Shown here in pieces: positions 1 to 64,000 of a stretch of 64,000 bases of DNA (position 1 is the first letter of the stretch; each line of letters opens with the position of its first letter). Below the pieces are notes generated by a model. That model saw only the letters and a list, made by a program, of their open reading frames with translations, made no database searches and was not told where the DNA came from. The DNA is from Candidatus Zhuqueibacterota bacterium (GTDB taxonomy: Bacteria; Zhuqueibacterota; Zhuqueibacteria; Residuimicrobiales; Oceaniaggregativiventaceae): assembly GCA_014728085.1 (NCBI GenBank), contig WJMF01000208.1, positions 62,001 through 126,000 of the forward strand, read 5' to 3'. A program made the position numbers and the translations under genes.

Positions 1-2
1 GT

Positions 3-1007
3 CATGCTTATGTTGGTGGCGGCGATATGCCCAAGGTTGAAAAAGTAAAAACCGGCCTTTTGGGCGCACGGTTGCAAAGAACAAGTCAATATTATCAGGT
101 CAAGACAATTTTACCGGGAGAAAATTGGGTCAACAGCCGTCGTTCACCGCTGACGGAAATCGGTGTTGATGTTTCTGAAGGCGATTATATTTTAGCCGTT
201 AACGGTATTTCCACCAAAGAGATGGATAATATTTACCAACATCTTGCGGACACCCCGGGCAAACAGGTTATCTTAACCGTGAACGACAAGCCCACCGCGA
301 AAGGAAGCCGGGAGGTTATTGTCAAGCCCATCGATGATGAAAGCGACCTTTATTATTACAACTGGGTACAGCAAAATATTAAAAAGGTAGAACAAAAGAG
401 TGACGGTAAAATCGGCTATATCCATATTCCGGATATGGGCGTCTCCGGTTTGAACGAGTTCGTCAAGTATTTTTATCCCCAATTGCGTAAAAAAGCGCTC
501 ATTATCGATGTCAGAGGAAATGGTGGCGGCAACGTTTCTCCCATGATCATAGAAAGGCTGATTCGCGAGCCGGTTATGTTTGAAATGGCCAGAAACACCA
601 CGCCAAGTCCGGATCCTGCAAGCCTGCATATGGGGCCCAAAGCGGTATTAATCAATGAATTTTCCGCATCGGACGGTGATATCTTTCCCTACCGGTTTAA
701 AAAATACGGGCTTGGAAAATTGATCGGTAAACGCACCTGGGGTGGTGTTGTCGGAATTCGGGGAAGTTTGCCGTTGTTGGATGGTGGATATTTATACAAG
801 CCGGAATTTACCGGTTATGATACGGAAGGCAAAGAGTGGGTTATTGAAGGAAGGGGCGTGGAGCCGGATATACAGGTGGACAACGATCCGGCAAAGGAAT
901 TTGCCGGAATTGATCAGCAGCTCAACAAAGCCATCGATGTTCTTTTAAATGAATTGCAGCAGGAAGAACCGGCAATTCCGCACATACCTCCTTTTCCCAA
1001 AAAATAA
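3..1007 (+). CDS. Tricorn-like / S41 family peptidase, C-terminal part (PDZ + tail-specific protease core); 5' end outside window
   Basis: Frame is open upstream of the ATG at 27, giving HAYVGGGD, a motif typical of tricorn proteases. PDZ-like segment (GVDVSEGDYILAVNG) and S41 core (IGYIHIPDMG, DVRGNGGG, SASDGDIFPYRFK). Confidence 0.88.
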   Translation, partial: HAYVGGGDMPKVEKVKTGLLGARLQRTSQYYQVKTILPGENWVNSRRSPLTEIGVDVSEGDYILAVNGISTKEMDNIYQHLADTPGKQVILTVNDKPTAKGSREVIVKPIDDESDLYYYNWVQQNIKKVEQKSDGKIGYIHIPDMGVSGLNEFVKYFYPQLRKKALIIDVRGNGGGNVSPMIIERLIREPVMFEMARNTTPSPDPASLHMGPKAVLINEFSASDGDIFPYRFKKYGLGKLIGKRTWGGVVGIRGSLPLLDGGYLYKPEFTGYDTEGKEWVIEGRGVEPDIQVDNDPAKEFAGIDQQLNKAIDVLLNELQQEEPAIPHIPPFPKK

Positions 1008-1021
1008 GCCAGACACTACAA

Positions 1022-1078
1022 AGCCGCAAAACGCCTTAAAAATCAAATTTTTAGTATAAAGCCAGGCGTTTTGCGGCT
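1022..1078. terminator. Perfect 15-bp inverted repeat between convergent genes; probable bidirectional terminator
   Basis: agccgcaaaacgcct (1022-1036) and aggcgttttgcggct (1064-1078) are exact reverse complements. The loop holds a smaller aaaaat/attttt hairpin. Sits between the convergent 3' ends at 1007 and 1103. Confidence 0.65.
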
Positions 1079-1102
1079 ATTATCAAATCGTGTGATGGAG
1101 CC

Positions 1103-2377
1103 CTATCGTTTCAGCAAAACCTCTTTTTCATATTGCTCCACTTTTTCCAGCCACTTTCCGTCTGGGGGAACGTTGTTTTTAAGGCAATAATAATTCCAGA
1201 TCGCACCAGAGGGGAGGGATTTAATATCCTCCATCATTGCGAGTCTTTTGGTAAGATTGCCGTTTTTTTCGGCTTCTTTTAATGTATTCGAGGGTTCCAA
1301 CAGCGCGTTGAGGTATGCTTTAAGGACAGATCGCATACCGATGATCCAGGCAGCGATTCTGTTGACGCTGGCGTCGAAAAAGTCCGTACCGGCATGGACA
1401 CGTGATTGAAAGCCGTTTTGTATTACCGCCCGTGCAATCGCCAGGGAATCATCATTCAGGGTAACAATGTGGTCGCTGTCCCAGCGAACCCCCCTGCTGA
1501 TGTGCAACATGATTTCATCGATGTAAAGCAAAACAGAAGAAATTTTATCCGCGATGGATTCAGTGGGATGAAAATGTCCACTGTCCAGAGTAAGCAGGAC
1601 ATTTTTTTCAATCGCATAGCCGAGATAAAACTCAAACGAACCGACAACGTATGACTCGGATCCAATGCCGAAGAGCTTGCTTTCTACGGTGTCTTTATTG
1701 TGTTTGGGGTCGATCTTTTCAGCAAAGACCTTATCCAGGGCTTGCTTGAGAATCTCTCTGGGCGCATAGCGGTCAGCCGGGGTGTCTTTATAACCATCCG
1801 GAATCCAGACATTGGTGATACAGGCGGTATTTAATTCTTTGCCAAAGTATTCGCCGATTTTTCGGCTGGCGATACAATGTTCGATCCAGAAGTTGCGCAC
1901 ATTGGGGTCACGCGAGGCCAGGGTCAGGCCCTCTTTGACCATGGGGTGGGCAAAACAGCTCGGATTAAAATCGAGACCCAACTCTTGTTCTTTTGCCCAG
2001 TCACACCAGTTTTTAAAATGAGTGGGTTCCAGTTCATTACGGTCGACTTTTTTGCCGTTGGTTTCTGCATAAATCGCATGCAAATTGAGGCGGTGTTTGC
2101 CGGGAACCAGCGACAGGGCCGTTTCGATGTCCCGGCGCAATTCGTCGGCATTTCCAGGTTTTCCGGGATAATCACCAGTGGCCATAATACCGCCATCCGT
2201 GATATCTCCGCCACCTTCGAATCCCCCGACATCATCTCCCTGCCAGCAGTGCATGGAGACAGGTATTTTTTGTAGCTGATTCAGGATTTCGTCGGTATCC
2301 ACCCCCAAAAGGGCAAAGATATCTTTGGCCTGCTCATAAGCATGCTCATAGGTTTTGGCGTTGTCAATTTTAGCCAT
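1103..2377 (-). CDS. rhaA: L-rhamnose isomerase
   Basis: 424 aa with RhaA motifs: PVSMHCWQGDDVGGFE, TGDYPGK, RLNLHAIY, LDFNPSCFAHP, VESKLFGIGSESYVVGS, LDSGHFHPTE, RWDSDHIV, FFDASVNRIAAW. Confidence 0.95.
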   Translation of the reverse strand: MAKIDNAKTYEHAYEQAKDIFALLGVDTDEILNQLQKIPVSMHCWQGDDVGGFEGGGDITDGGIMATGDYPGKPGNADELRRDIETALSLVPGKHRLNLHAIYAETNGKKVDRNELEPTHFKNWCDWAKEQELGLDFNPSCFAHPMVKEGLTLASRDPNVRNFWIEHCIASRKIGEYFGKELNTACITNVWIPDGYKDTPADRYAPREILKQALDKVFAEKIDPKHNKDTVESKLFGIGSESYVVGSFEFYLGYAIEKNVLLTLDSGHFHPTESIADKISSVLLYIDEIMLHISRGVRWDSDHIVTLNDDSLAIARAVIQNGFQSRVHAGTDFFDASVNRIAAWIIGMRSVLKAYLNALLEPSNTLKEAEKNGNLTKRLAMMEDIKSLPSGAIWNYYCLKNNVPPDGKWLEKVEQYEKEVLLKR

Positions 2378-2426
2378 AATTTTACTCCTTTTATAGGTTT
2401 ATATGATCAAGTGTTACAGAAAATCC

Positions 2427-3773
2427 TCAGTATATAAATTGTCGAAAGTTTTTAATCGTATGAAAGGTAATCATGTTACCATCATGTGCATCTTTTGCGA
2501 GGTGATTCCCGGAGCGGCTGACAACATAAAGGTCTTCTCCGTCGATGACCATAGAGGCATAATGCCGTCCCTGTCGTGGTGTTTCGCCCACGGCAACGAG
2601 TGCTGCAAAGCACCAATCAATGCAATTTTTGGAGAAATGCAGTTGCAGACGGTGCCGCTCGTTATTTGGCAAATTGTAACGCTCTTCGGGGAGTTTCCCG
2701 GGGTCGGTCATTGAATCAGTAGATTGCGAACTCAACAACCAGTATTTTTTGCTGATTTGATCATATAGAATATGGAAACGCATTTGGCCTCCGGGACAGG
2801 GAACATAGACCATTTTTTTTCCGGAAGGCGCGGTTTCCAGAAGTGTTGTCATTGTTCCGTCGGCATTTTCTTTAACTTTACAGATGGCGGCAAGATTTGT
2901 ACTGCCCGTATGAGCCCGCATCCACAAATGAAAGGTATTCCCCAGCGGGTCGTACCACAAATGATCCGGATCGGTGAATTGTACCACATTCGCCTCGAGC
3001 CAGCCGATAGCTGCCATTCCCCGATTTTCTGCCGGATACAGCGCTGTTTTGGGATCCATTTTATAGAACGGGACACCAAAACAATCCAATTCACGATAAT
3101 CTACAGCATCTTCGAAAACCAATTCACTGGCAAACGTCCAGTTTTGCGCATTGGTCAGATCGTCACTTGTCCGGGCTCTCATCAATACCGGAGCGATATT
3201 GGCAACCTGCCATGTTTCATAAAACCCGCGGTCGACTCTTTTTTCCATAACCAGATAGATATTGTTTTTGGTATAATGCACATTGCATGCGGATTGATGC
3301 CACTGTTCGTTCTGAGTGAGTTTAACCGGGTCGGACCAGGTAATGCCATTGTCGTCGGATTTTATCACCATGAGATCGTACCCCCGGCCGAGAATGTATA
3401 CCGATTCACCGGCGACAAATGGTCTGGCATGACCAAATGGAAAGTTTCCTCTACGGGTCCAGGATTTACCCGCATCGTCAGAGGTGAAGATCTGTCCCTG
3501 GGAGGTGGCGTTTCTGTGGCTGAGCACCAGCTTGTCACCGGGAAAAGAGTTGACCCCCGGACCGCCGAATTCCATGGTTACAATAAGACGGCCATTCCGA
3601 AGACGCGTAATTCCGGGCGTATAACAGTAGACCGAATCCGGATTCTTTGATTCCGCTATTTTAACAAAATGATCGGCAACCGGCTTTACTCTAAATTGGA
3701 ATTTTTTGCATGCCGGACTGATCAGAGAGACGGAGAGAACGAAAATTAAAATGATAAATAACCGGTATTTCAT
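2427..3773 (-). CDS. Sialidase/BNR-repeat-like secreted lipoprotein
   Basis: Lipobox-like N-terminus (LSVSLISPAC). Asp-box-like motifs SDDAGKSWTRRG and SDDNGITWSDP. Confidence 0.7.
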   Translation of the reverse strand: MKYRLFIILIFVLSVSLISPACKKFQFRVKPVADHFVKIAESKNPDSVYCYTPGITRLRNGRLIVTMEFGGPGVNSFPGDKLVLSHRNATSQGQIFTSDDAGKSWTRRGNFPFGHARPFVAGESVYILGRGYDLMVIKSDDNGITWSDPVKLTQNEQWHQSACNVHYTKNNIYLVMEKRVDRGFYETWQVANIAPVLMRARTSDDLTNAQNWTFASELVFEDAVDYRELDCFGVPFYKMDPKTALYPAENRGMAAIGWLEANVVQFTDPDHLWYDPLGNTFHLWMRAHTGSTNLAAICKVKENADGTMTTLLETAPSGKKMVYVPCPGGQMRFHILYDQISKKYWLLSSQSTDSMTDPGKLPEERYNLPNNERHRLQLHFSKNCIDWCFAALVAVGETPRQGRHYASMVIDGEDLYVVSRSGNHLAKDAHDGNMITFHTIKNFRQFIY

Positions 3774-3847
3774 TGTTCATGCTTTTTTTTATTTATAGTA
3801 GTTAATAAAAGTCGGAATTTCAAGTGAGAAAAACGATAATTAAGCCC

Positions 3848-4792
3848 CTATTGCAGCAGTGTGTTAATGATGTGCGAGAATGCGTTTGCTCCCCGGGTGT
3901 TGAGATGATCACAGTCGTAAAAAAAGCTATCGGGTAATTGCAACGTGCTGTAATCAGCGTAATGCACCCCCGGCGAGGAAGAAAGATCATGGGTTGTTTC
4001 TTTTAGCAACTTCCTGTAGAAAGCGGGAATGCGTTCCCGATAGGTCTCGTGCAGAGGCGGGGTAACAAGCCAGAGTTGTAAGCGGTTTTTATGACAAAAA
4101 GCAGCAATTTTTTTGAGGGACTGCAGCATAATTTCGGATTTGGGAGCAATTCGATCACCGTTATAATAATGCTTTGCAATAATCCATTGAATTCTCTTCA
4201 TTTGGATGTCCGTTCGTATCCGGGTATCATATCCGCCCCAGAAGGCGTAATCGGAGGGCTGTTGTTTTGAACAGGCAATTTTAATCCAGAGATGTAAATT
4301 TTTATATAATTCCAGGGGTATACCGTAATCGAATTTGATCGAGCTGATGATAAAAGGCTGATTCCATTTTCGAATGACGCTTTTTCCGTTTTTATTCAGG
4401 AGCATATAATATTGATCATAGAAATGCATCAAATCTTCCGAGTCGAATAATTTTTCTTCATTGAACTCGCTCAGATTATGCGGACTGGTGGAGAGGATAA
4501 TATTTTTTAGCTGCCGGTTTTTCTGATAGATGAATTTTAGCTTGTAAAAGGTATAAAAGAGCGGCTCGGCAACGATAGCGGCATTAACAGAATTGTGGAT
4601 GTATTCCGGATTAAAGGCAAACTGCGCCTGGGAATCTCCGAGGATCAACGTGTTGATGTCACCGTGCAGATTGAAATGTTCGGGATTTTGAATTTTTTCA
4701 ATAAACATGTTTTTTGTGATGATCGACAACAAGACGAGGGTGACCACCAGCAATATTAAAAATTGGCAGATTTTTTTGATCAGTATTTTCAT
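3848..4792 (-). CDS. SGNH hydrolase-like protein paired with MBOAT acyltransferase
   Basis: N-terminal membrane anchor, LILGDSQ motif, C-terminal DCDHLNTRGA. Lies immediately downstream of the MBOAT gene on the same strand. Confidence 0.6.
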   Translation of the reverse strand: MKILIKKICQFLILLVVTLVLLSIITKNMFIEKIQNPEHFNLHGDINTLILGDSQAQFAFNPEYIHNSVNAAIVAEPLFYTFYKLKFIYQKNRQLKNIILSTSPHNLSEFNEEKLFDSEDLMHFYDQYYMLLNKNGKSVIRKWNQPFIISSIKFDYGIPLELYKNLHLWIKIACSKQQPSDYAFWGGYDTRIRTDIQMKRIQWIIAKHYYNGDRIAPKSEIMLQSLKKIAAFCHKNRLQLWLVTPPLHETYRERIPAFYRKLLKETTHDLSSSPGVHYADYSTLQLPDSFFYDCDHLNTRGANAFSHIINTLLQ

Positions 4793-4822
4793 GACACATG
4801 TCGTCCAAAAGGATATAACGAT

Positions 4823-6262
4823 TTAAAATTGAAAATAGATAAATTCCTGTTTGGTAAAAACGCCGAACATGATAATAGACAACAACAGAATCAGATAAAC
4901 GGACCAGCGCAGGGTTTTCGGTTTGTTGTTTAAAAACTGTCGCATTCTTCGGTGTCTTTGCATCATATGAATGCATTCCATAAACAGGATGGAAAGAACA
5001 GCAATGACAAACTCGGTTTGGTTCAATCCCACGGTATACTGGTGCCAGCTTAAATCAGCGAAAATATTTTTAATGATATAGAGTGCATCAAAAAGATTAT
5101 TGGCTCTGAAAAAGATCCATCCAAAGAGGACGAGATGAAACGTGGTGACAACCTGAATGAGTTTCAACCAGGCCGGGTGTTTATCCAAATGGGTAGAGCG
5201 GATAAATTTTATGCGAAATTTTCCGGTCCAAATGGAGAGAGTGAGATACATGCCGTGCAGCCCTCCCCAGATTACAAAGGTCCAGTCTGCACCGTGCCAG
5301 AGGCCGCTGATCAGAAAGACGATCATCAGGTTGGAATACCAGCGCCATTTGGCAACGCGGTTGCCCCCGAGCGAGATATAGAGATAATCCTTGAACCAGC
5401 TGGAGAGCGATATATGCCAGCGTTTCCAGAATTCCGAAATGTTTTTGGAAAAATAGGGGCGTTTAAAATTATCCATGAGGTCATACCCCATCACCTGGGC
5501 TGCGCCGATAGCGATATCGGAATATCCGGAAAAGTCACAATAGATCTGAAAAGCAAAAAAGTAGGTTGCCACAATGAGGGGAATGCCGGTGTAATCATGG
5601 GCGCTGTTATAAACGCTATCCACCATAACAGCGAGGCGATCCGCTATAACCACCTTTTTAAAAAATCCCCACAGCATAAGTTTTAATCCGTCGGAAACGC
5701 GTTGATAATCAAAACGTTTTTTTTCAAAAAGCTGCGGTAACAAGCGCGTTGATCTTTCGATGGGACCGGCCACCAGTTGCGGGAAAAACGCTACATAGAG
5801 CGCGAATATACCGAGATGTCTTTCCGCCTTTTTTTTGCCCCTGTAAACATCAATGGTATAGCTCAGTGTTTGGAAGGTATAAAAAGATATTCCCACAGGA
5901 AGCAGAAAATCAAAAGCAGGAAAATCGACGAATATATTAAATTGGTTAAACATCGTCAGAACGGATTGGCTGAAAAAGGTATAATATTTGAACAAAAAAA
6001 GCAGACCCAGATTGGAACAGAGACTTGCGATGAGAAAAAATTGCCGGATGCGTGGCTTTGTTTGTTTCTCCATCTGCAGTCCGGCAATGTAATCGATCAT
6101 GGTTGAAAATAGAATTAGAACAATGTATTTAGGATTCCAGCACATATAAAAATAATAGCTGGAGAGCAAAAGAAAAACCCAGCGGTAGCGGGCTTTGAGA
6201 GAAAAGTAGATTGCTACGACAATGGGGAAAAAAACAAGAAAATGTAAAGAGTTAAAAAGCAT
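4823..6262 (-). CDS. MBOAT family O-acyltransferase (AlgI/DltB-like)
   Basis: MLFNSLHFLVFFPIVVAIYF N-terminus, LLPVGISFYTFQTLSYTIDVYRG, SGYSDIAIG, FWKRWHISLSSWFKDYLYISLGGNR, SGLWHGADWTFVIWGGLHG. Confidence 0.93.
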   Translation of the reverse strand: MLFNSLHFLVFFPIVVAIYFSLKARYRWVFLLLSSYYFYMCWNPKYIVLILFSTMIDYIAGLQMEKQTKPRIRQFFLIASLCSNLGLLFLFKYYTFFSQSVLTMFNQFNIFVDFPAFDFLLPVGISFYTFQTLSYTIDVYRGKKKAERHLGIFALYVAFFPQLVAGPIERSTRLLPQLFEKKRFDYQRVSDGLKLMLWGFFKKVVIADRLAVMVDSVYNSAHDYTGIPLIVATYFFAFQIYCDFSGYSDIAIGAAQVMGYDLMDNFKRPYFSKNISEFWKRWHISLSSWFKDYLYISLGGNRVAKWRWYSNLMIVFLISGLWHGADWTFVIWGGLHGMYLTLSIWTGKFRIKFIRSTHLDKHPAWLKLIQVVTTFHLVLFGWIFFRANNLFDALYIIKNIFADLSWHQYTVGLNQTEFVIAVLSILFMECIHMMQRHRRMRQFLNNKPKTLRWSVYLILLLSIIMFGVFTKQEFIYFQF

Positions 6263-6476
6263 GCCGGATATCTATCAATGGTTTTGTTGCCATACCTTCT
6301 CTGCAACGAGGACTGTTTTGGTTGAATTGATTGGTATGGAGGCCGCAATGAAATCGTTAATTATGTACACACAACATCAATAGATTGCAGAAATCAGCCT
6401 TTGCTGAAGGATTCGTTCACTCTGAATTCGGAATCCGGGAAAGCCTTTTTAAAACGTGATATGCTTCAGAGAGCAT

Positions 6477-7361
6477 TCAGTTCTTTTTCTCATTTAGAAA
6501 AGGAACCGGTAACGGCGACCGCACATGTAAATCTCTTTGCGGAAAGGGAATTTCAATATTATTTTGCCGAAATTTCCGTACAATAGCGCAATTGATATCG
6601 GAGCGGATAAAATGGTGCCTGGTCGGATCGAGTATCCACACTCTCAACTGAAGGTTCCAGGAAGAGTCGCCGAATTCGCGAAAGATAACATCCGGAGTAG
6701 GGGATTTTAATACATCCTTGTTTTCGTCGGCAATTTCATGCAGGGTTTTTAGAACGAGATCGAGATCTGAATTGTAAGAGACGCCGATATCAACAACCAG
6801 TCTGACTTTGGGATCTCCATGAGACCAATTGACCACCTGGGATGAAATGAATTCCGAATTGGGTACAATGATCGAAATATTATTCAACGAGCGCACCGTG
6901 GTGGAGCGGATGTTGATCTCTTCAACGTCTCCTTCCGTCTGACCGACAATAATGCGATCCCCTACCATGATCGGTTTTTCAAACAACAGAATCAGACCGG
7001 CTACGAAATTGGAGGTAACATTTTGCAGCCCGAATCCGATACCGACCGAGAGCAATCCGAAAATAACGGCCAACCCGCCCAAACTGATATTGATAAACTG
7101 GAAGGCAATGATGACTCCGATGGTGGTTATCGAGTACTCGGTGATTCGTTTCAGCGTATACCGGGTGCCTCTGTCGATATTCATTCTGGAAAGGACCCGA
7201 CTCATAATCATTCGGCTAAACAGGCGGGACATAATTACAAAGAGGATAACCACCACAGTAAAAACGATCAGCGATGCCAGAGTCACATCTGTCTGTTTAA
7301 TTTTAAAAAGAGGAAAATATAAAATATCTTTTAACGCCTGCAAAATGTTGGTGATATCCAT
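6477..7361 (-). CDS. Mechanosensitive ion channel, MscS family
   Basis: FGLLSVGIGFGLQNVTSNFVAGLILLFEKPIMVGDRI, VPNSEFISSQVVNWS. ORF opens at 7406, but the internal Met at 7361 (MDITNIL) avoids overlap with the upstream gene. Confidence 0.9.
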   Translation of the reverse strand: MDITNILQALKDILYFPLFKIKQTDVTLASLIVFTVVVILFVIMSRLFSRMIMSRVLSRMNIDRGTRYTLKRITEYSITTIGVIIAFQFINISLGGLAVIFGLLSVGIGFGLQNVTSNFVAGLILLFEKPIMVGDRIIVGQTEGDVEEINIRSTTVRSLNNISIIVPNSEFISSQVVNWSHGDPKVRLVVDIGVSYNSDLDLVLKTLHEIADENKDVLKSPTPDVIFREFGDSSWNLQLRVWILDPTRHHFIRSDINCAIVRKFRQNNIEIPFPQRDLHVRSPLPVPFLNEKKN

Positions 7362-7372
7362 CGTATACCCCT

Positions 7373-9691
7373 TTATTTTTGGTTTACTATAAACACTTTT
7401 CCGCACATAAAGTCTGTGATCCAGATATTTCCGGATTGGTCTTTCTCGATGCGATTCAGGGAAAAGATTGCATCGCCATATTGTCCGTCCATGAAAAAGG
7501 AACTATTGCGGCTGTTAAATCGCGTGTCTCCAAAGGGATAAGATTCCTGAAGGCAGATTGTAAAGCGTTCCTTTTTCGGATCAAAGCGCATAACCGTCAA
7601 CTGGTCGGATGAATGGGACGTAATTAACAATGTCTTTCCCCACTTGAACAAGTTGTCGGGGTAGCCCGGCACCGGTAATGGATAGGTATTTACTTGGTTT
7701 TGCAGGATTTGCAGAGTATTGTCAAGATGATTGATAACAGCAAGGCTATTTTCGAACAGCAGTAGCGCTAATGGTCCTCTATCCGTGGGTATCTCTTTTT
7801 TGGCTTTGCTTGTTTTGTCTATTATCGATACAGAGTTGGAACCAAAGTTTGCAACGTAAATTTTTTCTTCGTCGAAAGCCAGGTCAGTTGCCGTCCGGCC
7901 GACCTTTTGCCGGTGGAGAAGGGCTTTGTTATGGGGGTCGATGATTTGTAAAATACTGGAAGCGGAATCTTTTTCACCAATGCGCAGCAGATAAAGATGG
8001 TCGGTCAGAGAATCGTATTTGATCGTCCTTTGAGTGGTTTCTCTGGTCACCGTATCAGGCAACACAATTCTTTTTCCAATATCAAAAAGCCGCACCGGGT
8101 CTTCAAGTGTTCCGATGAATTGAGGCTCTCTTCCCCAGTTGTTCTGTGTAAAATAGAGGGTATTGTTTTTATCGAGAGTCATATGCAGGGCCTGGCGGGG
8201 GATTCTGCGGTCATAGAGGTTTAAATCTTTGCGCCGGATCGTGAGGATGCCGTTTTTGGCATCCCAAATATAAACGGTTGGCCAATAGGATTGGTGCGCT
8301 CCATAAGCAAGGTAAATATCTCCATAACCGTTGTCGATAGCCCGTAGCGGAAAGTCGACGGGAAGTTGATGCAACTCGTGTGTTCCGTTAGCAAATATGC
8401 GGCAAAACTGATCTTCATTATTGAACACCAGAAAGGAGGTGGAGTCGAATTCGATCAAATCGACGGGGGCCCAGCCGGTTCTTATCTTTTCCATTTTTTC
8501 ACTGTCGGGGTGAAATACGGAAACGGCGGCTCCAAAGACTCCATTAACGGCGGTGGCGCCACGCAGAAAATAGATATTTTCGGATTTGGGATCAAAAACA
8601 GCAGAGAACATGTGGGGAAGAATTCCGAGTCCGGTGATGCGTCTTTTCAATTTTTTCGTATCGAGATCGATTATATCAATTTCGCCATGAGCCCAACTGA
8701 AATTATACAGAATGTTGTTCTTTTCATCGATGGCTGTGGCGTCATTTCCAAAGGTGGGTACGGCAATTTCTTCAATCCGGCCGCTATTTTTATAGTCAAC
8801 CAGGTGTATTGATGCGGCATTATCATAGGGGATGTAAATCTGATCGGTGGAATGATTATAGTTGATGCCCTGGCCTTCCCGATATCGCGGCAGTTCAACG
8901 ATAGTATCCTTGCCGTCGACCAGGTCGATTTTTGCCGCCTGAATCACGTGTCTGGTTTTGGTTTCGATCACAACATAGAGGGCATGGTTTTTCGAATTAT
9001 AGCCGGCAAGGTGCCAGCGGCTGGCTGGTTCGATATCCAGTTTTCGCGAATTGATCAGCCCGGCTGTTTTACCATCAAAAACATAAAGCATTGATTTTAA
9101 GCCATCTACAGCGATAACCTGTCCTGTGATACGATCTGAAATAACCTTGCGACGCGGCGGAGGCGGCGTAGCATTTAAATTTCTTCTGGTTTCCTCCTCG
9201 TCAACCCAGGGGAGTAATGAGAATTCTCTTTTGCCGGCATGATAGAACCCCAGCTCTTTGCTTTCCTGACCGGCCAGGAATACATTACCGCTGGTCTCGT
9301 CCACGGCAACAGACTCGAATTGTTTACCGGTTTCTATCGATATGCTGTTTTTTTTGTCGGGGTAAATAATGTGGAAACAATCTTTGGCGATAAGATAAAT
9401 GCAACCGGAATTGTGATCCAGTGTCATTGCTTCGGATTTGAGAAACTGCAGCGTTCTTTTGGCGACGGGGATATTTTGTACCGCATGCGTTCGGGTATCG
9501 ATCACTGATACCGATGACGAGAGTGCGTTTGCAGTGATAATACGATTTCTGCTGCTATCGACCATCATCAAGACGGGACCAATGCCGTTTATTTTCAGAT
9601 CCGGCTTGCAATCTATCGCCTGGGTTTTTAAAGATGCCGAAGCGATATAGCTGAGCAGGAAGATCAGGACAAGAGTCGTATATTTTTTCAT
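7373..9691 (-). CDS. Secreted beta-propeller (YVTN/NHL-like) repeat protein
   Basis: Signal peptide MKKYTTLVLIFLLSYIASASL starting at 9691. Repeated blade-like segments such as DLAFDEEKIYVANFGSNSVSIIDKTS and SSSVSVIDTRTHAVQNI. Confidence 0.7.
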   Translation of the reverse strand: MKKYTTLVLIFLLSYIASASLKTQAIDCKPDLKINGIGPVLMMVDSSRNRIITANALSSSVSVIDTRTHAVQNIPVAKRTLQFLKSEAMTLDHNSGCIYLIAKDCFHIIYPDKKNSISIETGKQFESVAVDETSGNVFLAGQESKELGFYHAGKREFSLLPWVDEEETRRNLNATPPPPRRKVISDRITGQVIAVDGLKSMLYVFDGKTAGLINSRKLDIEPASRWHLAGYNSKNHALYVVIETKTRHVIQAAKIDLVDGKDTIVELPRYREGQGINYNHSTDQIYIPYDNAASIHLVDYKNSGRIEEIAVPTFGNDATAIDEKNNILYNFSWAHGEIDIIDLDTKKLKRRITGLGILPHMFSAVFDPKSENIYFLRGATAVNGVFGAAVSVFHPDSEKMEKIRTGWAPVDLIEFDSTSFLVFNNEDQFCRIFANGTHELHQLPVDFPLRAIDNGYGDIYLAYGAHQSYWPTVYIWDAKNGILTIRRKDLNLYDRRIPRQALHMTLDKNNTLYFTQNNWGREPQFIGTLEDPVRLFDIGKRIVLPDTVTRETTQRTIKYDSLTDHLYLLRIGEKDSASSILQIIDPHNKALLHRQKVGRTATDLAFDEEKIYVANFGSNSVSIIDKTSKAKKEIPTDRGPLALLLFENSLAVINHLDNTLQILQNQVNTYPLPVPGYPDNLFKWGKTLLITSHSSDQLTVMRFDPKKERFTICLQESYPFGDTRFNSRNSSFFMDGQYGDAIFSLNRIEKDQSGNIWITDFMCGKVFIVNQK

Positions 9692-9924
9692 GGTGTACCT
9701 GTTTTTCTCCAAAAATATTAAATTTCTTCCAGTAATACAATATATAATCCATGTATCTGAACAATTTCCGCAACGATCAGTTAACAACAGTATTTGGGTT
9801 GTAAACAGGATTGTCAATATTGTCATTCGAAGACAAAAAAAAACATTAAATAGTGATTGACAATAGAGAAATACCTCATTATTTTACATTTAAAGCATTC
9901 ATGATGTGGGATAGGAGAAATTAT

Positions 9925-12003
9925 ATGATGCACACCTTCAAGTGCGTTTTCTTGCTGATTTTTTTCTTTGCGATGGGAAACGCTCAACCGGTACTGTTCG
10001 AAACACCGCTTAGTCCCCGTATCGCCAATTATGATATCGATGTCCGGCTGCAGCCGGAATCAAATTCATTGCAGGCCAAACAAACCCTCTATTGGGAGAA
10101 CACCAGTCAGGAAGATGTGACGGAATTGCGTTTTCATATGTATCTCAATGCCTTTAGAAACAATCAATCCACCTTTCTGCAATACTCCCGTAAAAAAAGG
10201 GATAAAGAAGAATGGGGCTATATTAAGATCGATTCTCTTTGGGATACGAAAGCTCTGGTACTGCCTGATCAAATGGAATATATACAACCCGATGACGACA
10301 ACAAACATGATAAAACGGTTTTAAGAGTTCCGCTGCGCCGCGCATTGAGACCGGGAGAAAAGTTAATGTTGAACTTTATTTTTACCTCGAAATTGCCGGA
10401 ACCACCGATCGCCCGCACCGGAGCAAGCGATGATTTTTATATGGTGGGACAATGGTTTCCCAAAATCGGTGTTCTTCAAAACGGTGAATGGAACTGCCAC
10501 CAATTTCACAGGAATTCCGAATTTTTTGCTGATTTTGGCGTTTACAATGTGCGCATTACCGTTCCCAAAGACTGGATCGTGGGAGCAACAGGCATACTGG
10601 TGGAAAAGACGACAAATGAAGACGGCACGGTTATTCATTATTATCATGCCGAGGATGTTCACGATTTCGCCTGGACCACAAGTCCCAATTTTGTAGAATT
10701 TTCGGGAGAGGCCGATGATGTGGAAATTCGGGTATTGATGGCGCCTGAGCACCGCGGCCAGGGAAAGCGGTTTCTGAAAGCCGCTCAGATTGCAGTGCAA
10801 ACGTTTCAGGAATGGTATGGTGATTATCCTTATCCAAATTTAACCGTGGTCGATCCAAAGCCGGATGCCATGAGAGCTGGTGGCATGGAATATCCCACCC
10901 TTATTACCGCCGTCACGCTTTATGGATTACCAAAAGGGTTCAAGTTTGTGGAGCAGGTTATTATTCACGAATTCGGGCACAATTACTGGTATGGAATGGT
11001 GGCGTCTAATGAATTTGAAGAAAGTTGGATCGATGAGGGAGTAAACTCTTATGTGGAATCGAGAATAATGCGTGAGCATTATGGTGAATCCACCAGCTTT
11101 ATCGATTTTTGCGGCATCCGCATCGGTGAGACGGATTATCATCGCAGCGCGTATCTGAATTATAAAAATTATGATCCCACCGTGCGAAAAGCATGGGAAT
11201 ATTATTCGGGTAGCAGTTATACCATAAATTCTTATTCCAGGCCGGTTGTATTTTTAACGACGCTGGAAAATTATCTGGGTGATAAAGTGATGCGCCAAAT
11301 TTTGGAAACCTTTTTCCGGGAATACAAGTTTAAACATCCCAAAACAGAGGATTTTATCAAAGTGGCGAACAAGGTTTCCGGACAGGATCTGGACTGGTTT
11401 TTCGAGCAGGCTTTGTTTACCAACAATGTTCTTGATTATAGCGTGTCTTATCTGTCCAGTCGTGAGGTAAAAAACAGCTATGGGTATGATTTCAACTATA
11501 AGATCGGTTCTGATTCCCTGGCAGAAAAATCGAGTGATACGGTGATGTCCGATTCTTCAGCAGACAGTAAAAGGGATACCCTGCATCTTTCAATGGAGAG
11601 TGATGTAACACTTCAAGTGGACAGCACGATTTCCATGCAAGGCGCCAGGCTGGATACTATGAAATCAAGCGAAGAGGATACCACCCTTTATCACACCGTT
11701 ATAAAGGTCAGAAGAGTGGGAGATTTTGTTTTTCCCGTTGAGCTGGAGTTTGTGTTTACAGAGGATGACACGGTTACAGAAAAATGGGATGGCAAGGAAC
11801 TGTGGACACAATTTGAATATTTAAAACCGCAACAATTGATATCCGCAACTGTTGATCCGGAACGAAAAATCGTACTCGATGTCAATATCACCAATAACAG
11901 TAAGATGAGGGAAGAAAGTAAACTGGGGCCCAGAAAAATCGGTGCAAGATTGCTGTTTTGGATGCAGAATTTATTAGAGTTGCCCGCTCTTTTACATCTT
12001 TGA
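9925..12003 (+). CDS. M1 family metallopeptidase (gluzincin aminopeptidase-like), secreted
   Basis: AGGAGA upstream of ATG 9925, signal peptide, GGMEYPTLIT, zinc motif VIIHEFGHNYWYGMVASNEFEESWIDEG. Confidence 0.9.
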   Translation: MMHTFKCVFLLIFFFAMGNAQPVLFETPLSPRIANYDIDVRLQPESNSLQAKQTLYWENTSQEDVTELRFHMYLNAFRNNQSTFLQYSRKKRDKEEWGYIKIDSLWDTKALVLPDQMEYIQPDDDNKHDKTVLRVPLRRALRPGEKLMLNFIFTSKLPEPPIARTGASDDFYMVGQWFPKIGVLQNGEWNCHQFHRNSEFFADFGVYNVRITVPKDWIVGATGILVEKTTNEDGTVIHYYHAEDVHDFAWTTSPNFVEFSGEADDVEIRVLMAPEHRGQGKRFLKAAQIAVQTFQEWYGDYPYPNLTVVDPKPDAMRAGGMEYPTLITAVTLYGLPKGFKFVEQVIIHEFGHNYWYGMVASNEFEESWIDEGVNSYVESRIMREHYGESTSFIDFCGIRIGETDYHRSAYLNYKNYDPTVRKAWEYYSGSSYTINSYSRPVVFLTTLENYLGDKVMRQILETFFREYKFKHPKTEDFIKVANKVSGQDLDWFFEQALFTNNVLDYSVSYLSSREVKNSYGYDFNYKIGSDSLAEKSSDTVMSDSSADSKRDTLHLSMESDVTLQVDSTISMQGARLDTMKSSEEDTTLYHTVIKVRRVGDFVFPVELEFVFTEDDTVTEKWDGKELWTQFEYLKPQQLISATVDPERKIVLDVNITNNSKMREESKLGPRKIGARLLFWMQNLLELPALLHL

Positions 12004-12032
12004 TCTGTTGATTAAACTCTTGAGGGAGACAT

Positions 12033-12896
12033 ATGGTTATCGACTGTTTGAAATCCGGATTTTATAAAGCCTGGCGCCAGAAAAGAATGATCCTTTTGTT
12101 TTATGTTTTTAACCTTTTTTTCGCCTATTTGCTTTTTGCTCCTGTTTTTTACCGCTTGAAGGCATTTCTCGGCGATAGCACGATGAATGAAATTCTGGGT
12201 GGAAAGATGGATATGGGATTCTTGTTTGAGTTTTTGCATTACAAGGGAGACGGTTTGTTCGCCCATGTGCTCATCCCTGTCGTCGTCTACTTGTTTATCT
12301 CATTATTTCTATCCGGTGGTGCATTGACGGTTTTTGCCAGCCATAATAAAGGAACGTTACAACATGCTTTTTGGGGTGGGGGAGCACAATATTTTGCAAG
12401 ATTTATCAGGCTTTTTTTCTGGAGCCTGATTATTCTCGTTGCGCTGTTGTTTGTTCCCTGGGGCCTTTTTACATTCCTACAGAAAGCCATTTGGGGAGGG
12501 GATCCCTCCCAGGTGATCATTGTATGGGGATTTTTTGTTAAATTGTTTGTAACCATAATCCTGGTGCTCGTCTATGCCATGATTGTCGATTATGCCCGTA
12601 TCCGGACCGTCTTAAATGATGAGAAAAAAATGAGAGTCATGATTTATCAGTCCCTTGTTTTTGTCTTTGCAAATTTTGTCAAGACATTTTCACTCACGGC
12701 TCTCTTCTTTTTCATCGGTCTGGTATGGCTGGTTGTCTATAATCTGATCGCAGATTTTTTTATTGCTCCGGATGCTCTTGTGATCGCTTTTCTGATTGTG
12801 ACCCAACAGATTTACATCATTGCCAGAGTCTATTTGAAACTCGGCAGATATGCCGCTGAAATGGACCTTTATGATTCGCTCTCGTTCAGCAGTTAG
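12033..12896 (+). CDS. Hypothetical multi-pass membrane protein
   Basis: 287 aa with multiple hydrophobic helices. Co-directional with the M1 peptidase gene. Confidence 0.6.
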   Translation: MVIDCLKSGFYKAWRQKRMILLFYVFNLFFAYLLFAPVFYRLKAFLGDSTMNEILGGKMDMGFLFEFLHYKGDGLFAHVLIPVVVYLFISLFLSGGALTVFASHNKGTLQHAFWGGGAQYFARFIRLFFWSLIILVALLFVPWGLFTFLQKAIWGGDPSQVIIVWGFFVKLFVTIILVLVYAMIVDYARIRTVLNDEKKMRVMIYQSLVFVFANFVKTFSLTALFFFIGLVWLVVYNLIADFFIAPDALVIAFLIVTQQIYIIARVYLKLGRYAAEMDLYDSLSFSS

Positions 12897-12904
12897 GTGT
12901 TATC

Positions 12905-13645
12905 ATGAAACAGTTTGTTTTCTTAATTTTAGCTCTGGGATTATGTATGGCGCAACACATGGATCAGACATCTGAAACACTGCCGCTTTATAGTTGTAAA
13001 AAAATTGATCGAAACCTGAACCTTGACGGAGCACTCGGAGATCGTTTATGGACCCTGGCGACACCGGTCTCCATGAGGGAGACGGTAAGCGGTAAACGAG
13101 GTCGCTTTGAAACCAAGGTGCGTTTGTTGTATAACAACCAATATTTGTATGTTGGATTCGAGTGCGAAGACACATATGTTTGGGGAACCCACACCAAGCG
13201 GGATGCTCCGATTTACGATGAGGAATGCGTGGAAGTCTTTCTCGATCCGGCAAATAGCGGGTTTTGTTATTTCGAGCTTAACCTGAGCCCCAAAAATGTC
13301 CTATACGATGCTTTTGTTCTCACCGCCAGAACAGAAAAATCCCCGGGGGCGAAGATCGTGCCGCTTTTTTCCTATGATATGGAAGGATTGATAACCCGAA
13401 CGCATATTGAGGGAGAAGCGGATAAACCCGGAAAGGCAAAGGGCTGGACGGCTGAATATGCTGTTCCTTTTACCGAATGCCTGGGGGCGCCGCATCTGCC
13501 GCCAAAATCCGGAGACAGGTGGCGGGTTAATTTATACCGGATTGATTCTGTAAAAAAGGGTGAACAGACCCTCTATGCCTGGAATCCGACCGGCTATCTC
13601 AAGTTTCATATACCATGGCGGTATGGGATTTTGCACTTTGAGTAA
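12905..13645 (+). CDS. Secreted protein with carbohydrate-binding family 9-like (CBM9/DOMON) domain
   Basis: Signal peptide, LDGALGDRLWTLATPV, VRLLYNNQYLYVGFECED, DEECVEVFLDP, FELNLSPKNVLYDAF, WTAEYAVPF. Confidence 0.78.
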   Translation: MKQFVFLILALGLCMAQHMDQTSETLPLYSCKKIDRNLNLDGALGDRLWTLATPVSMRETVSGKRGRFETKVRLLYNNQYLYVGFECEDTYVWGTHTKRDAPIYDEECVEVFLDPANSGFCYFELNLSPKNVLYDAFVLTARTEKSPGAKIVPLFSYDMEGLITRTHIEGEADKPGKAKGWTAEYAVPFTECLGAPHLPPKSGDRWRVNLYRIDSVKKGEQTLYAWNPTGYLKFHIPWRYGILHFE

Positions 13646-13924
13646 CACCAGACCCCACCATCGCTCAGCATAAACCGTGACACCTGCCGTGCCGGGAGAA
13701 CCATGGGAAGGCGGGGGCGAATTTATGCCCGGATTGTCAGGATTTATTACCCAGACAAGTCAATATGACCTTATCAAGCGAGTATTTTTATTCCTGCCAG
13801 TGGTTTCTTTTGTCCCCTTGATGCAACACCAGGTGGTGCCTAAATGTAACAATTTTATGGCAGAGACAGTATTATTCCAATCCCCCCCCGTAAAGAACCA
13901 ATCCCGTCTTTATTAAGTCCTTAT

Positions 13925-13968
13925 AAAACAGAACCCCATAGTATTTTTGCCGATGGGTCTGTTATTTT
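13925..13968. other. Imperfect intergenic hairpin upstream of the first S8 peptidase
   Basis: aacagaacccca ... tgggtctgtt pairs with two unpaired bases. Flanked by ataaa and attttac. Confidence 0.35.
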
Positions 13969-14036
13969 ACCTGCTGGTACAATTTTTGGATAACTGTAAC
14001 AGAATGGTTTCATCAACCCCCTTTTTGAGGATTATT

Positions 14037-17000
14037 ATGAAATTGGCAAGGATTCTATTTTTTCTGATCTTTTTTGTAATGTTTACATCGGGATCATTTG
14101 CACAGATCGAATTAAATGAAAACAGCAAAGAACAAATCAGAAATTTAGCTGAAAAACTCGAACAGAAATTAAGGCAACAAAAATCAGAGGCATTACAGCA
14201 AGCTCAGTCGAAGGGTTATGTGGTACGGGCTTTTTTGCGTTCCGGTAAATTGGTCGAGTTAATGAAGGTTATGGATGGTTTTCCCCTCTATTACGCAACC
14301 GATAATTTAATAGCAGCGCAGACCGTTTCCACGGATTCGGTTTGGAACCAGGGGTATACGGGCTCCGGTATGCTCGTCGGTGAATGGGACGGGGGAGATG
14401 TGCGAGCCAGCCATCAGGAGCTGAGCGGTCGCGTCGTGGATGGAGATGAGGTAACCTCTCTGGTGCCTCACTCGACTCAGGTGGCGGGGGTTCTCATCGC
14501 TGCAGGCGTGAATTCAAATGCGAGGGGAATGGCTTCAGCGGCAACCCTTCATGCCTATGACTGGAATCAGGATACCGCGGAGATGGCTTTGGCTGCGGCG
14601 GATGACGGATTGATGCTATCCAACCATTCGTATGGATTAATCACCGGCTGGAGTTATGGTGATTATCTGGGGTTGGGCGAGGCGAATTGGTACTGGTTCG
14701 GAGATGTGGATGTGGATGTTAATGAATCGGTTTATTTCGGCTGGTATGGAGGGCAAGCTCAGACCATTGATGATCTTGCCTTTACCGCTCCATATTATCT
14801 CATGGTATATGCCGCCGGCAATGACCGCGGAGAGGGCCCGGCGGGCGCGGTTAACCATTATGCATGGAGCAGTGCTCTGGGAAGCTGGGTTTGGTTCGAG
14901 TCCGTGTCCCGGCCCGTGGATGGCGCGTATGATTGTTTGAGCGGTGCAAGTGTGGCTAAAAACAATTTGGTCGTAGGCGCTGTTGATGATATACCGGGAG
15001 GGTATACACAAGTCAGCGACGTTGTCATGACGGATTTTAGCTGTTGGGGGGCGGTTGATGATGGCCGCATTAAACCCGACCTGGTCGGGAACGGCGTTGA
15101 GCTCTGGACACCTCATTCCGGTACGGATGCCTCTTATGCGCTGGGCACCGGAACGTCCTTTGCCGCTCCCAACGTGACCGGTTCTTTGGTTCTCTTGCAG
15201 GCGTATTACCACTCGAGTCATAATCCCGATTGGATGAAATCTGCAACCTTAAAAGCATTGTCGATTCATACTGCAGATAAAGCCGGCGCAAATAGCGGTC
15301 CCGATTATCAATTCGGCTGGGGCTTGCTCAACACCAAATCGGCTTATGATCATATCCAAAAAGACATATCTCGGGGTCACCATATACAGGAACACAGTCT
15401 CAATGACGGAGAAAGCATTTCTCTCAGTTACTATGCATCGGGCGATGAGGATATCAAGGTTACCATGGTATGGACCGATCCTGCAGCAACGCCGGTTGAT
15501 CCCAACCAGCTCGACAATCCATCTCCGGTGCTGATTAATGACCTGGATATTATTCTGCAAAATGCAGCGATTCAATATATGCCCTGGGTTCTGGACAAAG
15601 ACAATCCGTCAAATGCGGCCACGACCGGGGATAATACAGTCGATAATGTCGAGCAGGTTTTTATTTCCAACCCCGCTCCCGGAATCTATACCCTTCAAAT
15701 TACCCATAAAGGCACGCTTGAAAATGGCAGTCAGGATTTTTCTCTGGTGTTGTCCGGCATGTATGATGCTGATTTTGGCGATGCGCCGGACTCACCCTAT
15801 CCGACGCTGTTGTCTAATAACGGTGCCCGTCATCAACTCGACAATCAAACCTATCTGGGATCACATGTTGATGCAGAACTTGATGCTTCACCGGACACCC
15901 ATAGCCTGGGAGATGACAGGGCCGGGACATCCGATGACGAGGATGGCATTGTCTTCGATTCTGCACTGGTACCCGGCACAACGGCAAATATAACCGTAAC
16001 AGCTTCAGTGGCCGGTAAATTGAATGCCTGGATCGATTTTGATCTCAATGGAGTATGGGATGGTGATGAACAGATTTTCACCGATGAAGATCTGGTTAGC
16101 GGCGCCAACACAAAAACGTTTACCGTTCCGGCAGACGCTGTTCTGGATATTACTTTTGCACGGTTCCGTTTCAATCTCAGTGGCGGGCTTTTGGCGTCAG
16201 GCAATGCATCTGAAGGGGAAGTGGAAGATTACCAGGTCAGCATTCAGAGTGGCGGTGAAGCGGATTTTGATTTGGACGGAATCCCCAATGCCGCGGAAGG
16301 GGAAAACGATCGTGATAGCGATGGCGTTCCCAACAACCTGGATTACGATCCCACCGGATATTTTTATGATCAATCCAGCGGTGAAATTATCGCCGGCGGA
16401 CAAATTACGGTTGATCCGTCTTCACCAGTGACTATCGCGGAAGATGGATCCGAAGGATTTTATCAATTCTACACCGATGGTACGCCGGGAAGCTATGCGC
16501 TGCAGGTTGTTCCTCCCCCCAACTATGAGCTCAGTACAACCTGTTTAGCTTCAACGGGCTCGTTTGATCCGACCGGATTATCCAATCCGGTGGTTTTGGG
16601 AGCAGGAGAAAACGACGATACAGGATTTATTGGCAATTACGATTGTGCCGACAATACCTATTATTTTTCCTTTGACCTGGCCGCAGGAGACCCGATTATT
16701 ATCAACAATAATATTCCGTTAAACTATCTGATTCCGATAGAACTTTCCTCATTTACGGCAGAATGCGTTAACGGGACGGTTGAATTGCAGTGGATCACGC
16801 AGAGCGAGACGGAAAACATGGGTTTTTATTTGTTCCGGGCCGAATCGCAAGACGGAAATTATCAACGCATCACATCGACTTTAATATCCGGCCGGGGCAA
16901 TAGTCAAAGCGTAAACCGCTATGAATATACAGATCAAAACGTTCAGAATGGTCAAATCTATTATTATCAGCTTGCGGATATCGATTTTCATGGCCGCATG

Positions 17001-17318
17001 ACCAAACATAAAGCTGTCTCTGTTACTGTTGAGGGACCGGAGACCTTTTTGTTGCGGCAAAATTATCCCAATCCTTTTAATCCTGAAACCGTGATTGAAT
17101 ATAGCTTGTCCGGCTTTGGCGATTGTGACTTGATCATATATAATATAAAGGGACAGGTGGTTAGAACGCTGGTGTCCGAATATCAACAGCCGGGTTCTTA
17201 TAAAGTGATGTGGAATGGACGGGACGACAGCGGCAGGATTCTGCCGAGTGGCGTATATCTGTACAAATTATTATTTAAGCAACACGAAGAAACGAGGAAA
17301 ATGCATTTTCTCAGATAA
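14037..17318 (+). CDS. Secreted S8 subtilisin-like peptidase with GEVED domain, calcium-binding-like linker and FlgD-like C-terminal sorting domain
   Basis: Signal peptide from ATG 14037. Candidate triad D (GEWDGGDVR), H (PHSTQVAG), S (GTGTSFAAPNV). DFGDAPDSPYPTLLSNNGARHQL...EGEVEDYQ GEVED signature. LRQNYPNPFNPETVIEY...SGVYLYKLLF C-terminus. Confidence 0.9.
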   Translation: MKLARILFFLIFFVMFTSGSFAQIELNENSKEQIRNLAEKLEQKLRQQKSEALQQAQSKGYVVRAFLRSGKLVELMKVMDGFPLYYATDNLIAAQTVSTDSVWNQGYTGSGMLVGEWDGGDVRASHQELSGRVVDGDEVTSLVPHSTQVAGVLIAAGVNSNARGMASAATLHAYDWNQDTAEMALAAADDGLMLSNHSYGLITGWSYGDYLGLGEANWYWFGDVDVDVNESVYFGWYGGQAQTIDDLAFTAPYYLMVYAAGNDRGEGPAGAVNHYAWSSALGSWVWFESVSRPVDGAYDCLSGASVAKNNLVVGAVDDIPGGYTQVSDVVMTDFSCWGAVDDGRIKPDLVGNGVELWTPHSGTDASYALGTGTSFAAPNVTGSLVLLQAYYHSSHNPDWMKSATLKALSIHTADKAGANSGPDYQFGWGLLNTKSAYDHIQKDISRGHHIQEHSLNDGESISLSYYASGDEDIKVTMVWTDPAATPVDPNQLDNPSPVLINDLDIILQNAAIQYMPWVLDKDNPSNAATTGDNTVDNVEQVFISNPAPGIYTLQITHKGTLENGSQDFSLVLSGMYDADFGDAPDSPYPTLLSNNGARHQLDNQTYLGSHVDAELDASPDTHSLGDDRAGTSDDEDGIVFDSALVPGTTANITVTASVAGKLNAWIDFDLNGVWDGDEQIFTDEDLVSGANTKTFTVPADAVLDITFARFRFNLSGGLLASGNASEGEVEDYQVSIQSGGEADFDLDGIPNAAEGENDRDSDGVPNNLDYDPTGYFYDQSSGEIIAGGQITVDPSSPVTIAEDGSEGFYQFYTDGTPGSYALQVVPPPNYELSTTCLASTGSFDPTGLSNPVVLGAGENDDTGFIGNYDCADNTYYFSFDLAAGDPIIINNNIPLNYLIPIELSSFTAECVNGTVELQWITQSETENMGFYLFRAESQDGNYQRITSTLISGRGNSQSVNRYEYTDQNVQNGQIYYYQLADIDFHGRMTKHKAVSVTVEGPETFLLRQNYPNPFNPETVIEYSLSGFGDCDLIIYNIKGQVVRTLVSEYQQPGSYKVMWNGRDDSGRILPSGVYLYKLLFKQHEETRKMHFLR

Positions 17319-17340
17319 ACCGATACGGGATAGAGCGAAC

Positions 17341-20300
17341 ATGGAAAGATATGGCACAGAGAGACGAACGGTTCTTTACCTATACATAATTTTGGTTTTT
17401 AATATTCTGATTTTTTGGCATCCGTCTGTTGCAGCAACGACGGACCTGGAAAAAGTCTCCAGGGAAATAACGAAAACCCATGACGCGAAAAAAGAGCGGG
17501 CAAGGAATTTTGCGATCAGCAGCAGTTTTCCGATACGCAAAACATTGCCCACAGACCGGGTTATTGAAATTCAGGATGTCCTTTTGAACCGGCCTCTTTA
17601 TTATATAACAACGAATCTTACAGCAGCCCAAACCATTTCAACGTTACAGCTCTGGTCAACCGGCAACGGCGGTACGGGAGATTATAATTTGGACGGTGAG
17701 GGTATGATTATAGCAATGTGGGACGAAGGAGGCGTACGATTCAGCCACCGGGAACTCGTTGGCCGGGTACAAAAAGGGGACGACACGCCTCATCTATCCA
17801 CCCATGCAACTCAGGTTGCCGGAACCCTGATTGCCCGGGGATACAATGAAAACGCCAGAGGCATGGCCCCTCTGGCAACATTGGAAGCTTTTGATTGGAA
17901 TAATGACCTGGCAGAGATGGCGGCAATGGCGGCTGCAACTTTCAGCGATCCATCCCGGGGATTGCTTGTATCCAATCACTCCTATAGCTATTTGCTGGGA
18001 TGGGAGTGGAATTATTATGGTGACAACAGATGGGTGTGGTTTGGTGACAGCCGCATCAGCACCGACGAAGATTATCTTTTCGGCTTTTATGATGATTTTG
18101 CCCAAAGTGTGGATAAATTGGCCTGTGCGGCGCCTTACTATTTAATGGTTTTTTCCGCCGGCAATGATCGCAAGGATCTTGGTCCTGTTGAAGAATCCAC
18201 ACATTGGTATTTCGATTGGGACGCCATCCCCCCGAAACGGCAAGAGTCCGACATCAGCCGTCAGTATGATGGCCTTTATGATTGTATTTCCAATGGCGGT
18301 GCCATAGCAAAGAATAGCTTGACGGTTGGTGCTGTTGAAGGATTAGAGCAGGGTTATTCCGGTCCGAATGATGTATTGATGTCCTGGTTTAGTGCCTGGG
18401 GACCCGCAGATGACGGCCGTATCAAGCCGGATGTAGTCGCGGATGGCGTTGGTTTGATCACAACCGGTGCCGGGAGTGATTATGACTATACAACGGTCAA
18501 TGGTACCTCGTTTGCCGCCCCTGGCGTGGTCGGTTCACTGGCTTTATTGCAAGAGTATTATCAACGCCTTCATGCCCGCCGAATGTTGTCTTCCACTTTG
18601 AAAGCCCTGGTCATCCATACAGCGGATGAAGCCGGAAAAGCACCGGGACCCGATTATGCTTTTGGTTGGGGATTAATGAACACGAAAAAAGCAGCAGACC
18701 TGATTGAACAGGATTCCCGCTATATGATTCCCATTCAGGAGCGGAAACTTGAGCAGTATCGGGCCGATACGTTGCGATATTATTGCAGCGGAGAAACGCC
18801 GGTCATAGTGACGCTGACATGGACAGACCCGGCCGGCGTGCCTGTGGAACCACAGCTCGATCCGTCAGCTGCAATGCTGATCAATGATCTGGACCTGACA
18901 ATTGAAAATACAAAAGATATCTTTTATCCCTGGATTCTCGACCCTGCCTTTCCGGAGCAAAAGGCACAAACCGGAATGAATTCAGTTGATAACGTCGAGC
19001 AGGTCGTCATATCCGCCCCTGAAAAAGGTTTTTATACCATTACCATTTATCACAAAGACAATCTGTACGCGGGCGAGCAACCCTATTCCCTGATTATTAC
19101 AGGCTTGTCCAGTATCGATATGGGTAACGCTCCGGTCGACAGGTATCCAACCCTGTTGGACCGTAACGGAGCCTACCATCTGTTGAATCCCGATATCTTT
19201 TTGGGAAATAAAATAGAGAGGGATCAGGTTGAACCCGTTGCCGGACCGAGCGGGGATGATGCACTGAAAAGCGATAATGACGGGGTTATCTTCAGCCCCT
19301 ATATGACCCCTGGCTGTCAGCAACACATAAAGATTCTTGTTCAGGGCCAGGGATTTTTGTACGGCTGGATGGATTTCAATGCAGATGGTGACTGGCAGGA
19401 TCCGGGTGAACAAATTTTCAATGCGGTTCCGGCGACGACTGGTCAGCAGTTATATTCTCTTGCGCTGCCCGAAAATGCTGCGACAGGAAAGAGCTTTGCC
19501 CGCTTTAGGTATACCTCACAAAAGGGGTTGGATTTTAGAGGCCCGGCCTGCGATGGAGAAGTCGAAGATTATCAGTATGTCATATACGCCGACCAGGATC
19601 ATGATGGTATTCCCAATATACTTGAAGAGCAGGATCGCGATCAAAACGGTGTGATCGATTCCCTGCAATATACAGCGAGCGGCTATATATATGACGAGTT
19701 GACTGGTAGACCTGTTATAGGCGGAAAAGTCGAACTGTTCTCGCCGGATGGTGAGTTGATTCCTCTGATTGCAGACGGGCAGAGAGGATTTTATAACTTT
19801 GGCATGTTGCCTGATCCTGGTGAATATACGCTTAAATTTACACCACCGGTGGGCTATCGCCCAAGTCAAACCTGCCATTATATGAATGTGTTTCAACCTG
19901 AAAGCGAACTGTCATTTCTTGGCAGGGACCTGTCAATGGATTCGCAAACATTATCATCGCATCGGTGTGAAGAGAATCCGTATGCCCTGACGTTGCGTCT
20001 AACAGAGCCCGCCTTTATTTCCTTAAACAATATGCCCGTTAGCGGGCTGGTGCCTGTTGAACTCTCTTCCTTTACGGCTGAATGCAGCAATGGGATGGTC
20101 TATTTAAAATGGACAACCCGATCTGAAACCGAGAATCTTGGATTTCATCTCTTTAGAACATCAAAGGAGCGCAAGCGCATAACCACGGCTATGATTCCCG
20201 GTGCCGGCAACAGCCAAACCGGGCGATCGTACGAGTATATCGATAAAGATATCAAAGCAAACGAAAATTATCTCTATGAATTAATAGATGTTGATTTTCA

Positions 20301-20628
20301 GGGTTATCAAACAGTTCACGGGCCTGTAGAGATCCATACAAAACCACCGGTTCAATTTGAACTGGAGCAAAATTATCCCAATCCATTCAATCCTCAAACC
20401 AGGATAGTCTATCATCTCGACAAAGAAGGTCATTGCGAATTGACGATTTACAATCTCAATGGGCAGGTCATTAAAAAACTGGCTGACGGTTTTTATAAAG
20501 CGGGATCCCATGTAACAGAGTGGAACGGCAGAGATGAAGACGGACAAATCGTACCCAGCGGTGTATACCTTTATAGATTAAAATTTGAAAACCGGGTAAA
20601 AACAAAAAAGATGAGTTTTATTCACTAA
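17341..20628 (+). CDS. Secreted S8 subtilisin-like peptidase, tandem paralogue of the preceding gene
   Basis: Same architecture: WDEGGVRFSHREL, THATQVAG, NGTSFAAPGV, MGNAPVDRYPTLLDRNGAYH, DGEVEDYQYV, LEQNYPNPFNPQTRIVYHL...SGVYLYRLKF. Start set to ATG 17341, downstream of the previous stop. Confidence 0.88.
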   Translation: MERYGTERRTVLYLYIILVFNILIFWHPSVAATTDLEKVSREITKTHDAKKERARNFAISSSFPIRKTLPTDRVIEIQDVLLNRPLYYITTNLTAAQTISTLQLWSTGNGGTGDYNLDGEGMIIAMWDEGGVRFSHRELVGRVQKGDDTPHLSTHATQVAGTLIARGYNENARGMAPLATLEAFDWNNDLAEMAAMAAATFSDPSRGLLVSNHSYSYLLGWEWNYYGDNRWVWFGDSRISTDEDYLFGFYDDFAQSVDKLACAAPYYLMVFSAGNDRKDLGPVEESTHWYFDWDAIPPKRQESDISRQYDGLYDCISNGGAIAKNSLTVGAVEGLEQGYSGPNDVLMSWFSAWGPADDGRIKPDVVADGVGLITTGAGSDYDYTTVNGTSFAAPGVVGSLALLQEYYQRLHARRMLSSTLKALVIHTADEAGKAPGPDYAFGWGLMNTKKAADLIEQDSRYMIPIQERKLEQYRADTLRYYCSGETPVIVTLTWTDPAGVPVEPQLDPSAAMLINDLDLTIENTKDIFYPWILDPAFPEQKAQTGMNSVDNVEQVVISAPEKGFYTITIYHKDNLYAGEQPYSLIITGLSSIDMGNAPVDRYPTLLDRNGAYHLLNPDIFLGNKIERDQVEPVAGPSGDDALKSDNDGVIFSPYMTPGCQQHIKILVQGQGFLYGWMDFNADGDWQDPGEQIFNAVPATTGQQLYSLALPENAATGKSFARFRYTSQKGLDFRGPACDGEVEDYQYVIYADQDHDGIPNILEEQDRDQNGVIDSLQYTASGYIYDELTGRPVIGGKVELFSPDGELIPLIADGQRGFYNFGMLPDPGEYTLKFTPPVGYRPSQTCHYMNVFQPESELSFLGRDLSMDSQTLSSHRCEENPYALTLRLTEPAFISLNNMPVSGLVPVELSSFTAECSNGMVYLKWTTRSETENLGFHLFRTSKERKRITTAMIPGAGNSQTGRSYEYIDKDIKANENYLYELIDVDFQGYQTVHGPVEIHTKPPVQFELEQNYPNPFNPQTRIVYHLDKEGHCELTIYNLNGQVIKKLADGFYKAGSHVTEWNGRDEDGQIVPSGVYLYRLKFENRVKTKKMSFIH

Positions 20629-20763
20629 AGTGCCCACGATATCTCCTCAAGACCTTTTGTTATTGCCAAAATGTGATTATATTTGCAATATCAGATCATA
20701 TTGTTTATATTGAAAAAACGATCAAAGACAGTTTACCGTATTTGTTTTGCATGTCCTGCAAAT

Positions 20764-21411
20764 ATGAAGTATAAAATAATCACATATCGTAACGGGGATT
20801 TTTGTAAAAAAGTTGCAGTTATTGGAGACATGGCTCTGTTAGACAAACCCAAAGTGGGTTTTTTTTGTTCTTCAAAATGTCCCGGAGATTTGATTCTTCA
20901 GAGTTATGATCTGGCGCAATGTTTGAGGCGTTATAATATCAGCGTTATGAGCGGCTTCCAATCTCCGGTGGAAGAGCAATGTTTTCGAGTGTTGAGCAAA
21001 GGCATGCAACCGTTGCTTTTTTGTCCGGCCCGCAATATTTCCCGTATGCGAGTGCCTGCAAAATATCGACGGTCAATCCAGCTGAACAGAATGACCATTG
21101 TCTCTCCTTTCGTCGTCGGCGTTCCCCGGGTAACGCGAGAAACAGCGTTTAAAAGGAACCATTTTATTGCCTCTGTTGCGGAGGCTGTTTTCATCGTGTA
21201 CGCATCATCATCCAGTCATACGTACCGTTTGTGTGAGGACCTTCTTTCCTCCAATGCTGACCGAATTCTGACATTTAAAAGCAAATGGAACCAGCCTTTA
21301 ATCGATTTGGGCGCAAAAGCCGTGTCGCTTGACGGGGCATTGTCCTGGTTTGATGAAAATGGTTTTGTCCAGGATACAAATCCGGATACACCAATGGGTC
21401 TTTTCGCCTGA
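20764..21411 (+). CDS. DprA/Smf-like (SLOG Rossmann) protein, divergent and stand-alone
   Basis: KVAVIGDMALLDKPKVGFFCSSKCPGDLILQSYDLAQCLRRYNISVMSGFQSPVEEQCFRVLSKGMQPLLFCPA resembles the DprA core (vrGdlsll..p.vaiVGsR...la..L...gv.vVSGlA.GiD..aH...L..G). RETAFKRNHFIASVAEAVFIVYASSSS resembles FP.RNRiIaglS..vlVvEa...SG. Confidence 0.68.
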   Translation: MKYKIITYRNGDFCKKVAVIGDMALLDKPKVGFFCSSKCPGDLILQSYDLAQCLRRYNISVMSGFQSPVEEQCFRVLSKGMQPLLFCPARNISRMRVPAKYRRSIQLNRMTIVSPFVVGVPRVTRETAFKRNHFIASVAEAVFIVYASSSSHTYRLCEDLLSSNADRILTFKSKWNQPLIDLGAKAVSLDGALSWFDENGFVQDTNPDTPMGLFA

Positions 21412-21446
21412 TTAACATAGAGGAACATCCAAACTCAGTAGAGATT

Positions 21447-24275
21447 ATGATTCAATATAGATTTTGTGATTTCTCACAAAACCTCACCGCCCTTGTTCTT
21501 GAGGACTTGCCCGATAACAGGGTTCTGATTGTATCTCCCACAGAGAATTACAAGCGTTTTTTGCAAAAGCGTTTTCAACAAAAGACAACTTTTAATCCTG
21601 TGCATGTCGTTACGATGGAAGAGCTAAAGGAAAAGATATTTTTTTCTGAAAAGCCGCTTCTAAAAGAAGAAAAGCGAACATTGGCGTTCTATGCTTCAAT
21701 GGAGCAAGAAGACAAGGGGTTTTTTAATGTAAACAATTACTTTCAGGCCATAGAGCTTGCACAGAATTTTTTCAATCTCTGGGAGGAGTTTTTTGAAGAA
21801 AGAGTCGATGAGAATTTTTTAGTCAAGCCGTTGTGGCAGTCAGAAATCTATCCCTGGCAGGCCAGAACGTATGAACGGCTCGTTAAAATAAAGCAACAGT
21901 ATAAAGCATCTATTGAACAGAGAGGATACACGGACAAGATTTTTTTATATTCACAGTCTCCCGACTTGAAGCCACTGGGAATTTATGATACCGTTGTTAT
22001 GGTGAATCAGTTTTACTATACACGGCTTGAAAAGCGTATTATCGATGAGTTTTCCGTCAGGGGCAAAACGGTGAGGATATATTATCAGCTGCCCGAGTAT
22101 TTGGTCGATAAAAACTCTCTGAAAATAAAGGACTTTACTCTTGCTGACCTGAATTGCAGACAATTTCCCGATATCGAGATTTTTGAGGCAGCCAATGATT
22201 TTATCATGACAACTGCATTGCTAAAAGAGATCGCATCCCGGAGCCCTCTTCAGGTAGTGGATGTCGACTATAACAATCCCTTTAAACCGTTCCTGTCGGC
22301 GCAAAAATTTTCACAATCATCGTTCAGTTTTGTTCAAACTTCTGTTTATCAATTTTTTCACACCCTTCATGCTCTGATCAAGTCCTTGTTATGGGAATCG
22401 CTACGACGCCGGTATTTGTGTCCGGTTGATACTCTTTTACAGGCTTTATTCAACGACATTTTTTGTTTTTATTTTTTGCGCCGGTTTTCCAGGGATCCCT
22501 CTGCTTTAAGGGATAAACTGCTTGCCCATATCTATCATCTTGTTGACAATGATGTTAAATATACGGATTTTCATCTTGAAAATATCAGGGAAGACCAGGT
22601 TAAAGAACCATTATATGCTATTTTGGATGTTGTTAAACGGTTTTCACAACTGGAATCGATGAGCGATCTGGTAGATTTAATAAATGCCGAGAACGGTGTT
22701 GATTTGCAGAAAATATTTACACATGAAGAAAGAAGCGGATCTGACCTGGTCGAACGATTTTATCAACTTTTGTTTGATTTTCAAACCGTGGAACAATTGA
22801 ATATTATAGAAAGCTGGCAGCATTATTTTTCTTCGCCTCCTGGTGCAAATCCTCATCTGGGCCTCTCGCAAGGAATACTGCGTTTGTTCCTTGACTATAT
22901 GAAAGCAAAACAGATTAAATACAACTATAAGACCGATACGTCCCGGATGCATTTTACAACCCTTTTCGATACCCGCAACATAGATTATCAAAGCCTTGCT
23001 ATTCTTAATCTCTCCGAGGGAAAAATTCCCAGCACCAGACAAATTCCATATTTGTTTACAGAAATTCAGCGGAAACGTCTGGGCTTGAAGACCTATGAGG
23101 ATATTAAGCTTTGGGAAAAGTATTACTTTTTCAGATTAATCTTTACCGCGAAAAAAGTATTTCTCTTCAGTCAGAAGAATATTGATGAAAACATACAACC
23201 CAGTTCTTTTCTGGAGGAAATCAAGCTGTGTTTAAAAGTTGATGACAGCCAGATAATACCGTTGCGGGATGAGGGATACAGAAACATTTATCAACAGTTC
23301 TTCAAAAACAAGTCACATAATATTTCCGTTCCGGCAGGGGATTTTTTTCGTATTCAGGTAGAGCCGGAAAATGATTTCCGGGATCACAGCCTTGGAATGA
23401 CCAGTTATTCTCTCAAAGATTTGCAGAATAATCCTTTTGTTTTTTATTTGCGCCATATTGCAGGAATAGAAGAGCGGCAAAAAGAGATAGAGTATGATTT
23501 TTCGCCAAAACTTATCGGCAACATTGCACATGATATTCTGAACAGATGCTGGGTTTATATACAGGACACCGACGGGGTCGCTTTGGATTTCAATCAGATC
23601 GGAGATGAGCTGATCGAACGGGCGGCGGCGGATATTCTGCAACACCATTCCTATTATTATTATAAAATTCCCCATAACCATGCGCAGCTATATTTCAACA
23701 AAATCATCATGCCGGTTATATTATACGGGATCAAGGCGTTTTTTGGTTTATTGGCTGACCTGGGATTGAGCCGTAAAGCAATTCGTATCTATGCGGAAAC
23801 AGACAGGGGTTCGTCTGAAGAGAAGACATTTCAAAAATATATCGCAAGAAAAGAAAGCCGGTTGGATATCGATGTTTTCATACGCGGACGTGCTGATCTT
23901 CGCATTGAGGATGAGTCGCGTAATGATCGTTATATCTTTGATTATAAAACCGGCGGCTATGAAAAGTCACAGCTGCTTTTTTATGAGCTATATTATTATA
24001 TCATCCGGCAACCTGAATTGTTGGAGAATGTCTTTTCCTATTTTTATTTTATATTGAAACAGGACGCAAAGTCCTTCGAGCAACTCTACCGATCCGGCAC
24101 AAACAAACAAACTTTATTTCTGGAATTCAAAAGCGCTTTAATCGATACTTTACATAAAATATCGGAAGAAGGATTTTCTTTGCCACAGCAAAAAAGTTTT
24201 CTGGTGGATTTTGCAGAAATCACCAGAAAAGATCTGTTTTTAGCCAGAAAAGAGGAAAGCGGGAAAAGTGACTGA
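21447..24275 (+). CDS. AddB-like PD-(D/E)XK nuclease with degenerate helicase-like N-terminus
   Basis: 942 aa. C-terminal nuclease motifs KLIGNIAHDIL, FIRGRADLRIED, YIFDYKTGG. No intact Walker A near the N-terminus (VLIVSPTENYKRF). Overlaps the AddA-like gene by 8 nt. Confidence 0.8.
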   Translation: MIQYRFCDFSQNLTALVLEDLPDNRVLIVSPTENYKRFLQKRFQQKTTFNPVHVVTMEELKEKIFFSEKPLLKEEKRTLAFYASMEQEDKGFFNVNNYFQAIELAQNFFNLWEEFFEERVDENFLVKPLWQSEIYPWQARTYERLVKIKQQYKASIEQRGYTDKIFLYSQSPDLKPLGIYDTVVMVNQFYYTRLEKRIIDEFSVRGKTVRIYYQLPEYLVDKNSLKIKDFTLADLNCRQFPDIEIFEAANDFIMTTALLKEIASRSPLQVVDVDYNNPFKPFLSAQKFSQSSFSFVQTSVYQFFHTLHALIKSLLWESLRRRYLCPVDTLLQALFNDIFCFYFLRRFSRDPSALRDKLLAHIYHLVDNDVKYTDFHLENIREDQVKEPLYAILDVVKRFSQLESMSDLVDLINAENGVDLQKIFTHEERSGSDLVERFYQLLFDFQTVEQLNIIESWQHYFSSPPGANPHLGLSQGILRLFLDYMKAKQIKYNYKTDTSRMHFTTLFDTRNIDYQSLAILNLSEGKIPSTRQIPYLFTEIQRKRLGLKTYEDIKLWEKYYFFRLIFTAKKVFLFSQKNIDENIQPSSFLEEIKLCLKVDDSQIIPLRDEGYRNIYQQFFKNKSHNISVPAGDFFRIQVEPENDFRDHSLGMTSYSLKDLQNNPFVFYLRHIAGIEERQKEIEYDFSPKLIGNIAHDILNRCWVYIQDTDGVALDFNQIGDELIERAAADILQHHSYYYYKIPHNHAQLYFNKIIMPVILYGIKAFFGLLADLGLSRKAIRIYAETDRGSSEEKTFQKYIARKESRLDIDVFIRGRADLRIEDESRNDRYIFDYKTGGYEKSQLLFYELYYYIIRQPELLENVFSYFYFILKQDAKSFEQLYRSGTNKQTLFLEFKSALIDTLHKISEEGFSLPQQKSFLVDFAEITRKDLFLARKEESGKSD

Positions 24276-27200
24276 AACACACTCTAGCTTAATAAAGAGA
24301 ATTATTCGCGCCAGTGCAGGTACCGGAAAAACCTACCGGTTATCACTGGAGTTTATATGGCTTTTACTGAGTTTTCGCCATCAGATTGATTTTAGTGAAA
24401 TTTTGGTTATCACCTTTACCCGTAAAGCCACGTTTGAGATACGCGAGCGTATTTTTGAACATCTCTCAAAACTCGTACAGTCCCGGGAATCTGAGGTACT
24501 GGAAAAAAATCTTTACGCACTGTATGGCATACAGATAGGTGATAACGACAGGGATTATCTCAAATCCGTATTTCAAAAGATGTTGCTGAACAAACAGCGG
24601 CTGCAAATCAGTACTATTGATTCCTTTGTCAACTCTATTTTTAAAACCGTTATTTCTCCTTACCTTGGATTTTCAAGTTTCCAGATTGTCGAAAAAATAC
24701 CAGCCGAAAACATACAAGAAATTAATGAGGTCTTGTTAAGCACTGTTTTCAGTCAGACTGCAGATGCTTCCCTGCAAAATCTTTTTTCAAGTGCTTTTTT
24801 GAAAAACATAACGGCCTACGACTCGTTTATTAAATCTATTATTTATAACCGTTGGCAATTTATGTTGTTTCCCCAAGTTGAAGAGCGATTAAGCGTTTCG
24901 AATGCGTTTCTTGAAACAACTTATCATGATTTTGTCACCGCCTACCGCCGGGTCATGTCCGACTTTGTTGATTATTTGGTAGAAGATAATATAAATAAAC
25001 CTCTGAATGAAATTTTCAAAAAAGCATATCACGACATTGTTTTCAAAAATTCAACAACAGTAAACATTGAATCGCTATTGCCTTTTATAAGCGAGCGCCT
25101 GGCGGATTCAAACTTTGTAATTGAGCATTATTCGCAATTTATCAGCGATGAGGTCTTTTGGAACGGCAGCAAAGTATTGCGCAAACAGATCTATAAAGAA
25201 CGCGCAATCGAACTCTCGGAAGCGTTACAGGAGGCTCGGCAAAAACTGGCGACTTTTTTGCTCTGCAAACTCGCCCTTCCTGAAGAGGCGAATATCCGCA
25301 AGATAGCAAATCTGATTCTGACAAAGTATGATGAAATAAAATTTCGCGATCGCATCTTAACGTTCAATGACATTACTTTTTATACCTATAAATATCTCCA
25401 CGATCCAGGCCTTTCTTTAATAGAAGGTGATTCCGTGACCAACCTCTTTTACGAGTATCTTTCAACCAGCACGCGCTTTATCCTTATTGATGAATTTCAG
25501 GATACCAGCGTCATTCAGTTTAAAATACTCATGCCGATACTGCGGGAAATTTTAAGCGGTATGGGCATAAAGGATTACGGTGGCGCCATCATCGTTGGGG
25601 ATGAAAAACAAGCGATCTATGGCTGGCGCGGCGGCGAGCGGGATCTGTTATTGAAGATGCCGGAGATTGTCGGGCCGGCGGAAGAAATCGATTTGGATAC
25701 CAACTATCGAAGCCATCCCGATATCATCCGCTTCGTGAACCAGGTTTTTTCAAATCAGGAGTTGCATAAGGCATTACAGGACCGGGACATGGTTTGGCCC
25801 TTTACGCCGGTTCAGGGGGCTAAAAGTGACGTTCCAGGTTATGTTTCTATGCGCTGTAAGAATGTTTCCGCTAGTCAGGAGGGAAACAATACCAGTCAAA
25901 ATCCGATCCAGGATTTTATCGAAAATTTATTCATACCTTATGCAAAGCAATATCCTGAGCAATTATTAAGTACGGTTATTCTGGCGCGGCGAAATGATGA
26001 ATTGAAAAGTTTAGCCGACTTTTTAGACCAGCACGGGATTGAATATGTTTATGAATCAACCAGTTCGATATTCGAACACCGCGCCGTTAAACCGGTCATG
26101 TACCTTTTGTCCTATTTTGTCTATCGGGACATTTCCGATTTTTTGAAATTTTTACGCTCTGATTTTGTTTTGTTGCCAAGCGATCAGCTTAAGGATATCT
26201 TGCTCCGGTATAGAGATTTCAGAGCTCCCGGCAACCCGGATTTTTGGCAATCCATCCAACATATTCCTGTGGTGCAAAAGATCAATTGCCTCTACAGGTG
26301 TGGTGCGGACGAGCGCTACAGGCAGAATGATCAAAAAGATATTTTAACGTTTGTCAGACAAATATACGAAGAGTTTGCCGTAACCGAGTTTTTTAGATTA
26401 GATAATGACTTGAAAAATATCAATTCTTTTCTCGGCAAAATTGCTTTGTTTCAATACCAGGTGAAGGATTATGCAAAGACATTGTCCGGATTCTTGCAAT
26501 ATTGTCGTGATAACAGCGAAAGAGAAAAATTTCGGCAGGAAGGACTTGAGGAGAAAAATGCTGTAAAATTAATGACCATCCATCAGTCAAAAGGCCTTGA
26601 ATTCGAAACCGTTTTTCTACTTTGGCGGTTGTCTATGGGAACACCGGCTTCTCAGAAAAAGGTGAAATATTATTTGCGATATAATGATCATTATACCCGC
26701 CTCGAAGATTTTTTTCTGACTTTTAATTATGACAATATTCTGGCCTGCAGCGAACGAAAAGGTCTCTATGAAGAGAGCGCCAGGCGGGATGAAATTGAAA
26801 CGCTGAACACCTTTTACGTTGCCATGACCCGGGCCATATCCAATCTATATCTTTATTTTTCCTACAGAAAAAAAAGCGGAATCGATTCTTTTTTAAAAGA
26901 CATAGAAAGAAAAGAGTCTCCTGCGGTTCAGGATCTTCTTTTTCGCTCTGTCTACGCTTGTTTTCAGGCTTCTGGATGGGATGAACAGACCAGCCATATT
27001 GTAACTGCTTCACAGGGGGAAAGCCCCGACCTGAAAACCGGCAAAGATGAGACGGAAGCCGCTTTTCAGGAGGATTTTGATTTTATAAATGAATTTTTGG
27101 ATACGGATCAATTCAAGTATTTTGACTTTAGTTCAGAGCCACAATATCTTGATTTTAAATCGGTTTTTCTCAAGCATAAAAGCGTTATTCTGGGGAATAT

Positions 27201-27609
27201 TGTTCATTATTACTTGTCATTCATATGGTATGGACATGCCGAGGAGCGGCACCAGGGTTTGTTAAAGACCCTGGAGTTTTATGGCACTCTGGTTTCCAAA
27301 GCGGAAATAGAGCGTCTTGTCGAAAAGACAAATCTTTTCATCGACCGCCACCCCGGGCTTTTCTCGGAAAGCTGGCAGGTTTTTACTGAATATACGGTTT
27401 TTTCTCCGCAGGGACGGGAATACCGGATTGACCGGCTGTTGATAGACAAAATTGAAAAAAAGGTATTGATTGTAGATTATAAAACCGGTCAGGTCCCCGA
27501 AGAAAAAGATCAATTGCAGCAATACAAGCAAGCGATTGCCGACATTCCCTATATCCGGCAAAATCAGTTTAAAATTGAAACCTGTTTTTACAGGCCGGAA
27601 ATCGAATAG
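24268..27609 (+). CDS. AddA/RecB-like UvrD-family helicase with C-terminal nuclease domain
   Basis: Walker A RASAGTGKTYRLSLEFIWLL, ITFTRKATFEIRERI, LIDEFQDTS, VGDEKQAIYGWRGGE, YRSHPDIIRFVN, IHQSKGLEFETVFL, YVAMTRA, nuclease motif RIDRLLIDKIEKKVLIVDYKTGQ. Confidence 0.92.
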   Translation: MTETHSSLIKRIIRASAGTGKTYRLSLEFIWLLLSFRHQIDFSEILVITFTRKATFEIRERIFEHLSKLVQSRESEVLEKNLYALYGIQIGDNDRDYLKSVFQKMLLNKQRLQISTIDSFVNSIFKTVISPYLGFSSFQIVEKIPAENIQEINEVLLSTVFSQTADASLQNLFSSAFLKNITAYDSFIKSIIYNRWQFMLFPQVEERLSVSNAFLETTYHDFVTAYRRVMSDFVDYLVEDNINKPLNEIFKKAYHDIVFKNSTTVNIESLLPFISERLADSNFVIEHYSQFISDEVFWNGSKVLRKQIYKERAIELSEALQEARQKLATFLLCKLALPEEANIRKIANLILTKYDEIKFRDRILTFNDITFYTYKYLHDPGLSLIEGDSVTNLFYEYLSTSTRFILIDEFQDTSVIQFKILMPILREILSGMGIKDYGGAIIVGDEKQAIYGWRGGERDLLLKMPEIVGPAEEIDLDTNYRSHPDIIRFVNQVFSNQELHKALQDRDMVWPFTPVQGAKSDVPGYVSMRCKNVSASQEGNNTSQNPIQDFIENLFIPYAKQYPEQLLSTVILARRNDELKSLADFLDQHGIEYVYESTSSIFEHRAVKPVMYLLSYFVYRDISDFLKFLRSDFVLLPSDQLKDILLRYRDFRAPGNPDFWQSIQHIPVVQKINCLYRCGADERYRQNDQKDILTFVRQIYEEFAVTEFFRLDNDLKNINSFLGKIALFQYQVKDYAKTLSGFLQYCRDNSEREKFRQEGLEEKNAVKLMTIHQSKGLEFETVFLLWRLSMGTPASQKKVKYYLRYNDHYTRLEDFFLTFNYDNILACSERKGLYEESARRDEIETLNTFYVAMTRAISNLYLYFSYRKKSGIDSFLKDIERKESPAVQDLLFRSVYACFQASGWDEQTSHIVTASQGESPDLKTGKDETEAAFQEDFDFINEFLDTDQFKYFDFSSEPQYLDFKSVFLKHKSVILGNIVHYYLSFIWYGHAEERHQGLLKTLEFYGTLVSKAEIERLVEKTNLFIDRHPGLFSESWQVFTEYTVFSPQGREYRIDRLLIDKIEKKVLIVDYKTGQVPEEKDQLQQYKQAIADIPYIRQNQFKIETCFYRPEIE

Positions 27610-27623
27610 CGATTTCCGGCCTG
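27591..27623. terminator. 14-bp perfect hairpin overlapping the stop codon of the AddA-like gene; likely bidirectional terminator
   Basis: caggccggaaatcg (27591-27604), 5-nt loop aatag containing the stop, cgatttccggcctg (27610-27623). Convergent RND gene ends at 27628. Confidence 0.75.
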
Positions 27624-27627
27624 AATG

Positions 27628-30600
27628 TTACGCTCTTTTGCTTTTCTTTGCTTGTCGTTTTTGCAGGAATCTTTCTAATGCGGTATAGATGACGGGAACA
27701 ACAATCAAGGTTAAAACCGTAGCAACCATCAATCCGCCCATAACGGCTTTAGCCATGGGTGACCACGATTCCCCGCTTGCACCCAGTCCCAGTGCCAGCG
27801 GAAACATAGCGAGAATGGTGGTCAGTGCGGTCATGAGAACCGGCCGCATTCGTACCGTGCCCGCTTCTACAACCGCTTCAAGAAGCTCCATACCCCGGTC
27901 CCGAAGCTGGTTCATATAATCGACCAGCACAATACCATTGTTTACAACGATACCGACCAGCATAATAATTCCGATCAGAGCCATTACACTCAGATCCGTA
28001 CCGGTCAACAGGAGTGCGAAAGCCACTCCGATGATCGAGAGGGGAATCGTGAAGAGAATCACAAACGGATCCAGGAATGATTCGAACTGTGATGCCATGA
28101 CCATGTAGGTTAAGACAATTGCAACCATCATGGCAAGGCCGAGGTACATAAAGGATTCTTGTTGATCTTCCGCTTCTCCACCGATCTCGGTGCGAAATTC
28201 ATTGGGCAGCGGATAGGATTTGAGTACGGAGCGGACCTCATCTGTGACGCTTTTCAAGTCGCGTCCGGAGATATTGATGGCCAACGAGACATATCGTTCC
28301 TGATCCTCGCGTCTGATTTCCTGCGGTGCCAGGGTATATTTGACATCGGCAATTGCCCGCAGCGGCACTTGTCTGCCGGCGGGTGTCATGATGTAGATGT
28401 TTTCAATGTCCTCTTTATCGCTTCTGCCTTCCTTGTCCAGCTGTACGCGAATGTCGAACTCATCGCCGCCTTCCCGGTAGCGAGTAACCACGTTGCCCAG
28501 AATGCTGGTGCTGACAATGTTTCCAACATAGGCGGTGGAAAGCCCCAGATCGGCAATCAATTGGCGGTCAAAATCTATAACGAGCTCGGGTCTTGGATTT
28601 TCTACGCTGAGCTGGGTAAAAACAATTCCGTTTATTTTTTCAACTCGTTCCTGTAACTCCTCGGCGACGATCTCGGCTCTTTCGATATCGTGTCCGATAA
28701 TCTTGATTGAAATATCTCCTTCTGAACCGAAGAGATTTTGTTCACCGCGATCCTCAAAAGCAATGGTAACATCCGGGAGTTTGTTTAAAAGCGGTCGCAA
28801 GCTGTCGGCGATTTCAAACTCTGTCCGGTCTCTTTTTTCCAGATTGGAAAGTCTTATGGTAATATCTCCTTCGGATGAGGCTCTGGAGGAGAAGAGAGAC
28901 ATCATGCCTTCTCCCTGACCAAAATTAGAGTAGACGATCTGTTGTTCGGGAACTTCTCGTTCGATGATGTTATTGATGTGGTGAATGGTTTTATCCATTT
29001 CTTCCAGGCTGGTCCCCGGCGTTCGGTCCACTGACACGGCTAAAAAACCGTCATCGCCTTCAGGCAGAAATTCTCCCCCCAGATTAAAAAGGATAACGAT
29101 GGAGAGGAAAAACAACAGCATAGCGCCCCAAAACACACTTTTTCGGTGATGCAGGGACCATTTCAGGGCGATCGTGTAATAGTATTGCAGACCATCAACC
29201 CAGGATTGCAGGCGGTTACCGACTTTATGCCAAAACCCTTGCTTTGTCTTGCGGGCAGGGCCTTTGAGCAACCTCGATGTCAGTAGCGGAATCAGGGTCA
29301 GAGCGACAAGAAGTGAAACCGCAAGGGAAAAACAAATTGTGATCACCATTTCTTTGAACATTTCACCGGCAAGTCCGGGGACGAATAAGATGGGCACAAA
29401 AACCGACAATGTGGTCAGAGTAGAGGCGGTAATGGCCATGGCCACTTCTCCGGCGCCCTTGTTGGCCGCGGTTTTTGCCTCTTCACCGCTCTCCTTAAAT
29501 CTGAAAATACTTTCCAGTACCACGATAGAGTTATCCACCAGCAGCCCAACCGCCAGCGCCAATCCCGCCATGGAAATGATATTCAGGGTTAAATCGGCCT
29601 GGTCCATGACGGCAAAGGTTACAATAATGGAGACCGGAATTGAAATTGCGACGATCAATGAACTGCGGATGTTTCTCAAAAAGAACAAAAGCACCAGAAA
29701 AGCAAGAATAATTGCGGTTCTGGCAGTACTGCCCAGGTTTGAGATGGAGCGTTCAATAAATTCTGATTGATCCCAGAATATTTCCAATTCAACGCCCGGC
29801 GGAATCTCGGACTCGATTTGAGCGAATTTGCCGACGACCGCTTTACAAACCTGAACGGTGTTGGCATCGGATTGTTTTTGTACCATGAGCATGACAGCGG
29901 GCTTGTCATTCATCCAGACCCGTTGTCTCTGTTCCTTGAACCCATCGACAACATTTGCAACGTCTTTTACGCGAATGACCGAGCCATTAACGGTGGCGAT
30001 ATTGGTATTGGCGATTTCTTCGATGTTGTCAAATTCTCCGGCGGCTTGAACCGTAAACTCCTGTTTTTCATTATCAATCCAGCCCGAGGCAATCTGTAAA
30101 TTGTTCGCCTGAAGAGCCGCAGAGACCTGTTGAATGCTGAGGTGATGAGCTCTTAATTGTTGAGGATCGATCAGGATGCGAATTTCGCGTTCCATTCCAC
30201 CAGAGGTAAATGCTGATGCGACACCACCAATTCGTTCGATACGTGGTTCGATATCGTGCTCCGAGATGTAGCGCAGTTCGGCCAATCCGTGCAGATTTGA
30301 GGTGACAGCAAGAAAAAGAATGGGCTGCATGGAAGGATCAAACGCAAAGACCAGAGGCTCGCTGGCATCAGCAGGCAAAAAATCGCGGATAAAATCGAGC
30401 TGGTTTCGGATATTGATTTCGGCCTGATCCATATCCGTACCCCAATCAAATTCCAGGGTTACGATAGAGAGTCCCTGGGATGTGGTAGAGGATACGGTTT
30501 CGACGTTTTCCACCGTTGCCACCGATTCCTCGATCGGCCTGGTGATAACCGTCTCGATATCATAGGGTCCGACACCGGTGTATTGCGTAATCACAGAAAT

Positions 30601-30732
30601 AACCGGGAATTCCAGTTTTGGGTATAAATCGAGTTTAAGACGTGCAAGTGAAAAAAGGCCAAAACCGACCACGATCAAATATAGCATTATAAAGGTAACG
30701 CCCCTTCGGACGGCGGTTTCAGTAAGTTTCAT
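27628..30732 (-). CDS. RND efflux transporter permease (HAE1/AcrB-like)
   Basis: 1034 aa: RGVTFIMLYLIVVGFGLFSLARLKLDLYPKLEFPVISV, ETVITRPIEE, AGLALAVGLLVDNSIVVLESI, GIIMLVGIVVNNGIVLVDY. Confidence 0.95.
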   Translation of the reverse strand: MKLTETAVRRGVTFIMLYLIVVGFGLFSLARLKLDLYPKLEFPVISVITQYTGVGPYDIETVITRPIEESVATVENVETVSSTTSQGLSIVTLEFDWGTDMDQAEINIRNQLDFIRDFLPADASEPLVFAFDPSMQPILFLAVTSNLHGLAELRYISEHDIEPRIERIGGVASAFTSGGMEREIRILIDPQQLRAHHLSIQQVSAALQANNLQIASGWIDNEKQEFTVQAAGEFDNIEEIANTNIATVNGSVIRVKDVANVVDGFKEQRQRVWMNDKPAVMLMVQKQSDANTVQVCKAVVGKFAQIESEIPPGVELEIFWDQSEFIERSISNLGSTARTAIILAFLVLLFFLRNIRSSLIVAISIPVSIIVTFAVMDQADLTLNIISMAGLALAVGLLVDNSIVVLESIFRFKESGEEAKTAANKGAGEVAMAITASTLTTLSVFVPILFVPGLAGEMFKEMVITICFSLAVSLLVALTLIPLLTSRLLKGPARKTKQGFWHKVGNRLQSWVDGLQYYYTIALKWSLHHRKSVFWGAMLLFFLSIVILFNLGGEFLPEGDDGFLAVSVDRTPGTSLEEMDKTIHHINNIIEREVPEQQIVYSNFGQGEGMMSLFSSRASSEGDITIRLSNLEKRDRTEFEIADSLRPLLNKLPDVTIAFEDRGEQNLFGSEGDISIKIIGHDIERAEIVAEELQERVEKINGIVFTQLSVENPRPELVIDFDRQLIADLGLSTAYVGNIVSTSILGNVVTRYREGGDEFDIRVQLDKEGRSDKEDIENIYIMTPAGRQVPLRAIADVKYTLAPQEIRREDQERYVSLAINISGRDLKSVTDEVRSVLKSYPLPNEFRTEIGGEAEDQQESFMYLGLAMMVAIVLTYMVMASQFESFLDPFVILFTIPLSIIGVAFALLLTGTDLSVMALIGIIMLVGIVVNNGIVLVDYMNQLRDRGMELLEAVVEAGTVRMRPVLMTALTTILAMFPLALGLGASGESWSPMAKAVMGGLMVATVLTLIVVPVIYTALERFLQKRQAKKSKRA

Positions 30733-31850
30733 GATTGATCATCCTCCCCGATAATTTGTATCGGTGTTCTATCGTGAAGATTGTTTTGCCCTTCTACAAC
30801 CATTTTTTCACCGACCTGAATACCAGCGTTTACCGCAATGTTTTTGTGGTTGACGTATACAACATCCAGCTTTCTTTGCTGAACCGTGCTGTCGTTCTCG
30901 GTGACGAAGACATAATAATTTTTAATGATAATATCTTCTCCCTTTTCTTTTCTCATGGAGGTGTTTTCAATGGTTGCATATCTCGGCACCACAATGACGT
31001 CATTGATGATACCCGTGATGACCTCTACCCGGGCGAACATTCCCGGTTTTAATTTTTTTGCCGGATTGTCGATAAGCACATCAATTTCCGCCATTCTCGT
31101 CAGGGGATCGAGCACCGGGCTTATTTTGGTGACTTTCCCTTCAAAGGATTCTTTCGGATAACTCTTTACGGAAATTTTTGCAGTCTGCCCCAAGGCCAGT
31201 TTCCCCAAATCTTTTTCGGTGGCATCGAATTCAATTTTGACGCGGTCCATTTGCACGATGGTTACAATCGGCATGGCCGGATTTGCCATATCTCCTACAT
31301 CGTAGTTGCGTTTTCCAATGATTCCCGAGATTGGAGCTGTGATTTTACTGTCCTTCAGACTGCTTTGAGCGCTTTTTACGGCTGCCTGCGCCTGTTCAAG
31401 CGATGCCTTTGCTGCTTCATATTGCGTTTTAATGGCATCATATTGTTGTTTGCTCATTGCATTTTCAGCATACAGGCGATTGGCGCGGTCATATTCTATT
31501 TGTGCATTGGCGGTCTGAGCCCGAGCCGCGGCAAGCGCGGCCCTGGCCTGGCGAACCGCCTGTTCGATGGTTTCCGCAAAGATTTCTGCGATCAAATCTC
31601 CCTTTTTTATCCGGTCGCCAACATCGACATAAAGGGATTGAATACGATCGGGGACCTTGGAAAAGACATTTACAGAAAACTCTGCTTTGATATCGCCGTT
31701 ATAATCCAGGCTCTTTGTGACCTGACCCAGATTGACCTTTTCCACCCGAACGGGTACTTTGCTGGTCTGATTAGACGTGGTATCAGATTGTTGACAAGCA
31801 AAACCGAGCAGGGATGCGATCATTATCAGGCTTTTACATGTTTTTTTCAT
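30729..31850 (-). CDS. RND efflux periplasmic adaptor (membrane fusion protein), lipoprotein
   Basis: Lipobox SLLGFAC. VGDRIKKGDLIAEI, coiled-coil ARAALAAARAQTANAQIEYDRANRLY, APISGIIGKRNYDVGD. 4-nt overlap with the RND permease gene. Confidence 0.92.
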   Translation of the reverse strand: MKKTCKSLIMIASLLGFACQQSDTTSNQTSKVPVRVEKVNLGQVTKSLDYNGDIKAEFSVNVFSKVPDRIQSLYVDVGDRIKKGDLIAEIFAETIEQAVRQARAALAAARAQTANAQIEYDRANRLYAENAMSKQQYDAIKTQYEAAKASLEQAQAAVKSAQSSLKDSKITAPISGIIGKRNYDVGDMANPAMPIVTIVQMDRVKIEFDATEKDLGKLALGQTAKISVKSYPKESFEGKVTKISPVLDPLTRMAEIDVLIDNPAKKLKPGMFARVEVITGIINDVIVVPRYATIENTSMRKEKGEDIIIKNYYVFVTENDSTVQQRKLDVVYVNHKNIAVNAGIQVGEKMVVEGQNNLHDRTPIQIIGEDDQS

Positions 31851-31881
31851 TTTCTCGTTATCTCCTTTGTGCTCTGATTTA

Positions 31882-33249
31882 TTAAAGAATTTCCTTTAAA
31901 TTTCCGGTTACTTTGCGCAATTGGTATCTGGCCATCTGATGTTCATAAACGGACGAAGCATAATTCACGCGGGCACGATTCAACGCCAGTTGAGCGTTTA
32001 GTACATCAAGCTGTGTGCTTGCGCCTTCTTCGTACATCAAGGTGGCCAGTCGCAAGGACTCTTCCGCCAATCCCACGGATTCAGCGGCGGCGAGATATTT
32101 CTCTTTTGCCTCCCTGAATTTATTATAGGCAACCTCTACTTCTGCCAGGACACCGTCTCTTACCTGTTTTTCCGTATCCAGCATGATGCGGTAATCGAGC
32201 TGTGATTTCTGGTACTGTTTGAGGTTTTTGAAACCGTTGAATAAAGGTATTTGCAGGCTTATGGCAGAGGTAAAGCCTTTGCTAAAGTCTTCGTCTGTAA
32301 ACTTGTAATCATTTCGCATCGCCATTTTTGAATAGTCTGTCTGGAAAAACAGTTTGGGCAAAAAATTACTCCTGGCGATGGTTATGCTTTTTTTGCTGAT
32401 ATATTTTTGTTCCAGCAACGCGTGCATTTCAGGCCTGTTTTCGAGCGCCATGTTTTGCAGGGTATCCAATGGCATGCTGCCAAAGGGATCTTGTTCATAC
32501 ATCAAAGCACCCTGAATGATAAAGTTCACATCTTTTTGCAATCCCAAAACATTTCGTAAACGTGTCAATGACAGTTGGTGGTTGTTTCGGGCTGATATCA
32601 GTTCGGGTTTGAGATTGGCAACCTCGACTTTTGCCCGCATTTGATCGAATCCGGATGCGGTTCCCGCTTTGTATTTCTTATCGACCATATCAAAATTCGC
32701 TTCTGCCTGTTCGAGCGCTTTTTGAGTGACTTTGCTCAATTCTTCTGTCAATAAACAGCCGTAAAAGGCATCGCTGACATCATAGATAAGCTGCTGGCGA
32801 ATGCTCGAATAATTCTTTTCAGCAGCTCTTTTGGCTGCATAGGCTATTTTTACACCGGCGATTCCGGCACCGCCGAGGAAAAGCGGCTGAGTAAGCGTGG
32901 CACCATAGGTAAACGTGTTTTCAAGGCCAAATGATATTCTAACATAATCCGGCATTCCCGGAGGGGCCTGAGGTCCCATCATCTGCTTGATAAAATTGGG
33001 AATAGTGGTTTCCTGGATATCCCAGGCGTGCTGAAAATTGACATTGCCGTTCAGGCTGGGCAGTATGCCCGAATAAGCCTCCCAAACCCCGGCTTTTGTT
33101 TTTTTATACTCTTTTTCCGCCATCTGTAATTCAGGATTGTTGTCAAAGGCAATGGACATGCTGTTTTCCAGCGTCAACACCCTTGGTTCCTGTGTCCGGG
33201 CGGAAACAATGAATAATAAAATCGTCAATAAAATGTTTATGGTACGCAT
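31882..33249 (-). CDS. TolC-family outer membrane efflux protein
   Basis: Signal peptide, LTLENSMSIAFDNNPELQMAEKEYKKTKAGVWEAYSGILPSLNGN, LNAQLALNRARVNYASSVYEHQMARYQL. Confidence 0.92.
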   Translation of the reverse strand: MRTINILLTILLFIVSARTQEPRVLTLENSMSIAFDNNPELQMAEKEYKKTKAGVWEAYSGILPSLNGNVNFQHAWDIQETTIPNFIKQMMGPQAPPGMPDYVRISFGLENTFTYGATLTQPLFLGGAGIAGVKIAYAAKRAAEKNYSSIRQQLIYDVSDAFYGCLLTEELSKVTQKALEQAEANFDMVDKKYKAGTASGFDQMRAKVEVANLKPELISARNNHQLSLTRLRNVLGLQKDVNFIIQGALMYEQDPFGSMPLDTLQNMALENRPEMHALLEQKYISKKSITIARSNFLPKLFFQTDYSKMAMRNDYKFTDEDFSKGFTSAISLQIPLFNGFKNLKQYQKSQLDYRIMLDTEKQVRDGVLAEVEVAYNKFREAKEKYLAAAESVGLAEESLRLATLMYEEGASTQLDVLNAQLALNRARVNYASSVYEHQMARYQLRKVTGNLKEIL

Positions 33250-33265
33250 TTAATCCTCCAAGGCG

Positions 33266-33859
33266 TTATTCATTCAAACCACGAAATAGTAATTCTATCA
33301 CTTCATCCGATATTTCTTCCGGCGATTTCATGTCATCATTATTCAGATATTTGCGAACATAATGAATCAATACGGCTCCGATTATATCAATGGCCAGTAC
33401 GGGATTAACCCGGGGGCCGAATTCTCCTGAATCTATTCCTTCCTGAATCAATCCCTTAAAGAGATTTCGATGCGTTTCTATCTTGTCTTCGAACTCCTTT
33501 GTCACCGGGAATTTTGTCGAAGAGGTATTTAAAAGCAGAAAAAAACGCGAAAAGTCCGGGTAGATTTGTGTCAGGGTTAGTCTTTTCTGCATAATGATTT
33601 TCAGCTTTTCTCTGAAGGAGATCTCTTCATCGAGCGCTTGCTTTATGATTTCTCCTCCATGATTGAGTCCGGTTTCGAGCAGTTGTTTATAAATACCTTC
33701 TTTGTTTTCGAAATAATAATATATCATGGGTTTGGATACACCGGAGTGTTCTGATATTTCGCGCATGGATACGCCGTTATATCCTTTTTCAGCAAACAAA
33801 TGGGCGGCGACAAGAAAGATTTTGTTTTTGGTATCGGTATCTGAATTTATATCATGCAT
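33266..33859 (-). CDS. TetR/AcrR family transcriptional regulator
   Basis: HTH: KIFLVAAHLFAEKGYNGVSMREISEHSGVSKPMIYYYFENKEGIYKQLLE. Confidence 0.95.
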   Translation of the reverse strand: MHDINSDTDTKNKIFLVAAHLFAEKGYNGVSMREISEHSGVSKPMIYYYFENKEGIYKQLLETGLNHGGEIIKQALDEEISFREKLKIIMQKRLTLTQIYPDFSRFFLLLNTSSTKFPVTKEFEDKIETHRNLFKGLIQEGIDSGEFGPRVNPVLAIDIIGAVLIHYVRKYLNNDDMKSPEEISDEVIELLFRGLNE

Positions 33860-33890
33860 AATTGTTACAGGGTCCTGATATTTTTTATTT

Positions 33891-33908
33891 ACTTACCGTT
33901 CGGTAGGT
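33891..33908. promoter_or_regulatory. Putative TetR-family operator (near-perfect palindrome) upstream of the efflux operon
   Basis: acttaccg-tt-cggtaggt: 8+2+8 inverted repeat with one mismatch, about 32 nt upstream of the TetR start codon. Confidence 0.72.
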
Positions 33909-34195
33909 TGACAATTTAAGATATTCTACGCAAGAGACAAGCAATAGTTTCATTTTTATCTTCATTCTCAAAAAATTAATATATGCTTACCATTTAAGAT
34001 GGGTGTCACAATTTGCGTTTTCAAGTTTTTTTCAGCAGAGTTGATGATGGAATAAAATGAACAATATCTTCCGCAATCTTTATTTGTATCTCTATGATTA
34101 TACATAGGGTATACGAGTTTTGTCGAATTGCAGTTTGATATAAAGACACTTTTCATTATATTTAATCAGTTCTTATTTTTATATCAGGAGGTTTC

Positions 34196-36106
34196 ATGCA
34201 TTTTCATGCTAAACGTACTCGTCTCGGGTGCCTGTTAGCAGTTTTCGCATTTTTTTATTCGACATCAGTCTTCAGTGCATCTGAAATCTCTGACACACTC
34301 AAGGCGTTGAGGGTGGGGGAGACCTTTACAATTGTCATCGATGAATTTTCCGGTGGTGGCTCCACAACTCAACCCAAGACCGATGCAAATGACGGTGAAA
34401 ATGGCGACAATCCCTACTATCAGCGTCACAATGTTGCACGTGCTCACGTGTTTTACTGGTATAGTTCTTCTCATCAGGAGGAAGGCGAGCCTGATCCCGC
34501 AGGGGAGCAATGGGTGGATTATACGCCCCCGTTTGAGAATATCGGCAGGGGAATATTTCGTATTGAGGCGCAGTACCGCGAAGGACGCAACCGCGCCACC
34601 TATCCTGCAATCTATGAAATTCATCATCGCGATGGGATTACGGTAGAAGAGCAGGTACAACATATTCCCGAGATCGGCGGTGGTGCCTGGCTTACGTTGG
34701 GCGAGTTTGAAATGGATGGTGACGACTATGTGCGCGTCATCGATACCGGCGACCGCTCCATCTCTTTTGGTGAAATGAAATTTACCAAAGTCGCTGAAGA
34801 GGTGATCGAACCGTTTTCTTTTTCTGTGACTGCGGATATTCGGCAATATGCAGGTTCCGATTATCATACAGCTGATTATTATAAGGGCGCCTGTGATCAA
34901 ATTGCAGCTAAAGGTCCGGGAAATTTTATGCTCTGTATGGGTGATATGGATCCGGTCCTGAACATACATTGGACAGTTGAAACCGTTTTGGGCAGCGATT
35001 ATACGTTTTATCCGGTTGTCGGGAATCACGATATTGAACGCGACAGCGATCTGCTGTGGTTGCGCAATCACAATGCCAACGGGAATACATTGCCCAACAT
35101 CGTTAATCCCGGGCCACCGGGTTGTGAAGAAACGACGTATTCTTTTGATTATCAAAATGTACACTTTGTTGTGCTCAATCAATATTTTGACGGCACAAGT
35201 GACAGGGGAACCAATGGCGATGTTGTGGATGCTTTATATCTGTGGCTTGAGGATGATCTCGACAATACCACGCGGCAGCATATCATCGTCTGCGGTCATG
35301 AACCCGCTTATCCGCAACCCGATCAGGATAATGGGCGGGCCAGGCACTTGAATGACAGTTTAAACGAACACGAAGAAAACCGCGACCGTTTTTGGAATCT
35401 GTTATCGGAATACAGAGTGGCGGCCTATTTTTGCGGTCACACTCATAATTTCAGCGCCATCAAAATAGATAACGTTTGGCAGCTGGATGCCGGACATGCC
35501 CGCGGCCAGGGCGATACCGGCGCGCCCAGCACTTTTTTCCTGGTTCATGTAAACGGTGACTCGATCCGGCTGAATGTGTATCGGGACACTCATGATGGAA
35601 ATTATGATTATGACGATTTGACATACGAGAAATATATTCAATATGCTCCGGCGTATGGCATCATTCAGATTTCTTTGCCCGGATATTATGTGGATAAATT
35701 GCACGTCGATGATGATGTCTATTTTGATCGCAATTATAAAATCGTCAGCGCTTCACCGGAGTTGTTGCAAATTCCGCGCATCGTTACCGCAAACGATCAT
35801 AAAACGGAAACCGGCGACGATTTTCTTCGTTTTACCATCCAGGATGAGGCTGAGGTCTATGTCGGTTATGATAGCCGCATTACAACGCTTCCTTCCTGGT
35901 TGTCTTCCTGGACGGATAGTGGCCTGGCGATAAACACCACTGACACCGATTACCGCTGCTACCGGAAGCATTATCCGGCAGGCGAGGTTATTTTGGGAGC
36001 AAATGAAGGCGGTGGTTCTGAAAGCATGTATATGGTAATGGTCAAGTTTAAGGATGAAATGCCGCCCTCCGCCCCTACCGGCGTAGAGATTAATGGCGTT
36101 CAGTAG
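34196..36106 (+). CDS. Secreted metallophosphoesterase with N-terminal golvesin-like domain
   Basis: Signal peptide, ISFGEMKFTKV region, phosphoesterase motifs CMGDMDP, VVGNHDIE, VCGHEPAY, FCGHTHNFSA. Confidence 0.82.
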   Translation: MHFHAKRTRLGCLLAVFAFFYSTSVFSASEISDTLKALRVGETFTIVIDEFSGGGSTTQPKTDANDGENGDNPYYQRHNVARAHVFYWYSSSHQEEGEPDPAGEQWVDYTPPFENIGRGIFRIEAQYREGRNRATYPAIYEIHHRDGITVEEQVQHIPEIGGGAWLTLGEFEMDGDDYVRVIDTGDRSISFGEMKFTKVAEEVIEPFSFSVTADIRQYAGSDYHTADYYKGACDQIAAKGPGNFMLCMGDMDPVLNIHWTVETVLGSDYTFYPVVGNHDIERDSDLLWLRNHNANGNTLPNIVNPGPPGCEETTYSFDYQNVHFVVLNQYFDGTSDRGTNGDVVDALYLWLEDDLDNTTRQHIIVCGHEPAYPQPDQDNGRARHLNDSLNEHEENRDRFWNLLSEYRVAAYFCGHTHNFSAIKIDNVWQLDAGHARGQGDTGAPSTFFLVHVNGDSIRLNVYRDTHDGNYDYDDLTYEKYIQYAPAYGIIQISLPGYYVDKLHVDDDVYFDRNYKIVSASPELLQIPRIVTANDHKTETGDDFLRFTIQDEAEVYVGYDSRITTLPSWLSSWTDSGLAINTTDTDYRCYRKHYPAGEVILGANEGGGSESMYMVMVKFKDEMPPSAPTGVEINGVQ

Positions 36107-36173
36107 GTTCTGTTCAAAAACGGCCGTGGCAGCGGAAAGCAGTCAAGTCTATCGAAGAAGAGCAAATTAATTT

Positions 36174-37478
36174 ATGACTATTGAAAACACAACACCGTAT
36201 CATCCACTTGCCGATCGCATTCGTCCGCACGCCCTGAATGATTTTGTCGGACAGGAACATCTATTGGGGCCGGGCAAAATTCTTCGTCGTGCCATAGAAC
36301 AGGACAAGCTGGTATCGATGATCCTCTGGGGCCCGCCGGGTGTGGGCAAGACGACCCTGGCCCGTATCATCGCCCGGGAAACCAGGTCCGAGTTTTATAC
36401 CATAAGCGCGGTGACGTCCGGTGTTGCCGATATCCGTAAAATTTTGGCAGAGGCGAAAGAAAACCGGGAAAAGCTTCAAAAACGCACGATTCTGTTTATC
36501 GATGAAATTCATCGTTTTAATAAAGCACAACAGGATGCGCTTTTGCACAGCGTCGAAGACGGAACTGTTTTGCTGATCGGGGCGACGACGGAGAATCCGA
36601 GTTTTGAAGTAATATCCGCCTTGCTTTCAAGATGTCGCATTTATAAATTATATCCTCTCGAAAGGGGTCATATTTTAAGCATTGTTCGGCGGGCTTTGAA
36701 AGAAGATTCTGTTTTGCAGCCGCTATCCGTTCAGTTAGAACCTGAAGCTGAAAAGATTTTAGTCGATCTTTCCGGAGGGGATGCGCGAAATGCACTGAAT
36801 GCTTTGGAGCTCGCGGTTCAGCTGGAGGCCCGGCAGGGGAAGCAACAAATTGCTATTTCCCGTGAGCAAATCGAACAGGCGATGCAAAAGCGGACGCTCT
36901 TGTACGACAAAAAAGGCGAATATCACTATGACGTTATCTCGGCGTTCATCAAAAGTGTTCGCGGCTCTGATCCGGATGCAGCTGTTTATTGGCTTGCCAG
37001 AATGTTACAGGGCGGTGAGGATCCGCTTTTTATCGCCCGGCGGCTTGTTATCCTGGCCTCGGAGGATATTGGTAATGCCGATCCTCATGCTCTCATGTTT
37101 GCCACATCCGCTTTTCAGGCTGTGGAACGAATCGGCATGCCGGAAGCAAGAATTATTCTGTCCCAGACAACGACCTACCTGGCTTCGGCTCCTAAAAGCA
37201 ATGCTTCCTATCTTGCAATTGACCGCGCTCTTGCTGACGTCGAAAAGGATCAGGCCGGGGATGTTCCCCTGCATTTGCGAAATGCCCCCACAAAAATGAT
37301 GAAAGAATTCGGCTATGCCAGTGGCTACAAGTATCCGCACGATTATAAGGGATTTGTAGAACAAAAATACTTTCCTGAAAGCGTTTCTTCACGAGTTTAT
37401 TATCGTCCGACAGAAAATGGTATCGAAAAGAAAATTAAAGACAGACTCGGAACATTTTGGCCCAAAAGAAAGCGATAA
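36174..37478 (+). CDS. rarA: Replication-associated recombination protein A (RarA/MgsA AAA+ ATPase)
   Basis: [84 protein letters not shown]. Confidence 0.95.
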
Positions 37479-37500
37479 TATTTGTTGATGGTGCAATAGA

Positions 37501-40116
37501 ATGAAATATACCGGTATTTTCATAAAATCGCTTTTCATTTTGAGCTGTTTTTTGCATGTTGTCGAATTATTTGCGCTTCAAACTCAAACCGACACCCTTG
37601 CCGAAAACCAGTCCGGCCAATCCGACCTGGATGCACCTGTTCCTTATCAGGCACAAACGATCACAAATTATGTTCAGGAGCGAAAAACCGTCTACATTGG
37701 TAAAGCGGTGGTGCATTACAAAAACATTACTCTGGAGGCAGGGAAAATTACCATAGAATGGGACAAGTCGCTGATAACAGCAGAAGGAATACCGGATTCC
37801 ATCTGGGTCTATAACCCGGATCACACGGATTCAATGCGGGTACAGGAGATCAGAGAAAAGCCGGTTCTTGTAGACGCCGGTACCCGCATGACCGGTGATC
37901 TTATGCAGTACAATTATAAAACCGAAAAGGGCAGGGTGGTTCGCGGCCGCACCGAAGTTGAAGGCGGATATTATGTCGGTGATCAGATTAAACGCGTCAG
38001 AGGAGAAATTTTTCATATCACCGATTCGGAATACACCACCTGTGACCTGGATACCAACACGCATTATCATTTTTCCACCAACCGAATGAAGCTTATGGTC
38101 AACGACAAGGTTGTCGCCAAGCCTGTGGTGATGTATATTGGTCATATACCGGTCGCTTTTTTACCTTATGCGGTGTTTCCCACCAAACGGGGCCGTCATT
38201 CCGGCATTCTTATACCGCGCTACGGCGAGAGTTCACGGGAAGGGAGATATCTTCGCGGATTGGGCTATTATTGGGCTCCCAATGACTATTTCGATGCGAA
38301 AGCGGAGGTTGATTTTTTTGAAAAATCGGGATGGTTGTTTCATGGTGATATCAATTATGCAATCCGCTACAAATTATCCGGTAGCATATCGGGATCCATA
38401 ACCCGTAAAAATTTTGAATCCTACTATGCTCCGGATTACGAGGAGAGAAGGTGGGATTTACGCATCAACCACAGACAGGAAATTGATCAAACGTCACGAT
38501 TTACCGCGAGCGGATATTTTGTCAGTGACAACAGCTTTTACAAGGATCTGTCATCCAATCTCTCCATGCGTTTAACCCAGGAGTTGCGTTCAAATGCCAC
38601 CTATAGCAAACGCTGGCCGCAACAAAAGCTGAGCCTGAGCCTCAATGCTTCCCGGGTACAAAATCTGCAAACAGAAGACATTCGGGAAACGCTTCCCCAA
38701 CTCAGTTTTCGAATGGCTCAACGGCAGCTTTTTGCGGCAAAAACCTCCAGAGGCAGGCAGAGAAGGAGATCCCGGGATGAGAAATGGTATCGTTCCATCT
38801 ATTTTTCGTATAATTCCAACCTGCAACGTACACGCCGCGAATACTGGCAGCGGACCAGTGCAGACACAAGCCGCCAGCGCGAAGATGATTTTCGCGTTTC
38901 CCATAATACCGCCTTGTCCTTTATCTCACCAACAAAATTATTCGGCTGGTTGTCCCATAATCACTCTGTCAATATAGATGAAGATTGGTTTGCCGAAACC
39001 ACGGAATATGAACGGGACCAGGAGAGCGGTATTATTGAATCACGCCAGGTCAAAGGTTTTGCGGCTCGTCATCTCTTCAGTTATAATGCTGCTGCTAACA
39101 CCAAATTATATGGATTATTTACGCCTGCCATTCCGGGTGTTGAGGCCATTCGTCATGTTTTGACGCCGTCACTCTCTTTCCGCTATCAACCCGATTTTTC
39201 CGATCCGGCCTGGGGATACTATAGCACCTTTGACGAGGGCGAGACAAAAAAAGATCGCTTTGGTGGAACCCCGTCAAGCGGTCAAAAGTCAGTCAATTTT
39301 AGCGTCAGAAATCTATTTCAGATGAAACTCGGGCAGGGAGAAAAGAGTAAAAAGGTCGATCTTTTTACCCTGGACTTTTCGAGCGGATATAATTTTGAAG
39401 CGGATCAATACAACCTTTCTGATTTACGGACAAGCATTCGCGCCAATCCGGCCCGTAATTTTAGTTTAAGCGCCAGTTCTTCGCACTCTTTTTATCGATG
39501 GGATGATGAACTGTCCGGGCAGGTGGATCAATATATTTTTAAACAGGGTAACTGGATGACCGGAAAGTGGGTGCGGCTGACAAATCTGCGGTTAAACTTT
39601 TCCCTGCGCTTGCAGGGAAAAGAATCAAAACAAGCGAAACGCCCCGAGTCGGCCATTGAAACAGGCGATCCCTTTGAAGAGGATACGGAGAGTGAGGATC
39701 CCGGGGTTCTGGAGGAGAGTGCATATCAAAGCCGGGACCGGTTTGAGGGGTCGGAAACCCTGCGCCGTCTCAGTATACCCTGGAAGATGAATCTGAACTT
39801 TAACTTTAATCTCAATCGATCCAATCCGAACCGGCCGGTAAAACGATATTATCTGGATATCAGCGGTGCAGAGGTGCAGCTTACCCCTAACTGGCGTATC
39901 AGCTATAGCGCTCATTATGATCTGGAAAAAATGGTGGTTTCACATCACCGGTTTTCATTTTATCGTGATCTTCATTGTTGGGAAGCTCAAGTCGATTGGG
40001 TGCCTGCAGGCCCCAACCGGCGCGTCTATTTTAGAATAAATATCAAGGCTCCGGCTCTTCGCGATATTAAATACGAGCGCGGACGGGGGGCGGGCAATGT
40101 ACTGGGTTATTATTAA
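37501..40116 (+). CDS. lptD: LPS-assembly protein LptD-like outer membrane protein (OstA domain + beta barrel)
   Basis: N-terminal OstA-like segment (VHYKNITLEAGKITIEWDKSLITAEG), YTTCDLDTNTHYHF, FPTKRGRHSGILIPRYGES, GLGYYWAPNDYFDAKAEVDFFEKSGW, C-terminal barrel strands. Confidence 0.85.
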   Translation: MKYTGIFIKSLFILSCFLHVVELFALQTQTDTLAENQSGQSDLDAPVPYQAQTITNYVQERKTVYIGKAVVHYKNITLEAGKITIEWDKSLITAEGIPDSIWVYNPDHTDSMRVQEIREKPVLVDAGTRMTGDLMQYNYKTEKGRVVRGRTEVEGGYYVGDQIKRVRGEIFHITDSEYTTCDLDTNTHYHFSTNRMKLMVNDKVVAKPVVMYIGHIPVAFLPYAVFPTKRGRHSGILIPRYGESSREGRYLRGLGYYWAPNDYFDAKAEVDFFEKSGWLFHGDINYAIRYKLSGSISGSITRKNFESYYAPDYEERRWDLRINHRQEIDQTSRFTASGYFVSDNSFYKDLSSNLSMRLTQELRSNATYSKRWPQQKLSLSLNASRVQNLQTEDIRETLPQLSFRMAQRQLFAAKTSRGRQRRRSRDEKWYRSIYFSYNSNLQRTRREYWQRTSADTSRQREDDFRVSHNTALSFISPTKLFGWLSHNHSVNIDEDWFAETTEYERDQESGIIESRQVKGFAARHLFSYNAAANTKLYGLFTPAIPGVEAIRHVLTPSLSFRYQPDFSDPAWGYYSTFDEGETKKDRFGGTPSSGQKSVNFSVRNLFQMKLGQGEKSKKVDLFTLDFSSGYNFEADQYNLSDLRTSIRANPARNFSLSASSSHSFYRWDDELSGQVDQYIFKQGNWMTGKWVRLTNLRLNFSLRLQGKESKQAKRPESAIETGDPFEEDTESEDPGVLEESAYQSRDRFEGSETLRRLSIPWKMNLNFNFNLNRSNPNRPVKRYYLDISGAEVQLTPNWRISYSAHYDLEKMVVSHHRFSFYRDLHCWEAQVDWVPAGPNRRVYFRINIKAPALRDIKYERGRGAGNVLGYY

Positions 40117-40173
40117 GACATTGGATGAGAAAAACAATTAAACCGGTTTTTACTTTCAGGGCCTGGTTTTTTT

Positions 40174-41475
40174 CTATACTACGGTTCCATTCGGAATCGT
40201 GCTGTTTTTGTTGACGATAATAATTCCACTTTTGATGCTTACCCCTTTTATGATCTCATCGCTGTTTCGAATTTTGTTTTTGTTGATTAACAATACATTT
40301 TTTCCGATTCGGACATTTTTATCGACAATGGTTTTAACGATATGACAATTTTCGCCAATGCCGAGAGGCGGTTTGGCCGCTTTTGAATCATCTTCAAGCT
40401 CTTCAGGGCTTTGATAATAATCAGCCCCGAGTATCAAAGATTTTTCTATTTTGCAGCCTTTATGTATCCGGGTTCTGATGCCGATAATACTGTTGTGGAT
40501 TTCAGCGTTATCAATAATACAACCTTCACAAATCAGGGCTTTTGATATAATGGAACGGTTGCATTTGGTTGGTGGTAAAAAACGCTGTCGGGTATAAATG
40601 GGCGCCCTGGAATCGAAAAAGTTAAAAACCGGGTGGGTAAATTTTACCAGATTCATATTGGCCTGATAGAATGATTTAATCGTTCCAATGTCTTCCCAAT
40701 AGCCTTTATGTAAACAGGCTTTAACGCGACACGTTTCCAGGGCCTGAGGAATAATCTCTTTACCAAAATCCGTACAATGGGAAAATTCTGTCAGCAAGTC
40801 GATCAGCGTCTGTCGATTAAAAACATAAATTCCCATCGAGGCGATGTAAGGGCGTTTTTTTGCTTTTGATGTTTCCAGTCCCAGGACGGATGTATCCACG
40901 CGCATCGCGTGGAGGGCTTTTCCTTTTGGTTTTTCGCAATAATCGGTGATCCATCCATTTTTGTTGATTTTCAGAAGGCCAAAATCGCCGGCACGGCTTG
41001 AAGCGACCGGCACCACTGAAATACTCATATCCGCATCGCTGTCCTGATGTTCGCGAATGAACTTTTGATAATTCATGCGATAGAGATGATCACCGGATAA
41101 AATCAGGAATTGCTTGACTTTGAAATTGGAGAACGCTTCCAGATATTGCCGTACGGCGTCCGCCGTTCCCTGGAACCAGGTGGAGTCTTTGGGCGTTTGC
41201 TGGGCTGCCAGGATTTCTACAAACCCATCGGTGAAAGGCGAGAATTGATATGTATGAGAGATATGGCGATTCAAAGAGGCGGAATTAAACTGGGTGAGCA
41301 CATATATTTTGTGGATGCCGGAATTTATACAGTTGCTCACCGGTATGTCGATGAGCCTGTATTTGCCGGCGAGGGGAACGGCCGGTTTTGCCCGCAAGTG
41401 TGTTAATGGTTCCAGCCTTGTTCCTCTTCCCCCACCCAGAATAATCGCCAGGATATTTTTCATACCCAATTCCAA
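40174..41475 (-). CDS. glgC: Glucose-1-phosphate adenylyltransferase
   Basis: AIILGGGRGTRLEPLTHLRAKPAVPLAGKYRLIDIPVSNCINSGI, QFNSASLNRH, WFQGTADAVRQ, LSGDHLYRMNY, GYWEDIGTIKSFYQANMNL. Confidence 0.95.
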   Translation of the reverse strand: MELGMKNILAIILGGGRGTRLEPLTHLRAKPAVPLAGKYRLIDIPVSNCINSGIHKIYVLTQFNSASLNRHISHTYQFSPFTDGFVEILAAQQTPKDSTWFQGTADAVRQYLEAFSNFKVKQFLILSGDHLYRMNYQKFIREHQDSDADMSISVVPVASSRAGDFGLLKINKNGWITDYCEKPKGKALHAMRVDTSVLGLETSKAKKRPYIASMGIYVFNRQTLIDLLTEFSHCTDFGKEIIPQALETCRVKACLHKGYWEDIGTIKSFYQANMNLVKFTHPVFNFFDSRAPIYTRQRFLPPTKCNRSIISKALICEGCIIDNAEIHNSIIGIRTRIHKGCKIEKSLILGADYYQSPEELEDDSKAAKPPLGIGENCHIVKTIVDKNVRIGKNVLLINKNKIRNSDEIIKGVSIKSGIIIVNKNSTIPNGTVV

Positions 41476-41479
41476 ATAT

Positions 41480-42613
41480 TCAGCGGTTTAGTACCATTTC
41501 ATAATATTCTTCGTATTGGGGAACGATCTGTTCATAGTGAAAGTCGCTGATTGCTTTTTGACGAGCCTCTTGTTGAAATGACTCGTAGAGACTGTCATTG
41601 GTCAGTAAATCCAACGCTCCCGAAGCCATGCCGTCGATATCTCCCACCGGATAGAGCAAGCCATTTACATTGTGATCGATAACCTCGGGCAAGCCGCCGA
41701 TGTGGGTACCGATCACAGGCGTCTTGGAGCTAAGAGCCTCCAGTGCTGCCAGCCCAAATGATTCCTCGCTGCTTGGAAGTAAAAAGAGATCCGCGCAGGC
41801 CAGCAGATTTTCGATGTAATCCTGAGTGCCGAGATAGAGCACCTTGTCCTGTATATGGTATTCCCGGGCCAAGTCATGGGATGATTTATGATCAGGACCT
41901 TCACCGATCAGTATAAGCCTGGCGTCGATATGTTCATTTATCTTGGCCAGGATTTTTATCGTATCGGCAACCCGTTTTACCGGCCGGAAATTTGAGGCAT
42001 GCATTAAAAGCTTTTCACCATTTGGCGCAAATTCCTTGCGGTTACAACGCGACACAACGCCATTAAAGCGATCTGGATCGATAAAATTATGAATCGTTTC
42101 TATCGGTTTTTCAACTTTAAATTCTTCCCGGGTTCTTTCCGAGAGGTACTTTGAAACCGCTGTAACCCCGTCCGATTGCTCGATACCGAATTGCACAACT
42201 TTAAAAAATGACGGATCTTTTCCCACAAGGGTAATATCTGTTCCGTGCAGGGTGGTGATGATCTTTAAATTTTTTTCTTTGAACATTTTTTTAGCCAGAT
42301 AGGCGCTGATCGCGTGCGGAATCGCATAGTGGGCATGAACAATATCAATGTCGTTCTCTTCCGCCACTTCAATGATTTTAGTGGCCAGGCTCAGATCATA
42401 TGGGGGAAATTTGAACAAGGGATAAGCAGAGACATCTACTTCATGGTAATAGATATTGGACTGGTAATTGGTTAGACGAAACGGTGAACTGTAACTGATA
42501 AAATGAATGCTGTGTCCCTTGCGTGCAAGGTTTAGACCCAGTTCCGTGGCTACGACTCCACTGCCGCCGTGGGTGGGGTAACATACAATCGCAATATTCA
42601 TTGGCGTATCCAT
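41480..42613 (-). CDS. bshA: N-acetyl-alpha-D-glucosaminyl L-malate synthase BshA (bacillithiol biosynthesis glycosyltransferase)
   Basis: MNIAIVCYPTHGGSGVVATELGLNLARKGHSIHFISYSSPFRL, VHAHYAIPHA, TTLHGTDITLVGKDPSF, HNFIDPDRF, LPSSEESFGLAALEAL. Confidence 0.92.
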   Translation of the reverse strand: MDTPMNIAIVCYPTHGGSGVVATELGLNLARKGHSIHFISYSSPFRLTNYQSNIYYHEVDVSAYPLFKFPPYDLSLATKIIEVAEENDIDIVHAHYAIPHAISAYLAKKMFKEKNLKIITTLHGTDITLVGKDPSFFKVVQFGIEQSDGVTAVSKYLSERTREEFKVEKPIETIHNFIDPDRFNGVVSRCNRKEFAPNGEKLLMHASNFRPVKRVADTIKILAKINEHIDARLILIGEGPDHKSSHDLAREYHIQDKVLYLGTQDYIENLLACADLFLLPSSEESFGLAALEALSSKTPVIGTHIGGLPEVIDHNVNGLLYPVGDIDGMASGALDLLTNDSLYESFQQEARQKAISDFHYEQIVPQYEEYYEMVLNR

Positions 42614-42758
42614 AGTTGTTCTTTATTCAATATAAAATTTCCCGGCTTAAAATCCAAGCCTATTTCGAGGTGATTTAAAAGGGTTGCATAAGCTTTTCCA
42701 TTTACTTATCTTTATTGTTTCCTGTTGATTTTGAGCACATAAAGTACTATTTTGCTTT

Positions 42759-43940
42759 ATGAATTTATTTGGATCACATAGATTTCTTTTTGTTTGTCTT
42801 TTGGGGTTTATCTTTTTCACAGCCGTTTTGTTCGCACAGACCCAGAGAGAACTCGAGTCCGTTCGCTCCGACATACGAAAATATGAAAAGGATTTAAAAC
42901 AAAAAGAATTTGCGGAAGAAAGAACGCTGGATCTGATTCACAAGCTGGACAGAGAAGTCGGGATCATCAGGCAAAAGCTGAGGAGTTTAAACCGGGAAAT
43001 TTCCCGCAAGGAACAGCAGATTCGCAGTTACGAGCAACAAATCGAAGATTTACAAAACGATATTATCAAATTAAGAGATTTGATTAAGGACAGGTTGGTT
43101 TATTATTTCAAGTACGGAAAATCCCGGCGAATCGAACTTTTAATGAAGACCCAGTCATTTTCTCAACTAAAGGTATGGATGCATTACCAGAAATTGATCG
43201 CAAAAAACGACAGAAGAAATCTTGAATCTTTGCGATATAAAAAGGTACAACTCGAGAAGACTCTGGAACTGGTAAAAATCGAGGTTAGGGAAAAGCAGCA
43301 AAAGATTGTGGAAAGAAGCTCGGAACAAGAAAATTTGCGGCAAAGTTTGCAAAAACGCAAACGGTATTTGACCCGGTTACAGGACAGCAAGGAGATTATC
43401 GCTCAAAAGCTGGAACAGGTCAGAGAAGCAGAGCGTCAGATTTCTCGCATGATTACCAGGGCTGAAGAGGCGAGAATACTCGAGGAGGCCAGGGCTTCCG
43501 GACAGCGACAAATTTCCGGGTCGTATAAATCGGGCGATTCCATCGATAAACACCGCGGTAAAATGATCTGGCCCGCCAGGGGTAACGTTATCGGTCATTT
43601 CGGCAAACACAGACATCCGCGTTTTAAGACCATTACGGAAAACCTCGGTATAGAGATACAAACCCTGCAAGGTGCACCGATAGTGGCGGTTGCAGCAGGG
43701 CACGTAAAAACAATAACTTATCAGCGCGGCAGAGGAAATATTGTCATTCTCTCTCATGCGGGCGGTTATTATTCTGTATATGCAAACCTGGGTGAAATCT
43801 ATGTCAATGTAAATGAAGAGATCGATATGGCCCAGGAGATTGGCACGGTTGGCCAATCCATTCTATACAACGAACCTGTTTTACACTTTCAGCTTTGGAA
43901 AAACACAAACAACCTCGATCCTGAAGACTGGTTGCAATAA
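42759..43940 (+). CDS. EnvC-like murein hydrolase activator (coiled-coil + M23/LytM domain)
   Basis: Signal peptide, long coiled coil, M23-like domain MIWPARGNVIGHFGKHRHPRFKTITENLGIEI...VAAGHVKTI...GNIVILSHAGGYYSVYANL. Confidence 0.9.
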   Translation: MNLFGSHRFLFVCLLGFIFFTAVLFAQTQRELESVRSDIRKYEKDLKQKEFAEERTLDLIHKLDREVGIIRQKLRSLNREISRKEQQIRSYEQQIEDLQNDIIKLRDLIKDRLVYYFKYGKSRRIELLMKTQSFSQLKVWMHYQKLIAKNDRRNLESLRYKKVQLEKTLELVKIEVREKQQKIVERSSEQENLRQSLQKRKRYLTRLQDSKEIIAQKLEQVREAERQISRMITRAEEARILEEARASGQRQISGSYKSGDSIDKHRGKMIWPARGNVIGHFGKHRHPRFKTITENLGIEIQTLQGAPIVAVAAGHVKTITYQRGRGNIVILSHAGGYYSVYANLGEIYVNVNEEIDMAQEIGTVGQSILYNEPVLHFQLWKNTNNLDPEDWLQ

Positions 43941-44068
43941 GTACTCGACGGGATCTGTCTACAAATTTTGTGTCGTGTCTGAATCCGGCAGAGATTAAAT
44001 TTTATTTTTTTAGATCATCTTGTCGATCATAACCCTTTAACGGATATTCCAAAACACAGTTTGCTTGA

Positions 44069-45157
44069 ATGGCCACAAACAAGTTAGATGCAGTCATAGG
44101 ACAACAGAGACCGCGTTATATTTTACAGCGGGCACTGGAAAATGAGCGGGTCCCTCATGCTTATCTTTTTTACGGGCCGATGGGCGTCGGGAAAGAAGCT
44201 TTGGCGCTGGAATTTACCAAAGCGCTTTTCTGTCAAAGCCAGGAGGAACGTCCCTGTCAAACCTGCTCGTCTTGCCGGCAAGTCAGCACGCTTTCCAATC
44301 CTGATTTGATCTACTTCTTTCCTTCTCCAAAAGATCTCAAAGTCGAGGACGAAAGAGCAGTTCTGCAAAGTATCGCTGAGAATCCATATGCCCGTGAAAA
44401 ACCGTGGAGCAATCCAACTCTGGGTATTGATAGAATCCGTTACCTGCGAAAGGCTTGCACCATAAAATCGGTCGGCAAGTACCGCATGATTATTATTGCT
44501 GAAGCAGAAAAAATGACAGCCGCGGCCTCTAATGCTCTTTTGAAAATTCTGGAAGAACCGCCGGAGAATACTTTTATTATTCTGACCACGGATAAGCTCA
44601 ACATGCTTTTGTCCACCATTCTTTCGCGTTGTCAGATTATTCAGTTCGGTCTTATTGCGGATGCGGAGATTGAAAAGAGGCTGATCGAGAAATACCAGGT
44701 TGATGCGGAGCGGGCCAGGCTTTTATCTCGCCTTAGTCAGGGCAGTTACTCGCGGGCTCTGGAATGGCTGGACGATGAATTTGAAGAAAAACGGCAGGTC
44801 GCCATAACACTTTTACGTGCATTTGTCAAGGATTTTCAAACCCGGATCGATATGGCGGAAGAGATTACGAAAAAGTATGATAAAAAGGCGATGAAGGAGA
44901 TCTTTTCGTTGATTTTGATATGGTTTAGAGATGCTTTTTTGCTTTATCAGGGAGGGGTACAAAGTCAGCAGCTCATCAATGTCGACAGAGAGGATATCTT
45001 GCATCGATTTGTGCACGCATTTGAAACCATTGATTTTGACCGGGCGTTTACAAGTATAGAGCATTATACGCAGTTGATAGACCGGAATGTTCATCAGGCC
45101 TTATTGCTTGTCTGTTTCCTGATCAGACTGGAGACGGTTTTGGAGATGAAGCGATAA
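44069..45157 (+). CDS. holB: DNA polymerase III subunit delta'
   Basis: DAVIGQQRPRYILQRALENERVPHAYLFYGPMGVGKEALALEFTKALFC, CxxC zinc cluster, IAEAEKMTAAASNALLKILEEPPENTFIILTT, LLSTILSRCQ. Confidence 0.93.
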   Translation: MATNKLDAVIGQQRPRYILQRALENERVPHAYLFYGPMGVGKEALALEFTKALFCQSQEERPCQTCSSCRQVSTLSNPDLIYFFPSPKDLKVEDERAVLQSIAENPYAREKPWSNPTLGIDRIRYLRKACTIKSVGKYRMIIIAEAEKMTAAASNALLKILEEPPENTFIILTTDKLNMLLSTILSRCQIIQFGLIADAEIEKRLIEKYQVDAERARLLSRLSQGSYSRALEWLDDEFEEKRQVAITLLRAFVKDFQTRIDMAEEITKKYDKKAMKEIFSLILIWFRDAFLLYQGGVQSQQLINVDREDILHRFVHAFETIDFDRAFTSIEHYTQLIDRNVHQALLLVCFLIRLETVLEMKR

Positions 45158-45267
45158 CTCTATTGCAGCCGACTATTACATACCAGACAGAGAAGCTCAT
45201 GGGCCGGTTAAACCTGTATTTGATGTGTCCGGTGCAGAAATAAGATAATATCAGTAAAGGATGATAT

Positions 45268-46113
45268 ATGTTAATAGAAGTTGTTTTTAAAGGGGAGCGA
45301 AAAAATCTATATGAAAATCCTCTTCAATTTCCGTTTAAAATCGGAGATTATGCTATTGTTGAGGCTGAAAAGGGAGAGGATCTTGGTGTCGTTAACCAGC
45401 TCGGAGCGGTGTTGGAGCGCAAGGTAAACAAAAAAGAGCCGCTCCGTAAAATCCACCGCAAAGCCACCTCGAATGACCTGGAGCGCTATATTGACAATAA
45501 AAAGAAAGAGCTTAATGCTTTTAATGTCTGCTTGCGCAAAGTCGACGAGCATAATTTGAACATGAAACTCGTCGATGCTGAATATCAATTTGATGGCAAC
45601 AAGATTACTTTTTATTTTACCGCGGAGAAGCGGGTTGATTTTCGCGAGCTGGTTAAGGACCTTGCCGGTATATACAAAGTTCGTATAGAGCTGCGCCAAA
45701 TTGGTGTGCGCGACGAAGCCAAACGAATCGGAGGATACGGGCATTGCGGGCGAAAGTTGTGTTGTACGACGTTCTTGAAAGAATTTGAACCTATCACCAC
45801 GCTATGCGCAAAGGAACAGGATTTACCTTTGAATCCCCAAAAATTATCGGGTTTATGCGGCCGATTATTGTGCTGTTTGTTGTATGAACGGGATTTTTAC
45901 AGGAACCAAAAGCAGGATTTGCCCAAACCCGAAGAATGGTATCAAACGCCAAAGGGCGCGGCAAAGGTCTCCTGCATCAATGTGTTTGAAGAAACCGTTA
46001 CCGTCAGATATTCCGATAATAGCGAACAGGTTTTTTCAAAGGAGCAGTTTGTACAGTTTAAAAAAGCCCGGCCTCCAAAGGAACAAAAAGATCAAAAGAG
46101 AAGTGACGATTAA
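45268..46113 (+). CDS. ricT: PSP1 domain protein, RicT/YaaT-like
   Basis: VEAEKGEDLGVV, DGNKITFYFTAEKRVDFRELVKDLAGIYKVRIELRQIGVRDEAKRIGGYGHCGRKLCCTTFLKEF, LSGLCGRLLCCLLYE. Confidence 0.93.
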   Translation: MLIEVVFKGERKNLYENPLQFPFKIGDYAIVEAEKGEDLGVVNQLGAVLERKVNKKEPLRKIHRKATSNDLERYIDNKKKELNAFNVCLRKVDEHNLNMKLVDAEYQFDGNKITFYFTAEKRVDFRELVKDLAGIYKVRIELRQIGVRDEAKRIGGYGHCGRKLCCTTFLKEFEPITTLCAKEQDLPLNPQKLSGLCGRLLCCLLYERDFYRNQKQDLPKPEEWYQTPKGAAKVSCINVFEETVTVRYSDNSEQVFSKEQFVQFKKARPPKEQKDQKRSDD

Positions 46114-46132
46114 AGCAGGATAGACAATTACT

Positions 46133-48175
46133 ATGGAAAAACATAAACGGATTCTTGTTACCAGCGCTCTGCCTTATGCAAATGGTCCTATACATCTCGG
46201 GCACCTGGCCGGCGCTTATCTTCCTGCAGATGTATATGTGCGCTATCAGCGCCTGCAACATCGGGATGTTGTTTATATTTGCGGCTCGGATGAGCACGGT
46301 GTGCCGATTACCATTGCGGCTGAAAAACAGGGCATAGAACCCAGGGAGATCGTCGACCGGTTTCACAGTCAAAACATCGCTGCTTTTGAGGCATTTGGTA
46401 TGTCATTCGATTATTTTGGCAGAACCAGTTCGGAAATTCATCATCAGACATCGCAGAACTTTTTTAAAACACTATATGATAAAGGGATTTTGAAGCAGAA
46501 AAAAGAAAAGCAGCTTTATGATCCCAAGGTAAAAATGTTTTTGCCGGATCGATATGTAAAGGGCACCTGCCCGGCGTGTTCATATCCGGAGGCATACGGA
46601 GACCAGTGCGAAAAGTGCGGCGCTTCCCTTTCGGCTGCCGAATTAATCGATCCGCGCAGCACCATTAGCGGTGAAAAACCGGTCAAAAAAGAGACCTTAC
46701 ACTGGTTTTTACCCCTTGGCGAATTTCAGGATCGCTTGCAGACCTGGTTGTCCGGCAAACAGAACTGGAAATCCAATGTAAGGGGACAGGTACAGAGCTG
46801 GTTAAACGATGGATTGTCCGACCGGGCGGTGACGCGTGATTTGTCCTGGGGGGTACCGGTACCACTGGAGGAAGCCAGGGGGAAAGTATTATATGTCTGG
46901 TTTGATGCTCCCATCGGTTATATCTCTGCCACCAAAGAATGGGCTTTGGAAAAAAAGAGTCCGGATCTTTGGCAACACTACTGGCAGGACAAGGAAACAA
47001 AACTGGTTCATTTTATCGGCAAGGATAATATTGTCTTTCATTGTATTATGTTTCCGGCCATGTTGATGGCTCACGGAGATTATATTTTACCGGACAATGT
47101 CCCGGCAAACGAGTTTTTAAATTTGGAAGGCAACAAATTAAGTACCAGCCGCAACTATGCGGTATGGCTTGAAGATTATCTGAAAAAATTTCCCGCTGAT
47201 CCGTTACGCTATTTTCTCGCCATCAACGCTCCCGAAACCAAGGACACGGATTTTACCTGGAAAGAATTCCAATTACGCAATAATGGCGAGCTGGCGGATA
47301 TCCTGGGAAATTTTATCAACCGGACACTGAGCTTTGCTCATCAACAGTTTGATGGGCATGTACCCAATGTGTATGACCTTGATGATCTTGACCGGGCAAT
47401 GTTGTCTATTTTGAAAAAAGCGCCCAAAACCATAGGTCATTTTCTTGAACAATTTGAATTGCGCAAGGCTGCATCCGCCCTTGTCGATGTGGCCCGCGAT
47501 GCCAATAAATATTTCAACGATCAGGCACCCTGGAAAAGCAGAAACGAAAATCCCGAAAAATGCGCAACCACAATACACATCTGTCTGCAAACCGCCCATC
47601 AGCTTGCTTTGCTCATGGAGCCCTTTATGCCTTTTTCTGCGCTTAAATTGTGGAAAATGCTCAACAAGGAAGGTGCGCTCCACGCGCAACACTGGGATCA
47701 ACTCAGGCCGCTGAACCCGGGGCATAACCTGGCAGCACCGGAGATTCTGTTTAATAAAATCGAAGATGAAGATATTGAACCGGAAATCGAACGGTTAAAG
47801 CGCGCGGCGCCGCAGGAAACCGATGAGAGGGAGCCGTTGAGTATTGCTCCTGAAATTGAGTTCGATACTTTTGGCAAAATTGACTTGCGGGTAGCTATAG
47901 TCAAAAAGGCGGTAAAAATGCCCAAAGCAGACAAGCTCCTCAAACTTTCGATAGAACTTGGAAATGAAGAGAGACAAATCATCGCGGGTGTGGCGCAGCA
48001 TTACAAACCCGAACAGCTGATCGGCAAGCGCATCATCGTTGTGGCCAATTTAAAAGCGGCAAAAATCCGCGGTGAAAAATCCGAAGGCATGTTGCTGGCG
48101 GCAGAGGATTCAGATGGCTCTATGGCTATGCTTGTACCTGATAAAAAAATAAAAACCGGAGCAAAAATAAAGTAA
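46133..48175 (+). CDS. metG: Methionyl-tRNA synthetase (with C-terminal EMAP-like tRNA-binding domain)
   Basis: LVTSALPYANGPIHLGHLAGAYLPADVYVRYQR, CGSDEHGVPI, CPAC/CEKCG zinc knuckles, FLNLEGNKLSTSRNYAVW, DLRVAIVKKAVKMPKADKLLKL. Confidence 0.97.
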   Translation: MEKHKRILVTSALPYANGPIHLGHLAGAYLPADVYVRYQRLQHRDVVYICGSDEHGVPITIAAEKQGIEPREIVDRFHSQNIAAFEAFGMSFDYFGRTSSEIHHQTSQNFFKTLYDKGILKQKKEKQLYDPKVKMFLPDRYVKGTCPACSYPEAYGDQCEKCGASLSAAELIDPRSTISGEKPVKKETLHWFLPLGEFQDRLQTWLSGKQNWKSNVRGQVQSWLNDGLSDRAVTRDLSWGVPVPLEEARGKVLYVWFDAPIGYISATKEWALEKKSPDLWQHYWQDKETKLVHFIGKDNIVFHCIMFPAMLMAHGDYILPDNVPANEFLNLEGNKLSTSRNYAVWLEDYLKKFPADPLRYFLAINAPETKDTDFTWKEFQLRNNGELADILGNFINRTLSFAHQQFDGHVPNVYDLDDLDRAMLSILKKAPKTIGHFLEQFELRKAASALVDVARDANKYFNDQAPWKSRNENPEKCATTIHICLQTAHQLALLMEPFMPFSALKLWKMLNKEGALHAQHWDQLRPLNPGHNLAAPEILFNKIEDEDIEPEIERLKRAAPQETDEREPLSIAPEIEFDTFGKIDLRVAIVKKAVKMPKADKLLKLSIELGNEERQIIAGVAQHYKPEQLIGKRIIVVANLKAAKIRGEKSEGMLLAAEDSDGSMAMLVPDKKIKTGAKIK

Positions 48176-48948
48176 TGACCCGGGTTATCGACACACATAC
48201 GCATCTATATTTTGATCAGTTTCATTCGGATCTTGATGATGTTATTGAACGCGCCAGAGAATCCGGCGTTATCGCAATGATCAATGTGGCCACGGATCTT
48301 GAAAGCAGTAAAAATGTCGTTGATCTCGCTGAAGCGCATGATGATATTTATGCAGCCGTTGGCGTACATCCGCATGATGTTGTCGACGTCGAAGAGGAAG
48401 AGTTATCCATTTTATACGATCTTCTTTCACATCCAAAAGTGGTCGCTATCGGTGAGGTCGGGCTGGATTTTTATCATGATTTATCTCCCCGGGAGGTGCA
48501 AAAGCGTTTTTTTCAGCGTTTTCTGGACTGGTTTTATGAAACCGGATTGCCCCTGATCATACACACGCGCGACGCGAATGAAGAGATTGTTCCATTGTTG
48601 CAGGAACGCAGCAAAGCCGGTTGGAAAGGCGTCTTTCACTGTTTTTCGGGTGACGACAAGATGGCCAGACAGGTTTTGGATATGGGATTTCATATTTCAT
48701 TTACCGGTAATATTACGTTTAAAAATTTTCGCAACATCGGGGTGGTTCGGTCCATCCCTCTCGACAGGCTGATGGTTGAAACGGATGCTCCTTTAATGGC
48801 GCCGGTGCCGCATCGGGGTAAGCGCAACGAACCTGCTTTTGTGCAGCTGGTGGCACAAAAACTGGCGGAAATTCACCGGCTTTCTATAGAAGAGGTCTGT
48901 CATCAGACGACTCAAAACACCCTGGAGCTTTTCGGGCTTGAAAAGTGA
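48175..48948 (+). CDS. tatD: TatD family hydrolase
   Basis: RVIDTHTHLYFDQF, AAVGVHPHDV, AIGEVGLDFYHDLSPREVQKRFF, IIHTRDA, FHCFSGD, ETDAPLMAPVPHRGKRNEPAFV. TAATG junction with metG. Confidence 0.95.
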   Translation: MTRVIDTHTHLYFDQFHSDLDDVIERARESGVIAMINVATDLESSKNVVDLAEAHDDIYAAVGVHPHDVVDVEEEELSILYDLLSHPKVVAIGEVGLDFYHDLSPREVQKRFFQRFLDWFYETGLPLIIHTRDANEEIVPLLQERSKAGWKGVFHCFSGDDKMARQVLDMGFHISFTGNITFKNFRNIGVVRSIPLDRLMVETDAPLMAPVPHRGKRNEPAFVQLVAQKLAEIHRLSIEEVCHQTTQNTLELFGLEK

Positions 48949-49712
48949 CGCGGTTGATGATCATTAAAGCAAAACAAAGCCTGGGACAAAATTTTCTGGT
49001 TGACAGGAATACGGCTGTCCGTATCGTCGACTCTTATGATCTTTCAACTGCGGATGTGGTCATAGAAATCGGACCGGGATATGGCGTTCTGACCAATTAT
49101 ATTGCGGCTCAGGTCAAAACGCTCTATGCTGTGGAAATCGACCGCCGTTTTTACGAGTTGTTAAATGAAAAATTCAAAAACCGGCGCAATGTTGTTCTCT
49201 GTCATGAGGATATTCTAAAATTTGACCTGGATAAACTAGCAGAATCATCGCTTCGTATTGTCGGCAATATACCTTATCATATTACGAGCCAGATTTTTTT
49301 TCATATGCTCGAGTATCGCCATCGAATTACAGATATAATTTTGCTCATGCAACGCGAGGTGGCAGATCGTATACTTGCACCTCCACATACAAAGACGTAT
49401 GGTATTTTTTCGGTAATCAGTCAGGCATATGCGGAAGTGGAAAATCTTATGCGCGTTCCGCGAACGGTCTTTTCTCCGCGTCCAAAGGTCGAGTCTGCCG
49501 TGGTTAGATGGCGGTTTGTTGAGGAGAGAGCGAGCGCAATTAAAAATCATGTCTTTTTTCGAAAACTTGTGAGAACTGCATTTCAACAACGACGCAAAAT
49601 GTTGCGCAATTCACTGCAGCCATGGATAGATCATACGCATCAATATGCCACCCGGCGACCTGAATCGATCACGGTTCCGGAGTGGATTGAATTAAGTAAT
49701 GAATTAATTTGA
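48945..49712 (+). CDS. rsmA: 16S rRNA dimethyladenosine transferase RsmA/KsgA
   Basis: AKQSLGQNFLVDRNTAVRIV, VIEIGPGYGVLTNYI, IVGNIPYHITSQIFFHML, MQREVADRI, VPRTVFSPRPKVESAVV. Confidence 0.96.
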   Translation: MTRLMIIKAKQSLGQNFLVDRNTAVRIVDSYDLSTADVVIEIGPGYGVLTNYIAAQVKTLYAVEIDRRFYELLNEKFKNRRNVVLCHEDILKFDLDKLAESSLRIVGNIPYHITSQIFFHMLEYRHRITDIILLMQREVADRILAPPHTKTYGIFSVISQAYAEVENLMRVPRTVFSPRPKVESAVVRWRFVEERASAIKNHVFFRKLVRTAFQQRRKMLRNSLQPWIDHTHQYATRRPESITVPEWIELSNELI

Positions 49713-49723
49713 AAAGAGAAATC

Positions 49724-51085
49724 ATGGATCTTGGCGATCGTAAAGAAATTCTTGAAAATTTGAAATATCTCATCTCGGTTCATGATATTCCCAAATTGAA
49801 GAATATCATTATCGATATTCACCCGGCTGACATGGCTGACATTATTCGCGACCTGGATACACCGGAAGGGGATTATATCTTTCGCCTGATGAATTCCAGA
49901 GAAGCGGCTGATGTTATGTTGGAACTGGATGAAGTGAGCCGTGACCAGCTGATTGAAGATTTGGGGATTGATCGTCTGTCAGAAATGGTCGGCAACATGG
50001 ACTCTGATGATGCCACCGACGTTTTATCCGAACTATCCAAATCGGTCGCCCAACAGGTGCTCAAGCGGCTTGATAAAGAGGACCGGGCAGAAGTTGAAAA
50101 GCTGATTGTGCACGAGGAGGACTCGGCCGGCGGACTCATGGCGCTGGAGTTTGTCGCTGTTTTTGAAGATGAAACCGTCGATGATGCGATTCAAAAGATA
50201 CGGCAAAAAGCCCAGGAGGTCGATCAGCTTTTCTATGTATATGCCGTAGACCACCAACAGCGCCTGGTGGGAGTTGTTCCCCTTAAAAAACTTTTACTCA
50301 GCAAGCGCGATATGCACATTCGCGACATTATGAATACGGATGTCATCTCCGTCACAGCGGAAAAAGATCAGGAACAAGTTGCAAATATCGTGCGTCGCTA
50401 TGATCTTGTTGCCATTCCGGTGGTGGACGATGAAAACCGGCTGGTCGGTAAAATCACTATAGATGATGTTCTGGATGTTTTGCACGAGGAAGCAACTGAA
50501 GATATGCAGATTATGGCCGGTATCGCTGATGATGAAATTCCACAGGAAATGTCAACATTGCGGATTTCACGTTTTCGCCTTCCCTGGTTATTGGTTGCTT
50601 TTGCAGGAGAAGTGGGGTCTGCTTTTATCATGAGAGCTTTTGAAGCCTCTATTCAACAAATCGTTGCCACCGCTTTTTTTATTCCTCTGATTATGGCGAT
50701 GGGTGGAAATTCAGGCATTCAGGCCAGTACCATTGTGGTAAGAAGTATAGCCCTCGAGGAAGGGGGAACCACCAATCGATGGGCGCGTTTTTTCCGCGAG
50801 CTCCGCGTTGCCCTGTTGAACGGGTTTGTCATGTCGGTGTTGATCTTTTTTATGGTCTATGCTTTTTTCAGCGAAGATCCCCTGTTCGGTGTTGTGATCG
50901 GGCTTTCAATGCTGGTGGTTATGGTTAATGCCGCTCTGGTCGGTGCCGTGGTTCCTTATGTCCTTAACAGATTCAAATATGATCCGGCTATTGCGACAGG
51001 TCCTTTCATCACGACATCCAATGATGTGCTCGGGCTTTTTATCTACCTCAGCATGTCACTGGCTTACTTGACCTATCTCAGGTAA
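49724..51085 (+). CDS. mgtE: Magnesium transporter MgtE
   Basis: MgtE N domain (HPADMADIIRDLD), CBS pair (DIMNTDVISV, DDVLDVLHEEATEDMQIMAGI), membrane domain MAMGGNSGIQASTIVVRSIALEE. ATG 49724 preferred over the ORF-track TTG. Confidence 0.95.
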   Translation: MDLGDRKEILENLKYLISVHDIPKLKNIIIDIHPADMADIIRDLDTPEGDYIFRLMNSREAADVMLELDEVSRDQLIEDLGIDRLSEMVGNMDSDDATDVLSELSKSVAQQVLKRLDKEDRAEVEKLIVHEEDSAGGLMALEFVAVFEDETVDDAIQKIRQKAQEVDQLFYVYAVDHQQRLVGVVPLKKLLLSKRDMHIRDIMNTDVISVTAEKDQEQVANIVRRYDLVAIPVVDDENRLVGKITIDDVLDVLHEEATEDMQIMAGIADDEIPQEMSTLRISRFRLPWLLVAFAGEVGSAFIMRAFEASIQQIVATAFFIPLIMAMGGNSGIQASTIVVRSIALEEGGTTNRWARFFRELRVALLNGFVMSVLIFFMVYAFFSEDPLFGVVIGLSMLVVMVNAALVGAVVPYVLNRFKYDPAIATGPFITTSNDVLGLFIYLSMSLAYLTYLR

Positions 51086-51094
51086 TTGTCTATT

Positions 51095-51880
51095 ATGTCG
51101 CTTACCAAGGCTTCGGCTATTGTCTTGCATAGCAGGAAACAAGGCGAAACCAGCAAAATCCTGCAGCTCTATTCTCTGGAATACGGCAGAATTTCTGTGA
51201 TGGTTAAAGGTTCCCGCGGTCTCAAGGGCAAGTATTGGGGAACGCTGGAACCGCTAAATCATATCGCGATCATTTTTTATCACAAACAGAACCGGGATCT
51301 CTATTTTGTCAGTCAGGCTGATTTGATCGATCGGTTTCCGGGAATTCACAAGCAATTGGGAAAATTGACCCTCGCTTCGATCGCTTGTGAAATCGTCAAC
51401 AGAGGCGAGGAAAAAGAGCATGAAAATCGACGGCTCTATTACTATTTGTTGCAGACTCTGACGGCCTTAAACGTACACGAAAGCGGGTTACGCAATTTTT
51501 TGCGCGCGTTTATACTCAAATATCTCGCACTGTCCGGATTTACACCCAACTTTGGTGTTTGCTCAATTTGCGGCAAAGCGCCGATAAACACCAGTTGCAG
51601 GTTTTCGCTGGATAAGGGCGCTGTGATTTGTGCGACATGCGAGCCGGATGCTTTCATTCACTGTGTCGACATTCATGCCCCGGTTTTGCACTTTTTACAC
51701 CGGCTCTCCATAAACGAAATCAAGAGTGCCGGCATCAGAACCGTAAACCGCGAACTCGGTGATGAAGCGGATCGCCTGTTGTTTTTATATTTGAAATATC
51801 ACATCGAGCATCTGGATCAGATGAAATCTTTGGATTATTTGGAAAAATTAAAAGTTCTCATGACAGATTCTTCGGATTGA
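51095..51880 (+). CDS. recO: DNA repair protein RecO
   Basis: TKASAIVLHSRKQGETSKILQLYSLEYGRISVMVKGSRGLKGKYWGTLEPLNHI, CSICGKA...CATC zinc motif. Confidence 0.92.
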   Translation: MSLTKASAIVLHSRKQGETSKILQLYSLEYGRISVMVKGSRGLKGKYWGTLEPLNHIAIIFYHKQNRDLYFVSQADLIDRFPGIHKQLGKLTLASIACEIVNRGEEKEHENRRLYYYLLQTLTALNVHESGLRNFLRAFILKYLALSGFTPNFGVCSICGKAPINTSCRFSLDKGAVICATCEPDAFIHCVDIHAPVLHFLHRLSINEIKSAGIRTVNRELGDEADRLLFLYLKYHIEHLDQMKSLDYLEKLKVLMTDSSD

Positions 51881-51948
51881 ATTTTAGCAATTAATTTTGT
51901 ATATTTTTTGATTATGATTGAACAGCCAAACCACGAGTGAGGAAATCT

Positions 51949-53265
51949 ATGGCGAAAAAGACAGAAACATTATTGGATAAATTGGTTTCATTATGCAAAC
52001 GACGGGGATACATCTATCCATCCAGTGAAATCTACGGGGGGCTGGCCAGCATTTATGATTATGGTCCACTGGGAGCTGAACTGAAGAAGAACATCAAGAA
52101 TTTTTGGTGGAAATGGATGGTGCAGCTGCACGAGGAAATTGTCGGGCTCGACTCTTCTATCCTTATGGCCCCCAGGATTTGGGAAGCCTCAGGTCACGTG
52201 GAGAGCTTTACCGATCCCCTGGTGGATTGCAAAAAGTGTAAGCAGCGTTTTCGCGAGGATTTGCTGGAAGATTCCGATACCTGTCCGAATTGCGGCGGCG
52301 AACTGACTGATCCGCGGCAGTTTAACCTGATGTTCAAGACCTTTATGGGGCCGCTAGAGGACTCGGCTCATGTCGTCTATTTAAGACCGGAAACCGCTCA
52401 GGGCATTTATGTAAATTATATCAATGTTCTGAATTCAAGCCGGCTAAAAATTCCATTCGGTATCGCTCAGATCGGCAAGGCGTTCAGGAATGAAATTACC
52501 ACCGAGAATTTTATTTTTCGCACACGTGAATTTGAGCAGATGGAGATGCAGTTTTTCGTCAAACCCGGCACGGACAGCGACTGGTTTGAAACCTGGAAAC
52601 AAAATCGCATTGATTATTATAAAAAATTGGGTGTGCGTGGCGATAAGGTCCGGTTCCACCAGCACGGCGAGAATGAGCTGGCACATTACGCCAAGGAAGC
52701 CTTTGACATTGAATATGAATTTCCGTTTGGCTGGAAAGAACTGGAAGGCATCCATAACCGCACCGATTTTGATTTAAAACGCCACCAAGAGTACTCGGGG
52801 CGGGATCTGAGTTATTTTGATGATGTTAGCCGCGAACGCTATATCCCCTATATCGTCGAAACATCCGCCGGTGTCGACAGAACGCTTTTGACCGTTTTGG
52901 TCGATGCCTATGAAGAACAAGAGCTCGAAAAGGATACCAGAACCGTATTGCATCTTTCACCGCCTATCGCCCCGATCAAGGCCGGTATTTTCCCTCTGGT
53001 CAAGAAGGAAGGTATGCCGGATGTCGCCAAAAAAATATATAACGATTTACGCCCCTATTACAATGTCTTTTACGATGAAGGCGGCGCCGTGGGCCGGCGC
53101 TACCGGCGTCAGGACGAGGTGGGAACACCGTTCTGCATAACGGTTGACACGGAAACCCTGGAAAAGGAAACCGTCACCATACGCGATCGCGACTCGATGC
53201 AACAGGAACGGGTCAAGATCGACCAATTGCGAAAATTTTTATTTGATAAAGTCGAGACGGTTTAA
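51949..53265 (+). CDS. glyQS: Glycyl-tRNA synthetase (alpha2 type)
   Basis: LDKLVSLCKRRGYIYPSSEIYGGLASIYDYGPLGAELKKNIKNFWW, YLRPETAQGIYVNY, IGKAFRNEITTENFIFRTREFEQMEMQFFV, VIETSAGVDRT-like IVETSAGVDRTLL. Confidence 0.96.
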   Translation: MAKKTETLLDKLVSLCKRRGYIYPSSEIYGGLASIYDYGPLGAELKKNIKNFWWKWMVQLHEEIVGLDSSILMAPRIWEASGHVESFTDPLVDCKKCKQRFREDLLEDSDTCPNCGGELTDPRQFNLMFKTFMGPLEDSAHVVYLRPETAQGIYVNYINVLNSSRLKIPFGIAQIGKAFRNEITTENFIFRTREFEQMEMQFFVKPGTDSDWFETWKQNRIDYYKKLGVRGDKVRFHQHGENELAHYAKEAFDIEYEFPFGWKELEGIHNRTDFDLKRHQEYSGRDLSYFDDVSRERYIPYIVETSAGVDRTLLTVLVDAYEEQELEKDTRTVLHLSPPIAPIKAGIFPLVKKEGMPDVAKKIYNDLRPYYNVFYDEGGAVGRRYRRQDEVGTPFCITVDTETLEKETVTIRDRDSMQQERVKIDQLRKFLFDKVETV

Positions 53266-53282
53266 TATCCCCGGTTCTATAA

Positions 53283-53332
53283 GAAGCAACTGATTGATAA
53301 TCCGCCAATCAGTTGCTTCCGTGTTATTGTTT
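53283..53332 (+). terminator. Rho-independent terminator after glyQS
   Basis: gaagcaactgattg (53283-53296), 9-nt loop, caatcagttgcttc (53306-53319) is a perfect 14-bp stem, followed downstream by a T-rich tract (gttattgtttttttg). Confidence 0.82.
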
Positions 53333-53353
53333 TTTTGCGGAGGGTAAAACTGG

Positions 53354-54538
53354 TTATTTCTCTTCCGGTTGGGACGGGCTTTCAAGGATCGTTTTCAATC
53401 TTTCCAGCAATCTTTCCATCCTCTCGCGGTCGGCTCTGATGCGCTCGAGTTCGGCTTCAACATTTTCAGCTTCTCTTCTGTCATCCGTTAATCTGTCGTA
53501 AATGGTCTCCTGTCCGGATACCGACTCCAGCGCCCTTTCTTTCTGGGTATTGAGATATTGCTTTCTTTGCTCAACCGATTTGGTGGGATTCAGCGCGATG
53601 ACGGTACCCACATTGATACGCCAACTCGGATAGTTCGGTACATGCTCCCACGGCAATTGCGCATAACTTCCCCCCTTGCCGCCATAAAGGGTTTCATCCT
53701 TTCCACCCAGGATTCGTATATCCAGCGCCACTTTGAGCTTCATCCACGGATTGGGGGTATAACTGATACCAGGAGAGATATAGATGCTGTTTTCGCGACT
53801 GTAGGCTGAAACCGGTGGTCGGGTGAGAAACGTACGTCCGTAAAGTTCGGCAAAGAGGGAGAACTCTTGCATGGAGGTGGAAAACGCGAGGCCATATATC
53901 AGCTCTTGAGAAGTTTCATCCACTGTAATCGTGTCGTCGTCGGCATTTGTAAGAACCATACCGAGATCATTATGAGAAAAAAAACCGATATTACCGTGGA
54001 TATTGACGCCATACTCGGGAAACATCGGCTCCGAAACAATTGAAAAGAGTCCCTTGAGACCGATGCCGATGCGATCAACGGTGTAGGGTTCCAGAGGGAT
54101 GTTGGTGTAATTACCGAGAGGAAGGCGTACATCCAGCTGCAGCCCTGCCATCCAGTTGCTGTTGGGCGGACTCAGGCGCCCCAGTTTGGCCTGGAAAAAG
54201 ATATTTCCGGGTATACTGTATCCTGAACCATTCTCGTGAGTGTCTTGATATAATATCTGAGAAAACCCGAGCTGGAATTTGGAGGATAAACCATAATACA
54301 GCCCCATGCCACCCTGGATATCCCAATAGGTAATGCCCTGCTTTTCCTCTCCGCCGTTCACAGACTGTATTTCATCCTTGAAAAAGGCACGGGAATGGCT
54401 ACCGAGATAAAAGCTTTGTTTTTTAATCGTCCAGGCCGGATTGACGTGGAAAAGGCCGGGTCCGTAGTCGATGGATTGGGCTCCTGACCAAAGCGGAAAA
54501 CATAAAATCAGGATAAGAATATATAAAAATTTTCGCAT
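53354..54538 (-). CDS. Putative outer-membrane/secreted hypothetical protein with C-terminal coiled coil
   Basis: Signal peptide MRKFLYILILILCFPLWSGAQS. Alternating beta-strand-like segments (GLYYGLSSKFQLGFSQ, NWMAGLQLDVRLPLG). Charged helical C-terminus. Confidence 0.65.
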   Translation of the reverse strand: MRKFLYILILILCFPLWSGAQSIDYGPGLFHVNPAWTIKKQSFYLGSHSRAFFKDEIQSVNGGEEKQGITYWDIQGGMGLYYGLSSKFQLGFSQILYQDTHENGSGYSIPGNIFFQAKLGRLSPPNSNWMAGLQLDVRLPLGNYTNIPLEPYTVDRIGIGLKGLFSIVSEPMFPEYGVNIHGNIGFFSHNDLGMVLTNADDDTITVDETSQELIYGLAFSTSMQEFSLFAELYGRTFLTRPPVSAYSRENSIYISPGISYTPNPWMKLKVALDIRILGGKDETLYGGKGGSYAQLPWEHVPNYPSWRINVGTVIALNPTKSVEQRKQYLNTQKERALESVSGQETIYDRLTDDRREAENVEAELERIRADRERMERLLERLKTILESPSQPEEK

Positions 54539-54704
54539 GTTTTATATTCCTTTCGGCAATAAAAAGATGTCTTTTCCAGGATGCCTGTAATGCGGTTATA
54601 CATAATGATGCCCAACCGCCGCATAGGATATACAAATAAATGTAAGAAATAGATTATCTCATTGCAAATCTTTATTCATCCGGTTGTGATGTTACGCAAG
54701 ATTG

Positions 54705-56102
54705 TTAGTGGCGCAGACGAATTTTCTTTTCGACCTCATTTAATACTGTTTTGTTTTTTACCAATTCAAAAAGATTTTTTCCCGGACATTTGGTGTCTGT
54801 CAGCTCTTTATGGCCCTTGATGGTTTTGGGGGAGATATCATATTTTAGACAGAGGTCTGCGATCAAACGGCTCATGGATTCAATCTGACTGCGGTCAGGT
54901 GTCTGGTCTTCATAGTTGCCCAGCAGGCAGATGTTCAAATGTCCATGCGGATCATAATCCGTGGCGGTGTCGCCGACCAGGTGTTCTGGCCGCCCTTCAT
55001 ATATACGGCCATTTAAATCGACAAGGTAATGATAGGCGATATCGATCCACTGTTTGTCTTCCTGGTGATATCTCTGTATTCCTTTTAGATATTCCAGAGC
55101 AACCGGAACGCCTTCATAAACGACGCCGGTATGGTGAATGGTGATCCGTTTCGGAATGTGTTCTATGCCTTCGCCTTTCAAGGGAGCGGCTCCCCATTCA
55201 GAGCGCGATATAATATTCAGCGGTACGATGAATTTACCGTGATTTTTTTTCCAGTCTATCTCTTCCTTTAGCCGCATAAACGACATGCCGAGGTACCGCG
55301 GATTTTCCGACACCCCCTGCAGATATTGCTCATAGGGACTGTCCACGGTTTTTTCCGCCGACATGCTGGCGTGGCGAAAAAAGGCGCCGGTTTCATTTTC
55401 GATATAGATAAGCATGTGGGCAGAAAAAATGCCTCCCATGTTCTGAATCAATGCAACGATATCCCCGCTTTGCAATTCGGGTTTTTCGTTTAGCAATTGT
55501 TCGAACGGCAGATAATGAATGGTGGTGCGCCGGTCGGGCCACATCACCGGAATATCGTCGATGCCTTTGTTTTTAAAAAATTCAGCGTGGCTGATGGTCC
55601 GTTCAACAGCTATCGCTTGATCGCCACCGAGCTGCAGGGTAACGTCGTCCAGGCACCAGGAATTGGCCTGAACCCAATCGACCATGGTATAGTGGTTACG
55701 GGTTGCCATACCAATAATGCCGTTGTAATAGCGGATGTGTTGCAGGATATTGAAAAAATCGACATAATAATCCGATAGCGTTAACGCCATAGCGATTTCA
55801 CAATAGGTCATACAATTGATTTTTTTGAGATTGAGCAATGGCAACCGGTCATATTTTGCATAGGGTCCGTCTCCCTGAGACTCCAATTTGTAAGGGGCGC
55901 CTAAAAACCGTTCCGAATAATAGCTCATTCTTTCCGCAATGGTTAAATCTTTGGCACTGATTGATCTGATGTCCCTGTCGATTTCTTCGATGCCGGCTTT
56001 ATGATAGCGAAGCGGCTTTCTCTTATACTCACAAACCACAAAAACAACGACAACAGCGAGTAAAACAAAAAGTGCGATTTGGATTATCGTTTTTTTCTTC
56101 AT
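54705..56102 (-). CDS. Fusion of DUF1460 (amidase-like, NlpC/P60-type fold) and PGRP/Amidase_2 N-acetylmuramoyl-L-alanine amidase
   Basis: N-terminal TM anchor. DUF1460-like FLGAPYKLESQGDGPYAKYDRLPLLNLKKINCMTYCEIAMALTL...ATRNHYTMVDWVQ...SAHMLIYIENETGAFFRHAS. PGRP SRSEWGAAPL, ITIHHTG, IAYHYLVDLNGRIYEGRP, GHKELTDTKCPG. Confidence 0.85.
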   Translation of the reverse strand: MKKKTIIQIALFVLLAVVVVFVVCEYKRKPLRYHKAGIEEIDRDIRSISAKDLTIAERMSYYSERFLGAPYKLESQGDGPYAKYDRLPLLNLKKINCMTYCEIAMALTLSDYYVDFFNILQHIRYYNGIIGMATRNHYTMVDWVQANSWCLDDVTLQLGGDQAIAVERTISHAEFFKNKGIDDIPVMWPDRRTTIHYLPFEQLLNEKPELQSGDIVALIQNMGGIFSAHMLIYIENETGAFFRHASMSAEKTVDSPYEQYLQGVSENPRYLGMSFMRLKEEIDWKKNHGKFIVPLNIISRSEWGAAPLKGEGIEHIPKRITIHHTGVVYEGVPVALEYLKGIQRYHQEDKQWIDIAYHYLVDLNGRIYEGRPEHLVGDTATDYDPHGHLNICLLGNYEDQTPDRSQIESMSRLIADLCLKYDISPKTIKGHKELTDTKCPGKNLFELVKNKTVLNEVEKKIRLRH

Positions 56103-56324
56103 ATTTTTTCCTTATACAAGCGCGTAAAGCGTATTTGTGAATGATTTATCTAAACATGGAATAGTACCGGGTAGATCATTTGACCTTATTGTATATTATT
56201 AAAAAATATTTTTTAATGCAACACAAACAGCAGTGACAAACGGCCGCATTTAAGAAAACATTGCCAACCGGCGTTTTTTTCCGGTTGGGGGCTGTTTACG
56301 CGTAAATCATAAGGGAGGCAAAAA

Positions 56325-57641
56325 ATGTCCGGTCCATCTCAAAACCTGACTGTATTTTGGTTGCGTCATGACTTGCGCCTCGAGGACAATGCGGGGCTGT
56401 CTCGTGCTCTGGAAAGCGGCGATCCGGTTTTGCCTGTATTTATTTTTGACACCCGTATCCTCGATTCGCTTTCGAATAAAGCGGATGCACGGGTTCATTT
56501 TATCCATCAGACCCTACACTCTCTGGAAAAGAGATTGAATCAGCACAATTCGTCGCTTCTGGTTTATCATGGCACGCCCCTGGAGAGCTGGAAAAACCTT
56601 GTCGAACGGTTCTCCATAAAGCGGGTCTATGCCAATGCGGATTATGACCCCTATGCCATAAAACGCGATGAACAAATTAAGGATTTTTTAAAACAGAGAG
56701 ACATTGATTTTACTCTGGTCAAGGATAGCGTTATTTTCGAAAAGAATGAAATTCTCAAAGCGGACGGCGATCCCTATATCGTCTATACCCCTTATAAAAA
56801 CAGATGGCTGGATAATCTCAATGATCTGGTTTTACAGGAGCATCCATCCACGTCTCTTTTCGGGCAGTTTGTCAAAACACCTCCGTTCGGCCTTTTGGAG
56901 CTAAAGGAAATCGGATTCCGGGAGACCCAAATGTCCTTTGATGAACCCGAACTGGATACGGATATTATTAAAAACTATCATAAAACAAGAGATTATCCCT
57001 GGCTAAAGGACGGCACCACCAGGCTGGGCATGCATCTGCGATTCGGCACCATCAGCATACGCAAATGCGTTCAAGCCGGTCTAAGGCTGAATTCGACCTG
57101 GTTGTCCGAGCTCGTCTGGCGGGAATTTTTCAAATCCATACTCTATCATTTCCCTCATGTGGAACAACGGGCGTTTAGAAAAGCGTATGAAGAGATTGAG
57201 TGGAGAAACGACCGTGAGGAATTCAATCGATGGTGCGAGGGAACCACCGGTTATCCCATTGTCGATGCCGGCATGCGGCAGCTGAATCAAAGCCGATTCA
57301 TGCACAATCGGGTTCGCATGATCACCGCCAGCTTTTTATGCAAGCATTTGCTCATCGACTGGCGTTGGGGAGAGCGCTACTTTGCTGAAAAATTGTTCGA
57401 CTATGATCTCTCCGCCAACAACGGAAACTGGCAGTGGGCAGCCGGGACCGGCTGTGATGCCGCACCGTACTTTCGCATCTTTAATCCGGCTATACAGGCT
57501 CAAAAATACGATCCCAAGTCAAAATATATAAAAGAGTGGGTGCCGGAGTGGAATACCTCCGACTATCCGGGCCCCCTTGTTGAGCATAAATATGCCCGCG
57601 AGCGCGCCCTGCGGACCTATAAATCTTCGATAAAAAAGTGA
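56325..57641 (+). CDS. phr: Deoxyribodipyrimidine photolyase (class I cryptochrome/photolyase family)
   Basis: LTVFWLRHDLRLEDNAGLSRAL, TRLGMHLRFGTISIR, LSELVWREFFKSILYHFP, GTTGYPIVDAGMRQLNQSRFMHNRVRMITASFLCKHLLIDWRWGERYF, NGNWQWAAGTGCDAAPYFRIFNP. Confidence 0.96.
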   Translation: MSGPSQNLTVFWLRHDLRLEDNAGLSRALESGDPVLPVFIFDTRILDSLSNKADARVHFIHQTLHSLEKRLNQHNSSLLVYHGTPLESWKNLVERFSIKRVYANADYDPYAIKRDEQIKDFLKQRDIDFTLVKDSVIFEKNEILKADGDPYIVYTPYKNRWLDNLNDLVLQEHPSTSLFGQFVKTPPFGLLELKEIGFRETQMSFDEPELDTDIIKNYHKTRDYPWLKDGTTRLGMHLRFGTISIRKCVQAGLRLNSTWLSELVWREFFKSILYHFPHVEQRAFRKAYEEIEWRNDREEFNRWCEGTTGYPIVDAGMRQLNQSRFMHNRVRMITASFLCKHLLIDWRWGERYFAEKLFDYDLSANNGNWQWAAGTGCDAAPYFRIFNPAIQAQKYDPKSKYIKEWVPEWNTSDYPGPLVEHKYARERALRTYKSSIKK

Positions 57642-57647
57642 GCGGAT

Positions 57648-58286
57648 TCAGGGCCCGGCTTTTTTACCCAGGGTAAAGACCACGGATTCTGCAAAAGAAT
57701 TGGGAAAAACATTGCCGATACGCATTTTTCCGCGATTCACACCCAGATTGACCTGATCCATGATGTCGATATTTTCTCTTTTGCAAAACAGTTTGAAATC
57801 TTTGATGGTCAAAAGATGAATGTTGGGTGTGTCGTACCAATCAAACGGCAGCGTTTTTGTTACCGGCATTTTACCTTTGAAAAGCAATTGCAGGCGAACT
57901 TTCCAATAGCCGAAGTTGGGTACGCTGACAATCCCGGTGCGACCGACGCGGAGTATCTCCCTCAGAATCAAATGCGGTTTTTTTACCACCTGCAGCGTAT
58001 GGCTGAGAATGACATAATCAAATGAGTGATCCGAATAATCCCCCAGCCCTTCGTCCAGATTCATCTGAATCACGGGCACGCCTTTTTCAATGCACTCGAT
58101 GATCGAGTCGACATCTATTTCTATGCCATGTCCCTGTACTGCTTTTTTATGCATGAGTTTGCATAATAGCTCCCCGTTTCCGCAGCCGAGATCAAGAACC
58201 CTGCTGTGAGGGCGGATCAAATCGATGATTCTTTGCTGATCGGTGCGCAGTGTATTTTTTTCCTGATTCGTCATTTTTTCCGGCAC
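57648..58286 (-). CDS. metW: Methionine biosynthesis protein MetW
   Basis: [94 protein letters not shown]-like segment. Overlaps metX. Confidence 0.93.
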
Positions 58287-59440
58287 TCGTGTTTGTGGAT
58301 GTTTTCCAGAAATCCGTCAACGAGGCGTTTTATCTCCGCTCCTTCAATCAAAAAGGCATCGTGACCATACGCGGAAGGGATTTCACAAAAACTGACGGTT
58401 TTTTTGTTGATTTTAAGGGCGCGGACAATCGCCTTGGAAGCGGAAGTGGGAAAGAGCCAATCCGACGTGAATGAGATCAGGAGAAATTTTGCGCTTGCAT
58501 TTTCAAATGCTTTTTGCAACGAGCCGTGTTCCAGAACCAGATCGAAATAGTCGATGGCTTTGGTGATATAGAGATAGGTATTGGCGTCAAAGCGCTTGAT
58601 AAAGCTCTGTCCCTGGTAGCGCAAATAGCTTTCCACTTCGAAATCAAGACTAAAGTCATAGCCATAACGCTCTTTTTGGCGCAGCTTGCGTCCGAATTTG
58701 AGATGCATACCCTCTTCGCTCAGATAGGTGATATGGGCGAGCATGCGGGCCACCGAGAGTCCTTTATCCGGGGTAACGCCCCTGTCCAGGTAGTTGCCGT
58801 TCTCCCAGTTATCATCGGCAAAGATGGCCTGCCGTCCCACTTCGTCAAAGGCGATGGCCTGGGCGCTGTAATGGCTGGTGGTGGCAACCGGCAGAGCGGA
58901 TTTGACAAAATCCGGATATTTAATCGCCCATTCGAGAACCTGCATACCCCCCATCGATCCGCCGGCAACGCTTAAAAGGGATTCGATGCCGAGGTGGTCC
59001 ATCAGTTCCTTTTGCGCTTTGACCATATCGCCGATGGTGACCACCGGGAAACTCAGGTTGTAGGGTTTTTGCGTTTCGGGATTGATGGATGACGGACCGG
59101 TGGACCCCTTGCAGCCGCCGATGACATTGGAGCAGATGACGAAATATTTGTCGGTGTCAAAAGGTTTGCCTGGTCCGATCATAAAATCCCACCATCCGGG
59201 CTTGCGGTCTGTTTTCTTGTGACGCCCGGCGGCATGCGCATCCCCGGAGAGGGCGTGGGCGATGAGGACGGCGTTGTTGCGGTCATTGTTGAGACGGCCG
59301 TAGGTTTCGTAGGAGAGGGTAATTGGTCCCAGTTTTTCGCCGCTCTGCAAAACCATTTCGTTCGGAGGCTCGGCAAAGGTGAAATATTGCGTTTTCACCA
59401 GCCCTATGGATCGATCGTTTTTTTTCATATGCGGTTTCAT
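58271..59440 (-). CDS. metX: Homoserine O-acetyltransferase
   Basis: [102 protein letters not shown]. Confidence 0.96.
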
Positions 59441-59459
59441 TTGGAATCAGGTAAAGATG

Positions 59460-59667
59460 AAACCGCCGAGAACGCAAAGGAACGCAAAGAAAAACGAACT
59501 GATTTGAAAAATAAAAAAAGCCCTAAAAAATCTCAAATCCAAATCAATTTTTAAAGACGTCAAATTGTTTTTCGCCCATTTTGTTTCCTGATGGTTAGGG
59601 CCTCGTTGGAATGGTCAAAGCAATAGGCACTATTTTTTCTCAGCGCTCTTGGCGTTCTCTGCGGTTT
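59460..59667. repeat. Intergenic inverted-repeat element in the metY-metX spacer
   Basis: Left end aaaccgccgagaacgcaaag (59460-59479) matches the reverse complement of cttggcgttctctgcggttt (59648-59667) at 18/20 positions. Similarity continues loosely inward. Left arm contains a perfect gaacgcaaag tandem duplication (59470-59489). Confidence 0.7.
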
Positions 59668-59734
59668 AAAGTTTTTAGCGCCCGATAATATTTATTAAAA
59701 TAACAATAAAAATATCCAGTTGCCAGTGTAAAAA

Positions 59735-61024
59735 TCAGGTTGCCGCAAGGGCCTGATCGATGTCGGCGATGATATCATCGATGTTTTCGATGCCGATGGA
59801 TAGGCGGATTAGTTCCGGTGACAGGCCGCCGGCGCGCTGCTGCGCTTCGGAGAGCTGCGAATGGGTGGTGCTGGAGGGGTGCGCCGCCAGGCTTTTGGCA
59901 TCACCGACATTGGCCAGATGTGAAAAGAGGCGCAAATTGTTGATAAATTTTTCGCTCTTTTTGGCGCCGCCCTCGACGCCAAAGACCACCATGCCGCCAT
60001 AGCCTTTTGTCAGGTATTTTTTCGCCACCGGATACGTCGGATCGCTTTCGAGTCCGGGATAGCGAACCCATGCTACCTTGCTGTGTTGTTCCAGATGTTT
60101 GGCAACCGCCATAGCATTCCGGCAGTGCCGTTCCATGCGCAGCGCCAGGGTTTCGATGCCCTGTAAAAACATCCAGGCGTTATCCGGCGAAATGGAGGCA
60201 CCGAGGTTGCGCAGCGGCACCAGCCGCATACGCATGATGAAGGCGAAAGGATTATATTCGCCCAGATCATGAGCATAGCGCAAATCATGATAGCCTGGAT
60301 CAGGCTCGTTATAAAGCTTGAATTTTTTATCGGTCCAGTCAAAGGTTCCGGAATCCACCACAACACCGCCGATACCGGTGCCGTGTCCGCCGAGCCATTT
60401 GGTCAGGGAATGGACGACGATATCAGCGCCGTGCTCGAGCGGTTTCAACAAATAGGGGGTGGTAAAGGTGGAATCGACGATGAGGGGAAGATGGTGTTTT
60501 TGCGCGACGCGCGATATCGCTTGCAGATCGGTGACCTGCAATACCGGATTGCCGATGGTTTCGACGTATATGGCTCTGGTTTTCCCGGTTATCGCCTTTT
60601 CAAATTCATTGCTATTGCCGGTGTCGACGAATTTTGCCCGAATGCCGAATTGCGGTAGAATGGTATCGAACATGGTATAAGTGCCGCCATAGAGGTTGTT
60701 GGCGGAAACGATTTCATCTCCGGCGCAACAGATGTTGATAATGGTATAAAAGATTGCCGACGTGCCGGATGCCAGCGCCAGTGCGCCTCCTCCGTCTTCG
60801 AGTGCGGCCATCCGTTTTTCCAGAACCTCCTGGGTCGGATTGCCCAAACGGGTGTAAATATTGCCCATCTGTTTGAGCGAAAAAAGATCGGCGGCGTGTT
60901 CGGTGCTTTTGAACAAATAGGAGGAGGTCCGGTATACCGGAACCCCCCGCGATAACGTGTCCTCATCAATGCTGTGTCCGGCATGCAATGCCAGGGTTTC
61001 GAATTTATAATGATGATTCCGCAT
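59735..61024 (-). CDS. metY: O-acetylhomoserine aminocarboxypropyltransferase / sulfhydrylase (PLP-dependent)
   Basis: KFETLALHAGHSIDEDTLSRGVPVYRTSSYLFKSTEHAADLF, YTRLGNPTQEVLEKRMAALE, DSTFTTPYLLKPLEHGADIVVHSLTKWLGGHGTGIGG, HPSSTTHSQLSEAQQ. Start at 61024 has a GGAGG upstream. Confidence 0.94.
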   Translation of the reverse strand: MRNHHYKFETLALHAGHSIDEDTLSRGVPVYRTSSYLFKSTEHAADLFSLKQMGNIYTRLGNPTQEVLEKRMAALEDGGGALALASGTSAIFYTIINICCAGDEIVSANNLYGGTYTMFDTILPQFGIRAKFVDTGNSNEFEKAITGKTRAIYVETIGNPVLQVTDLQAISRVAQKHHLPLIVDSTFTTPYLLKPLEHGADIVVHSLTKWLGGHGTGIGGVVVDSGTFDWTDKKFKLYNEPDPGYHDLRYAHDLGEYNPFAFIMRMRLVPLRNLGASISPDNAWMFLQGIETLALRMERHCRNAMAVAKHLEQHSKVAWVRYPGLESDPTYPVAKKYLTKGYGGMVVFGVEGGAKKSEKFINNLRLFSHLANVGDAKSLAAHPSSTTHSQLSEAQQRAGGLSPELIRLSIGIENIDDIIADIDQALAAT

Positions 61025-61373
61025 ACAGCCTCCATTGTTAAACATCGGTATAAAAATTACCGCTCACCTTCGGGGTATGTCAAGAATCCCGGAAATGGAT
61101 ATTCCAGAGCGGATGAGACGCTTGCTGCAAAAAATTCCGGGTGGCGGAATGAAGAAATCGCCAAGTTTTTCTCTGCTGGTCTCAGTGCCCGCTGCGTTAA
61201 ATTTTTACGCATTGTCAGAGCCGTAAATTATTTAATATAATATTCATAATCAACAAACTATTTTGCTTTTTTATTGCTTTTATAATAATTTTATTAAAAC
61301 TATTGCTTGTTTTTTTAACGATTTCATGTTATTTTTTATTTTACTATTTATTTAGCAATGAAACAGGGAGCCT

Positions 61374-63056
61374 ATGAAATCGGATAAAATCAAAAGCGGA
61401 ACCGACCGGGCGCCACATCGGAGCCTGCTCAGGGCAACCGGTCTTGGGGAGGATGATTTTCAAAAGCCTTTTATCGGCGTCTGCAACTCTTATGTCGATC
61501 TTATTCCCGGCCATGTCCACCTGCAGGCGTTCGGCCGCAAGGTCAAGGAGGCTGTCCGCAAAGCCGGCGGTACGCCCTTTGAATTCAACACTATCGGTAT
61601 CTGCGACGGACTCGCCATGGGGCATATCGGCATGAAGTACAGCCTGCCGTCGCGCGAGCTCATCGCCGATTCGGTTGAGACCATGGCAACAGCGCATCAG
61701 CTCGATGGACTGGTCTGCATTCCCAATTGCGACAAAATCGTCCCCGGCATGTTAATGGCGGCAGCGCGCCTGAATATTCCGGCGATATTTATCTCCGGCG
61801 GGCCGATGCGGGCAGGTAAAACCGCTTCCGGAGAAAAAGCTGACCTGATTTCGGTTTTTGAGAGTCTGGGACAATATCACAACGATCAAATCTCCCTGCA
61901 GGAACTGGAAGAACTCGAAAGAATCGCCTGTCCCGGTTGTGGCAGCTGTTCCGGTATGTTTACCGCCAACAGCATGAACTGTCTCACCGAAGCACTGGGC
62001 ATGGGATTACCGGGAAACGGTACGGTTCCGGCGGAATCTCCGCAGCGCCAACAACTGCTCGAAAAGGCCGGTCACGCTATTGTGGACCTGGTTAAAGCTG
62101 ATATCAAACCGCGCGATATTATGACGCGTTCCGCCTTTTACAATGCCCTGGCCCTGGATCTGGCCATGGGTGGTTCGACCAATACCATATTGCATACTTT
62201 TGCCATTGCCCACGAAGCCGGGGTCGAACTCGAACTCGCGGATCTCAATCGCCTGGCGGACAAGGTACCCTATCTTTGTAAAGTATCGCCTGCATCCCGC
62301 ACGGTTCACATCGAAGACGTTGACCGTGCCGGGGGTGTGCCGGCGATTCTGTCGGAATTGAGCAAGCTGGAGGGGATACTCGATTCGGATTGTATCACTG
62401 TTACCAACCAGCCGCTGGGCAAAAACATCGAATCCGCTTCGGTTCTCGATAAAGAGGTTATCCGCCCGCTGGAGCGACCCTATGCCGCCACCGGCGGATT
62501 GTCCATTCTCTTCGGCAACCTGGCGCCGCAGGGATCGGTGGTCAAAACCGGTGCTGTATCCGAAAAGATGCAAAAACACCGTGGCCCGGCACGGATATTT
62601 AACAGCGAAGAGGAATCGATCGAGGCGATCAACAACAAAAAGATCAATCCGGGAGATGTTATCGTCATCCGCTACGAAGGGCCCAAAGGCGGACCCGGTA
62701 TGCGGGAAATGCTTTCCCCCACTTCTGCCATCATGGGCATGGGACTGGGAGATTCGGTCGCGCTTATCACTGACGGGCGATTTTCCGGCGGCACCCGTGG
62801 CGCCTGTATCGGTCACATCAGTCCGGAAGCCGCCGCCAACGGACCGATTGCCGCCCTGAAAAACGGTGATGTGATTTCGATCGATTTGGCAAATCGCAGG
62901 CTCGACGTCGAGCTCTCCGAAAAAGAGCTGCAGGAACGCCTGGCGCAAACGCCGCCTTTTAAAGAAAAAATCACACACGGTTGGCTGGCCCGCTATGCCA
63001 CCCATGTAACCTCAGCTCATACAGGAGCTGTACTGCGTAATCCGTGTCAGGACTAA
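61374..63056 (+). CDS. ilvD: Dihydroxy-acid dehydratase
   Basis: [128 protein letters not shown]. Confidence 0.97.
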
Positions 63057-63073
63057 ACAGGTTAAAGTTGATT

Positions 63074-64000
63074 ATGAAAAGAACGTTATTCGAAAAAATC
63101 TGGCAAAACCATCTGGTCAAAGCGGGAAATGGTGTCCCCGCCATTCTCTATATCGATCTGCATCTGATTCACGAAGTCACCTCTCCGCAGGCGTTTGAGG
63201 TGTTGCGTCAAAACAAATTAACGGTTCGGCGGCCGCACCAAACGCTGGCAACCATAGATCATTCTATCCCGACGTCACCGCCCGGTTCCGCGCTGGAGGA
63301 TGAGCTTGCTGCCGCCCAGATCGCCCGAATGCAAACGAACAGCCGCGACTTTGGTATCCCCTTGCACGGTATCGAGGTTAAAAATCGCGGTATTGTCCAC
63401 GTCATCGGACCGGAGCTGGGGTTGACCCAGCCCGGTATGACCATTGTTTGCGGCGACAGCCATACAGCCACGCACGGTGCTTTTGGTGCCCTGGCGTTCG
63501 GTATCGGTACCAGTGAAGTGTCACATGTCCTGGCGACGCAAACCCTGCTGCAAAACAAACCGCGGACCATGAAGGTGGAGATCACCGGATCTTTGCCCCG
63601 GGGAGTGGGCGCCAAGGATATCATTCTGGCGCTGATCGGCAAAATCGGTATCAATGGCGGTACCGGCTATGTGATCGAGTACAGCGGCAGCGCCGTCCGC
63701 TCGCTCGACATGGAAGGCCGCATGACGCTGTGCAACATGAGCATCGAAGCAGGGGCCCGCGCCGGCATGGTGGCTCCGGATGATGTCACCTTTGATTATC
63801 TCAGCAAGCGTCCGGCTGCTCCAACGGGCAGGCAGTGGCAAGAAGCGTTACAGCAATGGCGGCAACTGTGCTCCGATCCGGGTGCATCCTGTGATACAAG
63901 GGTGGAAATGGATGTCGCCTCTTTGCCGCCGATGATCACGTTTGGCACCACGCCGGCTCAGGTGATCGGTGTTGATGGAGTGATTCCTGATCCGGACGCT
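63074..64000 (+). CDS. leuC: 3-isopropylmalate dehydratase large subunit (truncated by window end)
   Basis: Own translation from ATG 63074, open to window end: [15 protein letters not shown]...[20 protein letters not shown]...DHSIPT...[40 protein letters not shown]...[15 protein letters not shown]. Confidence 0.96.

Follow-up and report, generated by a model that had tools for sequence, protein, structure and literature searches.

The window, a 64,000-nt stretch of a genome of candidate division KSB1, carries three co-directional genes for a DprA-like protein, AddB, and AddA, and our preferred reading, to which we give a probability of roughly 45%, is that the DprA-like protein is functionally coupled with AddAB in one KSB1 family. 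Since its relatives elsewhere are found mostly in phage-defence operons, the DprA-like protein gives the impression of a helper that was borrowed and does not load RecA. DprA relatives have no settled role in bacteria that are not known to be competent. If true, a conserved link of AddAB with a DprA-like protein that does not load RecA, combined with the membership of its relatives in restriction-like defence operons, would provide a testable case of one sensor common to break repair and defence.

The locus and its AddBA pair

In the source genome (5.19 Mb, 97.9% complete), the DprA-like gene is flanked by an S8 peptidase-like gene and addB. The locus is laid out as follows.

20764..21411, + strand: DprA-like single-domain SLOG/Rossmann gene, ATG to TGA, 215 aa plus stop
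21412..21446, + strand: intergenic gap of exactly 35 nt between the DprA-like gene and addB, before the addB ATG at 21447
21447..24275, + strand: addB-like gene, 942 aa, inactive helicase part and C-terminal PD-(D/E)XK nuclease
23886..23954, + strand: AddB nuclease core GRADLRIE...DYKTG; all 18 orthologues carry D817 and DYKTG
24268..27609, + strand: addA-like gene, 1113 aa, GTG start, UvrD/RecB-type helicase and C-terminal nuclease
24307..24333, + strand: AddA Walker A, RASAGTGKT
25489..25506, + strand: AddA Walker B, DEFQDT
27424..27489, + strand: AddA nuclease core RIDRL...DYKTG

The coordinates, the 35-nt gap, and the 8-nt overlap between the end of addB (24275) and the GTG of addA (24268) agree with the original prediction, which had counted 216 aa for the first protein instead of 215 aa and a stop codon.

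The second and third genes are an ordinary housekeeping AddBA pair of the shorter type, each present as a single copy in the genome. B. subtilis-type AddB contains Fe-S cluster cysteines and a Walker A motif. The window AddB matched PF12705 (E 6e-12) in a profile search, and the best Foldseek match of its AF2 model (pLDDT 85.7) was B. subtilis AddB (4cei_B, E 6.9e-20). No Walker A was found in AddB across 18 orthologues; the last 320 residues contain one Cys, and no cysteine that could belong to an Fe-S cluster is conserved. AddA contains the UvrD helicase domains PF00580 and PF13361 and gave profile matches to AddA and RecB structures. The two proteins had been proposed to be an AddB-like PD-(D/E)XK protein without Walker A and an AddA-like helicase-nuclease, and these assignments were borne out by the PF12705 and 4cei_B matches and by the Walker A, DEFQDT, and DYKTG motifs of the list. 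An assignment of AddA as GajB was considered and rejected; the matches represent generic UvrD similarity, and GajA is not adjacent.

Two further groups of genes were observed around the cluster. Two S8-type peptidase genes lie in tandem at 13947-20628 of the window, the first with GEVED and C-terminal sorting-like domains (FlgD_ig, Por_Secre_tail). Beside addA, an RND efflux operon on the - strand (27628-33859) encodes a pump, an adaptor, a TolC-like protein, and a TetR regulator.

Gene order and phylogeny in KSB1

The recurrence of the Smf-like gene beside addAB in relatives, as envisaged in the original prediction, was found in the window's family, where the order DprA-like-addB-addA is present in four of four genomes from three genera at 33-39% protein identity. 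The junction between the DprA-like gene and addB is 35 nt in the window, a 4-nt ATGA overlap in G001, 40 nt in G002, and 20 nt in G003. The conservation of the cluster in this family is not due to chance, and judging from the gene spacing the three genes are probably co-transcribed there.

It is also possible, albeit less probable than coupling, that the DprA-like gene is a hitch-hiker of synteny, with a role unrelated to AddAB and an adjacency that represents an unrearranged region in one family. In this family the synteny extends over the whole neighbourhood, and the four genomes also share the unrelated, divergently oriented RND efflux operon beside addA; because this operon is as well conserved as the DprA-like gene, synteny alone cannot demonstrate coupling with AddAB, and the adjacency may be functionally meaningless. 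In the sister family the DprA-like gene is present in six of six genomes (L047-L052; G009, G013, G015, G011, G004, G008) and is unlinked to addBA; the long gene adjoins mutY in four of them, 44-192 nt downstream, and lies near a ferritin gene, identified by eye, in two. Furthermore, at least 11 related genomes, and several other families, have addBA without this DprA-like gene. Against this explanation, the genes are closely spaced in each of the four genomes of the window's family, with an ATGA overlap in G001, at a protein identity of only 33-39%. In addition, DNA-repair genes account for two of the three chromosomal contexts, a post hoc observation. The tight junctions and the recurring repair-gene neighbours (addBA, mutY) suggest a DNA-repair role for the KSB1 DprA-like gene.

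In a phylogenetic tree, in which the canonical DprA outgroup had too long a branch to be used for rooting, the copies of the window's family (f1) formed one clade (95*). The tree in which the two KSB1 families (f1 and f2) were held together was 23 lnL units better, and a single clade was not rejected (p-AU 0.87). In contrast, a tree that grouped the KSB1 chromosomal copies with the short copies from the defence operons of G016 and G004 was rejected (p-AU 0.019). On the basis of these tree tests, the chromosomal KSB1 copies were probably inherited vertically from one ancestor, and the defence copies present in the same order probably entered separately.

Fold and binding residues of the DprA-like protein

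The product of the first gene is a DprA-superfamily protein, but not a canonical DprA. It matched PF02481 with an E value of 4.5e-5 (23.2 bits; cut-off 29.6) and scored 22.8 bits against TIGR00732 dprA, below the 191-bit cut-off. The AF2 model (pLDDT 94.0) consists of one domain only; its top Foldseek matches were HpDprA (5mll, TM 0.75) and SpDprA (3uqz), and ShosA (8zva) was also among the matches. When the profile of a 79-sequence alignment was compared with the PDB, DprA was the meaningful match, and a designed repeat protein scored higher through repeated short matches. Thus, both the DprA/SLOG fold and the divergence from full-length DprA that had been proposed for this protein were confirmed, and the second, canonical dprA whose presence elsewhere in the genome had been raised as a question does exist, as a separate full-length gene at G000:C66 (261 bits with PF02481).

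The protein belongs to a broad, divergent, and uncharacterised subfamily that extends across many phyla and has the signature F[CS]SxxCP[GA] … SGFHSPVEKE … CPAR … RN. Invariant or nearly invariant residues in 79 sequences include C35, S36, P40, D49, G64, F65, S67, P68, and E70, as well as A89, R90, R96, R109, R122, R131, and N132. According to the alignment, most of the conserved residues would lie in post-strand loops, on the side where Rossmann folds usually bind their ligands. The motifs of the window protein are listed below.

20863..20886, + strand: FCSSKCPG motif at the DprA GSR position; Cys at the GSR Gly in 80 of 86 rows, Ser in 86 of 86, Arg replaced (mostly V/A/S/T)
20950..20973, + strand: SGFQSPVE (consensus SGFHSPVEKE) at the DprA SGLARGID position; all 79 sequences carry G64, F65, and E70
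21022..21033, + strand: CPAR motif, its A89 and R90 conserved to 90% or more across 79 sequences
21154..21159, + strand: RN motif, common to canonical DprA (Hp Arg143); R in 82 and N in 83 of 86 rows

The replacement of the GSR motif by FCSSK and the change of the binding surface had both been correctly anticipated. However, as judged from the alignment, FCSSK is the consensus of the family and no peculiarity of the window copy.

We next consider whether the protein delivers RecA to AddAB-made ssDNA, as canonical DprA does with transforming DNA, an explanation that we regard as unlikely. In its favour are the AddAB partner, the DprA fold with its RN motif, and a C-terminal segment (N..L...GA) resembling that of canonical DprA. 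S. pneumoniae DprA binds ssDNA through R115 and a lysine patch and contacts RecA through E235, D243, and E265 (PMC4066776); in H. pylori DprA the corresponding work points to R52, K137, and R143, with HpR52 as the counterpart of SpR115 (PMC4489622). The SpR115/HpR52 position, an invariant Arg in canonical DprA, is Ser in the window protein, and R is found there in only 12 of 86 family rows. At Sp K119, K144, K175, and K225 the window protein has Gly, Ser, Pro, and Ser, and none of these lysines is kept, while Arg is found at K202. At the RecA-contact sites, the residues are Glu for E235, Arg for D243, and Leu for E265; no member of this triad is conserved across the family or in the KSB1 clade, RN (HpR143) alone being kept. 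Because the ssDNA Arg and the RecA-contact triad are not conserved, RecA loading by the DprA route appears unlikely from the sequences, and DNA may be bound via another surface. The genome also already encodes its canonical DprA and RecO, the recO gene being located in the same window (51086-51880). The coupled end-processing and RecA-loading module put forward in the original prediction is therefore not upheld by these residues and genes.

Relatives outside KSB1 and comparison with known systems

A genome scan yielded 142 DprA-like relatives, of which 80 were kept; these come from Chloroflexota, Verrucomicrobiota, Thermodesulfobacteriota, Nitrospirota, Pseudomonadota, Bacteroidota, and other groups. 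Among the 75 loci that lie outside the two KSB1 families, 42 encode a PLD-SNF2 helicase and/or an Eco57I-type methylase, and 26 encode both, many of the remaining loci having little sequence upstream. The methylases examined matched PADLOC PDLC03628 with about 900-1150 bits. In these defence-type operons the DprA-like gene is often the last one and follows a variable gene, which may encode Schlafen-AlbA/RecG-C, YhcG nuclease, DUF3644, RhuM, an AbiEii-like ATPase, GmrSD-C, MazF, PIN, or Mrr-N; a 4-nt overlap with the preceding gene is common. Thus composed, the widespread PLD-SNF2/Eco57I-methylase/DprA-like operon has the appearance of a defence system of the restriction-like type. Outside the window's family, the relatives' loci contained no AddA or AddB homologue, and tblastn searches of plasmids and phages with two family members as queries gave no matches. 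The papers that we found describe no arrangement of DprA with AddAB and none with Eco57I in defence, nor do they describe the wider operon, in which a PLD-SNF2 helicase and an Eco57I-type methylase are combined with an exchangeable gene and the DprA-like gene.

Operons in which the PLD-SNF2 helicase and the Eco57I-type methylase are accompanied by a short DprA-like gene and by a defence-type gene that varies were seen at L053 (G016:C60, 618-9073), L054 (G004:C185, 111-10373), L091, L104, L125, L131, and others. At L054, which belongs to a KSB1 genome, a pair read by eye as DarT-like and macro-domain DarG-like lies at 8069-9747, just upstream of the short DprA-like gene. At L096 (3303-4640), the DprA-like domain is found in a 445-aa ORF downstream of an AbiEii-type ATPase gene, which may be a fusion or a start-site artefact.

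DprA homologues take part in a DprA-PRTase defence system, and ShosTA and RqlHI use them as antitoxins (PMC9122126, PMC4670107). Although these homologues and the mostly defence-type operons of its relatives favour a dedicated anti-phage module in which the SLOG protein would be the sensor and AddAB the effector, such a module is improbable at this locus, where AddAB is the sole genomic copy and occurs widely across the order, the cluster is vertically stable in the window's family, and no defence genes lie nearby. Neither a methylase nor a PLD helicase adjoins the locus, and the genome has only a weak methylase match (29.7 bits). Accordingly, the suggestion of a DNA-defence module is not supported for the window cluster, with its single housekeeping AddAB, but fits the wider family, most of whose other members are found in restriction-like operons.

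Returning to functional coupling with AddAB, we propose that the DprA-like accessory protein would use its remodelled Rossmann pocket to sense nucleic acid or a small ligand and would modulate or mark DNA ends handled by AddAB. DprA-style RecA loading would form no part of this activity, as the protein has lost the contacts known for ssDNA and RecA. Elsewhere in bacteria, the same sensor-type protein may be the final subunit encoded in restriction-like PLD-helicase/methylase operons. A broader and rather doubtful extension is that one DprA-like SLOG sensor family is a helper common to two unrelated DNA-attacking machineries, these operons and the housekeeping AddAB of KSB1, licensing or restraining both on particular DNA ends or a nucleotide signal.

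Compared with canonical DprA (TIGR00732, PF02481; 3uqz, 5mll), the protein shares the Rossmann/SLOG core and the RN motif, and the KSB1 copies share the N..L...GA segment, but it is without the SAM domain and the C-terminal winged-helix domain, and the GSR Arg, the basic patch, and the RecA triad are not conserved in its family. B. subtilis AddAB (4cei/3u4q) has the same fold, addB-addA order, two nuclease domains, and AddA helicase motifs as the window pair, whereas the window AddB is shorter and without Walker A and conserved Fe-S cysteines. The PADLOC PsyrA model matched all 79 family members with 37-53 bits, including the window protein with 42.7 bits; it gave canonical DprAs the higher scores of 89-125 bits. 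Because the match is thus not specific, we did not take it as evidence of PsyrTA and do not assign these proteins to PsyrA. Points in common with PsyrA/RqlI and ShosA, which are DprA-like antitoxins or defence proteins, may be seen in this unspecific match and in the presence of ShosA 8zva among the fold matches; the window locus is without a RecQ-PRTase or PRTase partner gene. Finally, the DprA-like subunit of the PLD-SNF2/Eco57I-methylase operon shares its subfamily and motifs with the window protein; the methylase, helicase, and variable defence genes accompany it there, whereas addBA or mutY is found beside the KSB1 copies.
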